Position numbers and translations under genes: made by a program. DNA of 64,000 nucleotides, taken from NCBI RefSeq assembly GCF_009727055.1, contig NC_052350.1, positions 20,124,365 to 20,188,364 of the forward strand, written 5' to 3'. The notes below the pieces were generated by a model. The model did not search any database. It saw only the letters and a list, made by a program, of their open reading frames with translations, and was not told where the DNA came from. Each line of letters begins with the position of its first letter. Position 1 is the first letter of the stretch. This document shows, piece by piece, positions 1 to 64,000 of this stretch. Source of the DNA: Benincasa hispida. Taxonomy: Eukaryota > Streptophyta > Magnoliopsida > Cucurbitales > Cucurbitaceae.

Positions 1-699
1 TCACTTTACATGTGGTTTCCATGCTATCCATCCATACTTGATCTATGTCATTAAATGTATTGGAAGTAGTGATCAGGAAAGATTTAGTTACAAGGGTAGT
101 GATGAAAGCCGCCTTGATTCCGTGCTAATACAGGAGATGGACCAGATTGAACTAAAGAGGAATTCTATTATTGAAATAACCTGTTCATGTATGCTTAAGA
201 TCTATGTGATTTAATTATATAAGGTACACAGACAAGATCTATGTGATTTAATTATAGAATGTGCTAAGATTGAACTTTAGGGTTGCACTCGAGACATTAA
301 GACCCCAAGAATGAAAATGAAGGTAAATATCAAGACTTCTTGGGCCAATTGCCCCCCAAGATTTACAAACAAAATGTGCTAAGTTGAACTCTTGGGCTGC
401 ACTCGAGACAATAAGGGCCTCGAGAATAAAAATGAAAGGTAAATCTCGGGGTTTTTGGGGCCAACTACCCTCGAGATTTACAAACAGAATGTTATAAATG
501 TTACGTTAAACAATAGAAGGTTGAAATGATAACTGAAAATTGAATGTTACGTTAAATAGTAAACATGTGGACATTTGTCTTTTAAGAATCACATTATATT
601 GATAATGAACGTACTTACAACAATTACAAAAAGGCTCTATTGGCCCATAATTGTATAGTCAGCTAACAACAAGAAAGAGGAATGTTATCTTGCCTAAGT
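1..699. other. Non-coding flank of the Mutator-like remnant
   Basis: I see no gene here. The stretch contains a direct repeat of about 22 bp (198-219 and 235-256) and the tandem duplication listed separately. Its CTCGAG/CTCGGG-rich texture returns at 7380-7660 beyond Copia A, so both pieces probably belong to one older repeat that A split. Confidence 0.5.
261..490. repeat. 115-bp tandem duplication
   Basis: Two adjacent, diverged copies (261-375 and 376-490) both start with GTGCTAAG, pass through GCACTCGAGACA and end with ATTTACAAACA. No function is visible. Confidence 0.75.
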
Positions 700-1052
700 A
701 TATCTAATGGGGATTCAGTTACATCATATTCAAAATATTTAGTACAAAATATACCGCAGTCCCCCCTGTAGACCGTTGCGGTGCATTCTTCACTCAATAT
801 ATTCTCTAGGGTGTCACCGGCAGGTTTGCCTTTGTTGAAAAGACTGCAACCTTTTCCAATAGAGCATGAAGCACTATCCGCGTGTCATCTAGCTCCTTTG
901 ACAACTTGCCATCAGATATTATCGTCATAAGAAAGTCTCATACCAATATCTGCCTGACCACCATGTCCATCACCACAAGTACCCAATGACAACCACTTAT
1001 GTTGTATGGCATGTATATGTAGTTGACATCCTTCCAATGTATGTGGTAATCT
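700..1052 (-). pseudogene. Ulp1-like C48 cysteine protease fragment, transposon-associated
   Basis: Read on the minus strand, this gives the core of a Ulp1/C48 peptidase domain. A tyrosine-rich strand (YIYMPYNISG) leads into GCHWVLVVMDM, which supplies the histidine and aspartate of the triad. A helix with KELDDTRIVLHALLEK follows, then a DCGIF-like catalytic cysteine motif near 750-765 that is reachable only with one frameshift. Stop codons interrupt it after the VRQILV stretch and near the end. Such domains occur in SUMO proteases and, in plant repeats, in Ulp1-carrying Mutator-like elements known in cucurbits. The repeat setting favours the transposon version. It is fragmentary and cannot be functional. 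Confidence 0.6.
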
Positions 1053-3257
1053 GGTTCTCCCGGAGTCTCGTTGTTTTGTAAAGATACACATTGTTCAATG
1101 CATAAAATAAGTGTTATTTAATTCTCGCATTTACTCATATCCAATAAACAAAGCTCCGTGGTTATCTTATGTGAACTTAAGCATGTATATGTGATATACA
1201 AGTGGATCATGCCTTAAGTGATAACCTAAATCGGTCTGTAGTATAAGGATTAAGGTGGGATACCTGATCCTAGTGACACTACGGATACAACCCACTTTGT
1301 AGAGGTTTGCAAGTGTTGTAAACTACTACAGATGGTAGATCCTGACCATTCATGTGGAGACATTGAGCGGGGGTGTCCTATACAAAGAGTTTGTATAAGA
1401 CATGGACCACGAGATGACTAGACTTTATATATAATGTCGTTGATACTAGAGACTTGTATCTCACCTAAACGATCATAGGTAACACGACCTCAATCCTAAG
1501 TGTTTTATGAACTCTAGTCTTTGAGGGCGGTCCTTTGATTAGTATGGGTGTGAGTGGTCAAATTGTCAACTCAACATGCCTACCTTTTTAGGGACTTGTC
1601 TAATCTGGGAGCTGGGAATTCAATCCACAAGATAGAATTCACTTCTTTCCTAAAGTAGGGATAAGTAGAGAGATTGCTGCCTTAAGGGCTGATTCCGGGG
1701 CTTGAACATAGTAGCCACAACTTCTCTTTGAAAGAGGAGACTCAGTCATAGTAGGACTATGATTTATGTTCATTAGAGGGATCAGTGGTACTTAAGGAGA
1801 CAGATGTAACTACAGGGGCATAACGGTTATTGGGCCAACTGTACTTACGAGCGATCTGTGAAGGATTGTCACACTGCTGATTGGTTAAGATAGACCCATA
1901 ATATATCTATAGTGAGGAGAGTTCAGCTGTCGATCTTTAGTGAAGTGCCTGGCAGTTAACGGATGGTGGATCCTGTGACTAAAGAGTTTAGTTAGTTATT
2001 CACGTACTGTTGGAGCTTCGGATCATCAGGTCCATAAGGTCCCCTTGGTAGCTTGGATTCTATTGAGGATTAGTTCTTGGTGTTGGTTTGAAAAGTTCAA
2101 ATTGACAAAAGGTATATGATATAATCGGTATGATGTATAAGATACATCTAGTGAAGGATTGATGTAAATGAGATTTGCATTAAGTACCATGGAATAGAAA
2201 AATAACTATGGTTTATATGTTTCATGAGATGAAATATTAAAACTATAGGTTATAAATATAGTATGATAAGTGTTGTTATTCATTTATATTTATAAAAATA
2301 TTAATTATTAGATAATTAATACTTTTTTCTTTTAAATAACCAAAGTAGTGGGTGGATCATGGTAACCGTGAGTTTAAAAGGAAAGTGGTTTCCTATTTGA
2401 AAAGAGTTTTTACAAAATTTTGAAAAGGAATTTGAGTTTTCTCTCCGGTGAAAAAGAAACTCACGAAAGTCGTCAAGTAAATAAAGATTTACTAAACAAA
2501 CGACTGGGCAAGCTAAAACGATCATGCAGGTGCGAGCTAATGACTTCGTACAGTGTTTACTAAACGATCGCATAGCTTTGCTAGACGATCGCTGGCTCAA
2601 GGTAAACGTTCGTGTAGAGTTTGTACGTAAAGGACCAAGCTAAACGATAGAGCTAAACGATCGCATAGTTTTTGCTAGACGATCGCATAGTTTTATTCTA
2701 AACGATTGGGCATCACTATACGATAGATCTCGACTTCTCCCACTTGCCCAGTCTGTATACGCAATCGTTTCTTTCCTCCGTTCGTCTACCTCACACCAAG
2801 TTCGAACAGAGCCCAACCTCTTAGATTCTCCACCGAGAATACCAAGGACACCTTGTTTGTGGTGTCAGGACTCAACTCGACACCGTCGAGGTTTTCTGGA
2901 GGCCGTTCGTGTGTTTGTGGAAGCCATTCGTTGTGCGGAGGAGTTCGTGACCGAGGAGATTGTTAGGACGAGCACGAAGTGTTCGTGCTTATGTTCGTGC
3001 GGTGTTGCAATCGTTTAGATCGAGCGCTCGTGGTTGCTGTTGTTGATCAGAGTGTGCAACGGAGCGTGGAGACATTTCTGTCGATGTGTGTAGAGTTTGT
3101 CTCTTTGTACATTTTTTATTCATGCTGTAATTTCTGGAATTATTTGCATAACTGTTTATGTTTAAAGTCGACTGGAAATGTATTTTTGATTCATGATTAT
3201 AATTTGGAATAGTCTTGTTCCGCTGCTCACGGAAATCTCGAGTGTCGATTTCCTTTA
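1053..3257 (+). repeat. 5' LTR of Copia A
   Basis: It aligns along its length with 5056-7268. It ends GATTTCCTTTA just before the primer-binding site; the related Copia C LTR ends CCTTCA. The canonical TGTTGGG start seen in the 3' copy is missing or altered. A CGATCG array lies in its last third. Confidence 0.85.
2500..2715. repeat. CGATCG palindrome array in the A 5' LTR
   Basis: About ten spaced copies of a degenerate unit (A)CTAAACGATCGCATAG-like are present, four with an exact CGATCG. They lie roughly 550-750 bp before the LTR end. Several units show CG changed to TG or CA, as expected from methylation decay. Confidence 0.8.
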
Positions 3258-3259
3258 AT

Positions 3260-3271
3260 TGGTACCAGAGC
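3260..3271 (+). other. Primer-binding site of Copia A (initiator tRNA-Met type)
   Basis: TGGTACCAGAGC lies two bases after the LTR end. The usual plant Copia form is TGGTATCAGAGC; one base differs. It is joined directly to RT coding sequence. Confidence 0.75.
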
Positions 3272-4410
3272 TTGTTGATCCACCTGATGAGGTAAGACCT
3301 ATTGGGTGCAAGTGGATCTATAAGCGAATAAGAGGTGTAGATAGAAAGGTGTAAACCTTTAAGGCTAGACTCATGGCAAACAGTTATACCCAGGTTGAAG
3401 GAGTTGACTATGAGGAAACTTTCTCACCTATTGTCATGCTTAAGTCTATCCAGATTCTCCTGTTCATAGCCACATTTTATGATTATGAAATATGATAAAT
3501 GGGCATCAAGACTGCCTTTCTGAATGGTAGTCTTGAGGAGACCATCTATATGACTCAACCAGAGGGGTTCGTAGTTCCAGATCAAGAGCAAAGAGTTTGC
3601 AAGCTTAATAGGTCCATTTATGGGCTGAAACAAGCTTCTCGATCTTGGAACATCAGATTTGACACTACTGTCAAGTCATTTGACTTTGACCAGAATGTTG
3701 ATGAGCCTTGTGTTTACAAGAAGATCATCAACAGCTCAGTAGCTTTCTAGTACTGTATGTGGATGATATTCTACTCATTGGGAATGATGTAGGATATTCG
3801 ACTGACATTAAGAGTTGGTTAGCTGCCCAGTTCCAAATGAAAGATTTGGGTGAGGCACAGTACGTTCCCAGGATCCAGATCATTCAGGATCACAAGAACA
3901 AATGGTTAGCCTTGTCTCAAGCATCGTACATTGATCAAATGTTGTTCAGGTATAGGATGCAGGATTCAAAGAGAGGTTTGTTACCTTTCAGGCATGAAAT
4001 CGTTCTGTCTAAGGATCAATTTCCTAAGACACCTCAAGAAGTTGAAGAGATGAGACGGATTCCCTATGCTTCTGCTGCAGGAAGCTTAATGTACGCAATG
4101 TTGTGTACTCGACCCGACAGTTGCTATGCAGTAGGGATTGTTAATGGGTATCAGTCCAATCCAGGATTTAATTACTAGACAACTGTCAAGACGATCCTCA
4201 AGTATCTTCAGAGAACAAGGGACTACATGCTTGTGTATGGAGATAAGGATCTGATCCTTACAGGATACACGGACTCTGACTTTCAGACCGATCGAGATTC
4301 TCGCAAATCGACATTGGGATCAGTGTTTACTCTAAATGGAGGGGTTGTAGTTTGACGAAGCATCAAGCAAGGGTGCATCGCGGACTCCACTATGGAGGCC
4401 GGGTATGTAG
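3272..4410 (+). pseudogene. Copia A reverse transcriptase, broken
   Basis: This codes for the Ty1/copia reverse transcriptase that would copy element RNA into cDNA. It begins at the LVDPPD linker and runs through KARLMA, the AFLNGSLEETIYMTQPEGF region and IYGLKQASRSW. The catalytic YVDDILLIGN is at about 3757-3786, followed by the connection domain to about 4360. Damage includes a stop at 3343, a stop replacing part of QIDVK before 3499, a one-base frameshift near 3749 that separates SVAF from LVLYVDD, and a TAG near 4175. Copia C carries the same protein with few changes. It stops at the first adapter, where RNase H coding is interrupted. Confidence 0.9.
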
Positions 4411-4448
4411 CTGTCTCTTATACACATCTAGATGTGTATAAGAGACAG
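4411..4448. other. Nextera mate-pair junction adapter (artefact)
   Basis: CTGTCTCTTATACACATCT is followed directly by its own reverse complement, 38 bp in total. This is the Tn5 mosaic-end circularisation adapter of Nextera mate-pair libraries, not plant DNA. It interrupts RNase H coding. Confidence 0.98.
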
Positions 4449-4552
4449 CAGCGGGGCTGTGGCAAATTCAAAGGAGCCTCAGAGTCATCGTCGGGGCAAG
4501 CATATAGAACGAAAATACTACTTGATCAGGGAGATTGTGCATCGCGGTGATG
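4449..4552 (+). other. Misplaced RNase H read segment between two adapters
   Basis: This 104-bp piece repeats, with a few differences, the RNase H sequence found at about 4726-4829 (GGGGCTGTGG through ATCGCGGTGATG). Both ends abut junction adapters. It is best read as a mate-pair read tail from this or another copy that was assembled in place, not as a real duplication. Confidence 0.9.
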
Positions 4553-4590
4553 CTGTCTCTTATACACATCTAGATGTGTATAAGAGACAG
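4553..4590. other. Nextera mate-pair junction adapter (artefact)
   Basis: This is an exact second copy of the same 38-bp inverted adapter, 104 bp after the first. Confidence 0.98.
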
Positions 4591-4890
4591 AGATGCCACT
4601 ATGGAGGCTAAGTATGTAGCTACTTGTGAAGTAGCTAAAGAGGCTATTTGGCTGAGGAAGTTCTTTATAGATTTGGAAGTTGTTCCAAATATGGATTTTC
4701 CTATCACTCTTTATTGTGATAACAACGGGGCTGTGGAAAATTCGAAGGAGCCTCGGAGTCATCGTCGAGGCAAGCATATAGAGCGAAAATACTACTTGAT
4801 CAGGGAGATTATGTGTCGCGGTGATGTGATAGTCACGAAGATCGCACGGAGCACAATGTTACTAATTCCTTTACAAAGCCCTCACGGCTA
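4591..4890 (+). pseudogene. Copia A RNase H, C-terminal part
   Basis: This is the C-terminal half of a Ty1/copia RNase H, the domain that degrades the RNA strand during reverse transcription. It begins at the TMEAKYVA motif, where Copia usually has TEAEY. It continues through KEAIWLRKFF, the catalytic-aspartate segment LYCDNNGAV and the HRRGKHIERKYYLIRE block. The last ~20 codons diverge after a frameshift near 4855. The N-terminal half lies before the first adapter at 4411, so the domain is split by artefacts and may be less broken in the genome. Confidence 0.85.
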
Positions 4891-5044
4891 AAGTGTTCGA
4901 GGGTCACTTGGAGAGGCTGGGTCTGCGGGACATGCGACATCTTATCTAGGGCAAGTGAGAGATGATAATGGGGTATGCCTTAGTTTATTGTATATTGTAC
5001 ATTTTTATATTGTATTGTACGTTAGTCTCCCGAGTCATTAGGAC

Positions 5045-5055
5045 AAATGGGAGAT
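5045..5055 (+). other. Polypurine tract of Copia A
   Basis: AAATGGGAGAT abuts TGTTGGG, the start of the 3' LTR. The 155 bp before it (4891-5044) are untranslated and otherwise featureless. Confidence 0.75.
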
Positions 5056-7268
5056 TGTTGGGATTGGTGTCCTAATTCTCCCGGAGTCTCGTTGTTTTAT
5101 AAAGATACACATTGTTCAATGAATAAAATAAGTGTTATTTAATTCTGGCATTTACTCATATCCAATAAACAAAGCTCCTTGGTTATCTTATGTGAACTTA
5201 AGCATGTATATGTGATATAAAAGTGGATCATGCCTTAAGTGATAACCTAAATCGGTCTGTAGTATGAAGATTAAGGTGGGATACCTGATCCTGCTGACAC
5301 TATGGATACGGCCCGCTTTGTAGAGGTTTGCAAGTGTTGTAAACTACTACAGATGGTAGATCCTGACCATTCATGTGGAGACATGGAGCGGGGGTATCCT
5401 ATACAAAGAGTTTGTATAAGACATGGACCACGAGATGACTAGACTCTATATATAACGCCGTTGATAGTAGAGACTTGCATCTCACCTAAATGACTATAGG
5501 TGACATGACCTCAATCCTGAGTGTTTTGTGAACTCCTGCCTTTGAGGGAGGTCCTTTGATTAGTATGGGTGAGAGTGGCCAGATTGTCAACTCAAAATAC
5601 CCACCTTTTTGGGGACTTGTTTGATCTGGGAGCTAGGAACTCAATCTACAAGATGGAATTCACTTCTTTCCCGAAGCAGGGATAAGTAGAGAGATTACTC
5701 CCTTAAGGGCTGATTCTGGGGCTTGAACATAGTGGCTGCAACTTCTCTTTGGAAGAAAAGACTCAGTCATAGTAGGACTATGATTTATGTTCATTATAGA
5801 AATCAGTGGTACTTAAGAAGACAGTTGTAACTACAGGGAAATAACGGTTATTGACTCAGCTGTACTTACAAGCGATCTGTGAAGGGTTGTCATACTGCTG
5901 ATTGGTTAAGATGGACACATAATATATATGTAGTGAGGAGAGTTTAGCTGTCGATCTTTAGTGGAGTGCCTGACAGTTAACGGATGGTGGATCCCGTGAC
6001 TAAAGAGTTTGGTCAGTTATTCACGTACCGTTGGAGCTTCGGATCTACAGGTCCATGAGGTCCCCTTGGTAGCTTGGATTCTATTGAGAATTAGTTCTTT
6101 GTGTTGATTTGAAATGTTCAAATTGACAAGAGCTATTTTAATTATATATGATATAATCGGTATGATGTATAAGATACATCTAGTGGAGGATTGATGTAAA
6201 TGAGATTTACATTAAGTACCATGGAATAGAAAAAGAACTATGGTTTATATGTTTCATGATATGAAATATTAAAACTATAGGTTATAAATTTAGTATGATA
6301 AGTTGGTTATCATTTCTATTTATAATAATATTAATTATTAGATAATTAATACTTTTTCTTTTAAATAACCAAAGTAGTGGGTGGTTATTGGATTATCGTA
6401 ACCGTGAGTTTAAAAGGAAAGTGGTTTCCTATTTTGAAAAGAGTTTTTACAAAAGTTTGAAAAGGAATTTGAGTTTTCTCTCTGGTGAAAAAGAAACTGA
6501 CGGAAGTCGTCAAGTAAATACAGATTTACTAAACAACGGCTGGGCGAGCTAAACAATCGTGCAGATGCGAGCTAAACGATCGTGCAGTGTTTACTAAACG
6601 ATCGCATAGCTTTGCTAGACGATCGCTGGTTTAAGGTAAACGATCATGTAGAGTCTGTATGCGACATACCGAGCTAAACGATCGCATAGTTTTTCCTAGA
6701 CGATTGCTTAGTTTTATTTAAACGATTGGACATCGACATATACGATAGGTCTCCGACTTCTCCCACTTGTCCAGTCATGTACGCGATCATTCTTTCCTCC
6801 GTTCGTCTGCCTCACACCAAGTCCAAACAGAGCCCACCCTCTGGATTCTCACACCGAAAATACCAAGGTCGCCTTGTTGGTGGTGTCAGACTCAACTCGA
6901 CACCGTCGAGGTTTTTTGGAGGCCTTTCGTGGTGCTGTGGAGTCCGTTCGATGTTGCGGAGGAGTTTGTGAATGAGGAGATCGTTGAGGACAAGTGCAAA
7001 GTGTTCGTGCGGTGTTGCGACCATGTAGATCGAGCGCTTGTTGTTGTTGTCATTCGATCAGAGTGCGCAACGAAGCGTGGAGACATTTCTGCCGATGTGT
7101 GTAGAGTTTGTCTCTTTGTACATTTGTTATTAATGCTGTAATTTCTGGAATTATTTGCATAACTGTTTATGTTTAAAGTCGACTGTAAATGTATTGTTGA
7201 TTCATGATTGTAATTTGGAATAGTCTTGTTCCACTACTCACGAAAATCTCGAGTGTCGATTTCCTTTA
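5056..7268 (+). repeat. 3' LTR of Copia A
   Basis: It starts TGTTGGGATTGG and ends TTTCCTTTA. It is about 2.2 kb long and similar throughout to 1053-3257, with scattered substitutions and small indels that suggest an old insertion. ACATC follows it and may be the target-site duplication. Confidence 0.88.
6540..6735. repeat. CGATCG palindrome array in the A 3' LTR
   Basis: This is the counterpart of 2500-2715. Several units read CTAAACGATCGCATAG or CTAAACGATCGTGCAG, four with exact CGATCG and the rest decayed. Confidence 0.8.
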
Positions 7269-9440
7269 ACATCGTCGTTAGTAGATGGTTCTTAGTCACG
7301 AATGCCATCTGTCACACTAACCACAATCCTTACATTTAACTCAACAATCAAGTAGGAAAAACAACAACAAAACAATACACATATATCTAGAATTTGTCTT
7401 AAATCTCGATGAAGAACTTGGTGGAAAACTTGCCCGAGATTATACCCTAATAATGAAGAACTCGGGCCATTTACACCAACATGCCATGAGATTAAGGTTT
7501 TCATCCCATTTTGTATAAAATCTCGGGGATGAACTCGGGCTACATTTACCCCGAGATTGTATAAAATTCCCAAAACTAAAAAAAAAATAAACCAAATCTT
7601 GGTACACATCCAAATGATCTCGAGCCCACCTCATCAAATTTTGGCTGAGATTCAAACAAATTCAATCGAAATAGAATGAGAAAATTCCAGAAAATCATCT
7701 ATAAGAGACTATATATAGAAAAAACAAACAAATATTGAAACATATACAATCATTCAGCCATATTTCATTATATATGAAAAGGTTAGGAGTATTAACCTAT
7801 ACTTTAGATACATTTAAAAACCCTAAGATACTTTTAATTATAAATGAAACAATATACTTAAAGAAGTAAATACCTCTAAAATAAGTAAGCTTAAGGATGC
7901 AAATAACCGTGGGGAAGGAAATTTACACAAAGAAAGCAGGGATATCTCTGGTAAGTTGAGGAGCTGGATCGTCTAAAAGGTTTCCGTATATATGAAAGGA
8001 TTCTTTAAAAGCATGGGTAATTTCGTCCTTTTACATGACTAGATAATTTGAATCATTACATTTTAAACACAATCTTAGGCTCCATCTCACCCGACAAGGC
8101 CCGAGAAAAACCAATTCTACAAAATTTCAGAAAGTGTGTTATTTTTTAAATTTGAAAACTAAAGGGGGTTATTTTGGACGACTTCCCCTTTTTCTACCAA
8201 TAAGTCAATTAATTTAGAATCAATATTTTTTCATCCTCCTAGATCATATATATTATATACATAATGCACTATAGATGTCTCATTATCATTACTAATCTCA
8301 TAATTATTTTCTATTTTTTGTCTTTCCTCCTCACTCTCTAGTTTTTTTTTTTCATTCACATACTTAATTTTCATCTACTATTTTTGTTTCATCTTTCTAT
8401 TTGTCTATAACTATAATTTCTTCTATTATTTTATCAGTTTTATTACTTTTAATTCTAATATAAATTTATCAATATCACATTTTTTAGATTCAATCAATTT
8501 TCTACCCTTATTTTTTTCTTGAACATTTCATATCCAGATTCATATTTTTTAGTAGACATATTAATATTCTAAGTATTTAAATATAAACAAATTTTAGATG
8601 TTAAGTTATTGAATAATCAATAATATGTTTTTTTTTCTCAAAAAAGGTAAAAGAATTTGAACGAAGAAAACTTGAACTTTGGAACAGCTAGATTGAGTTG
8701 AGGAAATAATTTCTGCTATAGCAATTGTTAATCAAACTTAGACTCGTGAGGCCACACACAATATTGATGAAAATCGGAGAGTCGAGAGAGATTTAGAGAG
8801 AGGGAAAGAATTTAAGTTAAAATGAATCTAACCTACAATACGTAATATATTTATGAGGGGAATTGAAAGGGTTTTAGTTTCAAAGTAAATAAATAAATAA
8901 GAAATATGAAAGGTCTTCAACTCTGCCAACGTAAACCTATGAGAGTTTTGAGGAGTTATATTAAAAGGAGATTTGAAAGAAATTATGAACAAAAAGATAA
9001 AAGCTTAATAAATTTGAAATATCAAGTAATCAAAATTGAGAGAGTTTATGAGTCCATAAATTATGGATTTTTTTGTAGTGGTTTGTATTTTCAATATTAT
9101 AAGAAAAATTTTATGAAAAGTGATAAGTATATTATTTTATATTTTAAATTTAATTTCATTAAAAGATAAATTAAAAAAATACCAATATTATAAAATATCT
9201 ATATATGTATATGAAAAATATGAAGTCTTTCTAAAATGAGGTCCTTAGTCAATCACTTCACTGTACTTATAGCTTAAACCAATCCTCTACATGAGCTAGA
9301 ATGGTTGAGAATAAATAGTTTTACTTTGGAAGCTACACTTAAACCCACTAAATTTAAATTTTCTACCATGGTGATTTCCTAGATAAAACTGGGAAGGGAA
9401 GGACCATCAAGCTATTGTAAGTTAGATATCTTTCCCTTTT
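7269..9440. other. AT-rich intergenic DNA, no gene seen
   Basis: The first 400 bp resemble the CTCGAG/CTCGGG-rich sequence at 261-490 and are probably the other side of the Mutator-like host of Copia A. The remainder has homopolymers and low-complexity AT runs. An open frame at 8906-9169 has AT-driven composition, no recognisable domain and no support, so I do not call it. Confidence 0.6.
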
Positions 9441-9471
9441 TTGTCTTAATAATGCCTACAATATCATACGT

Positions 9472-10390
9472 ACTTTGAGCAATACTTAAGGTTGCATCTA
9501 ACTCTCATGCTTTTCCTTCTTCTACACATCAAAAAATAATTTTTTAATAATTTTTTAAAAAAATGAATTGCCATGTGTCAATTTTTGATTAAGTGCAGCA
9601 ACCAACAAGGGTTGTGTGAAGCCCGCACCCAAGTTTTTTTCACTCTTAGCAATACTTAGGTGTAGACTAAGTCTCATGCTTCCCCTTCTCCTATATACAA
9701 AAAAATATTTTTAAAATAATTAAAAAATATATTGTCACGTGGTAATTTTTAATTGAATGTAGAAAGGGATGCACTAAGGCCCCACTCAAGTTTTTTCCAT
9801 TTGAGCTAGGTAGCATTAAATGTCATGCTTCCTATTTTTCTACCTACACCAAAAAAAATAATTTTTTAATAATTTTTTTTTAAAAAATGAATTACAACAT
9901 GACAATTTTTAATTGAGTGGAGTAGTCAACAATGACAACATAATAGATAGGTTGCACCAAGTTTTTTGTATTTTGTATTTTTTTTTTTTTTTACTTTGAG
10001 CAATATTTGGGTGCAGTCTAAGTTCCATGCTCTCCCTTCTTCTACACATTAAAAATATAATTTTTTAATAATTTAAAAAATGAATTGGCACGTGACAAAT
10101 TTTACTTAGTGCAGGGATGCACAATAAGTTGCACCCAAGTTTTTCCGACCTTGAACAAGGTTGCATCAAGCCCCATGCTCCTCGTTCTTCTGCACACAAA
10201 AAAAATATTTTTAATAATTTTTTAAAACATGAATTCTTACATGATAATTTTTTATAGGCTGCCCCTAAATTCCATGTTTCCCTTCTCTATGCACACCAAG
10301 AAAATATTTTTTAAAAAAAATGAATTACCATGTGGTAATTTTTAATTGGTGTAGCAGAACGTAGCTAGGGTAGGCTTCACCCAAGTTTGT
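9472..10390. repeat. Degenerate ~165-bp repeat, block 1
   Basis: Five to six diverged units start near 9472, 9645, 9798, 9993, 10148 and 10255. Each has TTTGAGCAATACTTAGG, then a CTCATGCT / CTTCTTCTACACA segment, an A/T-rich run, a short palindrome of the form ATTGCCAYRTGGCAAT, a TTTTTAATTGAGTG segment, and GTTGCACCCAAG before the next unit. There is no coding potential. It could be a decayed satellite or a tandem array of MITE-like units. Confidence 0.75.
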
Positions 10391-11760
10391 TCTTAGGCTT
10401 TATTTAGTTAACGTTTTTTAAGTTGAAAAGATATACGTAGCAAATTTATAAATGAAGCTTAGCTAAAATGTCGATTAAAAATTGATTATGAAGCATTTTT
10501 TTTTTTTGTTGCATACTCAATTTTGACTCTATAAAAATAAAAATGACATTAAATTAAATTACAATTTGATATGTGACAAAAAAATTTTTGATTAATTTTT
10601 AAAAATATTTTAATTTTTTTCTGGTATGAGTAATGAGGGGAATCAAAAACAAAGTATTGCCCTTAGACAAAATTAAACCAAGAAAACTTTTTCCTTAAAT
10701 TTTCTTAAACTAAACAATTACACATGTCCATACATTCTTTCCTTAAATTGTGAATTGGTTTTCTTCTTTTTTTTTTTTCAACTTTTTATTTATTTATTTA
10801 TTTATTATATTATTAAGAAAGGTGTCCCATTGTAGTCCTTATACTTTCATTAGTCCAATTTTAGTTCCTATACTTACAATAAATCTTAAATTTAGTCTTT
10901 AAAGGTTAAATTTTTTCGATATTCATTAAATAATAATAATAATTTTTATTCAAGAAAATAAAATATGTGAATATATTTGAAAATTTATAGTAAAAAGATT
11001 ACAAATAACAAAAAGTTTTTTAAGAAATGAACAATTAACTAAAATTGATTACTAAATTTCAGAGTTATTGAAAATAAAGAAATTAAAATTGGAAAATTGA
11101 AAGTAGAAGGACTAAAATTGAAGAAACTTCAAAGTATAGGGACGAAAAGTAGTGTTCTAACCTTTTGTTTTCAATTTATTTTATTTATTCATTATTCATT
11201 CTTCATTATTATTATTATTGAAAAAAAGGTGATGAAATCTTATTTATATAAATTGACTTCTAATTTAGAAATTTGCAAATCTCATAAAAAAAGTGCACGA
11301 TGTTGTCAGGTATCCCTCCTCCACCACCGCCCCACCCTCACCCTCACCCTGATTCTGATTAGGTGTCCTGTGTATTTGTATCCTATGTAAATAATTTGCA
11401 TGTTACAAAAAAAAGGATTGCATAGGGTGGATGCACATGCAAAGGGAAAAAAGATTGTTGCTCACCATATACCACACATCTATAGATCAACCATCATCAC
11501 GGCCACAAACTACTCTTTCTGTATAGGAATTTGCCACTCCCCTTCAAGCGCAAGCGATTGGAAAAAAGAAGGAAGATAAAAGCTAGCTAGGAAAGAATTT
11601 TGTTCTTGCTTTTCTTTCTTTCCTTTTTATTCGATACAATTCGTTTCGATCTCTTTTAATAGAAAGAATATTTTCATCTATCCCTCTTAAATAGGATCTT
11701 TTTTAATTTGAGAAATGAAAAGATGGTTGCAACTAAAATTGTACCCCTTTGAGCAAAAGT
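10391..11760. other. AT-rich spacer between the repeat blocks
   Basis: No gene is visible. Simple repeats are present, including TTTA repeats near 10785-10805 and CACCCT repeats near 11330-11350. The start (TTAGGCTTTATTTAGTTAACG) is repeated at about 12427 after block 2, so the 165-bp blocks and their right flank appear to be parts of a larger duplication. Confidence 0.55.
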
Positions 11761-12425
11761 TCCACCTTCCTTTTTTTATCCACTAAGAAATTATTTTCAA
11801 CAATTTATTTTTAAAATAAATTGCCACATGGCAATTTTTTTTAGTATGCCATTCATGTTGCACAAGTTTTTTTTTTTCCACTTTGAGCAATACTTAGATG
11901 CAGCCTCATGTAGGTTGCACCTAAGTCTAGCTCCTTTTCTTCTGCACATACCAAACAAAATTAATAATTTTTTTAAAAAAATGAATGCCCATGGAAAAAT
12001 TTTCAATTGGATGTAGTAGCGACTGCATAATAGATTGATGGCTGCACACAGGTCTTTTATGCTTTGAGCAATCAGGTGCAGCGCTTTTTCCGTTTTGAGC
12101 AATAGGCTACAAGTCTCAAGCTCCTCCTTCTTCTACAAACACAAAACAATAATCATTTAATAATTTTTTTAAATAAAATAAATTGTCATGTGGTAATTTT
12201 TAATTAGGATGCAACATGGGTTGTACAATGGTTGCACCCAACTTTTTTTTGGTTTGAGCAATACTTAGGTGCAGTCCAGGTTGCATCTAAGTCTCATGCT
12301 CCCCTATTCTACATTTCAAGAAAATAATTTTTTAATACTTTTTTTAATAAAATGAAATGTCAAGTTAAAATTTTTAATTAGATGTTGTAGGGATGCACAA
12401 TAGATGGATGTAACCAGGTTTTTTC
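11761..12425. repeat. Degenerate ~165-bp repeat, block 2
   Basis: Three to four diverged units match block 1, with TTTGAGCAATACTTAG anchors near 11881 and 12253 and a shortened pair around 12058-12105. The inner palindrome is well kept near 11820 (ATTGCCACATGGCAAT). Confidence 0.75.
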
Positions 12426-12702
12426 CTTAGGCTTTATTTACTTGAGGTTTTAAGTTGAAAACATATAAGTGATGAAGTTTAGAAATGAGATTTTGCTACA
12501 ATGGCAGTTGAAAATCACTTAAAAATTGACATTCATGATATGGTGTTTTTCTTTTTTTCTTTTTCTTATTTTTTTGGGTTAAAAGTTCACATTGTACGTA
12601 TTTATTTCTACTAACATCATAGGCCTTGATTTCTTCTAGTGATATTACAAAAAATTTATAATATGTTTTTAATTTTAAATTTTGTATCCAATAGGTTCTT
12701 AA

Positions 12703-12816
12703 GGGGTCGTTTGATAACGTTTCCAATTTTTGTTTAATGTATCTGTTTCTCATTTTCTAAGAAATTGACTTGTTTGACAACCGTTCTGCCTTTTTTGTTT
12801 CTAAATTTGAGAAATG
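12703..12816. mobile_element. Possible MITE end, truncated by Copia D
   Basis: GGGTCGTTTGATAACGTTTC followed by T-rich GTTTCT repeats looks like the terminal repeat of a small non-autonomous DNA transposon. The inverted counterpart GTTATTAAACGGGCCT appears at about 39625-39642. A matched pair around one small element is not visible here, so the call is weak. The preceding stretch 12426-12702 holds nothing else I recognise. Confidence 0.35.
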
Positions 12817-13492
12817 TGTTATACAGAAGTGAAAATAATTTCATTCAGTTACAGAATTAGTTACAAATCTAGCTACCCTTAAATACTTTGCATAACTAAT
12901 TTGTACAGCAAGAGAGAACAATTGTAATTGAGTGACTACACTTATCTTGAAGCAATCTTGAATAAAAAACTCCATCAGCTTCTCCGTGGACGTAGTCCTC
13001 CTTTGGCCGAACCACGTAAATGGTCGTGTTCTTCTTCTTCTTATCGTCTTCATCTATCGTATACCCCTGACCCACCGATCGTGTAGCTTTAGCAAACGAT
13101 CATCTAGCTTTTAGCCAATGATTGTTTACTTCTACAAGCCTTATCTTGTAGACGACTATCGTTTAGACGACCTCGTCTAGACGATCTTTAGTAAAGCCTT
13201 CATCGTCTAGACGACTCATGCCTTATCGGCTAGACGACCCCTTCTTTACCTTCCATTGCCTAGACGATCAAAGACTCCTCGCCTCTGCGAATTCCGGCAG
13301 CCTCCCGGTGTTCCTCTCTTTTCTGTTCTCTCGTTCTTTCTCTGCAAAAAGAAAAGAAAAGATTAGTCATTCGAAGGGCTTTTCCAGCAGAAGTTTAAAG
13401 TTATAATCTCAGCCATCAAAGTGTAAGGTCGAGATCGTTCATCACACGGATTGTACTTTCAGCACGCGTTTTTGTGTTTGTGTGAAACAACA
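12817..13492 (+). repeat. 5' LTR of Copia D
   Basis: The start is tentative at TGTTATACAG; the end lies just before the primer site. It shares a CCGTGGACGTAG ... TTGGCCGAACCACGTAA block with the Copia E LTR. It carries a CGATCG-type array. No second LTR is present. Confidence 0.6.
13070..13275. repeat. CGATCG/TCTAGACGA array in the D LTR
   Basis: Roughly ten units such as CCGATCGTGTAG, CGTCTAGACGATC and TTTAGACGACC are spaced about 15-25 bp. The consensus has drifted toward GTCTAGACGA, itself nearly palindromic. Confidence 0.65.
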
Positions 13493-13495
13493 AGG

Positions 13496-13507
13496 TGGTA
13501 TCAGATA
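13496..13507 (+). other. Primer-binding site of Copia D
   Basis: TGGTATCAGATA lies just after the LTR and matches the plant Copia tRNA-Met primer site in ten of twelve bases. A ~170-bp leader to the gag start follows. Confidence 0.65.
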
Positions 13508-13681
13508 GTTGTTTAAGGGCCATCGTTCACTCAAGTCCCAAAAGACTTAGTAAATCAGTCTTTGATTCAGCCTGTTTTTCCGCATCTCAAGCTCAACAAG
13601 TGGTATCACAGCCTGCAAGAAAGCTTCAAGATTCAAAGAAGCAATAATCTTGAAGTCTTTCAGTCGAATTTCAATTCAGAA

Positions 13682-14481
13682 ATGGCAGTTGCAAGGTATG
13701 ACATCGAGAAATTTGATAGAAAAAGCGACTTTGGTTTGTGGAAGGCCAAAATAAAGGCTATCTTGGGACAACAGAGGACACACAAGGCCCTAAATGATCC
13801 AACAAAGCTGCCAAGCACAGTAATAGAAGAAGAAAAGAAAATATGGAGCTAATTGCTCATGGAACACTCGTTTTGAATTTGTCTGATAATGTCCTACGGC
13901 AAGTAATTGATCAGGAGACAACTTACAAGATGTGGCACAAATTAATTGAGCTATATGAGACAAGGAACTTGCCTAATAAACTTTTCCTAAGGGAAAGGTT
14001 CTTTACATTTAAAATGAATGCATCAAAGTCATTAACAGAGAACCTAGATGATTTCAAGAGAATTACTACTGAGCTTAAGACTTAAGGAGAAAAAATTGGG
14101 GCAGATAATGAGGCATTTGTGTTTCTTAACTCATTGCCAGAATCCTATAGAGAAGTGAAGACAACCCTAAAATATGGGAGAGATTCCATTACTACTGATA
14201 TCATTATTTCTGCCCTTAAAATCAGAGAAATGGAGCTCATTACAAGCAAAGAAGACAAGCCTGGTGCAGAAGGCTTGGTTGTTAAAGGGAAGTCAAAACA
14301 GAATAACAAGGAGAAAGGCAAACAGAGCTCAAATGATGAAGGAGGAAAATAGAAGTCCAAGGTCAGATGCAAATATTGTAAAAAACTAAGACATTTAATT
14401 AAAGATTGCAGAACACTGAAGTGGAAAAATGAGCAGAAAAATAAGCACTGTCAGACACAACCCAAAGTCCAACCAAATTAG
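13682..14481 (+). pseudogene. Copia D gag (capsid and zinc knuckle), broken
   Basis: This is the Tnt1-type Gag, the structural protein of the virus-like particle. It begins MAVARYDIEKFD, followed by W-K-A-K and the DNVLRQVIDQETTYKMW block. The NKLFLRERFFTFKM and FLNSLPESYREVKTTL helices follow, then a lysine-rich linker. A CX2CX4HX4C zinc knuckle (CKYCKKLRHLIKDC) lies at 14368-14409. A one-base change shifts the frame near 13843, and stops occur at 14083, 14350 and 14479. The start was chosen because it matches the family N-terminus. It is not functional. Confidence 0.88.
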
Positions 14482-14529
14482 TCAGGTGAAGCCTCAGTTT
14501 GTGAGGATTCTTACTTTTATTCTGATGCT

Positions 14530-15711
14530 TTGGCTACATCTAATTGCAGGGCAGAAGAAGAAGAAAATAAGAACCTAGATTGGGTTCTAGATTCAGGGTG
14601 TTCATTCCACATGACACCTCACAAGGGCTGGTTTAGTACCTATAGAGAATTGGATGGAGGTTCAGTCTACATGGGAAATAATAACTCATATCCAGTGGTT
14701 GGGATTGGTTCAGTCTCATTGAAACTAGATAATGGAACAGTCAAGCTCTTAAAAAATGTCAGACATGTGCCTAAGATGAAGAAAAATCTAATTTCACTAG
14801 GCATGCTTGATTCTATTGGCTGTGAATACCGAGGCAGGGAATGTATATGTGAAGTGTTGAAGAACAATAAGCCTATCCGTAGAGGGGTGAAGATAAATGG
14901 AGTGTATGTAGTGCAAAGTGTTCATCAGGTACACTCAGCTTTGATTGTGACTCATAATCAACCTACTGAAGGAGACCTACGGCACAAAAGACTCTCACAC
15001 ATTAGTGCCAAAGGTCTACAAGCTCTAGCCAACCAAGGTATTCTACCTAAAGGAGTACATCAGAGCCTATCCTTTTGTGAACATTGTGGAATAGGGAAGG
15101 CTACTAGGCAGAGCTTTGTGAAGGCTCAGCACACAACCAAGGCCATCCTTGACTATGTGCATTCAGACCTATGAAGTCCTTCACCTTTTCAATCATTGAG
15201 TGGTGCCAAGTATTTCCTAACTTTTGTTGATGATTACTTAAGAAAGAGCTAGATCTATTTCCTTAAATCTAATGATTTATTTTTTGAAAAGTTTAAAGAA
15301 TGGAAATTTATGGTTGAAAAAATGTCTAACTGTCAGATTAAGTGTCTTAGAACATATAATGGGCTTGAATATTGTGCAGAAGAGTTCAATGTTTATTGCA
15401 GACAGCAAGGCATATCTAGACACAAGACAGTTAGGTATACACCCCAGCAAAATGGGGTAGCTGAGAGGTTGAACAGAACAATAATGGAGAGGGTGAAAAG
15501 CCTACTATCTGATGCTATACTACCTGAGAAGTTTTGGGCAGAGGCGGCCTCATATATAGTTTATACACTGAATAGATGCCCTCATGCATCTCTTAACCTT
15601 CTAATCCTTAAAGAAAGATGGACCAAACAGCCACCTAATCTGAATAACCTAAGGGTGTTTGGCTGCACTGGCTTTGTTCATTAGAGTAAAGGGAAACTAG
15701 CTGCCAGAGCT
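14530..15711 (+). pseudogene. Copia D protease and integrase, broken
   Basis: The aspartic protease active site LDSGCS is near 14590, followed by the GAG-pre-integrase domain (LRHKRLSHIS ... SFCEHCGIGK, the HHCC zinc site). The integrase core then carries HSDL near 15160, RTYNGLEY near 15350 and QQNGVAERLNR near 15450. The second catalytic aspartate is replaced (RTYNG where the family has RTDNG). Stops interrupt at 15172 (TGA where tryptophan is expected), near 15250 and at 15682. The usual jobs are polyprotein processing and cDNA insertion; this copy can do neither. Confidence 0.9.
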
Positions 15712-16485
15712 ATGAAGTGTATGTTTTTGGACTTCACAGAAGGTGTTAAGGGGTTTAGAATGTGGCATCCTATTGAGAAAAGATGCATAACTAGTAGAGA
15801 TGTAATTTTCAGGGAAGAAGAGATGTATATGCAGAAAACTAACTCTAATGTTTCAGTACCTCAAAAGAAGAGTGATACAATTGAGGTGGAGCAAGTTCTA
15901 GTCGCCACTTCTGATCCTTCAAGCTCTGAATCATATTTTGATTACCTACCTCATCAAGAAGAGGAAGTAGAAGATGCTATTATTGATACTGAGCAAGAAG
16001 AACACGAATTAAGAAGTTACTACCTAGCTAGAGATAGGCAGAGAAGAAACGTTGTCCCACCATCAAGGTATGAAGACTACTTAGCTTTGAATACTACTAA
16101 TTTGTCTAATGATACAGAACCCTCAACATTTGAGGAAATAGTGAGTTGTTCTAAAGCTAAGATGTGGATAGAAGCTATGAATGAAGAGATTGATTCACTG
16201 GTGAGAAATAACACATGAGAGTTAACATCCTTGCCAAAAGGATGCAAACCAATTGCAACCAAATGGGTGTACAAGCTGAAGGAAGGGTTTTTTAATGATC
16301 AAGGACCTAGATTTAAAGCTAGGTTGGTTGCTAAGGGCTTTACACAGAGACTAGGTGTTGATTTTAATGTGATTTTTTCTCCAGTGGTAAAACAAACTCC
16401 TATCAGATTATTATTGTCGATTGTGGCTCAAAACAACCTAGAGCTGGAGCAACTAGATGTCAAAATAGCTTTTCTATATGGCTTC
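15712..16485 (+). pseudogene. Copia D integrase tail and reverse transcriptase start, truncated
   Basis: The integrase C-terminus has KCMFLDFTEGVKGF and MWHPIEKRCITSRDV. An acidic linker follows, then the RT N-terminus (WIEAMNEEIDSL, KPIATKWVYKLK, FKARLVAKGFTQ, LEQLDVKIAFLYG). A TGA at 16216 replaces the expected tryptophan. The reading ends within the first RT aspartate block where the Gypsy LTR starts, so the YVDD half is absent. Confidence 0.9.
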
Positions 16486-17817
16486 TGATAATGGGCCGAA
16501 ATCCACGTTATCATAGTGCCAAATCCATAAACAATGTTGGATTGCATTAATGATATATGTTAAATTGCATCCATTAAGCATAAATTCTATAATATTGCGG
16601 ACGCATGCGTCCAATGCATTAGAGCAATTGATCTTTATATTTTTGTGCAGAATAATGCGTTAACGCAATGCAAAGAATGCGATCATAGGAATACATTAGT
16701 CGAGCATAACTTCACCCCAAGACTTTGCATTGATGGTGGTCACAAACATTCACCCAAGAAGAATCACCGCGACATGGTGGGCGCATCCGGACGAAAGGAC
16801 AATTAATATCGATGTGACAAAAAGTTGACGGCAGTCGGATCCAAATTAAGTTCACAGCCGATAACGGTCACAAAGTACATTCAGCTTTATCGGTGACAAT
16901 TATCCGGCGCATCAGTCAGGAATGAAAGTTGTCCCATTTGTACAACCAGGAGAGAGAAGTCGCCTTTCACCTTTGTTATTCTGTACTTCATCTTATATCT
17001 ATTCAATGGAAGTTCTATTTCTATATCTGCTCACTTTCTTAATACGCATGAGTCGCTAAACTAGTTGAATGGGTTGAGAGGAACGAAGCTAACATGATCT
17101 AAGAAGTTCATTGCTTGCCATTGTCTTGTTTAATGTTGTGCAAAATACCCCTTTAGAGTTACTCGAGAGAGAATCTAAAGAAAGAACCTAATGTCTCGAG
17201 AGAGCTAGGTTAGAATCTGGACTCGAAAGAGCAAGATTGCCGACCATCTATGAACTGATCGGATTAACCAACCAAAATTAGCTTAAAGAGCAAGATTAGG
17301 CTTGCATAAACAAGAGATAGGGACTTAGAGATAAGCTCTGTTTGTCAACTTGCATCGCATGAATCTTAGGAATAGGAATGATATTATATGGTCGCATATT
17401 TGTGTGAATGTCATGTTGTCATCACATAAATAGAGATAGAGGTTTACTATTGTATGCATGTTGCATGATCGCAAGGCATGAACGCATCCTAGGGAATGTT
17501 AGCCGAAACCCTTCTCAACCCGTTCACCGCATACTCATCGTATTTCCCGTTTACCAACTCTTTTCGAACTCTGTCGCATTCGTTATTATTTTCATTAACG
17601 CAACAACAACCCAACAGTTATTTATTCAACTATTTACTGCAAGTTTTCATAAAAATCTCCAGCGTAACTATTTTCACAAGTCTCTGTGTTCGACCCTGGA
17701 CTTACCAGGAAACTCAGAGGAATTTACACTTGGATTCTTCTGGGGAAACTTGAATGGACAACGCAATCCACCAACACATATCATCCATAATTACCACTTC
17801 ATAAAATTCCAGCATCA
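16486..17817 (+). repeat. 5' LTR of Gypsy G, promoter-deleted
   Basis: It starts TGATAATGGGC and ends CCAGCATCA. It aligns with 24486-26118 but lacks about 296 bp present there (24955-25250), including the TATA box. The break is at 16975/16976 beside a TTG shared by both breakpoints. It carries an extra ~57 bp near 17230-17290 not found in the 3' copy. Open frames at 17408-17926 are within the LTR and leader and are not genes. Confidence 0.88.
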
Positions 17818-17823
17818 AGTTTT

Positions 17824-17841
17824 TGGCGCCGTTTCCGGGGA
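17824..17841 (+). other. Primer-binding site of Gypsy G (tRNA-Asp type)
   Basis: TGGCGCCGTTTCCGGGGA matches the Athila-type site TGGCGCCGTTGCCGGGGA with one change and lies six bases after the LTR end. Confidence 0.88.
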
Positions 17842-17888
17842 CTTCGGCAAAATAGTTGTTAACGGTAATTTTTGTGATTTCTTTGCAG

Positions 17889-19511
17889 AACTCTCAATCT
17901 CTGGCGAACTACGATCCGAAGATTGAGAGAAAATTTCGAAGGAGACTAAGAGACCGCCAACAGAAACCACAATCTGATAAAGAAGAGATGGCAGATCACC
18001 CTAGGAATGAAGCACCAAACAACAATGTCATGGCAAATCCGATTCTGTTGGCAAACGATCGCAATAGGCCCATTAGGGACTATACATCACCAAACCTCTA
18101 TAATTTCTCTCCGGGAATCATGAGGTCTGCCTTAGACGGAAGTAGATTTGAAATGAAACCGGTGATGCTGTAGATGATCCAGGCTACATGTCAATTCAGA
18201 GGAAGGCGTGGCGATGATCCGCATGCCCATTTCCGAAGTTTTATTGAAATCTGCAATACTTTTGTGTCCCCGAACATCTCTGCTGAAGAAGTTCGACTAA
18301 CGTTGTTCCCATTTTCTCTCTGTGATCATGCTAGAAAATGGGCTTATTCGCTCATACCAGGAGAGATCATTTCTTAGGAGCTAGTGGTGGGGAAGTTTAT
18401 GAAGAAGTATTTTCCACCTATCGAGAACGCAAGACGAAGAAAGCTTATTACCAGTTTTGAACAAGATATGGACGAATCGCTCAGCGATGCTTGGGCGAGG
18501 TTTAAAAGGTTGGTCTGAGACTGTTCGCATAATGGGCTACCAGATTGCCTGCAAATGGAAATTTTCTACCACGGTTTGAATCCTGCTTCGCAGACCGCTG
18601 CCAATGCGGCAGCAGCTGGTGGTCTGCTTGACAAGACTTATGATGAGGTGAAGAATATCCTGGACCGCATCTTCAAGAATCATGAAGATTGGAGGGAGAG
18701 TGACCAGAGATTAAGACTCAAGGATTCTGACGCAAATAATGGTGCTATTGTCTCATTGCAAAACCAAATGACCGCAATGATGAATTTAATTCAAGGAATG
18801 ACGATTAGCCCAACACCGCAAGGTGGGCAGATTAACGCAATAAGTCAAAACACCGCAAGGTGTGCGACTTGCGGTGATGGGCATGCAATGGAAGATTTTT
18901 CGCAAAATCCACAGTCTATATATTTTGTAAAGAACAACCCCTTTTCAAACAACTACAACCCCGGGTAGAAAAACCACCCCAATTTTGCTTGGAAGAATCA
19001 GCAACAAAATTTTCAATCCGTGGCACAAAAAGAAGGGCCACCAGGATTCTTTCAATGCAGTAACGGTCAACAGAGCAACCAAGCAAGTAGCTCACAACAA
19101 CCACCGCAATCTTCTTCTCTAGAAAGCCTATTGAAGCAATACATAGAGAAAAGCGAGACAGTGCTTCAAAGTCAGGCTACATCCATCCGCAACCTTGAAT
19201 TGCAAATGGGCCAAATTGCGAATGAGCTCAAAAGTAGACCGCAAGGGGCATTGCCAAGTTCAACAGAGCTTCCACGGAACCCAGGGGGATCAGGTAAGAA
19301 GCAATGTCAGGTTGTGACATTGTGCAATGGAAAGACCGTAGAAGGAGGAAGAAAGAACCAGAGTAGAACAACTTCCATCACAGCTGAGCCTGAGATTGTG
19401 GCAATGCAAGAAGAAGAAAAGGGAAATGAAGCAATAGAACCTGAGGTTGTGTCAACCTTAAAGTCAAATGAAACAGGAACCGTGAAAATCCAGTTACCAC
19501 CCTTCCCTTAG
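17889..19511 (+). pseudogene. Athila-type gag, broken
   Basis: This is the Gypsy Gag structural protein. The order is NYDPKIERKFRRRLRDR, the ANPILLANDRNRPIRDY segment and the retrotransposon gag domain (DDPHAHFRSFIEICNTF ... LFPFSLCDHARKWAYSL ... MEIFYHGLNPASQ). A degenerate zinc knuckle follows (CATCGDGHAME, final cysteine lost), then a Q/S-rich and coiled-coil tail (LESLLKQYIEKSE ... LELQMGQIANELKSRP). Stops at 18171, 18375, 18516, 18966 and 19509 mostly sit where TGG, CAG or CGA would be expected. No start can be fixed with confidence. Confidence 0.88.
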
Positions 19512-20335
19512 AGGCTAAGGAAGAAGAAAAACGAAGAGGTACAGTACCAACACTTCCTGTCTATGCTAAAAAAATTACATGTTAATATTCCTTTTAGTGA
19601 AGCGATTGAGGAAATACCTACCTATGCCATGTTTCTAAAGGACATAGTAACAAAGAAAAGAGGTGCTGGAAAATTTTCCACGGTAGGCATTAACGCAAAG
19701 TTCCAATTCTATTATCCCACCGAAGATGAGCGATCCTAGGAGCTTCACTATTCCTTGCTCCATAGGAGGACTCTATATTGGGCAAGCCCTGTTTGACTTG
19801 GGGGCCAGCATAAATTCGATGTCGCTGTCAACCTTTCGACAATTAAATGTGGGGCAACTTATGCCCACCTTCATGACTCTCCAATTGGCAAATAAATCTC
19901 TAGTTCATCCAAAAGGTAAGGTGAAGGTTGTGCTGATCACGATTGATAAATTTATTTTTCCAGCTGACTTCATCATCCTAGACTATGAGGCCGACAAAGA
20001 TGTGCCCATCATTTTGGAGTGATCTTTCCTATCAACGGGTCATGCTCAAATTGATGTGCACAAAAGAGAAATCATATTAAGCATAAACGGACAGAAGCTC
20101 AAGTTTAATATAATTCGTGCCATGAAATTTCCTGATAAGGAAGACCTGCAAGATTCTGATGATGACCTGAATTTGATTGAAAAAGAAAAGTCTGATGAAG
20201 AGTGTGAAGAAGAGGATGCCAATGCATCCGTAGCTGTCTACAATGTGATCGTAGCAAAAACAAACAAAGAAGAAGGATCGATCGCGATGCATGAAGAAGA
20301 GCAAAAGAAGAAAGAAAAATAACACAACCTTCTCT
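19512..20335 (+). pseudogene. Athila-type aspartic protease and linker, broken
   Basis: The retropepsin active site reads LFDLGASIN at about 19792-19818, in the DLGAS form typical of Athila. Flap and C-terminal strands follow (LQLANKSLVHPKGKVKVVL, FPADFIILDYEAD, VPIILE). After a frame break at 20022 comes an acidic linker (20056-20322) rich in D/E/K. The usual role is to cut the Gag-Pol polyprotein. Confidence 0.88.
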
Positions 20336-21547
20336 CGTGGAACCACCAACCATTGAACTAAAGACCTTACCAACACATTTGAAGTACGCATTTCTGGGGC
20401 AGGATGAGAAGCTACCAGTGATTATTTACTCAGCGCTCAACGCAGATCAAGAGAATACGTTGATAAGCATTCTCAAGAAGCATGTGCGAGCAATCGACTA
20501 GACGCTATCTGATATCAGAGGAATTAGACCCGCGTACTGCATGCATCACATTCGTCTTAAGGAAGACTACAAAGAAACCATTGAAAATCAACACAGACTT
20601 AACCCTGCGATGAAGGAGGTCGTCAAAAAGGAGATTATCAAGTGGCTAGAAGCGAGCATTATCTATCCCATTGCAGATAGCACGTGGGTCAGCCCCGTGT
20701 AATGTGTGCCGAAGAAGGGAGGAATGGCGGTAGTCCCAAATGAGAATAATGAATTAATACCGCAAAGGACCATCACTAGATGGCGCATCTACATGGACTA
20801 CTGCAAATTGAATGCGGCCACAAAGAAAGATCATTTCCCTTTGTTATTCATCGATCAAATGCTGAACAAACTAGCAGGGAATGACTTTTATTGTTTTTTG
20901 GATGGATATGTCGGGTACATTCAAATCATGATAGCTCCTGAAGACCAAGACAAGACCACATTCACCTGCTCATATGGGACATTCGCTTTTCGCCGCATGC
21001 CGTTTGGCCTCTGCAATGCGCCAAGCACGTTCGAAAGGTGCATGATGGCGATCTTTTCAAATTATCTCGAGGACTCAGTAGAAATATTTATGGATGACTT
21101 GTCCGTTTATGGGAACACTTATGAAGTCTTCTTGGCCAATTAGGAGAAAATTCTGAAAAGATGTGAAGAGACGAACCTAGAGCTCAATTGGGAAAAATGT
21201 CACTTCATGGTGAAAGAGGGTATAGTGTTGGGACACAAAGTCTCCCGAGAAGGGTTGGAGGTGGATAAAGCAAAGATCGACGCAATTGAAAAACTTCCAC
21301 CTTCAACCAGCGTGAAGGTTGTGCGGAGCTTATTGGGGCACGCTGGATTTTACAGACGATTCGTCAAGGACTTTTCTAAAATAGCATGACCACTTAGTGC
21401 ATTGTTAGAGGCAGACGGGAAGTTTGAATTTGACAACAATTGCCTCAACGCATTTCGAGTTTTAAAAGATGCGTTGATTACCACGCCCATCTTGATTGCA
21501 TCGGATTGGATACTGCCATTCGAGATCATGTGTGATGCAAGCAGGTA
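20336..21547 (+). pseudogene. Athila-type reverse transcriptase and RNase H start, broken
   Basis: The N-terminal lead (LKTLPTHLKYAFLG ... RPAYCMHHIRLKEDYK) and RT blocks follow in order: KKEIIKWLEASIIYPI, VPKKGGMAVV, RIYMDYCKLNAATKKDHFP, FYCFLDGYVGYIQI, FRRMPFGLCNAPSTFERCM and FMDDLSVYG. The catalytic site is FMDD, as usual for this group. The thumb follows (VLGHKVSREGLEVDKAKID ... GHAGFYRRFVKDFSKIA). RNase H begins (FEIMCDAS) and is cut by an adapter at 21548. Stops at 20499, 20700, 21141 and 21387 disable it. Confidence 0.9.
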
Positions 21548-21585
21548 CTGTCTCTTATACACATCTAGATGTGTATAAGAGACAG
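21548..21585. other. Nextera mate-pair junction adapter (artefact)
   Basis: The 38-bp inverted mosaic-end sequence replaces most of the RNase H domain, so the DNA across it is not contiguous in the genome. Confidence 0.98.
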
Positions 21586-21744
21586 TATTATCGTAGTGCC
21601 ACGATTCGCCATATGGAGGGCACTTTGGAGGACAACGTACTGCAACCAAAGTTTTACAAAGTGGATTCTTTTGGCCTTCATTATTTAAGGATGCTGCTGA
21701 CTACACAATGAAATGTGATCGGTGTCAACGCACCGACAACATTC
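21586..21744 (+). other. Misplaced integrase zinc-domain segment between two adapters
   Basis: This 159-bp piece is nearly identical to about 22059-22217 (TATTATCGTAGTGCCACG through CACCGACAACATTC). It is bounded by junction adapters on both sides, so it is a read fragment placed here by the assembler. Confidence 0.9.
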
Positions 21745-21782
21745 CTGTCTCTTATACACATCTAGATGTGTATAAGAGACAG
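21745..21782. other. Nextera mate-pair junction adapter (artefact)
   Basis: Exact 38-bp adapter, 159 bp after the previous one. Confidence 0.98.
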
Positions 21783-23157
21783 GTCCAGATTAGAAAATCC
21801 TAAGGTTAACCGCAATGAATCTGAAGTGAGTGTCGTGTTCCCAGACGAGCAGCTCTTTCGCATAGAAGAACTGCCCTAGTATGCGGACATCGTTAATTAT
21901 TTGGTTTGTGAACAATTTCCTGAAGACTACACCTACCATCAACAGAAGAAGCTCAAGAAATAATGCAGACACTATTATTGGGATGAACCTAATCTGTATA
22001 AAAGAGGTGCAGACCAAATCATTCGATTATGCATCCTAGATGCTGCTCAACAACGCATATTATCGTAGTGCCACGATTCACCATAAGGAGGGCACTTTGG
22101 AGGACAACGTACTGCAACCAAAGTTTTACAAAGTGGATTCTTCTGGCCTTCATTATTTAAGGATGCTGCTGACTACACAATGAAATGTGATCGGTGTCAA
22201 CGCACCGACAACATTCATGGAAGAACGCAATACCAATGAATACTATCTTGGAGCTGGAACTATTTGATGTATGGGGGATTGATTTCATAGGGCCATTCCC
22301 CCCTCAAATGGTAAGCACTATATTCTATTAGCCGTTGACTATATCTTCAAGTGGGTAGAGGAAATTGCGTGTGCCGCAAGTGACACGGCAGTAGTCTCCC
22401 AGGTCCTGAAGAAAAATATTTTCATGCGTTTTGGCACCCCCCTGCCATCATAAGTGATGAAGGATCACACTTTGTCAACCACAATATAAAGGAGTTGCTG
22501 CGCAAGTACAATATCCTCCACAAAGTGGCCACCATATACCATCTGCAAACAAATGGCCAAGCTAAAGTGTCCAATCGAGAAATTAAATTGATACTTGAGA
22601 AGGTAGTCAAACCTTCGCGGAAGGATTAGGTAATGAAGCTTGATGATGCATTATGGGCATACCGATCCGCATTTAAAACACCTATAGGTATGTCCCCTTA
22701 TGCGTTGGTAATCGGCAAGGCGTGTCATTTGCCTTTGGAGCTGGAATATAGAGCATTGTGGGTGGTCAAGAAATTGAATTTCGATTTGAAGAAAGCAGGG
22801 GAAGCGCGGAAAGTGCAATTGATCGAGCTAGAAGAGTGGAGGAATAACGCATATGAAAATGCAAAAATTTATAAAGAGCGTACCAAGCACTGGCATGATC
22901 AACGCATATGCAGTAAGAACCTCCAAGTCGGGCAGAAAGTCTTGGTTTTCAATTTATGTCTGCGGCTCTTCCCGGGAAAGCTAAAGTCTCGTTGGTTCGG
23001 ACCATTCATAATTCGATAAGTACTTCCGCATGGCACGGTGGAATTATCAAATAACGACAGAACCAACATATTCAAGGTCAATGGGCAGCGAGTAAAGGAA
23101 TACCATGGAGAAGACTGGCATCGCCAAGTCGACTCCATGGAATTAAGAAACCTTGAA
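21783..23157 (+). pseudogene. Athila-type integrase, broken
   Basis: The connection segment (DEQLFRIEELP, YADIVNYLVCEQFP) leads into the HHCC zinc site, with H and H around CHDSP-GGHFG and CDRCQRT at about 22065-22205. The DDE core follows: a region near 22260 with GIDFIGPFP in a shifted frame, IISDEGSHF near 22447, and [12 protein letters not shown] near 22550, where the catalytic glutamate is retained. The C-terminal part runs [27 protein letters not shown] to WFGPFII and LPHGTVEL at 22633-23157. There are several frameshifts and stops, including TAG at 22626. The usual role is insertion of cDNA into chromosomes. Confidence 0.88.
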
Positions 23158-24472
23158 TGAAGGAGGAAGTAGGTGGTCCCTGTGTTATCAAATTATCGCA
23201 ATTTATCAGGGACGGAAAGTTTTGGAAAATCTCAAGTCTTCAGCTTTTTTCTTCACTACTCAGAATTATCCTTACCTTACTATCTTTTCATTTTTCACTT
23301 CTATTGCTATAAAAAAATGCCTTTTATTTTGTTTAAAATAATTTGACCCTCTTTTTGTTTTCCTTACAATGACTGCGGCGCTGGATTGCGGAAATGTAGC
23401 ACTTATCTTATTCCATCACCGCAACCCAACGAAGAATGATCGCCGCAAGATGCATGCGTCAATACAATGCGGGCGATAGCGCTAAATTTGGGGGTGTACT
23501 TTTCCTTATCCTTACTTCAAATTTTGCGCTATCACATTGCATATTACTTTTCAAAGTGTTATCCCCGCATCCTCCTTGACTATCTCAAACATATCACAAG
23601 TAGATAACTTTAGTAGTTTACCACATGTATTCTTTGCCAAGTATGATTTCAATGATGAAAAATATACTTCTATCTCTTTCGTATATACTAGAGTCAACGT
23701 AAATCTTAGGATAGTCACCTCATGAAATATTTTTCGAAGTTAAGGGTTTGCTCGCTTTCTTTCAAATTTTCTTTACAACGCATTTTATGACCATCACGTG
23801 ACTTATTTTAACTTTTGGCAATGAGAACATTGTCGTATTTTAAATTTGAGGGTGGGGTATTTGTTTCCGACCTTTCTAAAAAAAATATTTTTTTGAATAA
23901 CAACTCCACTGTCAACGCAATGGGAAACCTATGTTGATAAAAGTTAAGTTGTGAAAGGCACTTACCCGTAGTTGAATGTCCGCATGACACACGTGGAGGC
24001 AAGCCAAAATGAAAGTAAGTCACCAGGATCAACGCATAAATAAATGACCACAACTCCACTGCCAAGTTGGTGAGTTTAGTCTGAGAAAGAGTGCATTGCT
24101 CGTAGTTGGATGTCTGCATGACACCCGTGGGGGCAAGCCAAAACGAAGGCAAGGCACTTGGATCGGCGCAAGGTCGGAAAAAAATAGCAATGAAAAATTT
24201 TTTTGTGCAAGGATAAATAATTTGAAACCTCGTGGAAAATTTTCTTTTTGAAATAAATCATGCGATGTTTTGGAATTTAGTAAAGTCCTTTTGAAAGTTA
24301 AGCTTGCAATCTCTAAGTCTTAAAAGTATTTTAGGAAGAGATTTGAATAAGACTTAAGGAAATTATGGCATATAAGATTTGAATGAAGTATCCTTGAGAA
24401 ATGTAGGGAAAGAACTTTGCGGCTAACTTGCTAAAGGAATCTTTAGCTTATGCTTGAGGACAAGCATTGTTT
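23158..24472 (+). other. Non-coding 3' region of Gypsy G
   Basis: Athila elements can carry an env-like frame here; I find none. Near 23484-23496 there is an extra polypurine-like motif (AAATTTGGGGGTG) identical to the true tract at 24473, and a weaker one near 23840-23855. Confidence 0.7.
23896..24180 (+). repeat. ~150-bp tandem duplication upstream of the G 3' LTR
   Basis: Two diverged units share CAACTCCACTG, GTAGTTGRATGTCYGCATGA, CACSCGTGGRGGCAAGCC and AAGGCACTTRGATC-like segments, starting near 23899 and 24050. Confidence 0.7.
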
Positions 24473-24485
24473 AAATTTGGGGGTG
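24473..24485 (+). other. Polypurine tract of Gypsy G
   Basis: AAATTTGGGGGTG sits immediately before the TGATAAC start of the LTR. Confidence 0.85.
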
Positions 24486-24810
24486 TGATAACAGGCAGAA
24501 ATGCACGTTATCATAGTGCCAAATCCTTAAACAATGTTGGATTGCGTTGATGATATATGTGAAATTGCATCCATTAAGCATAAATTCTATAATATTGCGG
24601 TCGCATACGTCCAATGCATTAGAGCAATTGATCTTTATATTTTTTTGCAGAATAATATGTTAACGCAATGCAAAGAATGCGATCATAGGAATACATTGGT
24701 CAAGCGCAACTTCACCGCAAGACTTTGCGTTGATCGTGCTCGCAAACATTCACCCAAGAAGAATCACCGCAATATGGTGGGCGCATCCGGACGAAAGGAC
24801 AATTAAGATC

Positions 24811-24848
24811 CTGTCTCTTATACACATCTAGATGTGTATAAGAGACAG
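24811..24848. other. Nextera mate-pair junction adapter (artefact)
   Basis: Exact 38-bp inverted adapter inside the LTR. Confidence 0.98.
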
Positions 24849-24959
24849 ATAAAGTACATCCAGCTTTATCGGTGACAATTATCCAGCGCATCAGTCAGGA
24901 ATTAAAGCTGTCCCATCTGTACAACCACGAGAGAGAAGCCGCCTTTCACCTTTGATGCC

Positions 24960-24968
24960 CTATAAATA
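24960..24968 (+). promoter_or_regulatory. TATA box of the G LTR
   Basis: CTATAAATA lies about 475 bp into the LTR. It is absent from the 5' LTR because of the deletion there. Confidence 0.65.
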
Positions 24969-25202
24969 CCAAGTGCAATCTTCAGAGAATGGGTTAAGCA
25001 GTCGATTACCTCACCACCATTACAAATTCATACCTTTGTTCATAGTTTTCTTTTCCATTTTTACGGCGGTGCAAGAGAAGAGTGGTGACGCCGGAGATTG
25101 TCTAAGGCAGCTCGAGAGAGAACTCTGAGGCGTAAGAGCAGAGAGCGGGCTAAGTCTCGCGAAAGCGAGAATATCTTTAGAGCACGAGTAGAAACAGTGT
25201 AA

Positions 25203-25231
25203 AGCCTGGCAGCAAGAAATTGCTCCAGGCT
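25203..25231 (+). promoter_or_regulatory. GAAA-tetraloop hairpin downstream of the LTR promoter
   Basis: AGCCTGG pairs with CCAGGCT, and AGCAA pairs with TTGCT around a GAAA loop, with one bulged C at 25210. This gives a 12-bp stem about 240 bp downstream of the TATA box, so it would be in the transcript. Confidence 0.55.
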
Positions 25232-26124
25232 CTTTACTATACTTACATTGTTATTCTGTACTTCATCTTATATCTGTTCAATGGAAGTTCTATTTCTACA
25301 TTTGCTCACTCTCTTAATACGCATGAGTAGTTAAACTAGTTGAATGGGTTGAAAGAAACTAAGCTAACATGATCTAGGAAGTTCATTGCTTGCCATTGTC
25401 TTGTTTAATGTTGTGCAAAATACCCCTTTAGAGTTACTCGAGAAGGAATCTAAAGAAAGAACATAATGTCTCGAGAGAGCTAGATTAGAATCTGGACTCG
25501 AAAGAGCAAGATTAGGCTTGCATAAATAAGAGATAGGGACTTAGAGATAAGCACTGTTTGTCAACTTGCATCGCATGCATCCTAGGAATAGGAATAATAT
25601 TATGTGGTCGCATATTTGTGTGAATGTCATGTTGTCATCGCATAAATAGAGATAGAGGTTTATGTGTAAACCCTGTAGACTCATCGCATATTTATCGCAT
25701 GCGTTCTAGCCTTAGAAGCTGTGGCATTCATGCCGAGAGGTGGTTTCCTATTGTATGCATATTGCATGATCGCAAGACATGAACGCATCCTAGGGAATGT
25801 TAGCCGAAACCCTTCTCAACCCGTTCACCACATACTCATCATATTTCCCGTTTACCAACTCTTTTCGAACTCTGCCGCATTCGTTATTATTTTCATTAAC
25901 GCAATAACAACCCAACACTTATTTATTCAACTGGTTACCGCAAGTTTTGATAAAAATCTCCAATACAACTATTTTGACAAGTCCCTGTGTTCGACCCTGG
26001 ACTTACCAGGAAACTCAAAGGAATTTACACTTGGATTCCTCTGGGGAAACTTGAGTGCACAACGCAATCCACCAACACATATCATCCATAATTTCCACTT
26101 CATAAAATTCCAGCATCAAGTTTT

Positions 26125-26275
26125 TGGCGTCATTGCCGAGGACTTCGGCAAAATAGTTGTTAACGATAATTTTTTTGATTTCTTTGCAGAACTCTCAATC
26201 TCTGGCGAACTACGACCCGGAGATTGAGAGAAAATTTCGAAGGAGACTAAGAGACCGCCAACAACAACCACAATT
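26125..26275 (+). pseudogene. Second primer site and gag start after the G LTR
   Basis: A decayed primer site (TGGCGTCATTGCCGAGGA) is followed by sequence nearly identical to 17842-17972, including the codons for NYDPEIERKFRRRLRDRQQ. Similarity stops at about 26275. An ordinary 3' LTR end would not be followed by this. Confidence 0.88.
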
Positions 26276-26433
26276 AGTCTTTCTTTCAGCTTGTTTTTTT
26301 GTATCTCGAGCCCAACAAAATGTTTTTGAGAAAGGACCAAATTTGAGAAACTACATAAATATTTTCTTATTTCATTTCTATTTTAGTTATTTTTGTTTCT
26401 TATATGTTAGAAAAATGAGTTGTTGGTTGGTAG
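26276..26433 (+). other. Scrap resembling the Copia D leader
   Basis: The first ~45 bp resemble 13555-13600 in the leader of Copia D (AGTCTTT.TTTCAGC.TGTTTTT... and CTCAAGC/CTCGAGC-CAACAA). The rest is AT-rich without features. Confidence 0.45.
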
Positions 26434-27316
26434 TGTTACACCCCGCCCCGAGCCCACATTCCTAAGCCTAAGGAGAGGCGTGAGGGACTGCAGATACCAC
26501 TTTTTTTTTATGCCTACAATCCATCCAACCCTCTTTACTCTTAGTAAACTTTAAGTCAAGGAGATAAACAACAACTGAATAAGTAGGCCCATTTTATTTT
26601 ACAACAATGTAAAGTTTATACAACTCCAAGACTTAACTACAAAGTTCACAAAAACCACTCTTATAAGCCTCTGGAAGTGCAACTGTGGCATGTGGCAGAC
26701 CTTGACTTTAGCAGCACCCTGGAACTCCTCATCTTTCACTACCTGGGAAGAAAAACATGAAAGAAAAGAATGAGCTTCACAAAGCTCAGTGAGTGGTAGG
26801 CAATTTATAGAGTATATTCTAACTCGTAAATAACAAGCATATCATAAATACAAGGTTACATTCAAACCTCAGCTTCGAATGGGTCTGTTCTCAACTCTAT
26901 CTACATGCACGGTAGATAGCTAAACTGATAACTACTTAGAATGAGTATGTTACCTACCTACACACACACGGTAGATAGTTAACTGTTACTAAACATAAAC
27001 GTTTACTCTTTTGCGTTCCCTTTTATTCCCAATGTTTCCTATATGCATATAGCTCCCCATCATGGGCTCAGAAGCTAGACCCGTCGGCCCTCTGACCATC
27101 CCATATGAGGATCCTCCCACAGGCTCAGGAACTAGACCTCTCGATCCCCTGACCATCCCGTGAGGTTTTTCTTTCGAGCTCAAGAACTAGGTCTATTGAC
27201 CCCTTGACCATCCCGATCACATAATCTCATTCTCATGCTAGATATTCATTCATAACATAAGCATATACAATTTACTCTAAAAGATATGCTTAAGACATAA
27301 AGGAAAGTACCACTCA
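26434..27316 (-). mobile_element. Truncated LTR fragment (family ending GGGGTGTAACA)
   Basis: On the minus strand it ends GGGCGGGGTGTAACA, a common plant LTR terminus. The matching start (TGTAACACCCC) is missing at the LINE boundary, so the 5' part is lost. It contains short repeats (ACGGTAGATAG near 26910 and 26968, and GACC.T..GACCATCCC near 27070-27210). No coding region. Confidence 0.6.
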
Positions 27317-27561
27317 CTAATAGGAGACCAATCCAAGTTGTCGATAAGCCAATGTTCGTCTCATTACCAATATAAATATTGTTAAATTGATTAAGGAAAA
27401 CTTTTTCATTTGTCTCGTTGGTGGTACAACTGAGGCCATTTTCATTAAAAATTTCAGTAATGTAGCTTCTTCTCTGCCTAGCAGTGAATAACTTATGGAA
27501 AAAGGTTGAGTTTTCATCACCTTCAAGAAGCCATTGCCTTTTATATCTTTGAGCCCAATAT
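27317..27561 (-). pseudogene. LINE ORF2 fragment before the reverse transcriptase
   Basis: Minus-strand translation gives YWAQRYKRQWLLEGDENSTF then FHKLFTARQRRSYI, the conserved block between endonuclease and RT of plant LINE ORF2, which supports target-primed retrotransposition. It stops at 27316 against an LTR fragment; the RT itself is missing from the window. Across Copia E, the same frame resumes at 31801. Confidence 0.8.
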
Positions 27562-28079
27562 TGTGTTTGAAGAAATCATGACTCAAATACCTCAGCCAAT
27601 TTAGTTTATAACTAACTTTGTCTTGTAACGGTTTGTTGATATCTGTTATAAATACCATTGATCAAAAAAAAAAAAAAAAAGTATATTCTTTTTTCGATGG
27701 ACATCAATCTTTCTGCAAACCGCATGAATATAATCTTGCTATCAAATCGTATTGAATTCAGAGTATCGAGTTGAATTGTGTATCAATTTCTTCTATCGAG
27801 TAGCTTCAAGTCAGTCGTTTTTGTCTTTGAGTTGCATCGAGTAAAGATCAAGACTCATCGAGTAGGGTCGAGTATAGATCTTCCCACATAACGTTCCATC
27901 GAGCAAGAACAGAAACTCGTTGAGGATACAAGGAAATTTGCATCGAGTATCAAGTAGAAACATATCGAGCATCGAGCATCTAGCATCGAGGATTTGACAA
28001 AGCCTTTCTCAACCATTTCTTCATCATCTCAGTATTGATCTTAAGTAATTAGGCCTAGAGAATATTGAATATCCCAACA
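27562..28079 (+). repeat. 5' LTR of Copia E
   Basis: It begins TGTGTTTGAAGAAATC and ends ATATCCCAACA. TTATAAATACC near 27648 is a good TATA box. A poly-A run lies at about 27664-27680. It carries the ATCGAGTA array. Confidence 0.8.
27735..28000. repeat. ATCGAGTA-type short motif array
   Basis: About a dozen copies of (C)ATCGAGTA / ATCGAGCA variants are spaced irregularly through the transcribed part of the LTR, 90-350 bp after its TATA box. The 3' LTR repeats them at about 31500-31735. Confidence 0.75.
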
Positions 28080-28084
28080 ATTTG

Positions 28085-28096
28085 TGGTATCAGAGC
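28085..28096 (+). other. Primer-binding site of Copia E
   Basis: TGGTATCAGAGC is an exact plant Copia tRNA-Met primer site. Confidence 0.9.
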
Positions 28097-28123
28097 ATTT
28101 GAAAATCATCAAGGTCAGCATTC

Positions 28124-29405
28124 TTGGAGCATCAAGATACTAAAAAATGTGAGACATGTACCTTTACTCAAAATCAAAAGGGTTGGTTTAGTGGGATTGT
28201 ACATGAATCAATCAAGCTTCTCAGAAATGTGAGACATGTACCTTTACTCAAGAGAAATTTGATATCTTTAGGTATTCTTGACTCCAATGCGTGTGAGTGT
28301 AGAGGAAAAGATGGAATCCTAGAGGTGATTAATGATTCTAAGGTAGTGTTGGTTGGTGAAAAGGTCAATGGTCTCTATATTGTAAGAGGAGTAGAGATGA
28401 TGACTAGTGTCTACACTGTTTCAACAACAAGCTTTACAAAAGCGGACTTATGGCACAAAAGACTATCCCATATCAGTGTAAAAGGGATGCAAGCATTGTC
28501 TAAACAAGGTATACTGCCCAAAGAGATCAGTGAGCATCTTTCCTTCTGTGAACACTATATTTTAGGGAAAGTAACCCGACAAAGTTTCACAAAATCTCAT
28601 CAATCCACCAAAAGAATATTAGACTATGTTCATTCTGACCTATGGGGACCATCTCCTACACCAAGTCTTAGTAGCTCAAAGTATTTTCTAACCTTTATAG
28701 ATGACATTTCTAGGAAGAGCTGGATATAATTTCTTAAAACTAAGGACCAAGTTATTGGGAAGTTTAAATAATGGAAAACTATGATAGAAACTCAAACATC
28801 TAAAAGGTTATAATACTTTAGAACCGACAATGGGCTTAAGTTTTTCTATGAATAGTCTTACAAATACTATAGTGAGAATAGTATAACTAGATGTAGAACT
28901 GTGAGGTATACACCTCAACAGAATGGGGTTGCTGAGAGGTTAAACATAACTATAATGGAAAGGGTTAGATGTTTGCTTTCTGATGCTATCCTAAGTGAAA
29001 CTATTGGGCAGAAGCTGTAGCCTACACAGTGTATACCTTGAATAGGTTCCCTTATACATCTCTAGAGTTGCTTACCCTTGAGAAGAAGTGGAATAATCAT
29101 CCTTCTAATCTAGACAACCTTAAGCTTTTTGGGTGTGTAGAGTATGTTCACCAAAATAAGGGAAAGTTAAAAGCCAGAGCAGTTAAGTGCATGTTTGTAG
29201 ACATCACAAAGGGTATCAAAGGATATAAAATGTGGCATCCAGTAGAGAGGAAGTTCATAATTAACAGACACATAACTTTTAGAGAAGGTGAGATGTTTAT
29301 GCAAAAGGAGAAAAGGCTTGAGGATGAAGGTGAGTCATCTACCACAGGAATTGAGGTGGAGTTACCTATTGAGAAACCAACAGATCTAACTTACCTAATG
29401 GCATA
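28124..29405 (+). pseudogene. Copia E integrase region, broken
   Basis: It starts abruptly in the protease/GAG-pre-integrase boundary (KGWFSG, KLLRNVRHVPLLKRNLISLG), followed by the zinc site (LWHKRLSHISVKG ... LSFCEHYILGK, second cysteine replaced by tyrosine). The integrase core follows: HSDLWGP near 28635, RTDNGLKF near 28825 and QQNGVAERLN near 28920. The C-terminus (KCMFVDITKGIKGYKMWHP) ends near 29405. Stops and frameshifts occur between 28727 and 29029. A 27-bp repeat at 28145 and 28225 marks a rearrangement at its start. Confidence 0.88.
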
Positions 29406-31140
29406 GGAGAAGTTGAGGATGATGCAAGGGAACAAGAAGAGACTGTAAATAAGCAGCCTGATTTGAGTCAATATGTCTTAGCTAGGGACAGACAAAGAAG
29501 AACCATTACCCCTTCAGCTAGATATACTGAAATGAACTATATGAATTTGGTTCTAAATGTTGTTGTGGCTTCTACTAACCTAGAACCAACAACCTTTGAA
29601 GAAGCACAAGTTGTGCTGATGCAAGGGATTGGATAGAAGCTATGAATGAGGAAATGCATTCACTAAATGTGAATGATAATTAGTCTTTAGTTCCTCTACC
29701 TAAGGGTTATAAACCAGTTGCCTCTAAAATAGTTTCCAAACTTAAGAAAGGTGCATCCTATGATAAAAAAACCTAGGTATAAGGCAAGGTTGGTTGCAAA
29801 GGAGTTTACTCAAAGGGAAGGAATAGACTACTCAGAGATTTTCTCTCAAGTTTTCAAACAAACTTCCATAAGACTTCTTTTATCCTTGGTTGTTCAAAAT
29901 AACTTAGAATTGTATCAACTAGATGTGAAAACTGCCTTCCTTCATGGACATCTAGAAAAGATAATCTGTATGATGCAACCTAAGGGATTTGAAGTTAAAG
30001 AAAAAGAAAATCTCTATTGCTTACTCAACAAGTCAATCTATGAGTTAAAACGATCACCTAGGTGCTGGAATGGAAGATTCAATGACTATATTTCTAGCAT
30101 TGGATTCAAAAGAAGTTCATTTAACATATGTGTTTATGTAAATAGAGGTTATTGTAAGGACAAGGTTTACCTACCCATGTATATGGATGATATGTTACTG
30201 GCAGGTAGGTCCAAGGAAGATCTAACTCGTGTTAAAACCCTCTTAAAAAGGTAGTTTGATATGAAGGATTTGAAATCCTAAGGAACAAGGAAGAGTCTGT
30301 TCTAAGCATCAATCAGTCTAACTATTGTGAGAAGATCCTAAAAAAGTTCAATATGAGTGATGCTAAACCTGTAAGTTTACCTATTGCTCAACACTTCAAG
30401 CTATCTCAGCCAACTCTCCTAAAGATTCTGACTAAGAACATAAAAAACAAATGTCAATCATCCTTTATAGTCAGGCAATCGGAAGCCTAATGTATTTAAT
30501 GATTTCTACCAGACTCGATCTCTCATATTCCGCTAGCCTTCTTAGTAGATATATGACTAACCCAGGTAAGAGACACTGGGAGGCTACTAAATGGATCCTA
30601 GGATACTTAGTTTAGTCTAAAAACTCAAGACTAGTCTACAAAAAATCAACTGAACCAAACTTAGAACAATATGGATATGTGGATGCTAACTATACTGGTG
30701 ATTTGGACAAAAGGAGATCCCTAACATGTTACCTATTCCTTTATGATCCTAATCTAATCAGTTGGAAAGCAACACTATAGCCTATAGTAGCCTTATCTAC
30801 AACAGAAGCTGAATATATGGCTTTAACAAAGGCAATTAAAGAGGCATTATGGCTTAAAGGAATGCTGAAAGACTTTAGAATAGATCAAACAGTGGTAAAA
30901 CTCTACTGTGACAATTAAAGTGCTATCCATTTATCCCAAAATCCATAATACCACACTAGAACTAAACACATTGATATAAAGTATTATTTCATCAGAGACA
31001 AAGTAGAGACAGGGGAAATAGAAATCCGAAATGTTCACAAATCAGAGAATGCAATTGACATGTTGAAAAAGCCTGTTTCAAAGCGTAAATTGGTCAAATG
31101 TCAAGATCAGGTTGGTTTCGAACATCCAGACATAGGGTAG
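29406..31140 (+). pseudogene. Copia E reverse transcriptase and RNase H, broken
   Basis: RT blocks KARLVAKEFTQREGIDYSEI, LYQLDVKTAFLHGHLEK, MMQPKGFEV, IYELKRSPRCW and the catalytic YMDDMLLAG (about 30180-30206) are followed by RNase H ([39 protein letters not shown]). Stops include 29683, 30253, 30777 and 30916, several at expected Trp/Gln codons. It is not functional. Confidence 0.88.
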
Positions 31141-31201
31141 ACAAAATGGTCACAATCAGGAAGATCATAAGAATGCAAGGCATTAGAGTCAAGGTGGAGA
31201 A

Positions 31202-31800
31202 TTTGAAGAAATCGTGACTCAAATACCTCAACTAGTTTAGTTTATAACTAACTTTATCTTCTAACATTCTGTTGGTATAGTTTATAAATACCACTGATCA
31301 GAAAACAAAACAGGGTAGTTCATAATTTCTATTTTTCTATAAACAAACCACGCAATCTTCCCGTGGACGTAGGCATCTTGGCCGAACCACGTAATCCTGT
31401 GTGTTTCTTCTTCTTCTCCTTACTTCTTCGTTCGATCGACATCAATCATTCTGCAAATCGCATGAATACAATATTGCTATCAAATTGTATCAATTTCAGA
31501 ATATCGAGTTGAATCGTGCATCAATTTCTTCTATCAAGTAGCTTTGAGTTAGTCGTTTTTGTCTTCGAGTTGTATCAAGTAAAGATCAAGACTCATCGAG
31601 TAGGGTTGAGTATCGATCTGTCCTCATCACGTTACATCGAGCAAGAATAGAAACTCGTCGAGGATAGAAGGAAATTTGCATCGAGTATCGAGTAGAAACA
31701 CATCGAATATCGAGTATCTAGCATCGAGGATTTGATAGAACCTTTCTCAGCCATTTCTTCAGTAGTGTTGATTTTGAGTAATTAGGCCTAGAGAAGATTG
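31202..31800 (+). repeat. 3' LTR of Copia E
   Basis: It follows a purine-rich tract (AAGGTGGAGAA, about 31190-31201) and matches 27562-28079. It retains about 100 bp (the CGTGGACGTAGGC ... TTGGCCGAACCACGTAA block) that the 5' LTR has lost around the poly-A run. TATA box TTATAAATACC near 31273. Confidence 0.8.
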
Positions 31801-31805
31801 AATAT

Positions 31806-32877
31806 CCAAAAAGTGTTTCTTTAAGAGCTTCAGCATTTAGATCAGCTTTGAGGGTAGTTCTATGGCTACTATCGACTTCACTGATTTTTTGGTTGCATTC
31901 AAGGTAGTCAATACGATCTATCTCTTTGATCCAAGCTCTCTTTTCTTCTTCAATTGTAGATTTTTACCCATTATGCCAAACTTTGATGGCTTGAGATAGT
32001 TGTTTGAGCCTTCTTATAAAGGAGTAACCCGAGTAACCACTTTGATTGGTATTTCTCCACCATTCTCAAATGTTCTTATTGAAGATGTGGGATTCCATGT
32101 CGATGTTGTTAAAGCGGAAAGGGCTAGGACCCCAGTTTAGTTGGGTAGTTTCAAGCACAATTGGGAAATGATCTGAAGTGGTTCGAGATAAAATTCTTGA
32201 ATAATGTGTACTGAATTTTACCTCCCACTGTGAAGTATATAAGAATCTATCCAATCTAGATAGAACTGCTTGGGATCTAAGGTTGGTCCAAGTGTATTTC
32301 TCATTTAGCAAAGGGGGTTAATGAGATCATGTCTACTGATAAAATTGTTGAACTTTTTCATGCTATATTTAGCAGGTTTGCAGCTGAAGTTTCACTTGCC
32401 AATTTGGAGCACAAATAGGCTTGATATCATCAAGTTCTTCCCATAAACACATTTTATCTTTATGTTTAGCCGACCCATAAATTGTTGTGATCCACCAGTT
32501 GTAACCATCTGATAAGGTAACATTAGCCGAGATGGAATAGTCTTTTTAAAGGTTTCTCGTAATTGTGTGCCTCAGGTCGTCCCACATTATCAGAATACCA
32601 CCAGATTTGCCTTTGGATTTTAAGCTTAGTCATTTTATACTAACAGATCTCCAAAGAGATTTAATCATATTTTTGGTAATAACAAAAAGTTTAGTTTAAG
32701 AAAGAAGAACGAAATTGAGACAGTAGCTAGAAATATTCTTTTTTATTAAAGCTATTTTAGAGGGAGAGTCTAACCCTCTTACATTCCATATAAGGACTTT
32801 CATGGGTTACTAGTATTCCCGGAAGGCTTTAAGCCTTTTCTATCTTCATCTGGTGGCTGTAAAGGGTATGTAGTTAT
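31806..32877 (-). pseudogene. LINE ORF2 endonuclease, broken
   Basis: Minus-strand reading starts near 32805 with KVLIWNVRGL, the opening strand of APE-type endonucleases. It continues through KGKSGGILIMW and WWITTIYGS, then the conserved C-terminal blocks (YTWTNLRSQAVLSRLDRFL and TTSDHFPIVLE, 32066-32311) and a WGPSPFRF segment. This enzyme nicks the target in LINE insertion. Several stops and a frameshift near 32560-32330 disable it. A solo LTR lies on the N-terminal side and Copia E on the other. Confidence 0.82.
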
Positions 32878-34879
32878 TGAAGGAACTCTAAACATAGAGA
32901 ACCAATGAGCGGAAGCAGATAGTTCCAAATCCCATTGTGAAAGAATATGGGCAGTTACAATCTAACATACCAGTTATACATCAAATCTAAATTACAACAT
33001 GCTTCAAAAGGATAATACAAGAGATCGAGTAAACATACCCTTCAAGAACCTTTTCTTTTAGTACTTCCTCGATCCAACAACAAAGCGTCCTATAGCATGA
33101 ATGCCATACGAGCAAATCCAACAAACATCACACACTGGTAAATACTCGATCACAATCGAGTTAAACTTGATACTCGACTCTCGAATGCAAACTCGACACT
33201 ACCACGAGGCTACTTTGGTATTCTCGGTGTGAGAATCTAAGAGGTGTGGGCTCTTTATGGATTTGGTAGGGGCAAGAAGGAACTGGACGATCAAGTCATT
33301 GGGAGAATGAAGAAGTCTATCATATAGACTTGGGTACTCGATTGTTTAGCAGCGAGTAACTATCGTATAGGATACTCCTTCCTTGATCATTTTCTCTCTC
33401 AAAGCTATCGTGTAGCTTTTTCTTGCTGCACGTTCGATCATGAAAAAAATGAAAACGATTTTCATTTTATCCACCAGTTATCAAAAACTGATTACAACTT
33501 CCCACTAAGTCAATTATTAGGAGAAAAAACCGAAGTTCAATTATTTTATAATTGATTTAGTTATAAATAAATATAATAATTAATTTATCATATTATATTT
33601 ATAACCTATCGTTTTAATATCACATCATATGTAATATATAAACCATAGTTCTTTTTCTCCTTGATAGCATTTAATATAAATCATATTTATATTAATTCTT
33701 CCAATTAATGTATCTAATACATCAAATCAATTATATCACATATAATTGAATCAATTTAATTATATTATATATGATCAAATTCCCTTTTATTAATTTGAAC
33801 ATTTCAAACTAACCCAAAAACTAATTCTCAACATGAATCCATTGAGCCTATAGCTTGAAGCTCCAACGGTACGTAAATAATTGACTAAACTCTTTAATCA
33901 CGATATTCACCACCTGTTTAACTGTTGGGCACTCCACTAAAGACTCACAGCTGCACTCTTCGCACTACAGATATATTTCTATGTCCATTAGATATAAACA
34001 ATCAACAATATGATGACCCTTCAAAAATCACTCGTAAGTACAGTTGGGACAATTTACTGTTTTGCCCCTCTAACTCCTTAAGTACCATTGATTCCTCTAA
34101 TGAACAATACGTCATAGTCCCACTATTAGTAAACCCCTCTCGGGCAAAGAGAATGTGTGGTACGACATTGTTCAAGTCCTGGAATCAGCCTTTAAGGGAG
34201 CAATTTATCTACTTACCCATACTTTGGGAAATGAGTGAATTCCGTCTTGTGTAGCTGAGTTCCCAACTCCCTAATTAGATGAATCCCCAAAGTGGTAGGT
34301 TTGAGTCGGCGATCTGGTCACTTGCACCTCTACAAATCAAAGGACCTCCCTCATAGACAAGAGTTCCCAACTCAATCAGAATTAAGGTCATGTTATCTAT
34401 GGTCATCCTAGTGAAATGAAAGTCTCTATCATGAACGACGTTATATAACGAGACTAAACATTTCGTGGTCCAGTCTTATACAAACTTCTTTGTATAGGGC
34501 ATCCCCGCTCGCATGTCTAATACATGAATGGTCAGGATCAGACAATTTGTAGCACTTTACAACACTTATAACATCTACAAAGTGGGCCACACTCGTAGTA
34601 TCACCAAGATAAGGTTTCCCTCCTTTATCTATATACTACAGACCATTTAGGTTATCACTTAAAGCACGATCCACTTGAATGTCTCCACATACATGCCTAA
34701 GTTACAACAATAACTAGGGATCTTAGTTTATTGGTTTGTGGTTAATGTAACTACAATATCACATATTTCATAGACTGAAGTGAATAAAATATCTCATATT
34801 ATAAATCACAAAACTGTTTGTTCATACAGATGGTCACAAACGACAGGATCCTACGAGATTTAGGGCATCAACCTCAACA
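32878..34879 (-). mobile_element. Solo LTR S2
   Basis: On the minus strand it starts TGTTGAGGTTGATGCCC and ends GTTCCTTCA, about 2.0 kb, with no internal region. Flanks GTTAT (32873-32877) and GTAAT (34880-34884) are a one-mismatch target duplication. It lies inside the LINE. It resembles S3 and, more distantly, the Copia A/C LTR. A frame at 33925-34254 on the other strand is not a gene. Confidence 0.8.
33295..33430. repeat. Weak CGATCG/CGATTG array in S2
   Basis: There are a few loose units (CTCGATTGTTTAG, CTATCGTATAG, CTATCGTGTAG) and, at 33145-33205, several TCGA-centred motifs like those of Copia E. It is the most decayed of the arrays. Confidence 0.45.
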
Positions 34880-34884
34880 GTAAT

Positions 34885-36009
34885 GTCAGCTGCCTTTGCC
34901 AGTTAGAGGTTGTTTTTCTTTAGCCACCTAATGAGTTCTTTATTGAAATCTTCTTCTTTCTTCTTTGAGTCTTTTTTTTTCTTTTCCTGGTATGGTGTCT
35001 TCAAGAGATCATTTATATTGTTCTTCTTAATTTCTGATTGGGTTGGAGAAGGCTGAGTATTTTTTACTAAATTCAAATTTGGGCTAGACATCATCACGTC
35101 AGAGAGGTCCATTTCCAAGATCGGGGAGAAGGGACCCAAATCAATTGTTAGCAAGATTTTGGATTCACTTGGGCCACTTGTATAGGTCTAGATGTCTTGG
35201 GCTGCTTTCTTTTTATCAGAGGTAGATGAGCTTTTGGCCCTATAAATGAATCTTTCTGTTTTCTTGTTTTTTTATAGGCCTTTGGCCCAAGAGGACTTTT
35301 TTTTTTTTCATGATTTGAGTTGAGGCTTTATCAGGATTAAAATAATAAGTTTTGTTTTGTGGGGAAGGGAAAAAGACTTTCCTGTTTGTGATTTGAACTT
35401 CCCCCTCATCATTAACCGTTTGTTTCCCCTTCCCGATAGCAGTCAGATATTTTCTCTTCCTCATTTTAATCATTTTGTCATTCTTTTCACTGTCACTTCC
35501 AGAGTTCGAATTTTTCATAGCTATTTTTCCGTCACCATTGTCTTTTGTTTGCTTTGCCGTCCAGCTATACATTCTCTCTGGTTTAAGTTTCTAGAACTGC
35601 ATTGGTGAGATAGCAACGTTGCCTATGAAATGATATTGTTCACCCTTTGTGTCGAATACATCAAACTCCTTTGCTGCCTTCCTGGAAAAAGATCCATGGA
35701 TCCTGAGATTTCTTTCTATCAACCATCTTCCTTCGTATTGAGCCACTTTTTGGATTATGAATCTATTCTTTTTTTCATCACTAATATTGATGGTGTCTGG
35801 TATGAAACCAATATAGTTATCCTTCAGTTTAATCTTGGCCTTTATAATGTTGGTTTTTCCCCACATTTCTTTTGATACTTCGACAAGTCATCCACATGCA
35901 TCCCCGATTTGCATAAAAGTGTTTATATTCCATGCATGTAACGTTATTCCCCCTGAATTTTGTCCATCCTCCATAGCTTAAAAGAAGCTTAGATGTTGTG
36001 TGAGCTGAG
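34885..36009 (-). pseudogene. LINE ORF1, C-terminal part
   Basis: The minus strand gives the DUF4283-type plant LINE ORF1: GGWTKFRG, the HAWNINTFMQIGDACG block, SKEMWGK, DNYIGFIP and EGRWLIERNLRIHGSFSRKA (35591-35866), then a K/S-rich tail (35240-35572) and a second lysine-rich segment (34903-35154). ORF1 binds element RNA. Frames break at about 35875 and 35590. It was one region with 38056-38880 before S3 inserted. Confidence 0.75.
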
Positions 36010-37365
36010 TGTTCGGTTTTGTGCCCTAAAGTCTCGTGTCCAGTAGTTTGTAAATAACTTTGTACGAACAGTTGTGATGTATAATATAAATGATATTTAC
36101 TTCACTACTTGACTTTGCACATTTAGATTTTACCATAAACCAATAAACATAAAATCCCTAGTTATCTGTATGTGACTCAAGCATGTATGTGGTGACATAC
36201 AAGTGGATCATGTTATGAGTGATAACCAAAATGGTCTGTAGTATATGGATAAAGGAGGGAAACCTTATCCTGGTAACTCTACGGATGTGGCCTGCTTTGT
36301 GGACTGGTCACAAGTGTTGTGACTTGACACAGATGATCTGATCCTGATGATTCGTATAGAAGACATGCGAGTGGGGGCGTCCTATACAAAGAGTTTGTAT
36401 AAGACCTGACCACGAAGTGTTGACGTCTCGTTATATAACACCGTTCATAACTCAGACTTCACTTCACTAAGATGACTATAGGTAACATGACCTCAATCCT
36501 GAGTGAGTTGGGAACACCTGCCATTGAAGGCAGTCCTTTAATTTGCATGGGTGCGAGTGGCCAGAACGCCGACTCAAACCTACCATTTTGGGGATTCGTC
36601 TGATTTGGGAGTTGGGAACTCAGCTACACAAATGGATTCCTCCTTCCACGAGGTAGGGGCAAGTAGATAGATAGCTCCTTAAGGGCTGATTCCGAGGCTT
36701 GAACGATGTTGCGCCACACACCTTCTCTTAGCCCAAGAGTGTTTCAACACATAGTTGGACTATGTTGTATTGTTCATTAGAGGAATCAGTGGTACTTAAG
36801 AAGTGAGATGTAACTACAGAGGCAAGACGGTAATTTGGCCGAATTGTACTTACGAGCATCTATGAAGGGTCATCGTACTGATGATTGGTTATATCCAATG
36901 AACATAGAAATATATCTATGGCAAAAAGAGTTCAACTGTCGGTCTTTAGTGGAATGTCAGGCAGTTAACAGATGGTGGATATCGTGACTAAAGAGTTTAG
37001 TCAGCTATTCAAGTATCGTTGAGCTTCGAGCCATAGGTCCATAAGGTCCCCTTGGTAGCTTGGAATCAAGTTGAGAGTCAGTTTTTGTGTCAATTTGAAA
37101 TGTTCAAATTGACAAGAAGGAGTTCGATTATATATGATATAATTAAACGAGTTAATTAAATATGATATAATTGACTTTATGTATGAGATACATTAATTTG
37201 GAGGGATTTGGATATAATATTGATTTATATCTAGTAGAGGAAAATTATTATAATTAATATTTTATATTAATTTATAAGTTATGAATGTGATAAGTTCACA
37301 TTAATTTGATGGTTTTAAAGGAAATGGGAAGGCGCCTCTTCGTTTAAAATAACAGACGAGTGCAT

Positions 37366-37374
37366 TATAAATAG
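37366..37374 (+). promoter_or_regulatory. TATA box of solo LTR S3
   Basis: TTATAAATA is followed by a CGATCG array about 110 bp downstream, so the array should lie in the transcript. Confidence 0.6.
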
Positions 37375-37479
37375 CAGACAATATGTTGATCTCGGTGCAC
37401 GCGGGTATTGTGAAAAAGGTAGTGTCATCGTTTAGAAAATCAGTGCCTATACAATAGCAAGTACACCGTTGCGCGTTAT

Positions 37480-37700
37480 TATCTAAACAATCGTTTACCT
37501 TTTTACTAAGCGATCGTTTAGCTCCCAGTATTTACTAAACGATCGTATAGACGATCACTTAGTTTTTCCTACGCGATCGTATTGGACGATCGTTCACCCT
37601 TTTCCTACAAGATCGTATAGACAATCATTTACCTTTTCCTACATGATCGTATAGAAGATCATTTACTTTTACTACACGATCGTATACTTCACCTAAATGA
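37480..37700. repeat. CGATCG palindrome array in S3
   Basis: About ten units such as CTAAACGATCGTATAG, CTACACGATCGTATA and TAAGCGATCGTTTAG lie at 20-25 bp spacing, five with exact CGATCG. Confidence 0.82.
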
Positions 37701-38060
37701 TCAAACATCCTGTCTATGTGATAGATGACCTCTTCTCCCACTTGCTTGATCGTTGTGTACAGTCACTCTTCCTCCTTCCCTCTACCAAATCCGAACAAAG
37801 CCCATACTTTGGATTCTCACTCTAAAAATACTGAGGACTCTAAGTGGTGTTATCTTCTCTGATTCCTTTTGTTCGAGTGATGACTGTTCGAGGTAGACGA
37901 TTGGGCTTCAGATTTGAGAAATTTTCATCTGGTATGATTTCTTGATCCCTTTAGTATTATGAAAGTATGTTTGAATGTATATGCGGTAATTCTGTCATAA
38001 TGAATTGGAAAGATTCGCTTTCGCTTGTAGGTACTCTTGAATAAGAGTTCCTTCACTGAG

Positions 38061-38880
38061 ATCGTCCATTTCTCATATTTAACATAGAAGATGCCAACTG
38101 TGACTCAGCTATTGTTGGCACATAACAGTTTGACTTTTTCCTTATCATCTATGAACACAATGGCTTTTTCAGCATGGAAAGGTTTATAATTCAGTTCAGA
38201 GTCGATTTGTACATTTAAGGTTTTGAAGATTTTGTGTCAATCATTGTGGAAGCATCTTCTTGTCACTATGACTGCATGGTCCCAATCAAAGATCTTTTCT
38301 GTTTCAAAGGTCGATGGCTCATTTTCTATGGAAATCTTCTTTGAGATGTTGTCTGGAGAGCTCTTAGGAGATAAAACTTTAGCATAGGTTTGATTTTGAC
38401 AATCCACATCAGATGAGGAGCTAGTGACGAGTTGTTGCTTGAGTAATATTGTAGATTACTAGTTTGGCCTTTGTAGTAAATTCTTCTATTTTCTTTCTCA
38501 GTCTTCAGATTGATTATAGTCATGAAGGATTCCCATCCCTTTTTATCCGCTCCTTCTGGAACAAGAATGCAACTCTTCCTTCCTTTGTCATCAACTATGA
38601 ATATTTCAACAATTTTTCCTTTTCTATTATGTCTTTTCTAACCATAAGCATAAATCGGGAACCCTCTTCTAGGAAGAACCTATTGATTCTAGGAGCCTCA
38701 AGCAGAGTTTTGAAGGTAGATTTTAGCCATTCTAAAGATTCCAAAGATATCGATATCGAGAAAGACTTGTAGGGCCCCATCTCTGTCAACAACAGTTTAG
38801 TTCCTCTAGGATGTTTGTCCAAGGATAGGACAAAATCTTTTCATTCAATAGTGCATGAACGTGGTAGGTTGCTTAGTTAA
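38061..38880 (-). pseudogene. LINE ORF1, N-terminal part
   Basis: The minus strand opens with GPYKSFSISISLESLEWLKS, then a FKTLLEAPRINRFFLEE segment (38595-38822). It continues through IFIVDDKGRKSCILVPEG and GWESFMTIINLKTE into 38326, and on to 38061. This matches the N-terminal half of plant LINE ORF1. Frameshifts occur near 38590 and 38330. Confidence 0.7.
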
Positions 38881-39721
38881 CACATTGAAGAACAGTAGAG
38901 AAAGATTCCAGGAGGATTTAGAGAGGATTGAAGGACTTGTGCAGAAAGGCAAAGGTGTGTGAATCAATGCAACAAAACAACAATTTGTAATGGTAGATTG
39001 CTAAGATCGGTAAGGGATTTAGAAGTTATTATTGAAGATTTGTTAACAATTGCTGAGGCACAGGTGGCTGAGAAGGAAAGGTGCGGTTGCTGATGCTCTC
39101 TTTTGAGAGAGAGTTACTGTAGCAGACTCTCATGGTTTACTAAAGACATTCATTCAGTTCACTTTATTATTTTAAAATCACGACATTTACATAATAACAT
39201 AATTTAGTTGGAGTTGATTTAACATCATTTAATACAAATGACTTAAGTGAGAAATAATATTACAAATCAAATTTTAGTAACATATGAATGATATAAAAAA
39301 ATTTATTATCGTTATTTATTTTGCATTGAGACTTATGTGTATAAATTATGTTTTATAATTATTTTTTTATATTTTAGTCCATGTTATACATTTTTTTATT
39401 TTACATAATTAAGTTATATTTAAACTATAAAATAGAAGAAAATGTAAGAGAAAATACAAAAAATGAGAAACAAGAAATGATTATTAAAACAAGTTTCTAT
39501 TTTTGTTTCCTTTTTTTTTTAATCAAGAAACAAGAAATAGGAAAAGTTACCAAACATATTCCTTTTTCTAGTTCATAAAAAGTAGGAAACAAGAAACAAA
39601 AAACAAAAAATGGAAAATGGCAACGTTATTAAACGGGCCTAATGCACCGCTCGATAAAAATTTCAATTCTATGGGGTAACTATTTGGTTTTGGGTTTTTA
39701 GTTTGCAAAAATTAAGCCTAT
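38881..39721. other. LINE 5' untranslated region and AT-rich DNA
   Basis: 38881-39140 is probably the LINE 5' end; it has a CTCTCTTTTGAGAGAG inverted repeat near 39099-39114. The rest is AT-rich. Around 39460-39642 A-rich GAAACAAGAAA repeats lead to GTTATTAAACGGGCCT, which looks like a MITE terminus. CCTAT at 39717-39721 would be the target duplication of Copia H, whose other end is outside the window. Confidence 0.5.
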
Positions 39722-39734
39722 TGTTGGAACATAC

Positions 39735-40328
39735 AGATAGGAAACTAATCTTTTAAAATGTATTTATTGATTAAGTGTGATGACACGATCATATAACATA
39801 ACAGCTAAACGATGGACTTGTACTTTTTTAAACGATGAACGTCAATCAACAACTACACGATTGCTTACTCTTGCTACGCGATTACTTACAAACACTAAAC
39901 GATCGTTTACATTCACTATGCGATTTCTTACAAACTCTACACGATCGGTTACTAACACTACGCGATTGCTTACACATACTATGTGATCGCTTACTACAAC
40001 TACACGATCGTTGAGGCTCTTCTACACGATCATGGAGGCTCTTCTACACAATCACTTAGTAGATGAAGTAGGTGATGAATGACACTCCTAGACTGTTTCT
40101 ACACGAAAGACTAACCCGAACTCCCACCCTCGAGAGATCACTTTCCTCACTCAAGATATTCAATCTTCAATGCCTTCTCTTTCTGTTTCTTTCTTCTTTT
40201 AAACCCGAACTTCTCCCAACAGAATTGAAAGTAGATCCCCAATTTCTTTAACCGACTCAATCGCCAATTTTCCCATATTACCTTTATTCTTCCTTCTTTG
40301 ATATTGTAGTATAATTGCAGGCCTATCA
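39735..40328 (-). repeat. 3' LTR of Gypsy F
   Basis: Minus-strand start TGATAGGCC and end TTTCCTATCT. It matches 56550-57108 over about 560-590 bp. About half of it is a CGATCG-type array. Confidence 0.88.
39778..40050. repeat. CGATCG array in the F 3' LTR
   Basis: About thirteen units of a ~22-bp minisatellite read like CACTACGCGATTGCTTACAA. A perfect 14-bp palindrome (TAAACGATCGTTTA) lies at 39896-39909. CG decay is common. Confidence 0.85.
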
Positions 40329-41220
40329 TTACCTCAAGGTAAAATTCTTGGAACTGATTCTGAAAATCATCCAACACCTTCCAAGTCACCTCATGCTCTG
40401 GTAGCCCTTTCCATTTCACCAAAACTTCACATCCTCGATGAGACAACCGAGGTCAATAGCTTAATACAACCTTCGGTTCAGGTAGCCAAGTATGATTTTC
40501 ATTGACTAAAGGATCTACAAATGATTTTCCTTCTGGCTGTCCAATCACCTTTTTGAGCTGCGACACATGAAAAATTGGATAGATCGACACCGTTGATGGA
40601 AGCTCCAATTTGTAAGCTACCAATCCCACCCTGTCAATAACTTGATATGGCCCATGATACTTGGGAGATAATTTCATATACCGTTTTTACCGAACTAAGA
40701 TTTGGCGGTACGGACGCAACTTCAGCCATACCCATTCCCCGACTTGAAATTCTTTATCCCTTCACTTCCTATCTATAAATTTCTTCATTTTCTCTTGAGG
40801 CACCCTCAAATGCTCCTTAAGTACTCGTAGTGCAGCATCCCTGACACACATCTATTGGTCCAATATTGCATTTGCAATGCAATCATCCCTATAATAGATA
40901 AACATTGGAGGTGGACGTCCATACACAATCCGAAAAGGGAGAAAAGCCAGTGGAGGCATTATATGTAGTATTATACCAGTATTTCGCCCAATGCAACCAG
41001 TTAATCCATTCTTTAGGATGCTCCCCACAGAAGCACCTCAAGTACATTTCTACACTGTGGTTTACCACTTCTGTCTGACCATCCGACTGAGGGTGATAGA
41101 CTGTGCTGTGATGGAGCTTGGTACCTGATAGCCGGAACAACTCCTGCTAGAAGTGACTCACAAACACTTTGTCTTGATCCGAGACAATAGACTTCGGCAC
41201 CCCGTGCAGCCTTACTATTT
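40329..41220 (-). pseudogene. Gypsy F integrase C-terminus and chromodomain
   Basis: On the minus strand the DDE core tail (KLHHSTVYHPQSDGQTEVVN, keeping the glutamate, then WAKYWYNTTYNASTGFSPF) is followed after frame breaks by the GPY/F module ([20 protein letters not shown], then [12 protein letters not shown]). A chromodomain follows (CEVLVKWKGLPEHEVTWKV). Chromodomains direct such elements to heterochromatin. The end of the chromodomain frame runs into the LTR, as in related elements. A TAG replaces an expected tryptophan near 41155. Confidence 0.88.
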
Positions 41221-41690
41221 CTATACAAATACATCTGCTACAACACCAGCATTCAAAGGATGTTTTAAAGGCAAGAAATGAGCATACTTGCTAAATCTGT
41301 CCATGACCACTAAAATCACATCATACCCCTTGGCTTCGGGTAAGCCTTTAATGAAATCCATCGACATGTCAGCCCATACAACATCAGAAATAGGGAGCGG
41401 CATTAATAACCCTGTTGGAGACAAGGCCAACGATTTATTCTTCTGGCAAACCACACACTCTTCCGCATATTTCTTAACAACTCTCTTCATTTCTTCCCAA
41501 TACAGTTCGCCGAATATTCTTTTGTATGTCCTTAGGAATCCCGAATGACTGCCAAAAATGGAGTCATGATATGTATGCATGATTGTAGGTATCAAAGATT
41601 AGGTACTTGAAGGTACTAACCTCCCCTTGTACTTCAGCACGTCGTACTCGATCTTTAATTCTTTGTAATCGATCATCTTACTCTACTTCC
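41221..41690 (-). pseudogene. Gypsy F integrase N-terminal part
   Basis: The HHCC zinc site (HTYHDSIFGSHSGF ... CVVCQKN) and the first DDE core blocks (MDFIKGLPEAKGYDVILVV, MDRFSKYAHFLPLKHP) are clear in one frame (41221-41595). The interval 41596-41697 is decayed linker. Confidence 0.9.
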
Positions 41691-43200
41691 TTCTGAATTA
41701 CAGCCATATTGATGAAAGTAGGAGCCGACAACAGAGACAAATGAGTTTCCATATCCACTCTAGACAGCCATCCGCATCCCCATTCTCCAATCCCGGACGA
41801 TAGACTACTTCAAAATCATAATCAGGCAATTTAGCATTCCGATGTTGCGGCTGTATCGTCCTCTGCTCAAGTAAAAACTTCAATGCTTTTGGATCAGTTT
41901 TGATGACAAATCGTCTTCCTAACAAGTAAGGTCGCCATCTCTATATGGCCATGACAACAGCTAACAACTCCTTCACATATACCGGTTTCGTACGGTCTCT
42001 CATTGACAGAATATGGCTGTAAAAAGTTATCAACCTTCTTTGCTGCACTAGCACCGCGCCTATGCCATACCCTGAAGCATCGGTCTCCACCTCAAAGGGT
42101 ATGCTGAAATCAGGTAACGCCAACACGGGTAGTNCACTAGCACCGCGCCTATGCCATACCCTGAAGCATCGGTCTCCACCTCAAAGGGTATGCTGAAATC
42201 AGGTAACGCCAACACGGGTAGTATCATCATAGCAGTTTTAAGCTTCTCAAAAGCATATTAAGCTTCCTCTGTCCACTGAAAAGTCCCTCATTTTAAAATT
42301 TGTGTTAGTGAAGCCGCTATACTGCCATAGTTTTGTATGAACCTCCGGTAATAGCCAGATAATCCCAAGAACACCCGTACCTCCTTCATTATCTTAGGCA
42401 CCGACCACTTCAACACTGCCCGTACCTTCTTCGGATCAACCTCCACCCCTTGCTTTGAAATGATATGCCCTAAATATTTCATTCTGTCTTTTGCAAACTG
42501 GCATTACTTCTTATTAGCATAAAGTTCATGCTCCCCTAATACTAATAGTACCACCTCTAGATGCTGCAATGCTCCTCTAGGTTCCTACACTAGTATATCA
42601 TCAAAGAATACTAACACAAAATTGCATAAGTAAGCCCTAGATGTAGTATTCATCAAAGCTTGAAATGTGGAAGGTGCATTAGTTAAACCGAAAGGCATTA
42701 CCGGGAATTCATAATGCCCTTCATGTGTCTGGAAGGCAGTCTTCTCGATATCCCACGGGTTCATCCTTATTTGATGATAGCCTGACTTCAAGTCCAACTT
42801 AGAGAATAGAGCAACTCCATTTAATTCTTCAAAAATTTCTTCCACCATGGGAATCGAAAATTTTTCTAGAATGGTGGAAATGTTGAGAGCATAGTAATCC
42901 ACACAAAATCTCCACCTTCCATCCTTTTTTCTAACCAGTAGAACAGGGCTCGAGTAAGGGCTGGTGCTTGGTCTAATGATGCCCAAATCAAACATTTCTT
43001 CGAACAATTTCTCCATCTCAGCCTTATGATGATATGCATATCTGTATGGATGAACATTTATTGGACTAATTCCTTCCTTCGTTCTATACTTCGATGGGGG
43101 GGGGGGGTTCCTCTGGCCATTCAAATATATCCTGAAACTTATTTAACAAGGTTGATAAAGATTCTGGTATTGAATATACTTCCTCACTTACACCTTGCTC
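41691..43200 (-). pseudogene. Gypsy F reverse transcriptase and RNase H
   Basis: Order on the minus strand: RT with [69 protein letters not shown] and catalytic FFDDILV (42585-43124). The thumb follows (GHIISKQGVEVDPKKV ... GLSGYYRRFI), then RNase H ([15 protein letters not shown]; later RFVIKTDPKALKFLLEQ). The RNase H start is doubled by an assembly artefact at 42046-42222. A 12-base G run at 43096-43107 falls in an RT N-terminal proline stretch. Confidence 0.9.
42046..42222. other. Unmerged contig overlap around a single N
   Basis: Bases 42046-42133 and 42135-42222 are identical 88-mers separated by one N at 42134. This is what a scaffolder leaves when two contig ends overlap but are not merged. 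It is not a biological duplication. Confidence 0.95.
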
Positions 43201-44249
43201 TACCACAATCTCACCTCCACTTATCATTCTACATTCAACCAAAAATGCTTGATCTTCAGCCTCTCACATCTTCACCATACATTTTAGATTGATTCTTGCT
43301 TTCGTTAAACTTGGATTCGCTTGCAAATAACTTTTCGGCCCTCATGAGCAAAGGTCATTGTTAGATTCCACCAATCGACCTCTGTTTTTCCCAAAGAATG
43401 TAACCACAACATCACCAAAATCACGTTGACACTTTCTAACTCTAGTGGCAGAAAGCTATCATTCACCTTCCATTTTCCCATTCTCATTTCCACATTCTTG
43501 CATACCCACTTACCTCCCACCGCAGTTCTCGATCCCAAAACCACTCGTAATTTTTCGTTTCAGTGATTTCCAACTACAAACGATTCGTTAATCCTTTTGA
43601 TATGAAATTATGGGTAGCTCCACAGTCAACCAGTATCACCGCCAGTTTGCCTTTGATCTCCCCTTTAATCTTCATTATTTAAGGGTTCATCAAACCCACA
43701 ACCAAATTCACAGAAAGTTCCGCAATCGGCGAGATTTCTTCATTCACCGTCAAAATATTCAATTCTAGTGTTTCTTCTCTTATTTCATCTTCTTCATGCC
43801 ACTCCAATTCTTCACCGGACGCATGCAAAACAAGTAACCTCAGTTCTTTCAGTTCGTGGCCTTTGCACCGATGCCCAACAGTATACTTTTCATCGCATCA
43901 GAAACAAAGTCCTTTCTCTATTTTCGACTGGAATTTTGCATCTGTTAACCATCTTGCCGAAAATTCTCTCCAGTTATCGTTGTTCGACACACCTTGTTAC
44001 GTGATTGTTCTTATCGAAAATGTCTCTCCAGACTTCCCTCTCTCTTTCATTTCACTACTACCTCCCGTTTTACTCATATTTTCAATATTAAATTTCGAAG
44101 AGTTCGAGTTTTGGATCTTACCTCCATACATTCGCGCCCAACCCGCTTCGACGCGTGCATTTTATCTATCCTCAACACACTACGCTAACGACATCATTTG
44201 CGCTAACCCGGACGGATCCCAACATTCGACCTCAGCTTTTATCCACGGT
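43201..44249 (-). pseudogene. Gypsy F gag C-terminus and protease
   Basis: On the minus strand a CX2C ... GHRC zinc knuckle (DEKYTVGHRCKGHELKELR after the first cysteines, about 43830-43910) is followed by the retropepsin motif LVDCGATHNFIS (about 43600-43643). The protease C-terminal strands follow (43305-43544). A TGA stands where CGA (Arg) is expected inside the knuckle. Copia C interrupts the gag at 44250. Plus-strand open frames over 43768-44499 are antisense accidents. Confidence 0.82.
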
Positions 44250-44254
44250 GCTAA

Positions 44255-46500
44255 TGAAGGAAATCGAAATTGAGATTTCCATAAGCAACGGAAGCAAGAC
44301 CATTCAAAATTACAATCATGAATCAACAAATCATTTACAGTCGACTTCAAAACAAGCGGTTATACAATGTACAGAGAAATTACAGCATCAACCTCAAATG
44401 TATAGAAGGAAAATTGTACTAACAATGGCAAAAGCGTCTCCATGCTCTGATGCACAGTCTGATCGAACAACAACAACCATGAACACCCGATCTACATGAC
44501 CGCAACACCGCACGAACACAACACGAACACTTCACGCTCGTCCTCAACGATCTCCTCGCTCACGAACTTCTTTGCAACAGCGAACGGCTTCCGCAACACC
44601 ACGAACGGCCTCCGAAAAACCTCGACAGTGTCGAGTTGAGTGTGACACCACCAACAAGCCCACCTTGGTATTCTCAGTGTGAGAATCCAAAGGGTGTGCT
44701 CTGTTCAGACTTGGTGTGAGGCAGACGAACGGAGGAAAGAACGATCACGTACACAATTGGGCAAATGGAAAAAGTCGGAGACCTATCGTATAGGTCGATG
44801 CCCAATCGTTTAGATAAAACTATGCGATCGTCTAGCAAAAGAAATGCGATCGTTTAGCTCTATCATTTAGCTCGGTCGATTCTATACAATCGTTTACCTT
44901 GGGCCAGTGATCGTCTAGCAAAGCTATGCGATCATTTAGTAAACACTGCACGATCGTTTAGCTAGAACCTGTACAATCGTTTAGCTCGCCCAGTCATCAT
45001 TTAGTAAATCTGTATTTACTTGATGATTTCCGTGAGTTTTTTTCACCTGAGAGAAAACTCAAATTCTTTTTCAAACTTTTGTGAAAACTTCTGTAAAATC
45101 TATTTTTCAAAATAGGAAACCGATTTTCTTTTAAACTCACGGCTACCATGATCAATAACTACCCACTACTATGGTTATTTAAAAGAAAAAGTATTAATTA
45201 TCTAATAATTAATATTATTATAAACATAAATGATAGCCAACTTATCATACTATATTGATAACCTATAGTTTTAATATTTCATCTCGTGAAATATATAAAC
45301 CATAATTCTTTTCCTATTCCATGGTACTTAATGTAAATCTCATTCACATCAATCCTTCACTACATGTATCTTATACATCATACCGATTATATCATATATA
45401 ATCAAAATACTTCTTGTCAATTTGAACATTTCAAATCAACACCAAGAACTGATCCTTCAACATGAATCCAAGCTACTATGGGGACCTCATGGACCTGTAG
45501 ATCCGAAGCTCCAACGGTATGTGAATAATTGACTAAACTCTTTAGTCACGAGATCCACCATCCGTTAACTGCCAGGCACTCCACTAAAGGACCGACAGCC
45601 GAACTCTCTTCACAAAAAGATATATTATGTGTCCATCTTAACCAATGAGCAGTGCGACAACCCTTCACAGATCGCTCGTAAGTACAGCTGGGCCAATAAC
45701 CGTTATGCCTCTATAGTTACATCTATTTCCTTAAGTACCACTGATCCCTCTAATGAACATAAATCATAGTCCTACTATGACTGAGTCTTTTCTTCCAAAG
45801 AGAAAGCTGTGGCCACTATGTTCAAGCCCCAGAATCAGCCTTTAAGGGAGCAATCTCTCTACTTATCCCTGCTTCGGGAAAGGAGTGAATTCCATATTGT
45901 GGATTGAGTTCCCAGATCCTAGATTAGACAAGTCCCCAAAAACGTAGGCATGTTGAGTTGGCAATCTGGCCACTCTCACCCATACTAATCAAAGGACCCG
46001 CCCTCAAAGGCAGGAGTTCACAAAACACTCAAGATTGAAGTCGTGTCACCTATGGTCGTTTAGGTGAGATGCAAGTCTCTAGTATCAACGGTGTTATATA
46101 CAGAGTCTAGTCATCTCGTGGTCCAGGTCTTATACAAACTCTTTGTATAGGACACCCTCGCTCCACGTCTCCACATAAATGGTCAGAATCTACCATTTGT
46201 AGTAGTTTACAACACATTGCAAACCTCTATAAAGTGGGCCATATCTGTATATTCACAAGATCAGGTATCCCACCATAATCCTTATACTACAGACCGATTT
46301 AGGTTATCACTTAAGGCATGATCCACTTATAATCACATATACATGCTTAAGTTCACATAAGATAACCAAGGAGCTTTGTTTATTGGATAGAGTAAAATGC
46401 CAGAAATTAAATAATACTTATTTTAATTCATTGAACAAATGAGTATCTTTACATGAGACTCTGGGAGAATTAGGACCACCAATCCCATAATTTCCCAACA
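44255..46500 (-). repeat. 3' LTR of Copia C
   Basis: Minus-strand start TGTTGGGAAATTATGGG and end GATTTCCTTCA, about 2.25 kb, matching the Copia A LTRs. The ~130 bp that precede the LTR in A, including the polypurine tract, are deleted here. Confidence 0.9.
44815..45000. repeat. CGATCG array in the C 3' LTR
   Basis: Eight to ten units (such as ATGCGATCGTTTAGCTC and GCACGATCGTTTAGC), three with exact CGATCG, lie in the position matching the arrays of Copia A. Confidence 0.82.
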
Positions 46501-46975
46501 TCCGCAGTGTCCCGCAGACCCAGACTCTCCAGGTGACCTTTGAACACTTTAGTCGTGAGGGCCTTTGTAAAAGGGATCAACAACGTTGTGGCTCCGATGC
46601 GATCTGCTCGTCTATCACATCACCACGACGCACAATCTCCCCTGATCAGGTGATATTTTCGTTCTATGTGCATTACCTCGACGATGACTCCAAAGGCTCC
46701 TTCAAAATTTTGCCATAGCCCTGCTATCAACAATAAAGAGTGATAGAAAAAATCCATATTTGAACAACTTCCAAATCTGTAAGGAACTTCCTTAGCCAAA
46801 CAACCTCTTAACTGTTTCACAAGACCGCTACATATTCGGCTTCCATAGTGGAGTCCCGCGATGCATCCTTGCTTGATGCTTCGCCAAACTACAGCCCTTC
46901 CATTTAGAAAGTAAACACTGACAACCGTATCAGATTTGTGAGAATCTCGATCAGTCTGAAATTCAGAGTCCGTGT
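46501..46975 (-). pseudogene. Copia C RNase H, decayed
   Basis: Fragments of KQLRGCLAKEVPYRFG and of the HIERKYHLIRGD block on the minus strand match the RNase H of Copia A but in shifting frames. A stretch near 46820-46870 matches the ASRDSTMEAEY region. Confidence 0.75.
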
Positions 46976-48020
46976 TATCCTGTAAGGATCAAATCCTTAT
47001 CTCCATATACAAGCATGTAGTCCTTCATTCTCCGAAGATACTTTTGGATCATCTTGACCACTGTCCAGTGATCAAATCTTGGATTGGACTGATACCGATT
47101 GACAATCCCTATTGCATAGCAAATGTCAGGTCTGGTACACAACATTGCATACATCAAGCTTCCTACAGCAGAAGCATAGGGAATCCGTCTCATCTTCTTA
47201 ACCTCTTGAGGTGTCTTAGGACATTGATCCTTAGACAGAACGATTCCATGCCTAAAAGGTAACAAACCCCTCTTGGAATCCTGCATCCTGTAACTGATCA
47301 ATATTTGATCAATGTACGATGCCTAAGACAGGACTACCTGTTTTTCTTGCGATCCCGAATGATCTTGACCCCGAGAACATACTGTGCCTCTCCCAAATCT
47401 TTCATTTGGAACTGGGCAGCTAGCCAACTCTTAATGTCAGTCAGATATCCTACATCATTTCCAATGAGTAGGATATCATCTACAGACAGTACCAGGAAAG
47501 CTACTGAGCTGTTGATAATCTTCTTATAAACACAAGGCTCATCAACATTCTGGTCAAAGCCAAACGACTTGACAGTAGTGTCAAATCTGATGTTCCATGA
47601 TCGAGATGCTTGTTTCAGCCCATAAATGGACCTATTAAGCTTGCAAACTCTTTGCTCTTGATCTGGAACTACGAACCCCTTTGGTTGAGTCATATAGATG
47701 GTCTCCTCAAGATTACCATTCAGAAAGGTAGTCTTGACGTCTATTTGCAATATTTCATAATCATAAAATGTGGCTATGGACAGGAGAATCTTGATAGACT
47801 TTAGCATGAAAATAGGTGAGAAAGTTTCCTCTTAGTCAACTCCCTCAACCTCGGTATAACCCTTTGCCACGAGCCTAGCCTTAAAGGTTTGCACCTTTCC
47901 ATCTACACCTTTTGTTCGCTTATAGATCCACTTATACCCAATAGGTTTTACCCCATCAGGTGGATCAACAAGTTCCTAGACGTTGTTGAAGTACATAGAC
48001 TCTATTTCCTGGTTCATGGC
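46976..48020 (-). pseudogene. Copia C reverse transcriptase, broken
   Basis: The minus strand gives LQIDVKTTFLNGNLEETIYM, IYGLKQASRSW and SFGFDQNVDEPCVYKKI, then the catalytic region as SVDDILLIG (about 47460-47486), where tyrosine of YVDD has become serine. MKDLGEAQYVLGVKII follows and then, after a break near 47330, SYRMQDSKRGLLPFRHG to the RNase H linker (46975-47301). The N-terminal part (VDPPDGVKPIGYKWIYKR) lies at 47830-47985 with a stop at 47834. It is closely related to 3272-4410. Confidence 0.9.
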
Positions 48021-49340
48021 TTTAACCCATTCATCTTTGTCAACATCCTCCATTGATTTCTTAAAAGACAACGGATCCTCGACCCCATCATTTGTAATGA
48101 TGTTTTCGGCTTCGGTTTAACCCATGTATCGATCAAGTGGGTTCATAACTCTCCCACTACGTCGAGGCAGTCTCAACTCTTGAGCTGGTTGACTAGACGT
48201 CTTGACCTCAACAACTCTTGTTAATCTGTCGACCTGTTCAACAACTCATGTTGAACCCTCAGCAGTCACAGTCTAACTTGAGATTTTACGTAAAACGAGT
48301 TTACTTCGTGGTTTATGATCCCTCATGTGATCTTCTTCCAAGAAGATGGCATTAGTGGAAACAAACACTTTGTTCTCACTTGAATCATAGAAGTATCCTC
48401 CTCTCGTTTTCTTGGGGTAGCCCATAAAGAGGCAAACCTTTGAACGCGGTTCCAACCTCTTTGGGTTAGTCACTAACACATGTGTCAAACAATCTTAAAT
48501 CCTGAAGTGGCGTAAACTACCTTTATGGCCTCTCCGTAACTCAAAAGGTGTTTTAAAAACCCTTTTCGAGGGAATACTGTTCAGGATATAACATGCAGTC
48601 TGTACTACATAACCCCAAAACGAGTATGGAAGATGAGCATAAATCATCATAGACCGAACCATGTACAACAAGGTCCTGTTTCTCCTTTCTGATACACCAT
48701 TCTACTGAGGTGTACCTGGGGTCGAGAGTTGGGACGCAATCCCATGTTCTATCATATAGTTTTGGAATTGGAGGTCCATATACTCTCCACCACGATCAGA
48801 TCATAGTGTTTTTATCTTCTTACATAATAAGTTTTCAACTTCAGCCTTATACTCCTTGTACTTGTCAAGAGCTTCAGACTTACGTTGCATTAGGAAGAGA
48901 TACCCAAACCTTGAATAATCATCTATGAAAGAGATAAAATATTCATACCCACCTCGAGCTCTAACATTAATCGGACCACAGAGGTCTGAATGTACAAGCT
49001 CCAAGGCTTCCTTGGCTTTGTAACCTTTTCCAGTAAAAGGTCGTTTGGTCATCTTGCCTTCGAGGCATGATTTACATACCAACAAGAATTTTTCTTCTAA
49101 ACTCTTTAGAAGTCCACTTTTCACCAACTTCTCAATTCTATTGAGGTTGATGTGACCAAACCTTAGATGCCAAAGATGGGCATTTTCCTTTGGAGAAACC
49201 TTTGGTCTTTTAGCTTTTGTTGCCGTACTAAACATTTCAGTGTTAAACAAGGCCTTTATGACTAACAATCTTAGTACATATAAGCTATTTTCCATTGAAC
49301 CAGAACCAATCTCCATTCCATTCTTGAAAGTAAACACTTT
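48021..49340 (-). pseudogene. Copia C integrase, broken
   Basis: On the minus strand the GAG-pre-integrase zinc site (HLWHLRFGHIN ... CKSCLEGKM) is followed by the DDE core: HSDLCGP, FIDDYSRFGYLF, SDRGGEY near 48800, and NGVSERRNRT near 48690. The C-terminal segment is VCLFMGYPKKTRGG (48273-48488). Stops occur in the TPQ-NGV stretch and near 48470. The region 48021-48270 is a decayed acidic linker. Confidence 0.88.
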
Positions 49341-49760
49341 ATTTTAAGAAAAGGAGATGGTATAGCCTTGTTCAATGAGACAAGAAACCGAGATTAAATT
49401 CCTCTTAATATGAGGAACTACAAAAACATTATCCAGTAACAGATAACGTTTCTTGTCAACAAATAACTTCAGCCTGCCTACAGCAACAGCTAAAACAACC
49501 TCACCATTACTGACTCAAAGAGTCATCTCTCCCTGTGGCAACGTTTGCCAGGAACTAAATCTTTGGTAAGAGGAACTGACATGATTGGTAGCACCTGAAT
49601 CTAGGATCCAGTCAAAATCATCATTCTCTACCAGACATGTCTCCAAGGCCAATAAATCATATTTACTGTCTTGTCTCCTCTTTTGGAGAGTAGTGGGATG
49701 GAGGTTGTTTGCCACGAAATTCGTTTCACACGATTCTTTCCACTGTAATAAATCGATCAT
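49341..49760 (-). pseudogene. Copia C protease remnant
   Basis: The minus strand has KYDLLALETCLVENDDFDWI followed by LDSGATNHVSSS, the aspartic protease active site with its N-terminal linker. The zinc knuckle and capsid that normally precede it are absent: coding stops about 60 bp upstream and leader-like DNA begins. The stretch 49341-49515 continues the protease in shifted frames. Confidence 0.85.
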
Positions 49761-51544
49761 TTTTTAAAAGCTTTAAACGAAAATACTAATGAGTTGCTGA
49801 AAAGAAAAACACATTGACCTACGTTAGGTTTTAAACAAATACCCGTTGTAAAACAAAAAAACATCCAATAAGGTTTTAGCAAAAGTAACATGAACCCCGT
49901 TTGACATTTAGTTTCGCAATGACACTTCAAAGGTTTAGGACAAAAGTTGTCGAAGGGAGGTTAGTTATCCCTCCTCTGAATTGAGAAGATCTAAATCAGT
50001 CATTAATACCAGAACAACTCTTGCTCCTATAACGACTAGCCATCATTGATTTGACCAAGAGATCATTAACTTAATTAACAATCACACTTTCCCAAAAGGC
50101 CAATCCGAAGGGAAAAAATCCGATTAGGGCAAAACCTAAAGCGACCCTATCCATTTCTGGAGTTCACCTTAATATTGATCAACTGCACAAAACCCATCCG
50201 AAGGGGGCTGCATCGAAGGTGACACGAGGGTGTACAGAATGATTTTACGGTGTGAACCAATGACAGAGACCATAGTATGTGTTGGCGAATACCCTTCACC
50301 CACTTACTATAAATACTCTCTCCGTCCACCTTGATATTGACTCATGCAAACACCATCCAAAGGGGGATGCATCCTGAGGCATCTCGAGGCCAAACATGGA
50401 TCTCACGGTGTGAACATACAGGGAGAAACCTGAGTGGAATCATAGACATATCTGATATGCCTTCTATTCCCATTGAGTACTTTATAACCTAGGTTTTAGT
50501 TTATTTAGAAAAAACACGGCTAAGGATTTTAACTAAGTGATTTTTAGGTTTTCCCAAGAGTAACATTTACCTTGGATAGTTGAACAACTTTTGATCATCA
50601 TCCATTAAACTCTTTAACAGAGTCTTTGACCAAAACGTCGTATGCTTGTTGAAAATCTATCTAATTCACCTTTCCAGGTAGGTTCCGAAGTAGGGGTATT
50701 ATGTTTCTGTCAACTTAAGAACCCCAGACAAGCCAGAACCCACCTTAGACCAAAGGTCCCTTATAGATAAGTTTACAATAAATTTAATTTTTTATTCTAA
50801 CCAATTTAATCCCATTAAACCGATTTTAAATGATTAATCTAGGTTACTAAACTCTTTAGAACCATTTGAACTTAGGTCTATCTCAATCCAATTCTAAAAC
50901 CCTTTTAAAAAACTTGAGTTCACCCGAAGTTCGCATGCAACTATGAATTATTGATTTTAGGTCTAATTTCCTTTATAACACTTATAAACGGAAACAACCA
51001 CCATAATGCGAAGCTAACACATGCAAGGCATTCATAACGATTATAAACGGCCTAAGTGTCATCCTTAATGCATTGTCCACTCATTGTTATTTCTTTTATA
51101 TAACACTTATACAAAACCGCAATGAAACAAGCAAAACATGCTTCCATTCACCCTTAGACTATAACATTTATAATAAAAGGATGATGCATGATAACGCTCA
51201 ATGCATGCAAAATATAACTCTTATATTTCATGATGCATGCGCATGCTTTCAAGTAATTTCTTCATGCAATATTATAATATTTATAATACATGATACATGA
51301 GTAATTGTACAACCTAAGTTGGGTTTTTAACTATATGAAAAATACTTTGATATATAAGAACCATACATCACATGTATAAGCAATAAAAGTTGATGAACCG
51401 GTTAAAATTACCTTTAAACACAAAAGGGAAAGCAAACTATTACAAAGACAAGGAGTCTCCGGTTCAAACAGGTGAATCGGGTCTTGAACCGCTCGAAAAA
51501 GCATCGCTTCATCTAACGATAAAACAAACCCTTCGTTTTATCGC
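49761..51544 (-). other. Leader-like non-coding region of Copia C
   Basis: No gene is visible. Blocks around 50150-50440 (including CTTCACCCACTTACTAT and CTCACGGTGTGAAC) and 50700-50760 (GTCAACTTAAG..CCCC) recur in the Copia H leader at about 60640-60890 and 61165-61190. The two elements therefore share an old non-coding leader. Gag, expected between this leader and protease, is missing. Confidence 0.65.
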
Positions 51545-51645
51545 TTACCAGCGCTCCCAGAGTTAAACGATCATTTAGCATTATTATACGATCGTCTAGA
51601 AAAACCCAAACGATCGTTTAGCCATTACAACATGATTGTGTACCT
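51545..51645. repeat. CGATCG array in the C leader, part 1
   Basis: Units such as TATACGATCGTCTAG and CCAAACGATCGTTTAGCC; continues at 53578 after the solo LTR S1. Confidence 0.78.
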
Positions 51646-51649
51646 TTAC

Positions 51650-53572
51650 TGTAACAACCCAAATTTGTACACATACACTACAGGAAATTAAATGTCAAAT
51701 GTTACGACAAAATTTTATTTAAAGGGGTGGTAAATGTAATACCTTAACCTTAATTTAGAAAGCAGGAAAACAAATAAAATATATAATTAAGAATGAAAAA
51801 TATATAAACTTAATAGGAAAATCGGGTGGAAATTTAGAATTGGAAAAAAATAAGAAATTTATTAATTATCCAAAAATAATGAATAAGGGGGCAGAATCAG
51901 GGAGGATTATTAGAAGTTGGACCGCAACTAATTCAGGAGACCAAAGGGCAGTAGATAACTTTTGGTTTTGGGCACTGCTCATTGGAAGAATTGGAGGTGA
52001 ATTAATTGCCCATATACTCTTAAAATTTGAAAAAAGTTAAAAGGGGAAATGGAATCCACAAGCAATGAAGGCAACTCACACCGTGAAAACTAGCGAGATT
52101 GGAGAAAAAATTGGAGAGAGCGAGAGTGGAGAGAAAATTGGAGAAAGCGAGATTCTCAGCGAGACAATAGGAGAGAGCGGGAGGAGAGTGAGAGCAAGAG
52201 TCACGAGAGCCAAACCAGCGAGAAATCTGGAGAAGAGTGAGATTTATGAGAACAGAAAGAGCGACATTTGGACAGAAGCATGGATTATGCGTTGAGTTTG
52301 GCCACGATCTTATAGATTATACATGGAAAACCCTAAAAATTGAATACAAACAAAGGTTAAAGATTTAGGGCAAACGTTAACCAAACTTAGGTGTCTTATT
52401 AAGAGAAATAATTAAACCTAAGTAATTTTAAAGAAGACACATTTGTAGGATGAGTTATCACACTGAGAAGAGCTGAAAACCACTATAAATAGGACCTTTT
52501 TCCTGAAGATTTAACCATTTCTCAAACAAATCTCAGTAACAAAAGAATCGTGTGAAAGATAAGTGTTGGTGCTTGCCCAAAATTTCCTTCTAGTTAAAGA
52601 GGGAAAGCTCTACTGATCAAACCATAAGGAATAATAAGGAATAATTAGGATCGCAGTCAAGGTAAGTAGTTATCTCACCCTCTTTAATGTTTTCATGGTA
52701 GTGTACCTTTAATATGTTGCATAATTATGTTATTGTTATGTTGCATTACATGTTAAAATACGTTTATCGACAAGGGACCCCATGCATTATGTTTGTTCAT
52801 AAGATTAAATTTTAATTAAGATAAAGGTTATGCTTCTAGGGCTAGTAGGCATGTATGGTTGCACGCCTCTAGACCCAATTCTATGTCAAGATTATTTATT
52901 AGGGCTAGCAGGGCATGTATGGTTGCACCCCTCTAGACCCAATTCTATGTCAAGATTTATGCTAGGGACTAAAACAAGGTATGTATGGTTGCACCCCTAG
53001 TCCAATCTTACGTTTATGTTAATGGTTGATGTTGGATGCGACTCTGGCCCTACTAACTGCATAACCCGCTAATTATCAGATGGGTTAGTTTCCCGCTTAA
53101 GTCCTCATCTTTCTATCAGGGCGGAAGAAATTTACGTTAGAAGCATAACGACCACCACATGTTGTTATTATGTTTTTCGTCCCAATCATATGTTTTCAGA
53201 ATATGTTGCATGTAATCCATTTGGTCACAACCCTAGTGAGAAACTACTTACTGGGTATATTATATACTCATCCTATTTTTATAAGACTTTGTAGGTAAGA
53301 ACACAACATAGGTGGCAAGAACTAGACGTCGGCTCAATGGCCAACCATCAAACTCACTATTATAAGGCATATGCATTTTGGTATCACTACGCTAGTGTTT
53401 TATGGATCCTGGTGTTTTGTAAAATAAACTTTTTATAGTTTTCTACCTAATTAATAAAATTTTAGATATGTTTCTTTGAGATTTTTGCCAAAAACTCATC
53501 TCATGATAAGAAAAGTCTAAGTATGCATGTCGTAGCGGTCGGACCATAATATGTAAGGATCCGGTCGTTATA
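51650..53572 (+). mobile_element. Solo LTR S1
   Basis: It starts TGTAACAACC and ends GGTCGTTATA, a near-perfect inverted repeat (last base pair TA, not CA). It is 1923 bp long and flanked by perfect TTTAC duplications (51645-51649 and 53573-53577). It has a TATA box near 52486 (CTATAAATAGG) and a 63-bp tandem repeat. There is no retroviral coding. The short frame at 52065-52295 is built from a GAGA-rich repeat and is not called. The termini resemble those of large Gypsy LTRs. Confidence 0.92.
52836..53015 (+). repeat. 63-bp tandem repeat in S1
   Basis: Three units start at 52836, 52899 and 52962, each with AGGGCTAG / GGACTA, GCATGTATGGTTGCAC, CCTCTAGACCCAATT and CTATGTCAAGAT. The third is degenerate. 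Confidence 0.85.
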
Positions 53573-53577
53573 TTTAC

Positions 53578-54170
53578 TAAGCGATGAGGCCTGAAGTACA
53601 CGATCGCTTAGCGTGCTCCACATGACGTCCGCCTTTCGCGATCGTCTAAGCGACTACGATGCTGCAAAGCACCATCGCTTAAGCGATCGCTTGCTAGCGT
53701 CTTCGTACCGCATACGTGCGATCGCATAGGTAGTAACGAAGCGATGAAGCTTGCTAACTACACGATCGTCTAGTGCCACGCCTTCTACTAAACGACGAGC
53801 ATCGCATGATCCCACTACAAATCGCCTAACTCTAGTGCCTACGCGGTCGGGAAACCAAAAAATGCCACACAATATGGGTAAACGATTTTTACCCCATCGC
53901 TTAGCATTAGTTAAACGATCGTTTAGAAAAATAATACACGATTGTCAAAAAAAAATCTAAACGATCAGTTAGTAAAATCCCTACGATCGTTTACCTGAGG
54001 CTACATGATCAGGTCAACGTTGATCTTCTTCTTCGTTGAGAACTGCATCGCCAAGCACCGAAGCTTCATCACGAACGACTCGACGAACTCGAACTTTTCG
54101 AATTACAAACTCGATTGCAAAGTTAATTTTACCCAAAAACACAGGTAATAATACCAATTAAAGCATCAAA
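53578..54170 (-). repeat. CGATCG array in the C leader, part 2
   Basis: This is the densest array of the window, with about seven exact CGATCG. It includes a perfect 12-bp palindrome AAGCGATCGCTT (53681-53692) and a 14-bp palindrome TAAACGATCGTTTA (53912-53925). After about 54010 the sequence is plain leader with only a damaged remnant of the primer site (minus-strand TTGGTATTATTACC near 54150). Confidence 0.82.
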
Positions 54171-55841
54171 TGAGAGAAGTTAAGAGACCTATCCTAAGGT
54201 CGATGCCAATTGTTTTAGATAAAACTATGCGATCGTTTAGCTCTATCATTCAGCTTGGTCGATTCTACACGATCGCTTACCTTGGGCCAGCGATGTCGTC
54301 TACAAAAAGCTAATGTGATCGTTTAGTAAACACTGCATGATTGTTTAGCTTTAGAACCTGCACGATCGTTTAGGCTCGCTAGTCATCGTTTAGTAAATCT
54401 GTATTTACCTGACGACTTCCGTGAGTTTCTTTTCACCTGAGAAAAAACTCAAATTCTTTTTCAAACTTTTGTAAAAAACTTTTGTAAAAACTCTTTTTCA
54501 AAAATAGGAAACCGATTTTTCTTTAAACTCATGGTTACCATGATCAATAAACCACCCACTACTTTGATTATTTAAATGAAATAATTAATTATCTAATAAT
54601 TAATATTATATAAACATAAATGATAACCAACTTATCATACTATATTGATAACCTATAGTTTTAATATTTCATCTTGTGAAATATAAACCATAGTTCTTTT
54701 CCTATTTCATGGTACTTAATGTAAATCTCATTTACATACATCATACCGATTATATCATATATAATCAAAATACCTCTTGTCAATTTGAACATTTCAAATC
54801 AACACCAAGAACTGATCCTTCAACATGAATCCAAGCTACCAAGGGGACCTCATGGACCTGTAAATCCGAAGCTCCAACGGTACGTGAATAACTGACTAAA
54901 CTCTTTAGTTGCGGGATCCACCATCTATTAATTGCCAGGCACTCCACTAAAGACCGATAGTTGAACTCTTCTCACTCCAGATATATTATGTGTCCATCTT
55001 AACCAATGAGCAGTGCGACAACCCTTCACAGATCGCTCGTAAGTATAGATGGGCCAATAATCGTTATGCCCCTGTAATTACATCTTCCTTAAGTACCACT
55101 GCTCCCTCTAATGAACATAAATCATAGTCCTACTATGACTGAATCTTTTCTTCCAAAGAGAAGCTGTGGCCACCATGTTCAAGCCAAGAAATCAACCCTT
55201 AAGGGAGCAATTGCTCTACTTATTATGCTTCGGGAAAGGAGTGAATTCCATATTGTGGATTGAGTTCCCAGCTCCCAGATTAGACAAATCCTCAAAAAGT
55301 AGGCATGTTGAGTTGGCAATCTGGCCACTCTCACCCATATTAATCAAAGAACCGCCCTCAAAGGCAGGAGTTCACAAAACACTTAGGATTGAGGTCGTGT
55401 CACCTATGGTCGTTTAGGTGATATGAAAGTCTCTAGTATCAACGGCGTTATATACAGAGTTTAGTCATCTCGTGGTCCAGGTCTTATACAAATTCTTTGT
55501 ATAGGAAACCCCCTTTCTACATCTCCACACGAATGGTCAAGATCTACCATTTGTAGTAGTTTGCAATACTTGCAAACCTCTACAAAGCGGGCCGTATCCA
55601 TAGTGTCACCAGGATCAGGTATCCCACCTTAATTCTTATAGTACAGACCGATTTAGGTTATCACTTAAGACATGATCCACTTGTATATCACATATACATG
55701 CTTAAGCTCACATACCAAGGATCCTTGTTTATTGGATATGAGTAAATGCCAGAATTAAATAACACTTATTTTATTCATTGAATAATGTGTATCTTTACAA
55801 AACAACAAGACTTCGAGAGAATTAGGACACCAATCCCAACA
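54171..55841 (-). repeat. 5' LTR of Copia C, U5 end missing
   Basis: It matches the 3' LTR from TGTTGGGATTGG (55841) down to about the GACCTATC..AAGGTC segment, then similarity ends. Roughly 500 bp of the LTR end are missing next to the damaged primer site. Its array at about 54190-54395 has three exact CGATCG. Confidence 0.85.
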
Positions 55842-55846
55842 GCTAA

Positions 55847-56534
55847 ACCGTTCATGAATGTCTCTTCTAACACTTCATTCGGTATATGTGGTAATGGCAC
55901 TACCAATTTCTCAAACAGATTTCGATATGCTTCTACAGTAGTTTCTTGTTTGATAGCCAATAAACTACCACAAATCGATCCCTCTCTTAAAGATCAGAAT
56001 CCCATTAACATCCTTCGCTTTAGATCTTCCCAATCTTTGAATGGCTCTCTACCTTCCTTAGACTGATACCAGTCTAATGCGGTGCCGTCGAAACTCACAA
56101 CCGCCACTGTCGTCTTCTCAGATTCAGTCAGTTTATGAATCTAAAAATAGTGATTTGCTCTGAATAGCCACGCATCTGGATCACTTCCACTAAACACTGA
56201 TATCTCTACTTTCTCGAATTTACTTCGATCGAAAGTCACTTCTTCACCAGTTGCTTTAACTAAACTATTCGTTCCCGACACATTATTGACATTCGATCCT
56301 TCTACTTCTTTTGTCACTTTCGTCTTTCCCTTTGCCATTTCCGTAACATAGGATATGAGCATTTGTTGATGTTTTTCTGCTTGCAATCTCAATCGCTCAA
56401 TGTTCTTTGCTAACGATGCCTGATTCTCCTCTATGGTTGGTAATTTCTGCATTTCGACATTGAGTCCAGAAATCAGTCTAACAACTCCAACTTTTCCTTA
56501 AATCGTTAATGAGCCATGCTTGCCCAGGTTGTTT
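55847..56534 (-). pseudogene. Gypsy F gag, N-terminal part
   Basis: The minus strand has a coiled-coil start (EENQASLAKNIERLRLQAEK), a basic linker, then KVEISVFSGSDPDAWLFRAN, the usual opening of the Gypsy capsid domain. The conserved capsid segment VEAYRNLFEKLVVPLPHIPN, EETFMNGLA comes later (55847-55960). A frameshift near 56140 separates them. The rest of gag continues at 44249 beyond Copia C. Confidence 0.85.
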
Positions 56535-56546
56535 GCTCTGATACCA
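56535..56546 (-). other. Primer-binding site of Gypsy F
   Basis: The reverse complement reads TGGTATCAGAGC, the tRNA-Met type site, three bases from the LTR edge. Confidence 0.85.
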
Positions 56547-56549
56547 ATT

Positions 56550-57108
56550 TAATAGGAAACTAAACCTTTAAAATGCATTTATTGATTAAGTGTGATGACA
56601 CGATCGTATAACATAACAGCTAAATGATAGACTTTCACTTTATTAAACGATGAACGTCAATCAACAACTACATGATCGCTTACTCTTGCTACGCAATCGC
56701 TTACAGACACTAAACAATCATTTATATTCACTACATGATCATTTATAAACTCTACACAGTCGCTTACTAACACTACGCGATTGCTTACATACACTATGTG
56801 ATAGCTTACCGCAACTACACGATCGCTTAGTAGATGAAGTAGGCGATGAATGGCACTCCTCGACGGTTTCTACACGATAGACTAACCCAAACTCCCACCC
56901 TCGAGAGATCATTTCCCTCACTTAAGATATTCAATCTTCAATGTCTTCCCTTTCCATTTCTTTATTCTTTTATCCTGAACTTCTCCCAATAGAATTGAAA
57001 GTAGTTTAGCTGTGGTCCCTAACCTCTTTAACCGACTCAACCACCAATTTTCCCATAATACCTCTATTCTTCCTTCTTTGATATTGCAATATAATTGGAG
57101 GCCTATCA
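56550..57108 (-). repeat. 5' LTR of Gypsy F
   Basis: It matches 39735-40328, with a shorter array. Its CGATCG units at 56595-56830 (such as CTACACGATCGCTTAG) match those of the 3' copy. CATAC follows at 57109. Confidence 0.88.
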
Positions 57109-57113
57109 CATAC

Positions 57114-58932
57114 CATCGTGTAGCGGAAGTGACAAGGATCCATAAGCACTCTAATTCATTAAGTTTGGTAGAAATGAAAGCATGCTTCAGCAGAAATAAA
57201 TGAGTTTCAAAACAAACTTTTGTAGAACTTCCTCAAAGCTGAATCCAGCTGTAAAATCTCCTCTGAATCTTGTTGTAGACCACCCCAAGATCTTCTCTGC
57301 TATCCTTTTGGTACTCTAGATTGAGTCATGGACTCAAAATAAGCGTGAATTAAGGAAATTTGGAGACAAAATTACTGCAACAATCCAACGTGAAGAACTC
57401 CTTTCTTCTCACGATTTTTTCAGAAAAATTTGATTGGTTGCCTTTTTTTTCAAAAACACTCCAATCTCTTCAATATATTGCAGACATTCATGCAAAGAGA
57501 TTTGTTTCATGAGATGCAACTCATGCTTGGAGTTAATGAAGCTTGAGAAGTGAGTTGTTAATGAGCTACTTGAAGAAGTAATGGAGAAAACCAATTTTCC
57601 ATTGTTTGTGTTTTTCCTTCTTTCTCAATTTTTCAAATATTGATTTCATAAATAAATTCTTTTAATAAGATTGAAAATATTATTAACTTTACAAAATTAA
57701 TTTCATAAATTGATTTTCTTAATAAAATTAATAAATAATTATTTAAATAATTCTAATTAATTTAATATCAAATATTAAATTAATTTTTACATAATTCCAT
57801 CTTCAAATATTTAAATCATATTTAAATATTAATTCTCCATTTTCATTTAATTCTAATTTGAAAACTTCAAATTATCTTATCATGCTACTCTAGAGTTAAT
57901 CCATTTACGAGCTAGTAGGGAACCTCATGGACCTACAGATCATGGGCTCCAACGATCCGAGATTAATCAACTAAACTTATTAGTCCGAACTAACCCCCAT
58001 TCGTTAACTAATAGGTGATTTCACTAAAGCTCATAGTTGAACTCCCCCCACTGTAGATATATTATGTCCACTCGATATAACTATGACTAGTAAGTTAACC
58101 CATCACAGGTTGTTCGTAATAACGGCTGGGTCGAATCTCTGTTTTACGCTCGAAATTACCTCTTATTCCTGAAGTCCCACTGATCCCCTAATGAACAATT
58201 GATTGATGATCCAATCAACGAATTGAATCCCTCTCAAGCTAATAAGAGGGTGAGGCCTCTTGTTCAAGACCTAGAATCAGCACTTGAAGGGAACAATCTC
58301 TCTAATAACCCTAATCGGGTAGGAGTGAATTCTGTCTTGCACCCTATGTCCCCAGCTATTCATCCGGTCTTATCCCCAAAATGGGAGGCTTATTGAGAAA
58401 AGACATTTGGTCTACTCTCACCATTTGGAGATCAAAGGATAATCTCGAACAAACAAGAGTTCATAGTTAGCTCAGGATTAAGGTCATGTTACCTAGGTCA
58501 TCGCTTTGAAATAGTTAGTCTTAAATAGTAAAGAACGTTATAAAGTAAGAGTGACTAGTTTCATCGTCCGATCTTGTACAAAACGCATTAGCACAGGACG
58601 CCCCCACTCTTCATGTCACAATATGCACGAATTAGGATCACTTCGTATGTAGTACTTTACAACTCTTTGCAATAACTACAGAGTAGGCTGCATCTAATAG
58701 TGTTACCAGAATAAGGCACCCAATCTTATTCATATACTATAGATCATTTTGACTATTTACTCGAACTTGATCCACTTGTATGTCTCCACATAAAGTTCAA
58801 GTACTCATGTAATAGTCAAGGGACTTTAGGTTTACTGGATTTTGAAAAAACAATATATTCAATAACATCTTATTGAATATCCAGAATAAGTTCTATTGTT
58901 TACAAACCATGAGTTTTAGGACATAAAACCCA
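57114..58932 (-). repeat. 3' LTR of Copia H (main part)
   Basis: Minus-strand start TGGGTTTTATGTCC. It runs to 57114 and would end in the 13 bp now at 39722-39734, giving about 1.83 kb in total. It matches 62826-64000. The frame at 58199-58396 is not a gene. Confidence 0.88.
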
Positions 58933-59032
58933 AAAAACTCCCACTTGGACTAAAACTCCAGTGGTAACTTATATATCCGATATATAATAATTAGTTTCTT
59001 AGTTTTATAAAGAAATACAATAAACGAGGGCA

Positions 59033-59104
59033 TCCCATACCCATTGTTTATCATTCGGTATCCCATACCCATTGTTTATCATTTGGTATCCCATACCCGA
59101 TATT
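59033..59104 (-). repeat. 28-bp tandem repeat near the H polypurine tract
   Basis: TCCCATACCC recurs at 59033, 59061 and 59089, giving two full 28-bp units and a partial one. The polypurine tract (minus CCAAGTGGGAG) is at 58939-58949. Confidence 0.8.
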
Positions 59105-59468
59105 TAAGCTGGTTGTTCGTAATAATGACTAGGTCAAATCTCTATTTTACTCCCGAAATTACCTCTTGTTTCTTAAGTCCCATTAATCCCCTAATGAACA
59201 ATTGATTTGTGATCGAATCAAAAAATCGAATCCCTCTCATTCGAGAGGGTGAGGCCTCTTGTTCAAGACCTAGAAATTAGCACTTGAAGGGAACAACCTC
59301 TCTACTAACCCTAATCAAGTAGGAGTGCATTCTGTCTTGCACCCTATGTCCCCAGCTATTCATCTGGTCTTATCCGTAAAATCAGAGGCTTATTAAGCAG
59401 AGACTTTTGGTCTACTCTCACTGTTTCCAGATCAAAGGATAATCCCAAACAAATAGGAGTTCATAGTG
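59105..59468 (-). repeat. LTR fragment replacing the pol region of Copia H
   Basis: It is homologous to 58112-58470 of the H LTR in the same orientation. It joins gag directly on one side and the 3' untranslated region on the other, exactly where protease to RNase H should be. Confidence 0.8.
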
Positions 59469-60235
59469 TCGTTCTTCATTACAGTGGAAATATTTCTCTT
59501 TCTCTGCAGCGGTTTTCTTGCTTTTTTGGCCAGCAGGTTTCTTCTTCCCTTTCCCTTTGTCTTTCTTTGCTGAAATACTCTTACTTTATGAAGAGGAGGC
59601 AACATCAGGCTTGGAGGACGTTCCTCTCTTCTCAACAGAAGAAACATTTACTTCCGATTCCAAACCCTTAGTTCTCAACATAGTCTGAAAAGCCTGCATC
59701 TCATTTAACAAAATAATATATTCGTACAGAATTGCAAAAAACTCTTTGGAAGATATTTTAGAATAAAACTAACTTGACCTTTCTCGTCCATCACATCACC
59801 GTTTACTTCAGTCACATTAAAGTGGACCATCGTGTCCAGGACATGTTCACGAATTGAGGTCCGCTCTTTTATGCAGCTGTTATAAACATATTTGATAGTA
59901 TCATGCCTCAGGGTGGAGGATGGTTGTCCAAATATCCCTCTCAGAGATTCCATAATCTCTTTGGCAGTACTCATATTCTCGTGTTTTTTTGCCGAAACAT
60001 CAGCTAAGCTGACGAGAATATAAGCATGTGCTTTATCATTCGCCCTGATCCATCTATCAAATGCTTCTCGAACAATTCGGTTGGAATTAGAGCTAGGAAT
60101 GGGAGGACATTCCTCTGTTAAGACAAATCGCAAATCATCTATCGTAAGTATCGTGTTCAAATTTGATTTCCATGTCACATAGTTATCCTCGATTAGTTTG
60201 TCCGATGCCAACAATTGTATAATTGAACTCGTCAT
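59469..60235 (-). pseudogene. Copia H gag, truncated at the zinc knuckle
   Basis: On the minus strand this Gag starts MTSSIIQLLASDKLIEDNY. It continues through the W-K-S-N-L block, DLRFVLTEECPPIP, REAFDRWIRANDKAHAYI, TAKEIMESLRGIFGQ and SIREHVLDTMVHFNVTEVNG. A frame break and deletion near 59700 is followed by a lysine-rich tail and the first two residues of a CX2C knuckle (YFHC, first cysteine lost) at the LTR fragment. The start at 60235 fits the family N-terminus I know from cucurbits. Capsid function is lost. Confidence 0.9.
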
Positions 60236-62811
60236 TCTGAAATTATAAATAAAATCTATAAGTGAATTGCTTTTAAATCCAATCAAGTTTTAGCAAAATG
60301 ATAATGTACCCATAATCATTATGTTTGCAACGATAGATAAGTGATTTAGAATAATTGCTACCAAAAGGTAGTCAAGAATTCCTTCATAAAAGCAAGACAA
60401 TTCTTGACCAAATACTATCTCCAGAATAACTCATATTCCGATAGTCATTTAGTTATCGCTTTCAGTCAAGATCTTTACTAACACTTAGTAATTCTTGTAA
60501 GTGTAGACTCGCCATTTTCAGATCTTACAGAACGGTATGAGTATGCCTCCGAAATAGAAGACAAATACCTAAGACAAAACTATAAGACCCTATTCATTTC
60601 ACTGAAGCCTGGATTGTTCTGAATCCTATGTTACAACCCTCCGAGGGGATCGCCGTGGTTAACGACTAGCTAGTGCCCCCTAAAAAAGACAGCAGGCGCA
60701 ACATAGGAATCTCACGGTTCAAACTAATGGAGGAGACCGTAGGACAATATTGACACATTTCCTTCACCCACTTACTATGAACGACTTCCCTCATTCACCT
60801 TGTTATTAACCCATGTAAACACTTTTCGAATGGAGCAGTCGAGGTAAAATCGACACGAAGCCGAGCATGGACCTCACGGTGTGAACTCTTGAGGATGTGA
60901 GAGCTAATAACTTTTAATCTCCCACTAAAGTGTTCTAAATATTTGGGTAAATTTTATACTTAGGTTCTTTTCGGCTAATAAAAACAACCCTGAGTCTAGA
61001 TGGTTTTATCTAAGTATAACATTTATAAATGGATTTAAACCTATGATGTCTAGGTAATAAACCATTTTTATTACCTCACACCGCTCAGGAAAGCTTATAA
61101 AATCGGTTACCAATGTTCAATAATTCGGCCATAATCCCTAGGTAAGAGGTGTTCCGTAGATCGTCAACTTAAGTACCCCCAGCCTTTGACAGGATTATAT
61201 ATCGATTGAGTTTGTAACCCTAGTTTTACAAGTTTAACGACCTATTTTAACTATTAAAACAAGTGGTTAACCTAAGTGAGCATGCAACTGATTTTTGTTA
61301 TGGATTTTAAACGTCTAACCCAATTTTATAACAGCTTACAAAATTTTAGACATGCTAAACATCCATGACAAACAACAAAGGTGTTTAATATCTAATATAA
61401 CTATTATATTAAATAAAAGAAACCCTAACATGCATACTATATATTATAACATTTTATAACATACTTTCAATGCATGTAACATGCTTCCTATAGTGGAATT
61501 TTACATCTATATGGCATACTATATGCACATACAAGATTTATTTAATTATAATATACAACACATGCATAAATAATTAAACACTAACTGATACGGCTTTAGT
61601 TTTGGCGTAAACAAGCAAACAAAAAACTAATTATTACAACACAACTTCTGAACCGCTTCTGAACCGCTTGAACCACTCAAAAACATACTAAAAAAGCTTG
61701 AGCCGAACCCGAACCGTCTGAACCAGACAAGCCAAGTCTGAACCAGACTAGAAAAGACCATTTGAGGCTAAACCAGACTGGAACACAAGAGAACCGGTCA
61801 AACCAGCAGCTCTAGCTCTATGCTCAAAATCTCGCTAAGTCTTATCGTTTAGCAATGACGACCATCGTCATACGTTTTCCTGATCATTTAGTGTTTGCGT
61901 GATCGTTTCGCAACTATCGCATAGCTGCTTACCAAACTACACGATCGTGTAATGTCTTCCTTATATCGCATAATGTCATCGTCTAGTGTCGAAGGACGCT
62001 ACACGATCGCTTAGTGTTCAACACTATCTTGTAGCTCCATCGTTTAGCACCAGACATTTCCTACATGATCGCTTAGCGCCATTGTCTAAAGCTTGAAGTT
62101 GATCGTTTAGCGCGCGCACAAGGTAAGTGATCGCTTAGTGCTATCGCATAGCTCTCGACGCATTGCTCAGCTGTCGCATGTAAGTAAACGATCGTGTAGT
62201 GCTATCGCTTTGTTCTTCAATGCATCGCTTAGCTATCGCATAGAGGTAAATGATTGTGTAGCGCTATCGCATAGCATCTTCAACGCATATTTAACTCCCA
62301 CCCAAAGCTACACGATCGTGTAGTGCTGTCGTATAGCAATACAACACATCACTTAGCTTCCGTAGGTACATGATTGTCTAGTGCACAACACCTCAACAAT
62401 CTAGCGAATGAGACCGCAAATGGATGGAAATTCTCCACTTAATGGCCCAAAGCTACATGATCATTTAGTTTTTCTTCACATCGTCTAACACATGAAGTTA
62501 AATGATCGTTTATCTACTGAAGCTCAACGGCGATATGAACAGAGGCTGATTTTCTGAAATCTGCAACTCGGCCCCTTCGCTTGTTTCTTCAAATTACAGC
62601 TTAATTTCAACTCTAATGACTATAAATAAATTACAGACTCTTGGGAGCACATATAAGCTCATCAAGCAAGAGCCAATTACAAATTTAATTAAGAAATCAA
62701 AGAGAAATTAAAAGCCAAAACTCAAATAACCATATCATTACAGTAGTTTCATATTACTTATATAAAATACCCACCAAACCAAAATTAAATCGAATTAAAT
62801 GCTTATAGGAT
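60236..62811 (-). other. Long non-coding leader of Copia H
   Basis: This 2.6-kb stretch between primer site and gag has no gene. It holds, from the gag side, blocks shared with Copia C (60640-60890 and 61165-61190), an AT-rich middle, a cluster of GAACCG / AACCAGAC repeats (61645-61800), then the large CGATCG array and ~290 bp of ordinary sequence to the primer site. Confidence 0.75.
61845..62520. repeat. CGATCG array in the H leader
   Basis: This is the longest array, with roughly twenty-five units over 675 bp (such as CTACACGATCGTGTAGTG, TGATCGCTTAGTGCTATCGC). Four have exact CGATCG and many have CATAG/CTTAG ends. The unit has drifted toward ATCGCATAGC alternating with CGATCGTGTAG. Confidence 0.82.
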
Positions 62812-62823
62812 GCTCTGATACCA
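62812..62823 (-). other. Primer-binding site of Copia H
   Basis: The reverse complement reads TGGTATCAGAGC, an exact tRNA-Met type site, two bases from the LTR. Confidence 0.9.
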
Positions 62824-62825
62824 GT

Positions 62826-64000
62826 TATTGGAACATAACATCGTGCAGCGGAAGTGACCAAGATCCATAAGCACATTAATTCATTAATTTTGGCAGAAAT
62901 GAAAGCATTCTTCAACAGAAATAAAAGGGTTTCAAGACATACCTTTGTAGAACTTCCTTAAAGCTTGAATCCATCCGTAAATCTCCTCCGAATCTTGTTG
63001 TAGACTACCTCAAGATCTTCCCTACTATCCTCTTAGTGCTCTAGATTGAGTTGTGGGACTCAAAATAAGCCTGAATTAAGAAAATTTGGAGACAAACTCA
63101 CTACAACAACCCAACGTGAATAACTCCTTTCTTCTCACGAATTTTTCAGAAAAATTTGATCGGTTGTATTTTTTTTCAAAAAACACTCCAATCTCTTCAA
63201 TATATTGTAGACACTCATGCAAAGAGATTTGCTGCATTAGATGCAGCTCATGCTTGGAGCTTGAGAAGTGGGCTGTTAGTGAGCTACTTGAAGAAGTAAT
63301 GGAGAAAACCAATTTTCCATTATTTGTGTTTTTTTTTCTTTTTCAATTTTTCAAATATTGATTTCATAAATCAATTCTTTTAATAAGATTGAAAATATTA
63401 TTAATTTTACAAACTTAATTTCATAAATTAATTTTCTTAATAAAATTAATAAATAATTATTTTAAAATTTTAAATAATTCTAATTAATTTAATATCAAAT
63501 ATTAAATTAATTTTTACACAATTCCATCTTCAAATATTTAAATCATATTTAAATATTAATTCTACAATTTCATTTAGTTCTAATTTGAATAGTTCAAATT
63601 GATTTATCACGCTACTCTAGAGCTAATCCATTTATGAGCTAGTAAGGGGACCTCGCAGACCTACAGATCGTGAGCTCCAACGATCCGAAATTAATCGGCT
63701 AAACTTATTAGACCGAATTAACCCCCATTCGTTAACTAATGGGTGATTCCACTAAAGTCCATAGCTGAAATCCTCTCACTGTAAATATATTATGTCCACT
63801 CGATATAACCATGATTAGTAAGTTAACCCTTCACGGGTTGTTCGTAATAACGGCTGGGTCGAATCTCTGTTTTATCCCCGAAATTACCTTTTGTTCCTTA
63901 AGTCCTACTGATCCCCTAATGAACAATTGATTTGTGATCGAATCAACAAATCGAAGCCCTCTCGGGCCACTGAGAGGGTGAGGCCTCTTGTTCATGACCC
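62826..64000 (-). repeat. 5' LTR of Copia H, continues beyond the window
   Basis: It is colinear with 57114 onward, ending (minus) in a TTCCAATA terminus where the 3' copy has TTCCAACA. About 1.2 kb is present. The frames at 63076-63361 are not genes. Confidence 0.88.

What the first reader, a model, noticed from the sequence alone, without database searches (positions are those of the whole stretch)
39778..40050. CGATCG palindrome arrays shared by unrelated retrotransposon families
Arrays of a short unit around CGATCG (best form CTAAACGATCGTTTAG, itself a 16-bp palindrome) occur at 2500-2715, 6540-6735, 13070-13275, 37480-37700, 39778-40050, 44815-45000, 51545-51645, 53578-54010, 54190-54395, 56595-56830 and 61845-62520. 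By hand I count about forty exact CGATCG, nearly all inside these arrays; assuming one-third GC and no CG depletion, chance gives about six in 64 kb. The hosts are Copia A/C, Copia D, Copia H, solo LTR S3 and a Gypsy chromovirus, whose proteins and other LTR sequence are unrelated. Many units show CG decayed to TG or CA, so the motif was more uniform before. Possible explanations: a host factor site captured repeatedly, RNA self-pairing elements for genome dimerisation (units downstream of TATA boxes would be in the RNA), or sequence exchange between elements in nests.
Basis: partly seen in the sequence, partly recalled or inferred. Interest (0 to 1): 0.88.

Follow-up and report, generated by a model that had tools for sequence, protein, structure and literature searches.

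The report
Shared palindrome arrays in plant retrotransposons
A 16-letter palindrome built on CGATCG recurs in short arrays near the start of several mobile-element families in what is probably the wax gourd genome, including two families that are not related, and looks like a repeated docking site that these elements needed while they were active.

Summary
CGATCG occurs 43 times in the window against about 4 expected; 38 of 43 lie in the listed arrays. In the 912.9-Mb genome CTAAACGATCGTTTAG occurs 2449 times, against 0.1-0.4 expected and 0 for a palindrome of the same composition.

The host list needs correction. The eleven arrays reduce to six contexts: Copia A/C LTR, Copia D LTR (same position), Copia C leader and Copia H leader (between PBS and gag), Copia F, and a chromovirus LTR. 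The 'solo LTR S3' arrays are the Copia C leader array, split by S3.

In the chromovirus arrays the 16-bp motif is conserved between units (73-76%) while the spacers are not (36-38%); between the two LTRs this reverses (82% against 90%). So the motif was constrained before insertion and not after. Inner arm positions do not consistently covary, which weakens the RNA-hairpin idea.

Best reading: arrays of sites for a dimeric DNA-binding factor, a variant of the palindromic repeated motifs of Sirevirus LTRs (PMC2829016). Distribution is patchy: 0 of 16 other chromodomain elements examined carry arrays. Capture between elements also occurs.

The parts
2500..2725 (+). Array in Copia A LTR copy 1 (LTR about 1055-3258; PBS 3260)
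6530..6745 (+). Same LTR array, second Copia A LTR copy (about 5076-7269)
44790..45000 (-). Same LTR array, Copia C 3' LTR (46497-44257)
54180..54400 (-). Same LTR array, Copia C 5' LTR (starts about 55841; homology ends just after the array, so apparently shortened)
53570..54030 (-). Copia C leader array, first part (between a degenerate PBS-like stretch near 54160 and gag)
   Evidence: same context in 13 of 34 sampled genomic clusters
51530..51650 (-). Copia C leader array, second part, cut from the first by solo LTR S3
51650..53572 (-). Solo LTR S3, inserted into the leader array; flanked by GTAAA on both sides; carries no array itself
37470..37710 (+). Copia D LTR array, downstream of TATAAATA at 37366
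33180..33450 (-). Decayed, half-site-rich remnant of the same array in a second, inverted D-type LTR
61840..62540 (-). Copia H leader array, about 290 bp after PBS 62812; mostly 58-62 bp higher-order period
13040..13290 (+). Copia F array upstream of PBS-like site 13496; weak, one exact core
39770..40066 (-). Chromovirus 3' LTR array (LTR about 40315-39737), mostly 21-22 bp spacing or its double
   Evidence: chromodomain 40150-40452
56590..56890 (-). Chromovirus 5' LTR array (LTR about 57108-56545; PBS 56535), 21-bp unit

Best explanation
The arrays are clustered binding sites for a DNA-binding protein that reads the nearly two-fold symmetric 16-bp site CTANRCGATCGYNTAG, most simply as a homodimer, with successive sites often about two helical turns apart. 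They lie late in the LTR, apparently just inside the transcription unit, or in the leader between PBS and gag, and would act on the DNA to switch on the element's promoter or keep it open against silencing. Each family enlarged its own array by local tandem duplication while selection held the site; after insertion selection stopped and the CpGs decayed. Shown: the motif, its enrichment, near-symmetry, spacing, positions, the conservation contrast in one family and the CpG decay. Inferred: that a protein binds, that it is host-encoded, and that the effect is activation or anti-silencing.
For: Enrichment: window 43 against 4; genome 2449 and 592 exact 16-mers against 0.06-0.35 expected, a palindrome of equal composition 0, reversed controls 0. 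Motif columns 73-76% identical between units against 36-38% for spacers, register set by period; 28 and 116 of 20349 five-column subsets are as low. Between the two LTR copies of the same element motif 82%, spacer 90%, six row pairs: constraint ended at insertion. Purine at position 5 and pyrimidine at 12 mirror each other without consistent covariation, as two independent half-sites would. Adjacent spacing peaks at 21-23 bp (19 of 48, one copy per family; also the LTR, C-leader and chromovirus sets). Hosts include Copia (RVT_2) and Gypsy (RVT_1 plus chromodomain) elements; the chromovirus LTR matches the Copia LTRs only array to array. CpG o/e 1.43-2.39 in four arrays against 0.42-0.77 in the flanks of three of them.
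Against: No binding protein, ChIP, small-RNA, methylation or expression data. The conservation contrast would also arise if units were copied by a process that favours the core; it rests on one family (8 and 7 units), and rows that did not keep the 21-bp register were left out. The site is not fully symmetric: position 4 is mostly A, 13 is mixed, and some arrays, H above all, are rich in half-sites on one strand. 21-22 bp spacing may be only a duplication length: several trial periods fit nearly as well, and H spacing is mostly 58-62. Not universal: 0 of 16 other chromodomain elements, none in Gypsy B or Copia G LTRs or the H LTR. In the C leader pair 4-13 does pair more than shuffles (11 of 2000 reach it), and in the chromovirus pair 5-12 (46 of 2000).
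Confidence: 0.55

Rival explanations
1. Palindromic arrays act in the RNA: each unit can fold into a stem with a self-complementary GAUC loop, and the array promotes genome dimerisation or packaging.
For: Arrays lie downstream of a TATA-like box in Copia D or after the PBS, so they are probably in the RNA; CTAAACGATCGTTTAG is a perfect palindrome; 7 of 8 folded array pieces fold better than shuffles (z -1.9 to -5.2); C leader positions 4-13 and chromovirus positions 5-12 pair more often than shuffled (11 and 46 of 2000).
Against: Inner arm pairs do not covary in the window (13 against 17.6 expected; 33 against 32.7), and LTR units pair less than chance at 4-13 (24 against 33.4). One chromovirus array piece folds no better than shuffles (z -0.37). 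No common fold. No Rfam match at gathering threshold.
Confidence: 0.12
2. Arrays are mobile cargo: they passed between elements by template switching, nesting or capture, and grew by slippage, with no function.
For: L055 carries a long array (36 cores counting decayed ones) next to clear chromovirus-LTR start and pre-array sequence, and L056 (31 cores) next to a degenerate LTR-like start, within DNA-transposon-like sequence; L057 has a further array (24 cores) in an unknown host; patchy presence among families; tandem structure.
Against: Pure slippage and neutral decay predict equal conservation of motif and spacer; observed 73-76% against 36-38%. Units cluster by context (nearest neighbour in same context 22.6 of 49 against 8.3 shuffled), so recent exchange between the sampled families is not evident. 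Two separate positions within one Copia element.
Confidence: 0.25
3. The site is a target of host silencing (a CpG-rich recognised repeat or siRNA source) rather than of an activator.
For: Strong CpG decay suggests methylation after insertion. In maize Sireviruses palindrome clusters are small-RNA hotspots (Bousios 2016, as reported in passages of PMC10760457, and PMC5311732).
Against: Selection on the element would be expected to remove, not maintain and multiply, a pure silencing target; the conservation contrast points to benefit before insertion.
Confidence: 0.08

Closest known systems
Repeated motif (RM) of Sirevirus LTRs (Bousios 2010, PMC2829016; passages seen) and maize Sirevirus LTR palindromes (Bousios 2016, not held; known here only through passages of PMC10760457 and PMC5311732)
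   Same: Many copies of a palindromic, CpG-rich motif in plant LTRs; distant elements share nearly the same motif; extra copies outside the LTR; one palindrome is reported as the most abundant structured motif in both Copia and Helitron elements of maize (PMC10760457).
   Different: Core is CGATCG inside CTA..TAG, not CGG-CCG (the Tnd-1 motif ACAATCGATTGT in that paper lacks it too); the array lies downstream of a TATA-like box in Copia D, not upstream; the second site is the PBS-gag leader, not the 5' side of env; one motif spans Copia and a Gypsy chromovirus.
Su(Hw) site cluster of the Drosophila gypsy insulator (PMC2374998; passages seen)
   Same: Twelve copies of one host-protein site in about 340 bp of an LTR retrotransposon 5' untranslated region; host sites are mostly isolated.
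   Different: Plant; palindromic CpG-rich site; also in LTRs and in several families; no insulator protein or activity known.
VANC target motifs of Arabidopsis VANDAL transposons (PMC5735166 passages; PMC10398659 abstract)
   Same: Short motif multiplied by tandem repetition in non-coding parts of a transposon, evolving fast; motif density matters.
   Different: VANDAL encode the binding protein (and are DNA transposons, recalled); no such gene was seen here; the VANC21 motif YAGTATTAY is not a palindrome and is family-specific.
Stress-responsive tandem boxes of plant LTRs such as Tnt1 (recalled; PMC2829016 mentions arrays of two or three motifs)
   Same: Tandem cis-elements in an LTR.
   Different: Few copies; family-specific (recalled).

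Membership tests
Sirevirus RM | Palindromic motif in high copy in the LTR | tested here: met
   (LTR contexts)
Sirevirus RM | CGG-CCG core | tested here: not met
   core is CGATCG
Sirevirus RM | Located upstream of the TATA box | tested here: inconclusive
   Copia D: TATAAATA 37366, array from 37483, so downstream. In 12 of 15 sampled LTR arrays a TATA-like word lies within 320 bp upstream, in 1 of 15 downstream; of 8 window LTR arrays 2 have one upstream, none downstream. Upstream DNA is AT-rich and there are no transcription-start data
Sirevirus RM | CpG-island-like composition | tested here: met
   CpG o/e 1.43-2.39 in four arrays, 0.42-0.77 in three flanks
Sirevirus RM | Host element is a Sirevirus | tested here: not met
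   The chromovirus host has RVT_1 and a chromodomain, so it is Gypsy; the lineage of the Copia hosts was not placed by phylogeny
gypsy-type Su(Hw) insulator | Cluster of about 12 sites in the 5' untranslated region | tested here: met
   Leader arrays: 13 (H) and 10 + 4 (C) cores counting decayed forms; PBS upstream
gypsy-type Su(Hw) insulator | Bound by Su(Hw), blocks enhancers | not testable with these tools
   no binding or reporter data
VANC-type anti-silencing system | Element encodes the motif-binding anti-silencing protein | tested here: inconclusive
   No stop-free piece of 85 aa or more lies in the Copia H leader 61840-60290; no dedicated search
retroviral-type dimerisation signal | Stem maintained by compensatory changes, palindromic loop | tested here: inconclusive
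   No covariation of the two inner pairs in the window; in the larger set 2 of 8 inner-pair tests show an excess and one a deficit

The most novel reading that the evidence does not exclude
One genome has a shared cis-code: unrelated LTR retrotransposons (Copia and Gypsy), at LTR and leader positions, have converged on dense arrays of the same dimer site downstream of the promoter, read by one host factor that acts as a plant counterpart of the gypsy/Su(Hw) insulator or of VANC anti-silencing and was used in trans by several families during the expansion that enlarged the genome.
Probability: 0.25. Interest if true: 0.85.

Novelty: new variant of a known kind. Interest (0 to 1): 0.62.

Why it matters
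If a single host factor reads this site, thousands of retrotransposon copies of a large, Copia-rich cucurbit genome would share one regulatory handle, and finding that factor could explain a burst of expansion and make anti-silencing or insulation in a plant retrotransposon directly testable. Even if the arrays are only cargo, they show CpG-rich palindromic arrays spreading between retrotransposon superfamilies and into DNA-transposon-like sequence.

Tried and rejected
Rejected: eleven independent arrays (six contexts, of which A/C and D LTR are homologous). Rejected: S3 as a host. Considered and dropped: one consistent orientation on the sense strand. It looked strong in raw 7-mer counts, which count four copies of one array, and between-context array matches by BLAST were nearly all in the same orientation; but leave-one-context-out scores favour sense in 5 of 6 contexts only weakly outside A/C and F (three units) and not in H, and the all-sense assignment ranks 10th of 32. 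Considered and dropped: helical phasing, since trial periods 7, 8, 10, 10.5, 11 and 12 all fit because 21-22 dominates. No use: IMG/VR (2 stretches matched a peptide pattern, none confirmed; 18 stretches with the 15-base pattern TAARCGATCGTGTAG, most CGATCG in any 400 bp: 4 in L002 and 3 in L014, both GC-rich, otherwise at most 2), GTDB genomes (9 stretches matched a peptide pattern, none confirmed), Rfam, PMC10578108 on enod40 (passages). The protein-family scan covered 10 of the stop-free pieces listed. Paper searches used: 10 of 10, seen as listings; no title or abstract start there names CGATCG arrays in cucurbit LTRs, and the library holds open-licence PMC papers only. PMC9456015 on cucurbit LTR elements holds none of palindrom, tandem repeat, cis-element or motif. 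Not obtained: a genome-wide count of CTANNCGATCGNNTAG.

Rows left out: one search used 8 and 7 in-register rows; the rows at the array ends that do not keep the 21-bp register were dropped (seen). One search used 26 sampled arrays and 9 window intervals; six sampled clusters (L026:4813, L032:7984, three in L040, L042:4858) and two further window copies of the A/C array were left out. L019-L022 are the same sites as L023-L026 and were not counted again.

Full report
Observation. CGATCG occurs 43 times in 64 kb; a first-order Markov model expects 3.98, and 60 simulated windows gave a mean of 4.0, a maximum of 8 and no cluster of three, against seven clusters here. Among 23 CpG-containing palindromic 6-mers CGATCG is first in the window (43, next 19) and in 200 kb of hit loci, which were chosen by the motif (150, next 53), and ties for first in 18 kb of random loci (5).

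Hosts. Self-comparison and reading of the sequence regroup the arrays. 1055-3258 and 5076-7269 are two LTR copies (89% alike); 46497-44257 and 55841-54184 are LTRs of the same family on the other strand (87%). D-type LTRs (36022 onward; 34867 downward, inverted) are 71-78% similar to these and carry the array between the same two homologous blocks; the inverted D copy has only a decayed remnant. Copia H (LTRs about 58874-57100 and from beyond 63999 to 62825; aligned part 89% alike) shares LTR sequence with them at 66-71%, but has no array in its LTR (0 exact and 4 decayed cores in 57100-58874); its array is in the leader, about 290 bp after the PBS at 62812. Copia C also has a leader array, cut in two by solo LTR S3 (TATAACGACC...GGGTTGTTACA, GTAAA on both sides). 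The chromovirus (RVT_1; chromodomain 25.5 bits against cut-off 25.1) has it in both LTRs (80.5% alike). Copia F has a weak one. The chromovirus LTR matches the Copia LTRs only array to array. Window controls without arrays: Gypsy B LTRs, Copia G LTRs, S3, the H LTR, and five internal regions; Copia G 3' LTR has one exact core. So the 'unrelated families' are the chromovirus, probably Copia F, and one Copia clade that has two array positions.

Genome-wide. The held genome is 912,946,352 bp. That matches the 913-Mb wax gourd assembly (Benincasa hispida; PMC6856369 passages), and the best named protein relatives of a Copia RT piece are melon; the species is an inference. CTAAACGATCGTTTAG occurs 2449 times, GTAAGCGATCGTGTAG 592 times (291 + 301); reversed controls 0; composition predicts 0.35 and 0.21, a Markov model 0.14 and 0.06; the equally composed palindrome CTAAATCGCGATTTAG occurs 0 times. 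Twenty 10-kb loci around early hits on contig C1 were fetched (about 50 distinct sites were listed): 135 of 150 CGATCG are in clusters and 15 single. Of 35 clusters, 34 match known contexts: 17 LTR, 13 C-type leader (one of them, L040:4931, with LTR sequence on its upstream side), 4 H-type leader; six of the 34 rest on one flank or a separate match only; three arrays were cut into two clusters each. The remaining one (L032:7984) is two cores in pol. Seven of the loci were scanned for a PBS; in four of them five leader arrays have one 272-495 bp upstream, while the leader array of L023 has none upstream. Of 14 fetched sites of the second 16-mer, 8 are Copia LTRs (L063 with only two cores), 3 are chromovirus LTRs at other places (L059, L062, L066), and 3 are long arrays elsewhere. 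Twelve random 1.5-kb stretches held 5 CGATCG; two of the twelve (L045, L052) contain such arrays, a small sample. Against generality: 0 of 16 stretches downstream of the 16 best chromodomain matches (150 were listed, of 1813 candidates) carry an array or resemble this chromovirus LTR; the same criterion passed 2 of 12 random stretches, both with arrays, and 0 of 20 array-free window stretches. Those 16 look like other chromoviruses, so the array marks particular families.

Anatomy of the motif. From 249 units: C-T-A-A/C-A/G-C-G-A-T-C-G-T/C-N-T-A-G, flanks T-rich in LTR and C-leader units. Detection used the core and the outer CTA/TAG, so only positions 4, 5, 12 and 13 are unbiased: position 5 is mostly a purine and 12 mostly a pyrimidine; 4 is mostly A while 13 is mixed. 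Units are more alike within than between contexts, so each family expanded its own.

Constraint. In the chromovirus arrays the register can be set by period alone. Between units of one array the 16 motif columns are 73% (5' LTR, 8 rows) and 76% (3' LTR, 7 rows) identical, the five spacer columns 36% and 38%; 28 and 116 of 20349 column subsets are as low; among 21 rotations the motif frame ranks second and first. Between the two LTRs, identical when the element inserted, six matching rows are 82% (motif) and 90% (spacer) identical. So units with nearly random spacers kept the motif before insertion, and afterwards the motif decayed at least as fast as the spacer, as CpG decay predicts. This is the main evidence for function; it rests on one family and few rows, and end rows out of register were left out.

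Mechanism. A site with mirrored base preferences but no consistent covariation between halves is what a dimeric DNA-binding protein would select. A hairpin would need covariation: positions 4-13 and 5-12 show none in the window and mixed results in the larger set: deficit at 4-13 in LTR units, excess at 4-13 in C-leader units (11 of 2000 shuffles reach it) and at 5-12 in chromovirus units (46 of 2000) (shuffles ignore relatedness). RNA folding z-scores of eight array pieces were -2.6, -2.8, -3.7, -0.4, -2.1, -1.9, -1.9 and -5.2 without a shared fold. The Copia D array begins about 118 bp after TATAAATA; 12 of 15 sampled LTR arrays have a TATA-like word within 320 bp upstream against 1 of 15 downstream, and 2 of 8 window arrays against 0, though the upstream DNA is AT-rich; leader arrays follow the PBS. 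So the arrays are probably transcribed, and the leader position recalls the Su(Hw) cluster in the 5' untranslated region of gypsy (PMC2374998).

Exchange. L055 has about 20 bases of chromovirus LTR start (19 of 20 as in L066) fused to about 25 identical bases of the pre-array sequence of L066 and a 36-core array (decayed cores counted), inside sequence with ACTTGACA/TGTCAAGT repeats; L056 shares that DNA at 91% over 224 bp and has a CACTACTATAAAA word. I read this as capture by a CACTA-like DNA transposon (label recalled, not tested). L057 has 24 cores in a host I could not name. Arrays can thus move between elements, which offers a route for a Copia and a Gypsy family to come to share one.

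Known kinds. Palindromic, CpG-rich repeated motifs in plant LTRs are known from Sireviruses (PMC2829016, passages), where distant elements share nearly one motif, and one palindrome is reported in both Copia and Helitron elements of maize (PMC10760457). This finding is therefore a variant of a known kind: different core, apparently downstream position, leader location, and a Gypsy host. Ten searches of open-licence papers, seen as listings, showed no report of it.

Noticed in passing
window 4411-4448, 4553-4590, 21548-21585, 21745-21782, 24811-24848: Five perfect inverted pairs of the 19-base transposase mosaic end (recalled as the Nextera junction adaptor; expected 0 by chance). These look like unremoved mate-pair adaptors: the assembly is chimeric or gap-filled there, so the short interior of Copia A (3260-5076) may not be real.
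   Followed up: partly
window 51650-53572: Solo LTR with GTAAA flanks inserted within a leader array.
   Followed up: yes
L055, L056 (G000:C1:9750200-9751599, 12251900-12253299): Chromovirus-LTR-like fragment with a 36- and a 31-core array (decayed cores counted) inside DNA-transposon-like sequence; apparent capture and amplification.
   Followed up: partly
L057 (G000:C1:13789800-13791199): 24-core array in a host that matches none of the window contexts.
   Followed up: no
window 61640-61830 and 51440-51510, minus strand: Directly after the leader arrays of Copia H and C lies sequence rich in GGTTC/CGGTTCA words (read), perhaps a second leader motif.
   Followed up: no
window 42046-42222: Perfect 88-89 bp tandem duplication in the chromovirus internal region, possibly an assembly artefact.
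   Followed up: no
window 9470-12515: AT-rich block of many weakly alike direct repeats of about 80-475 bp, not analysed.
   Followed up: no
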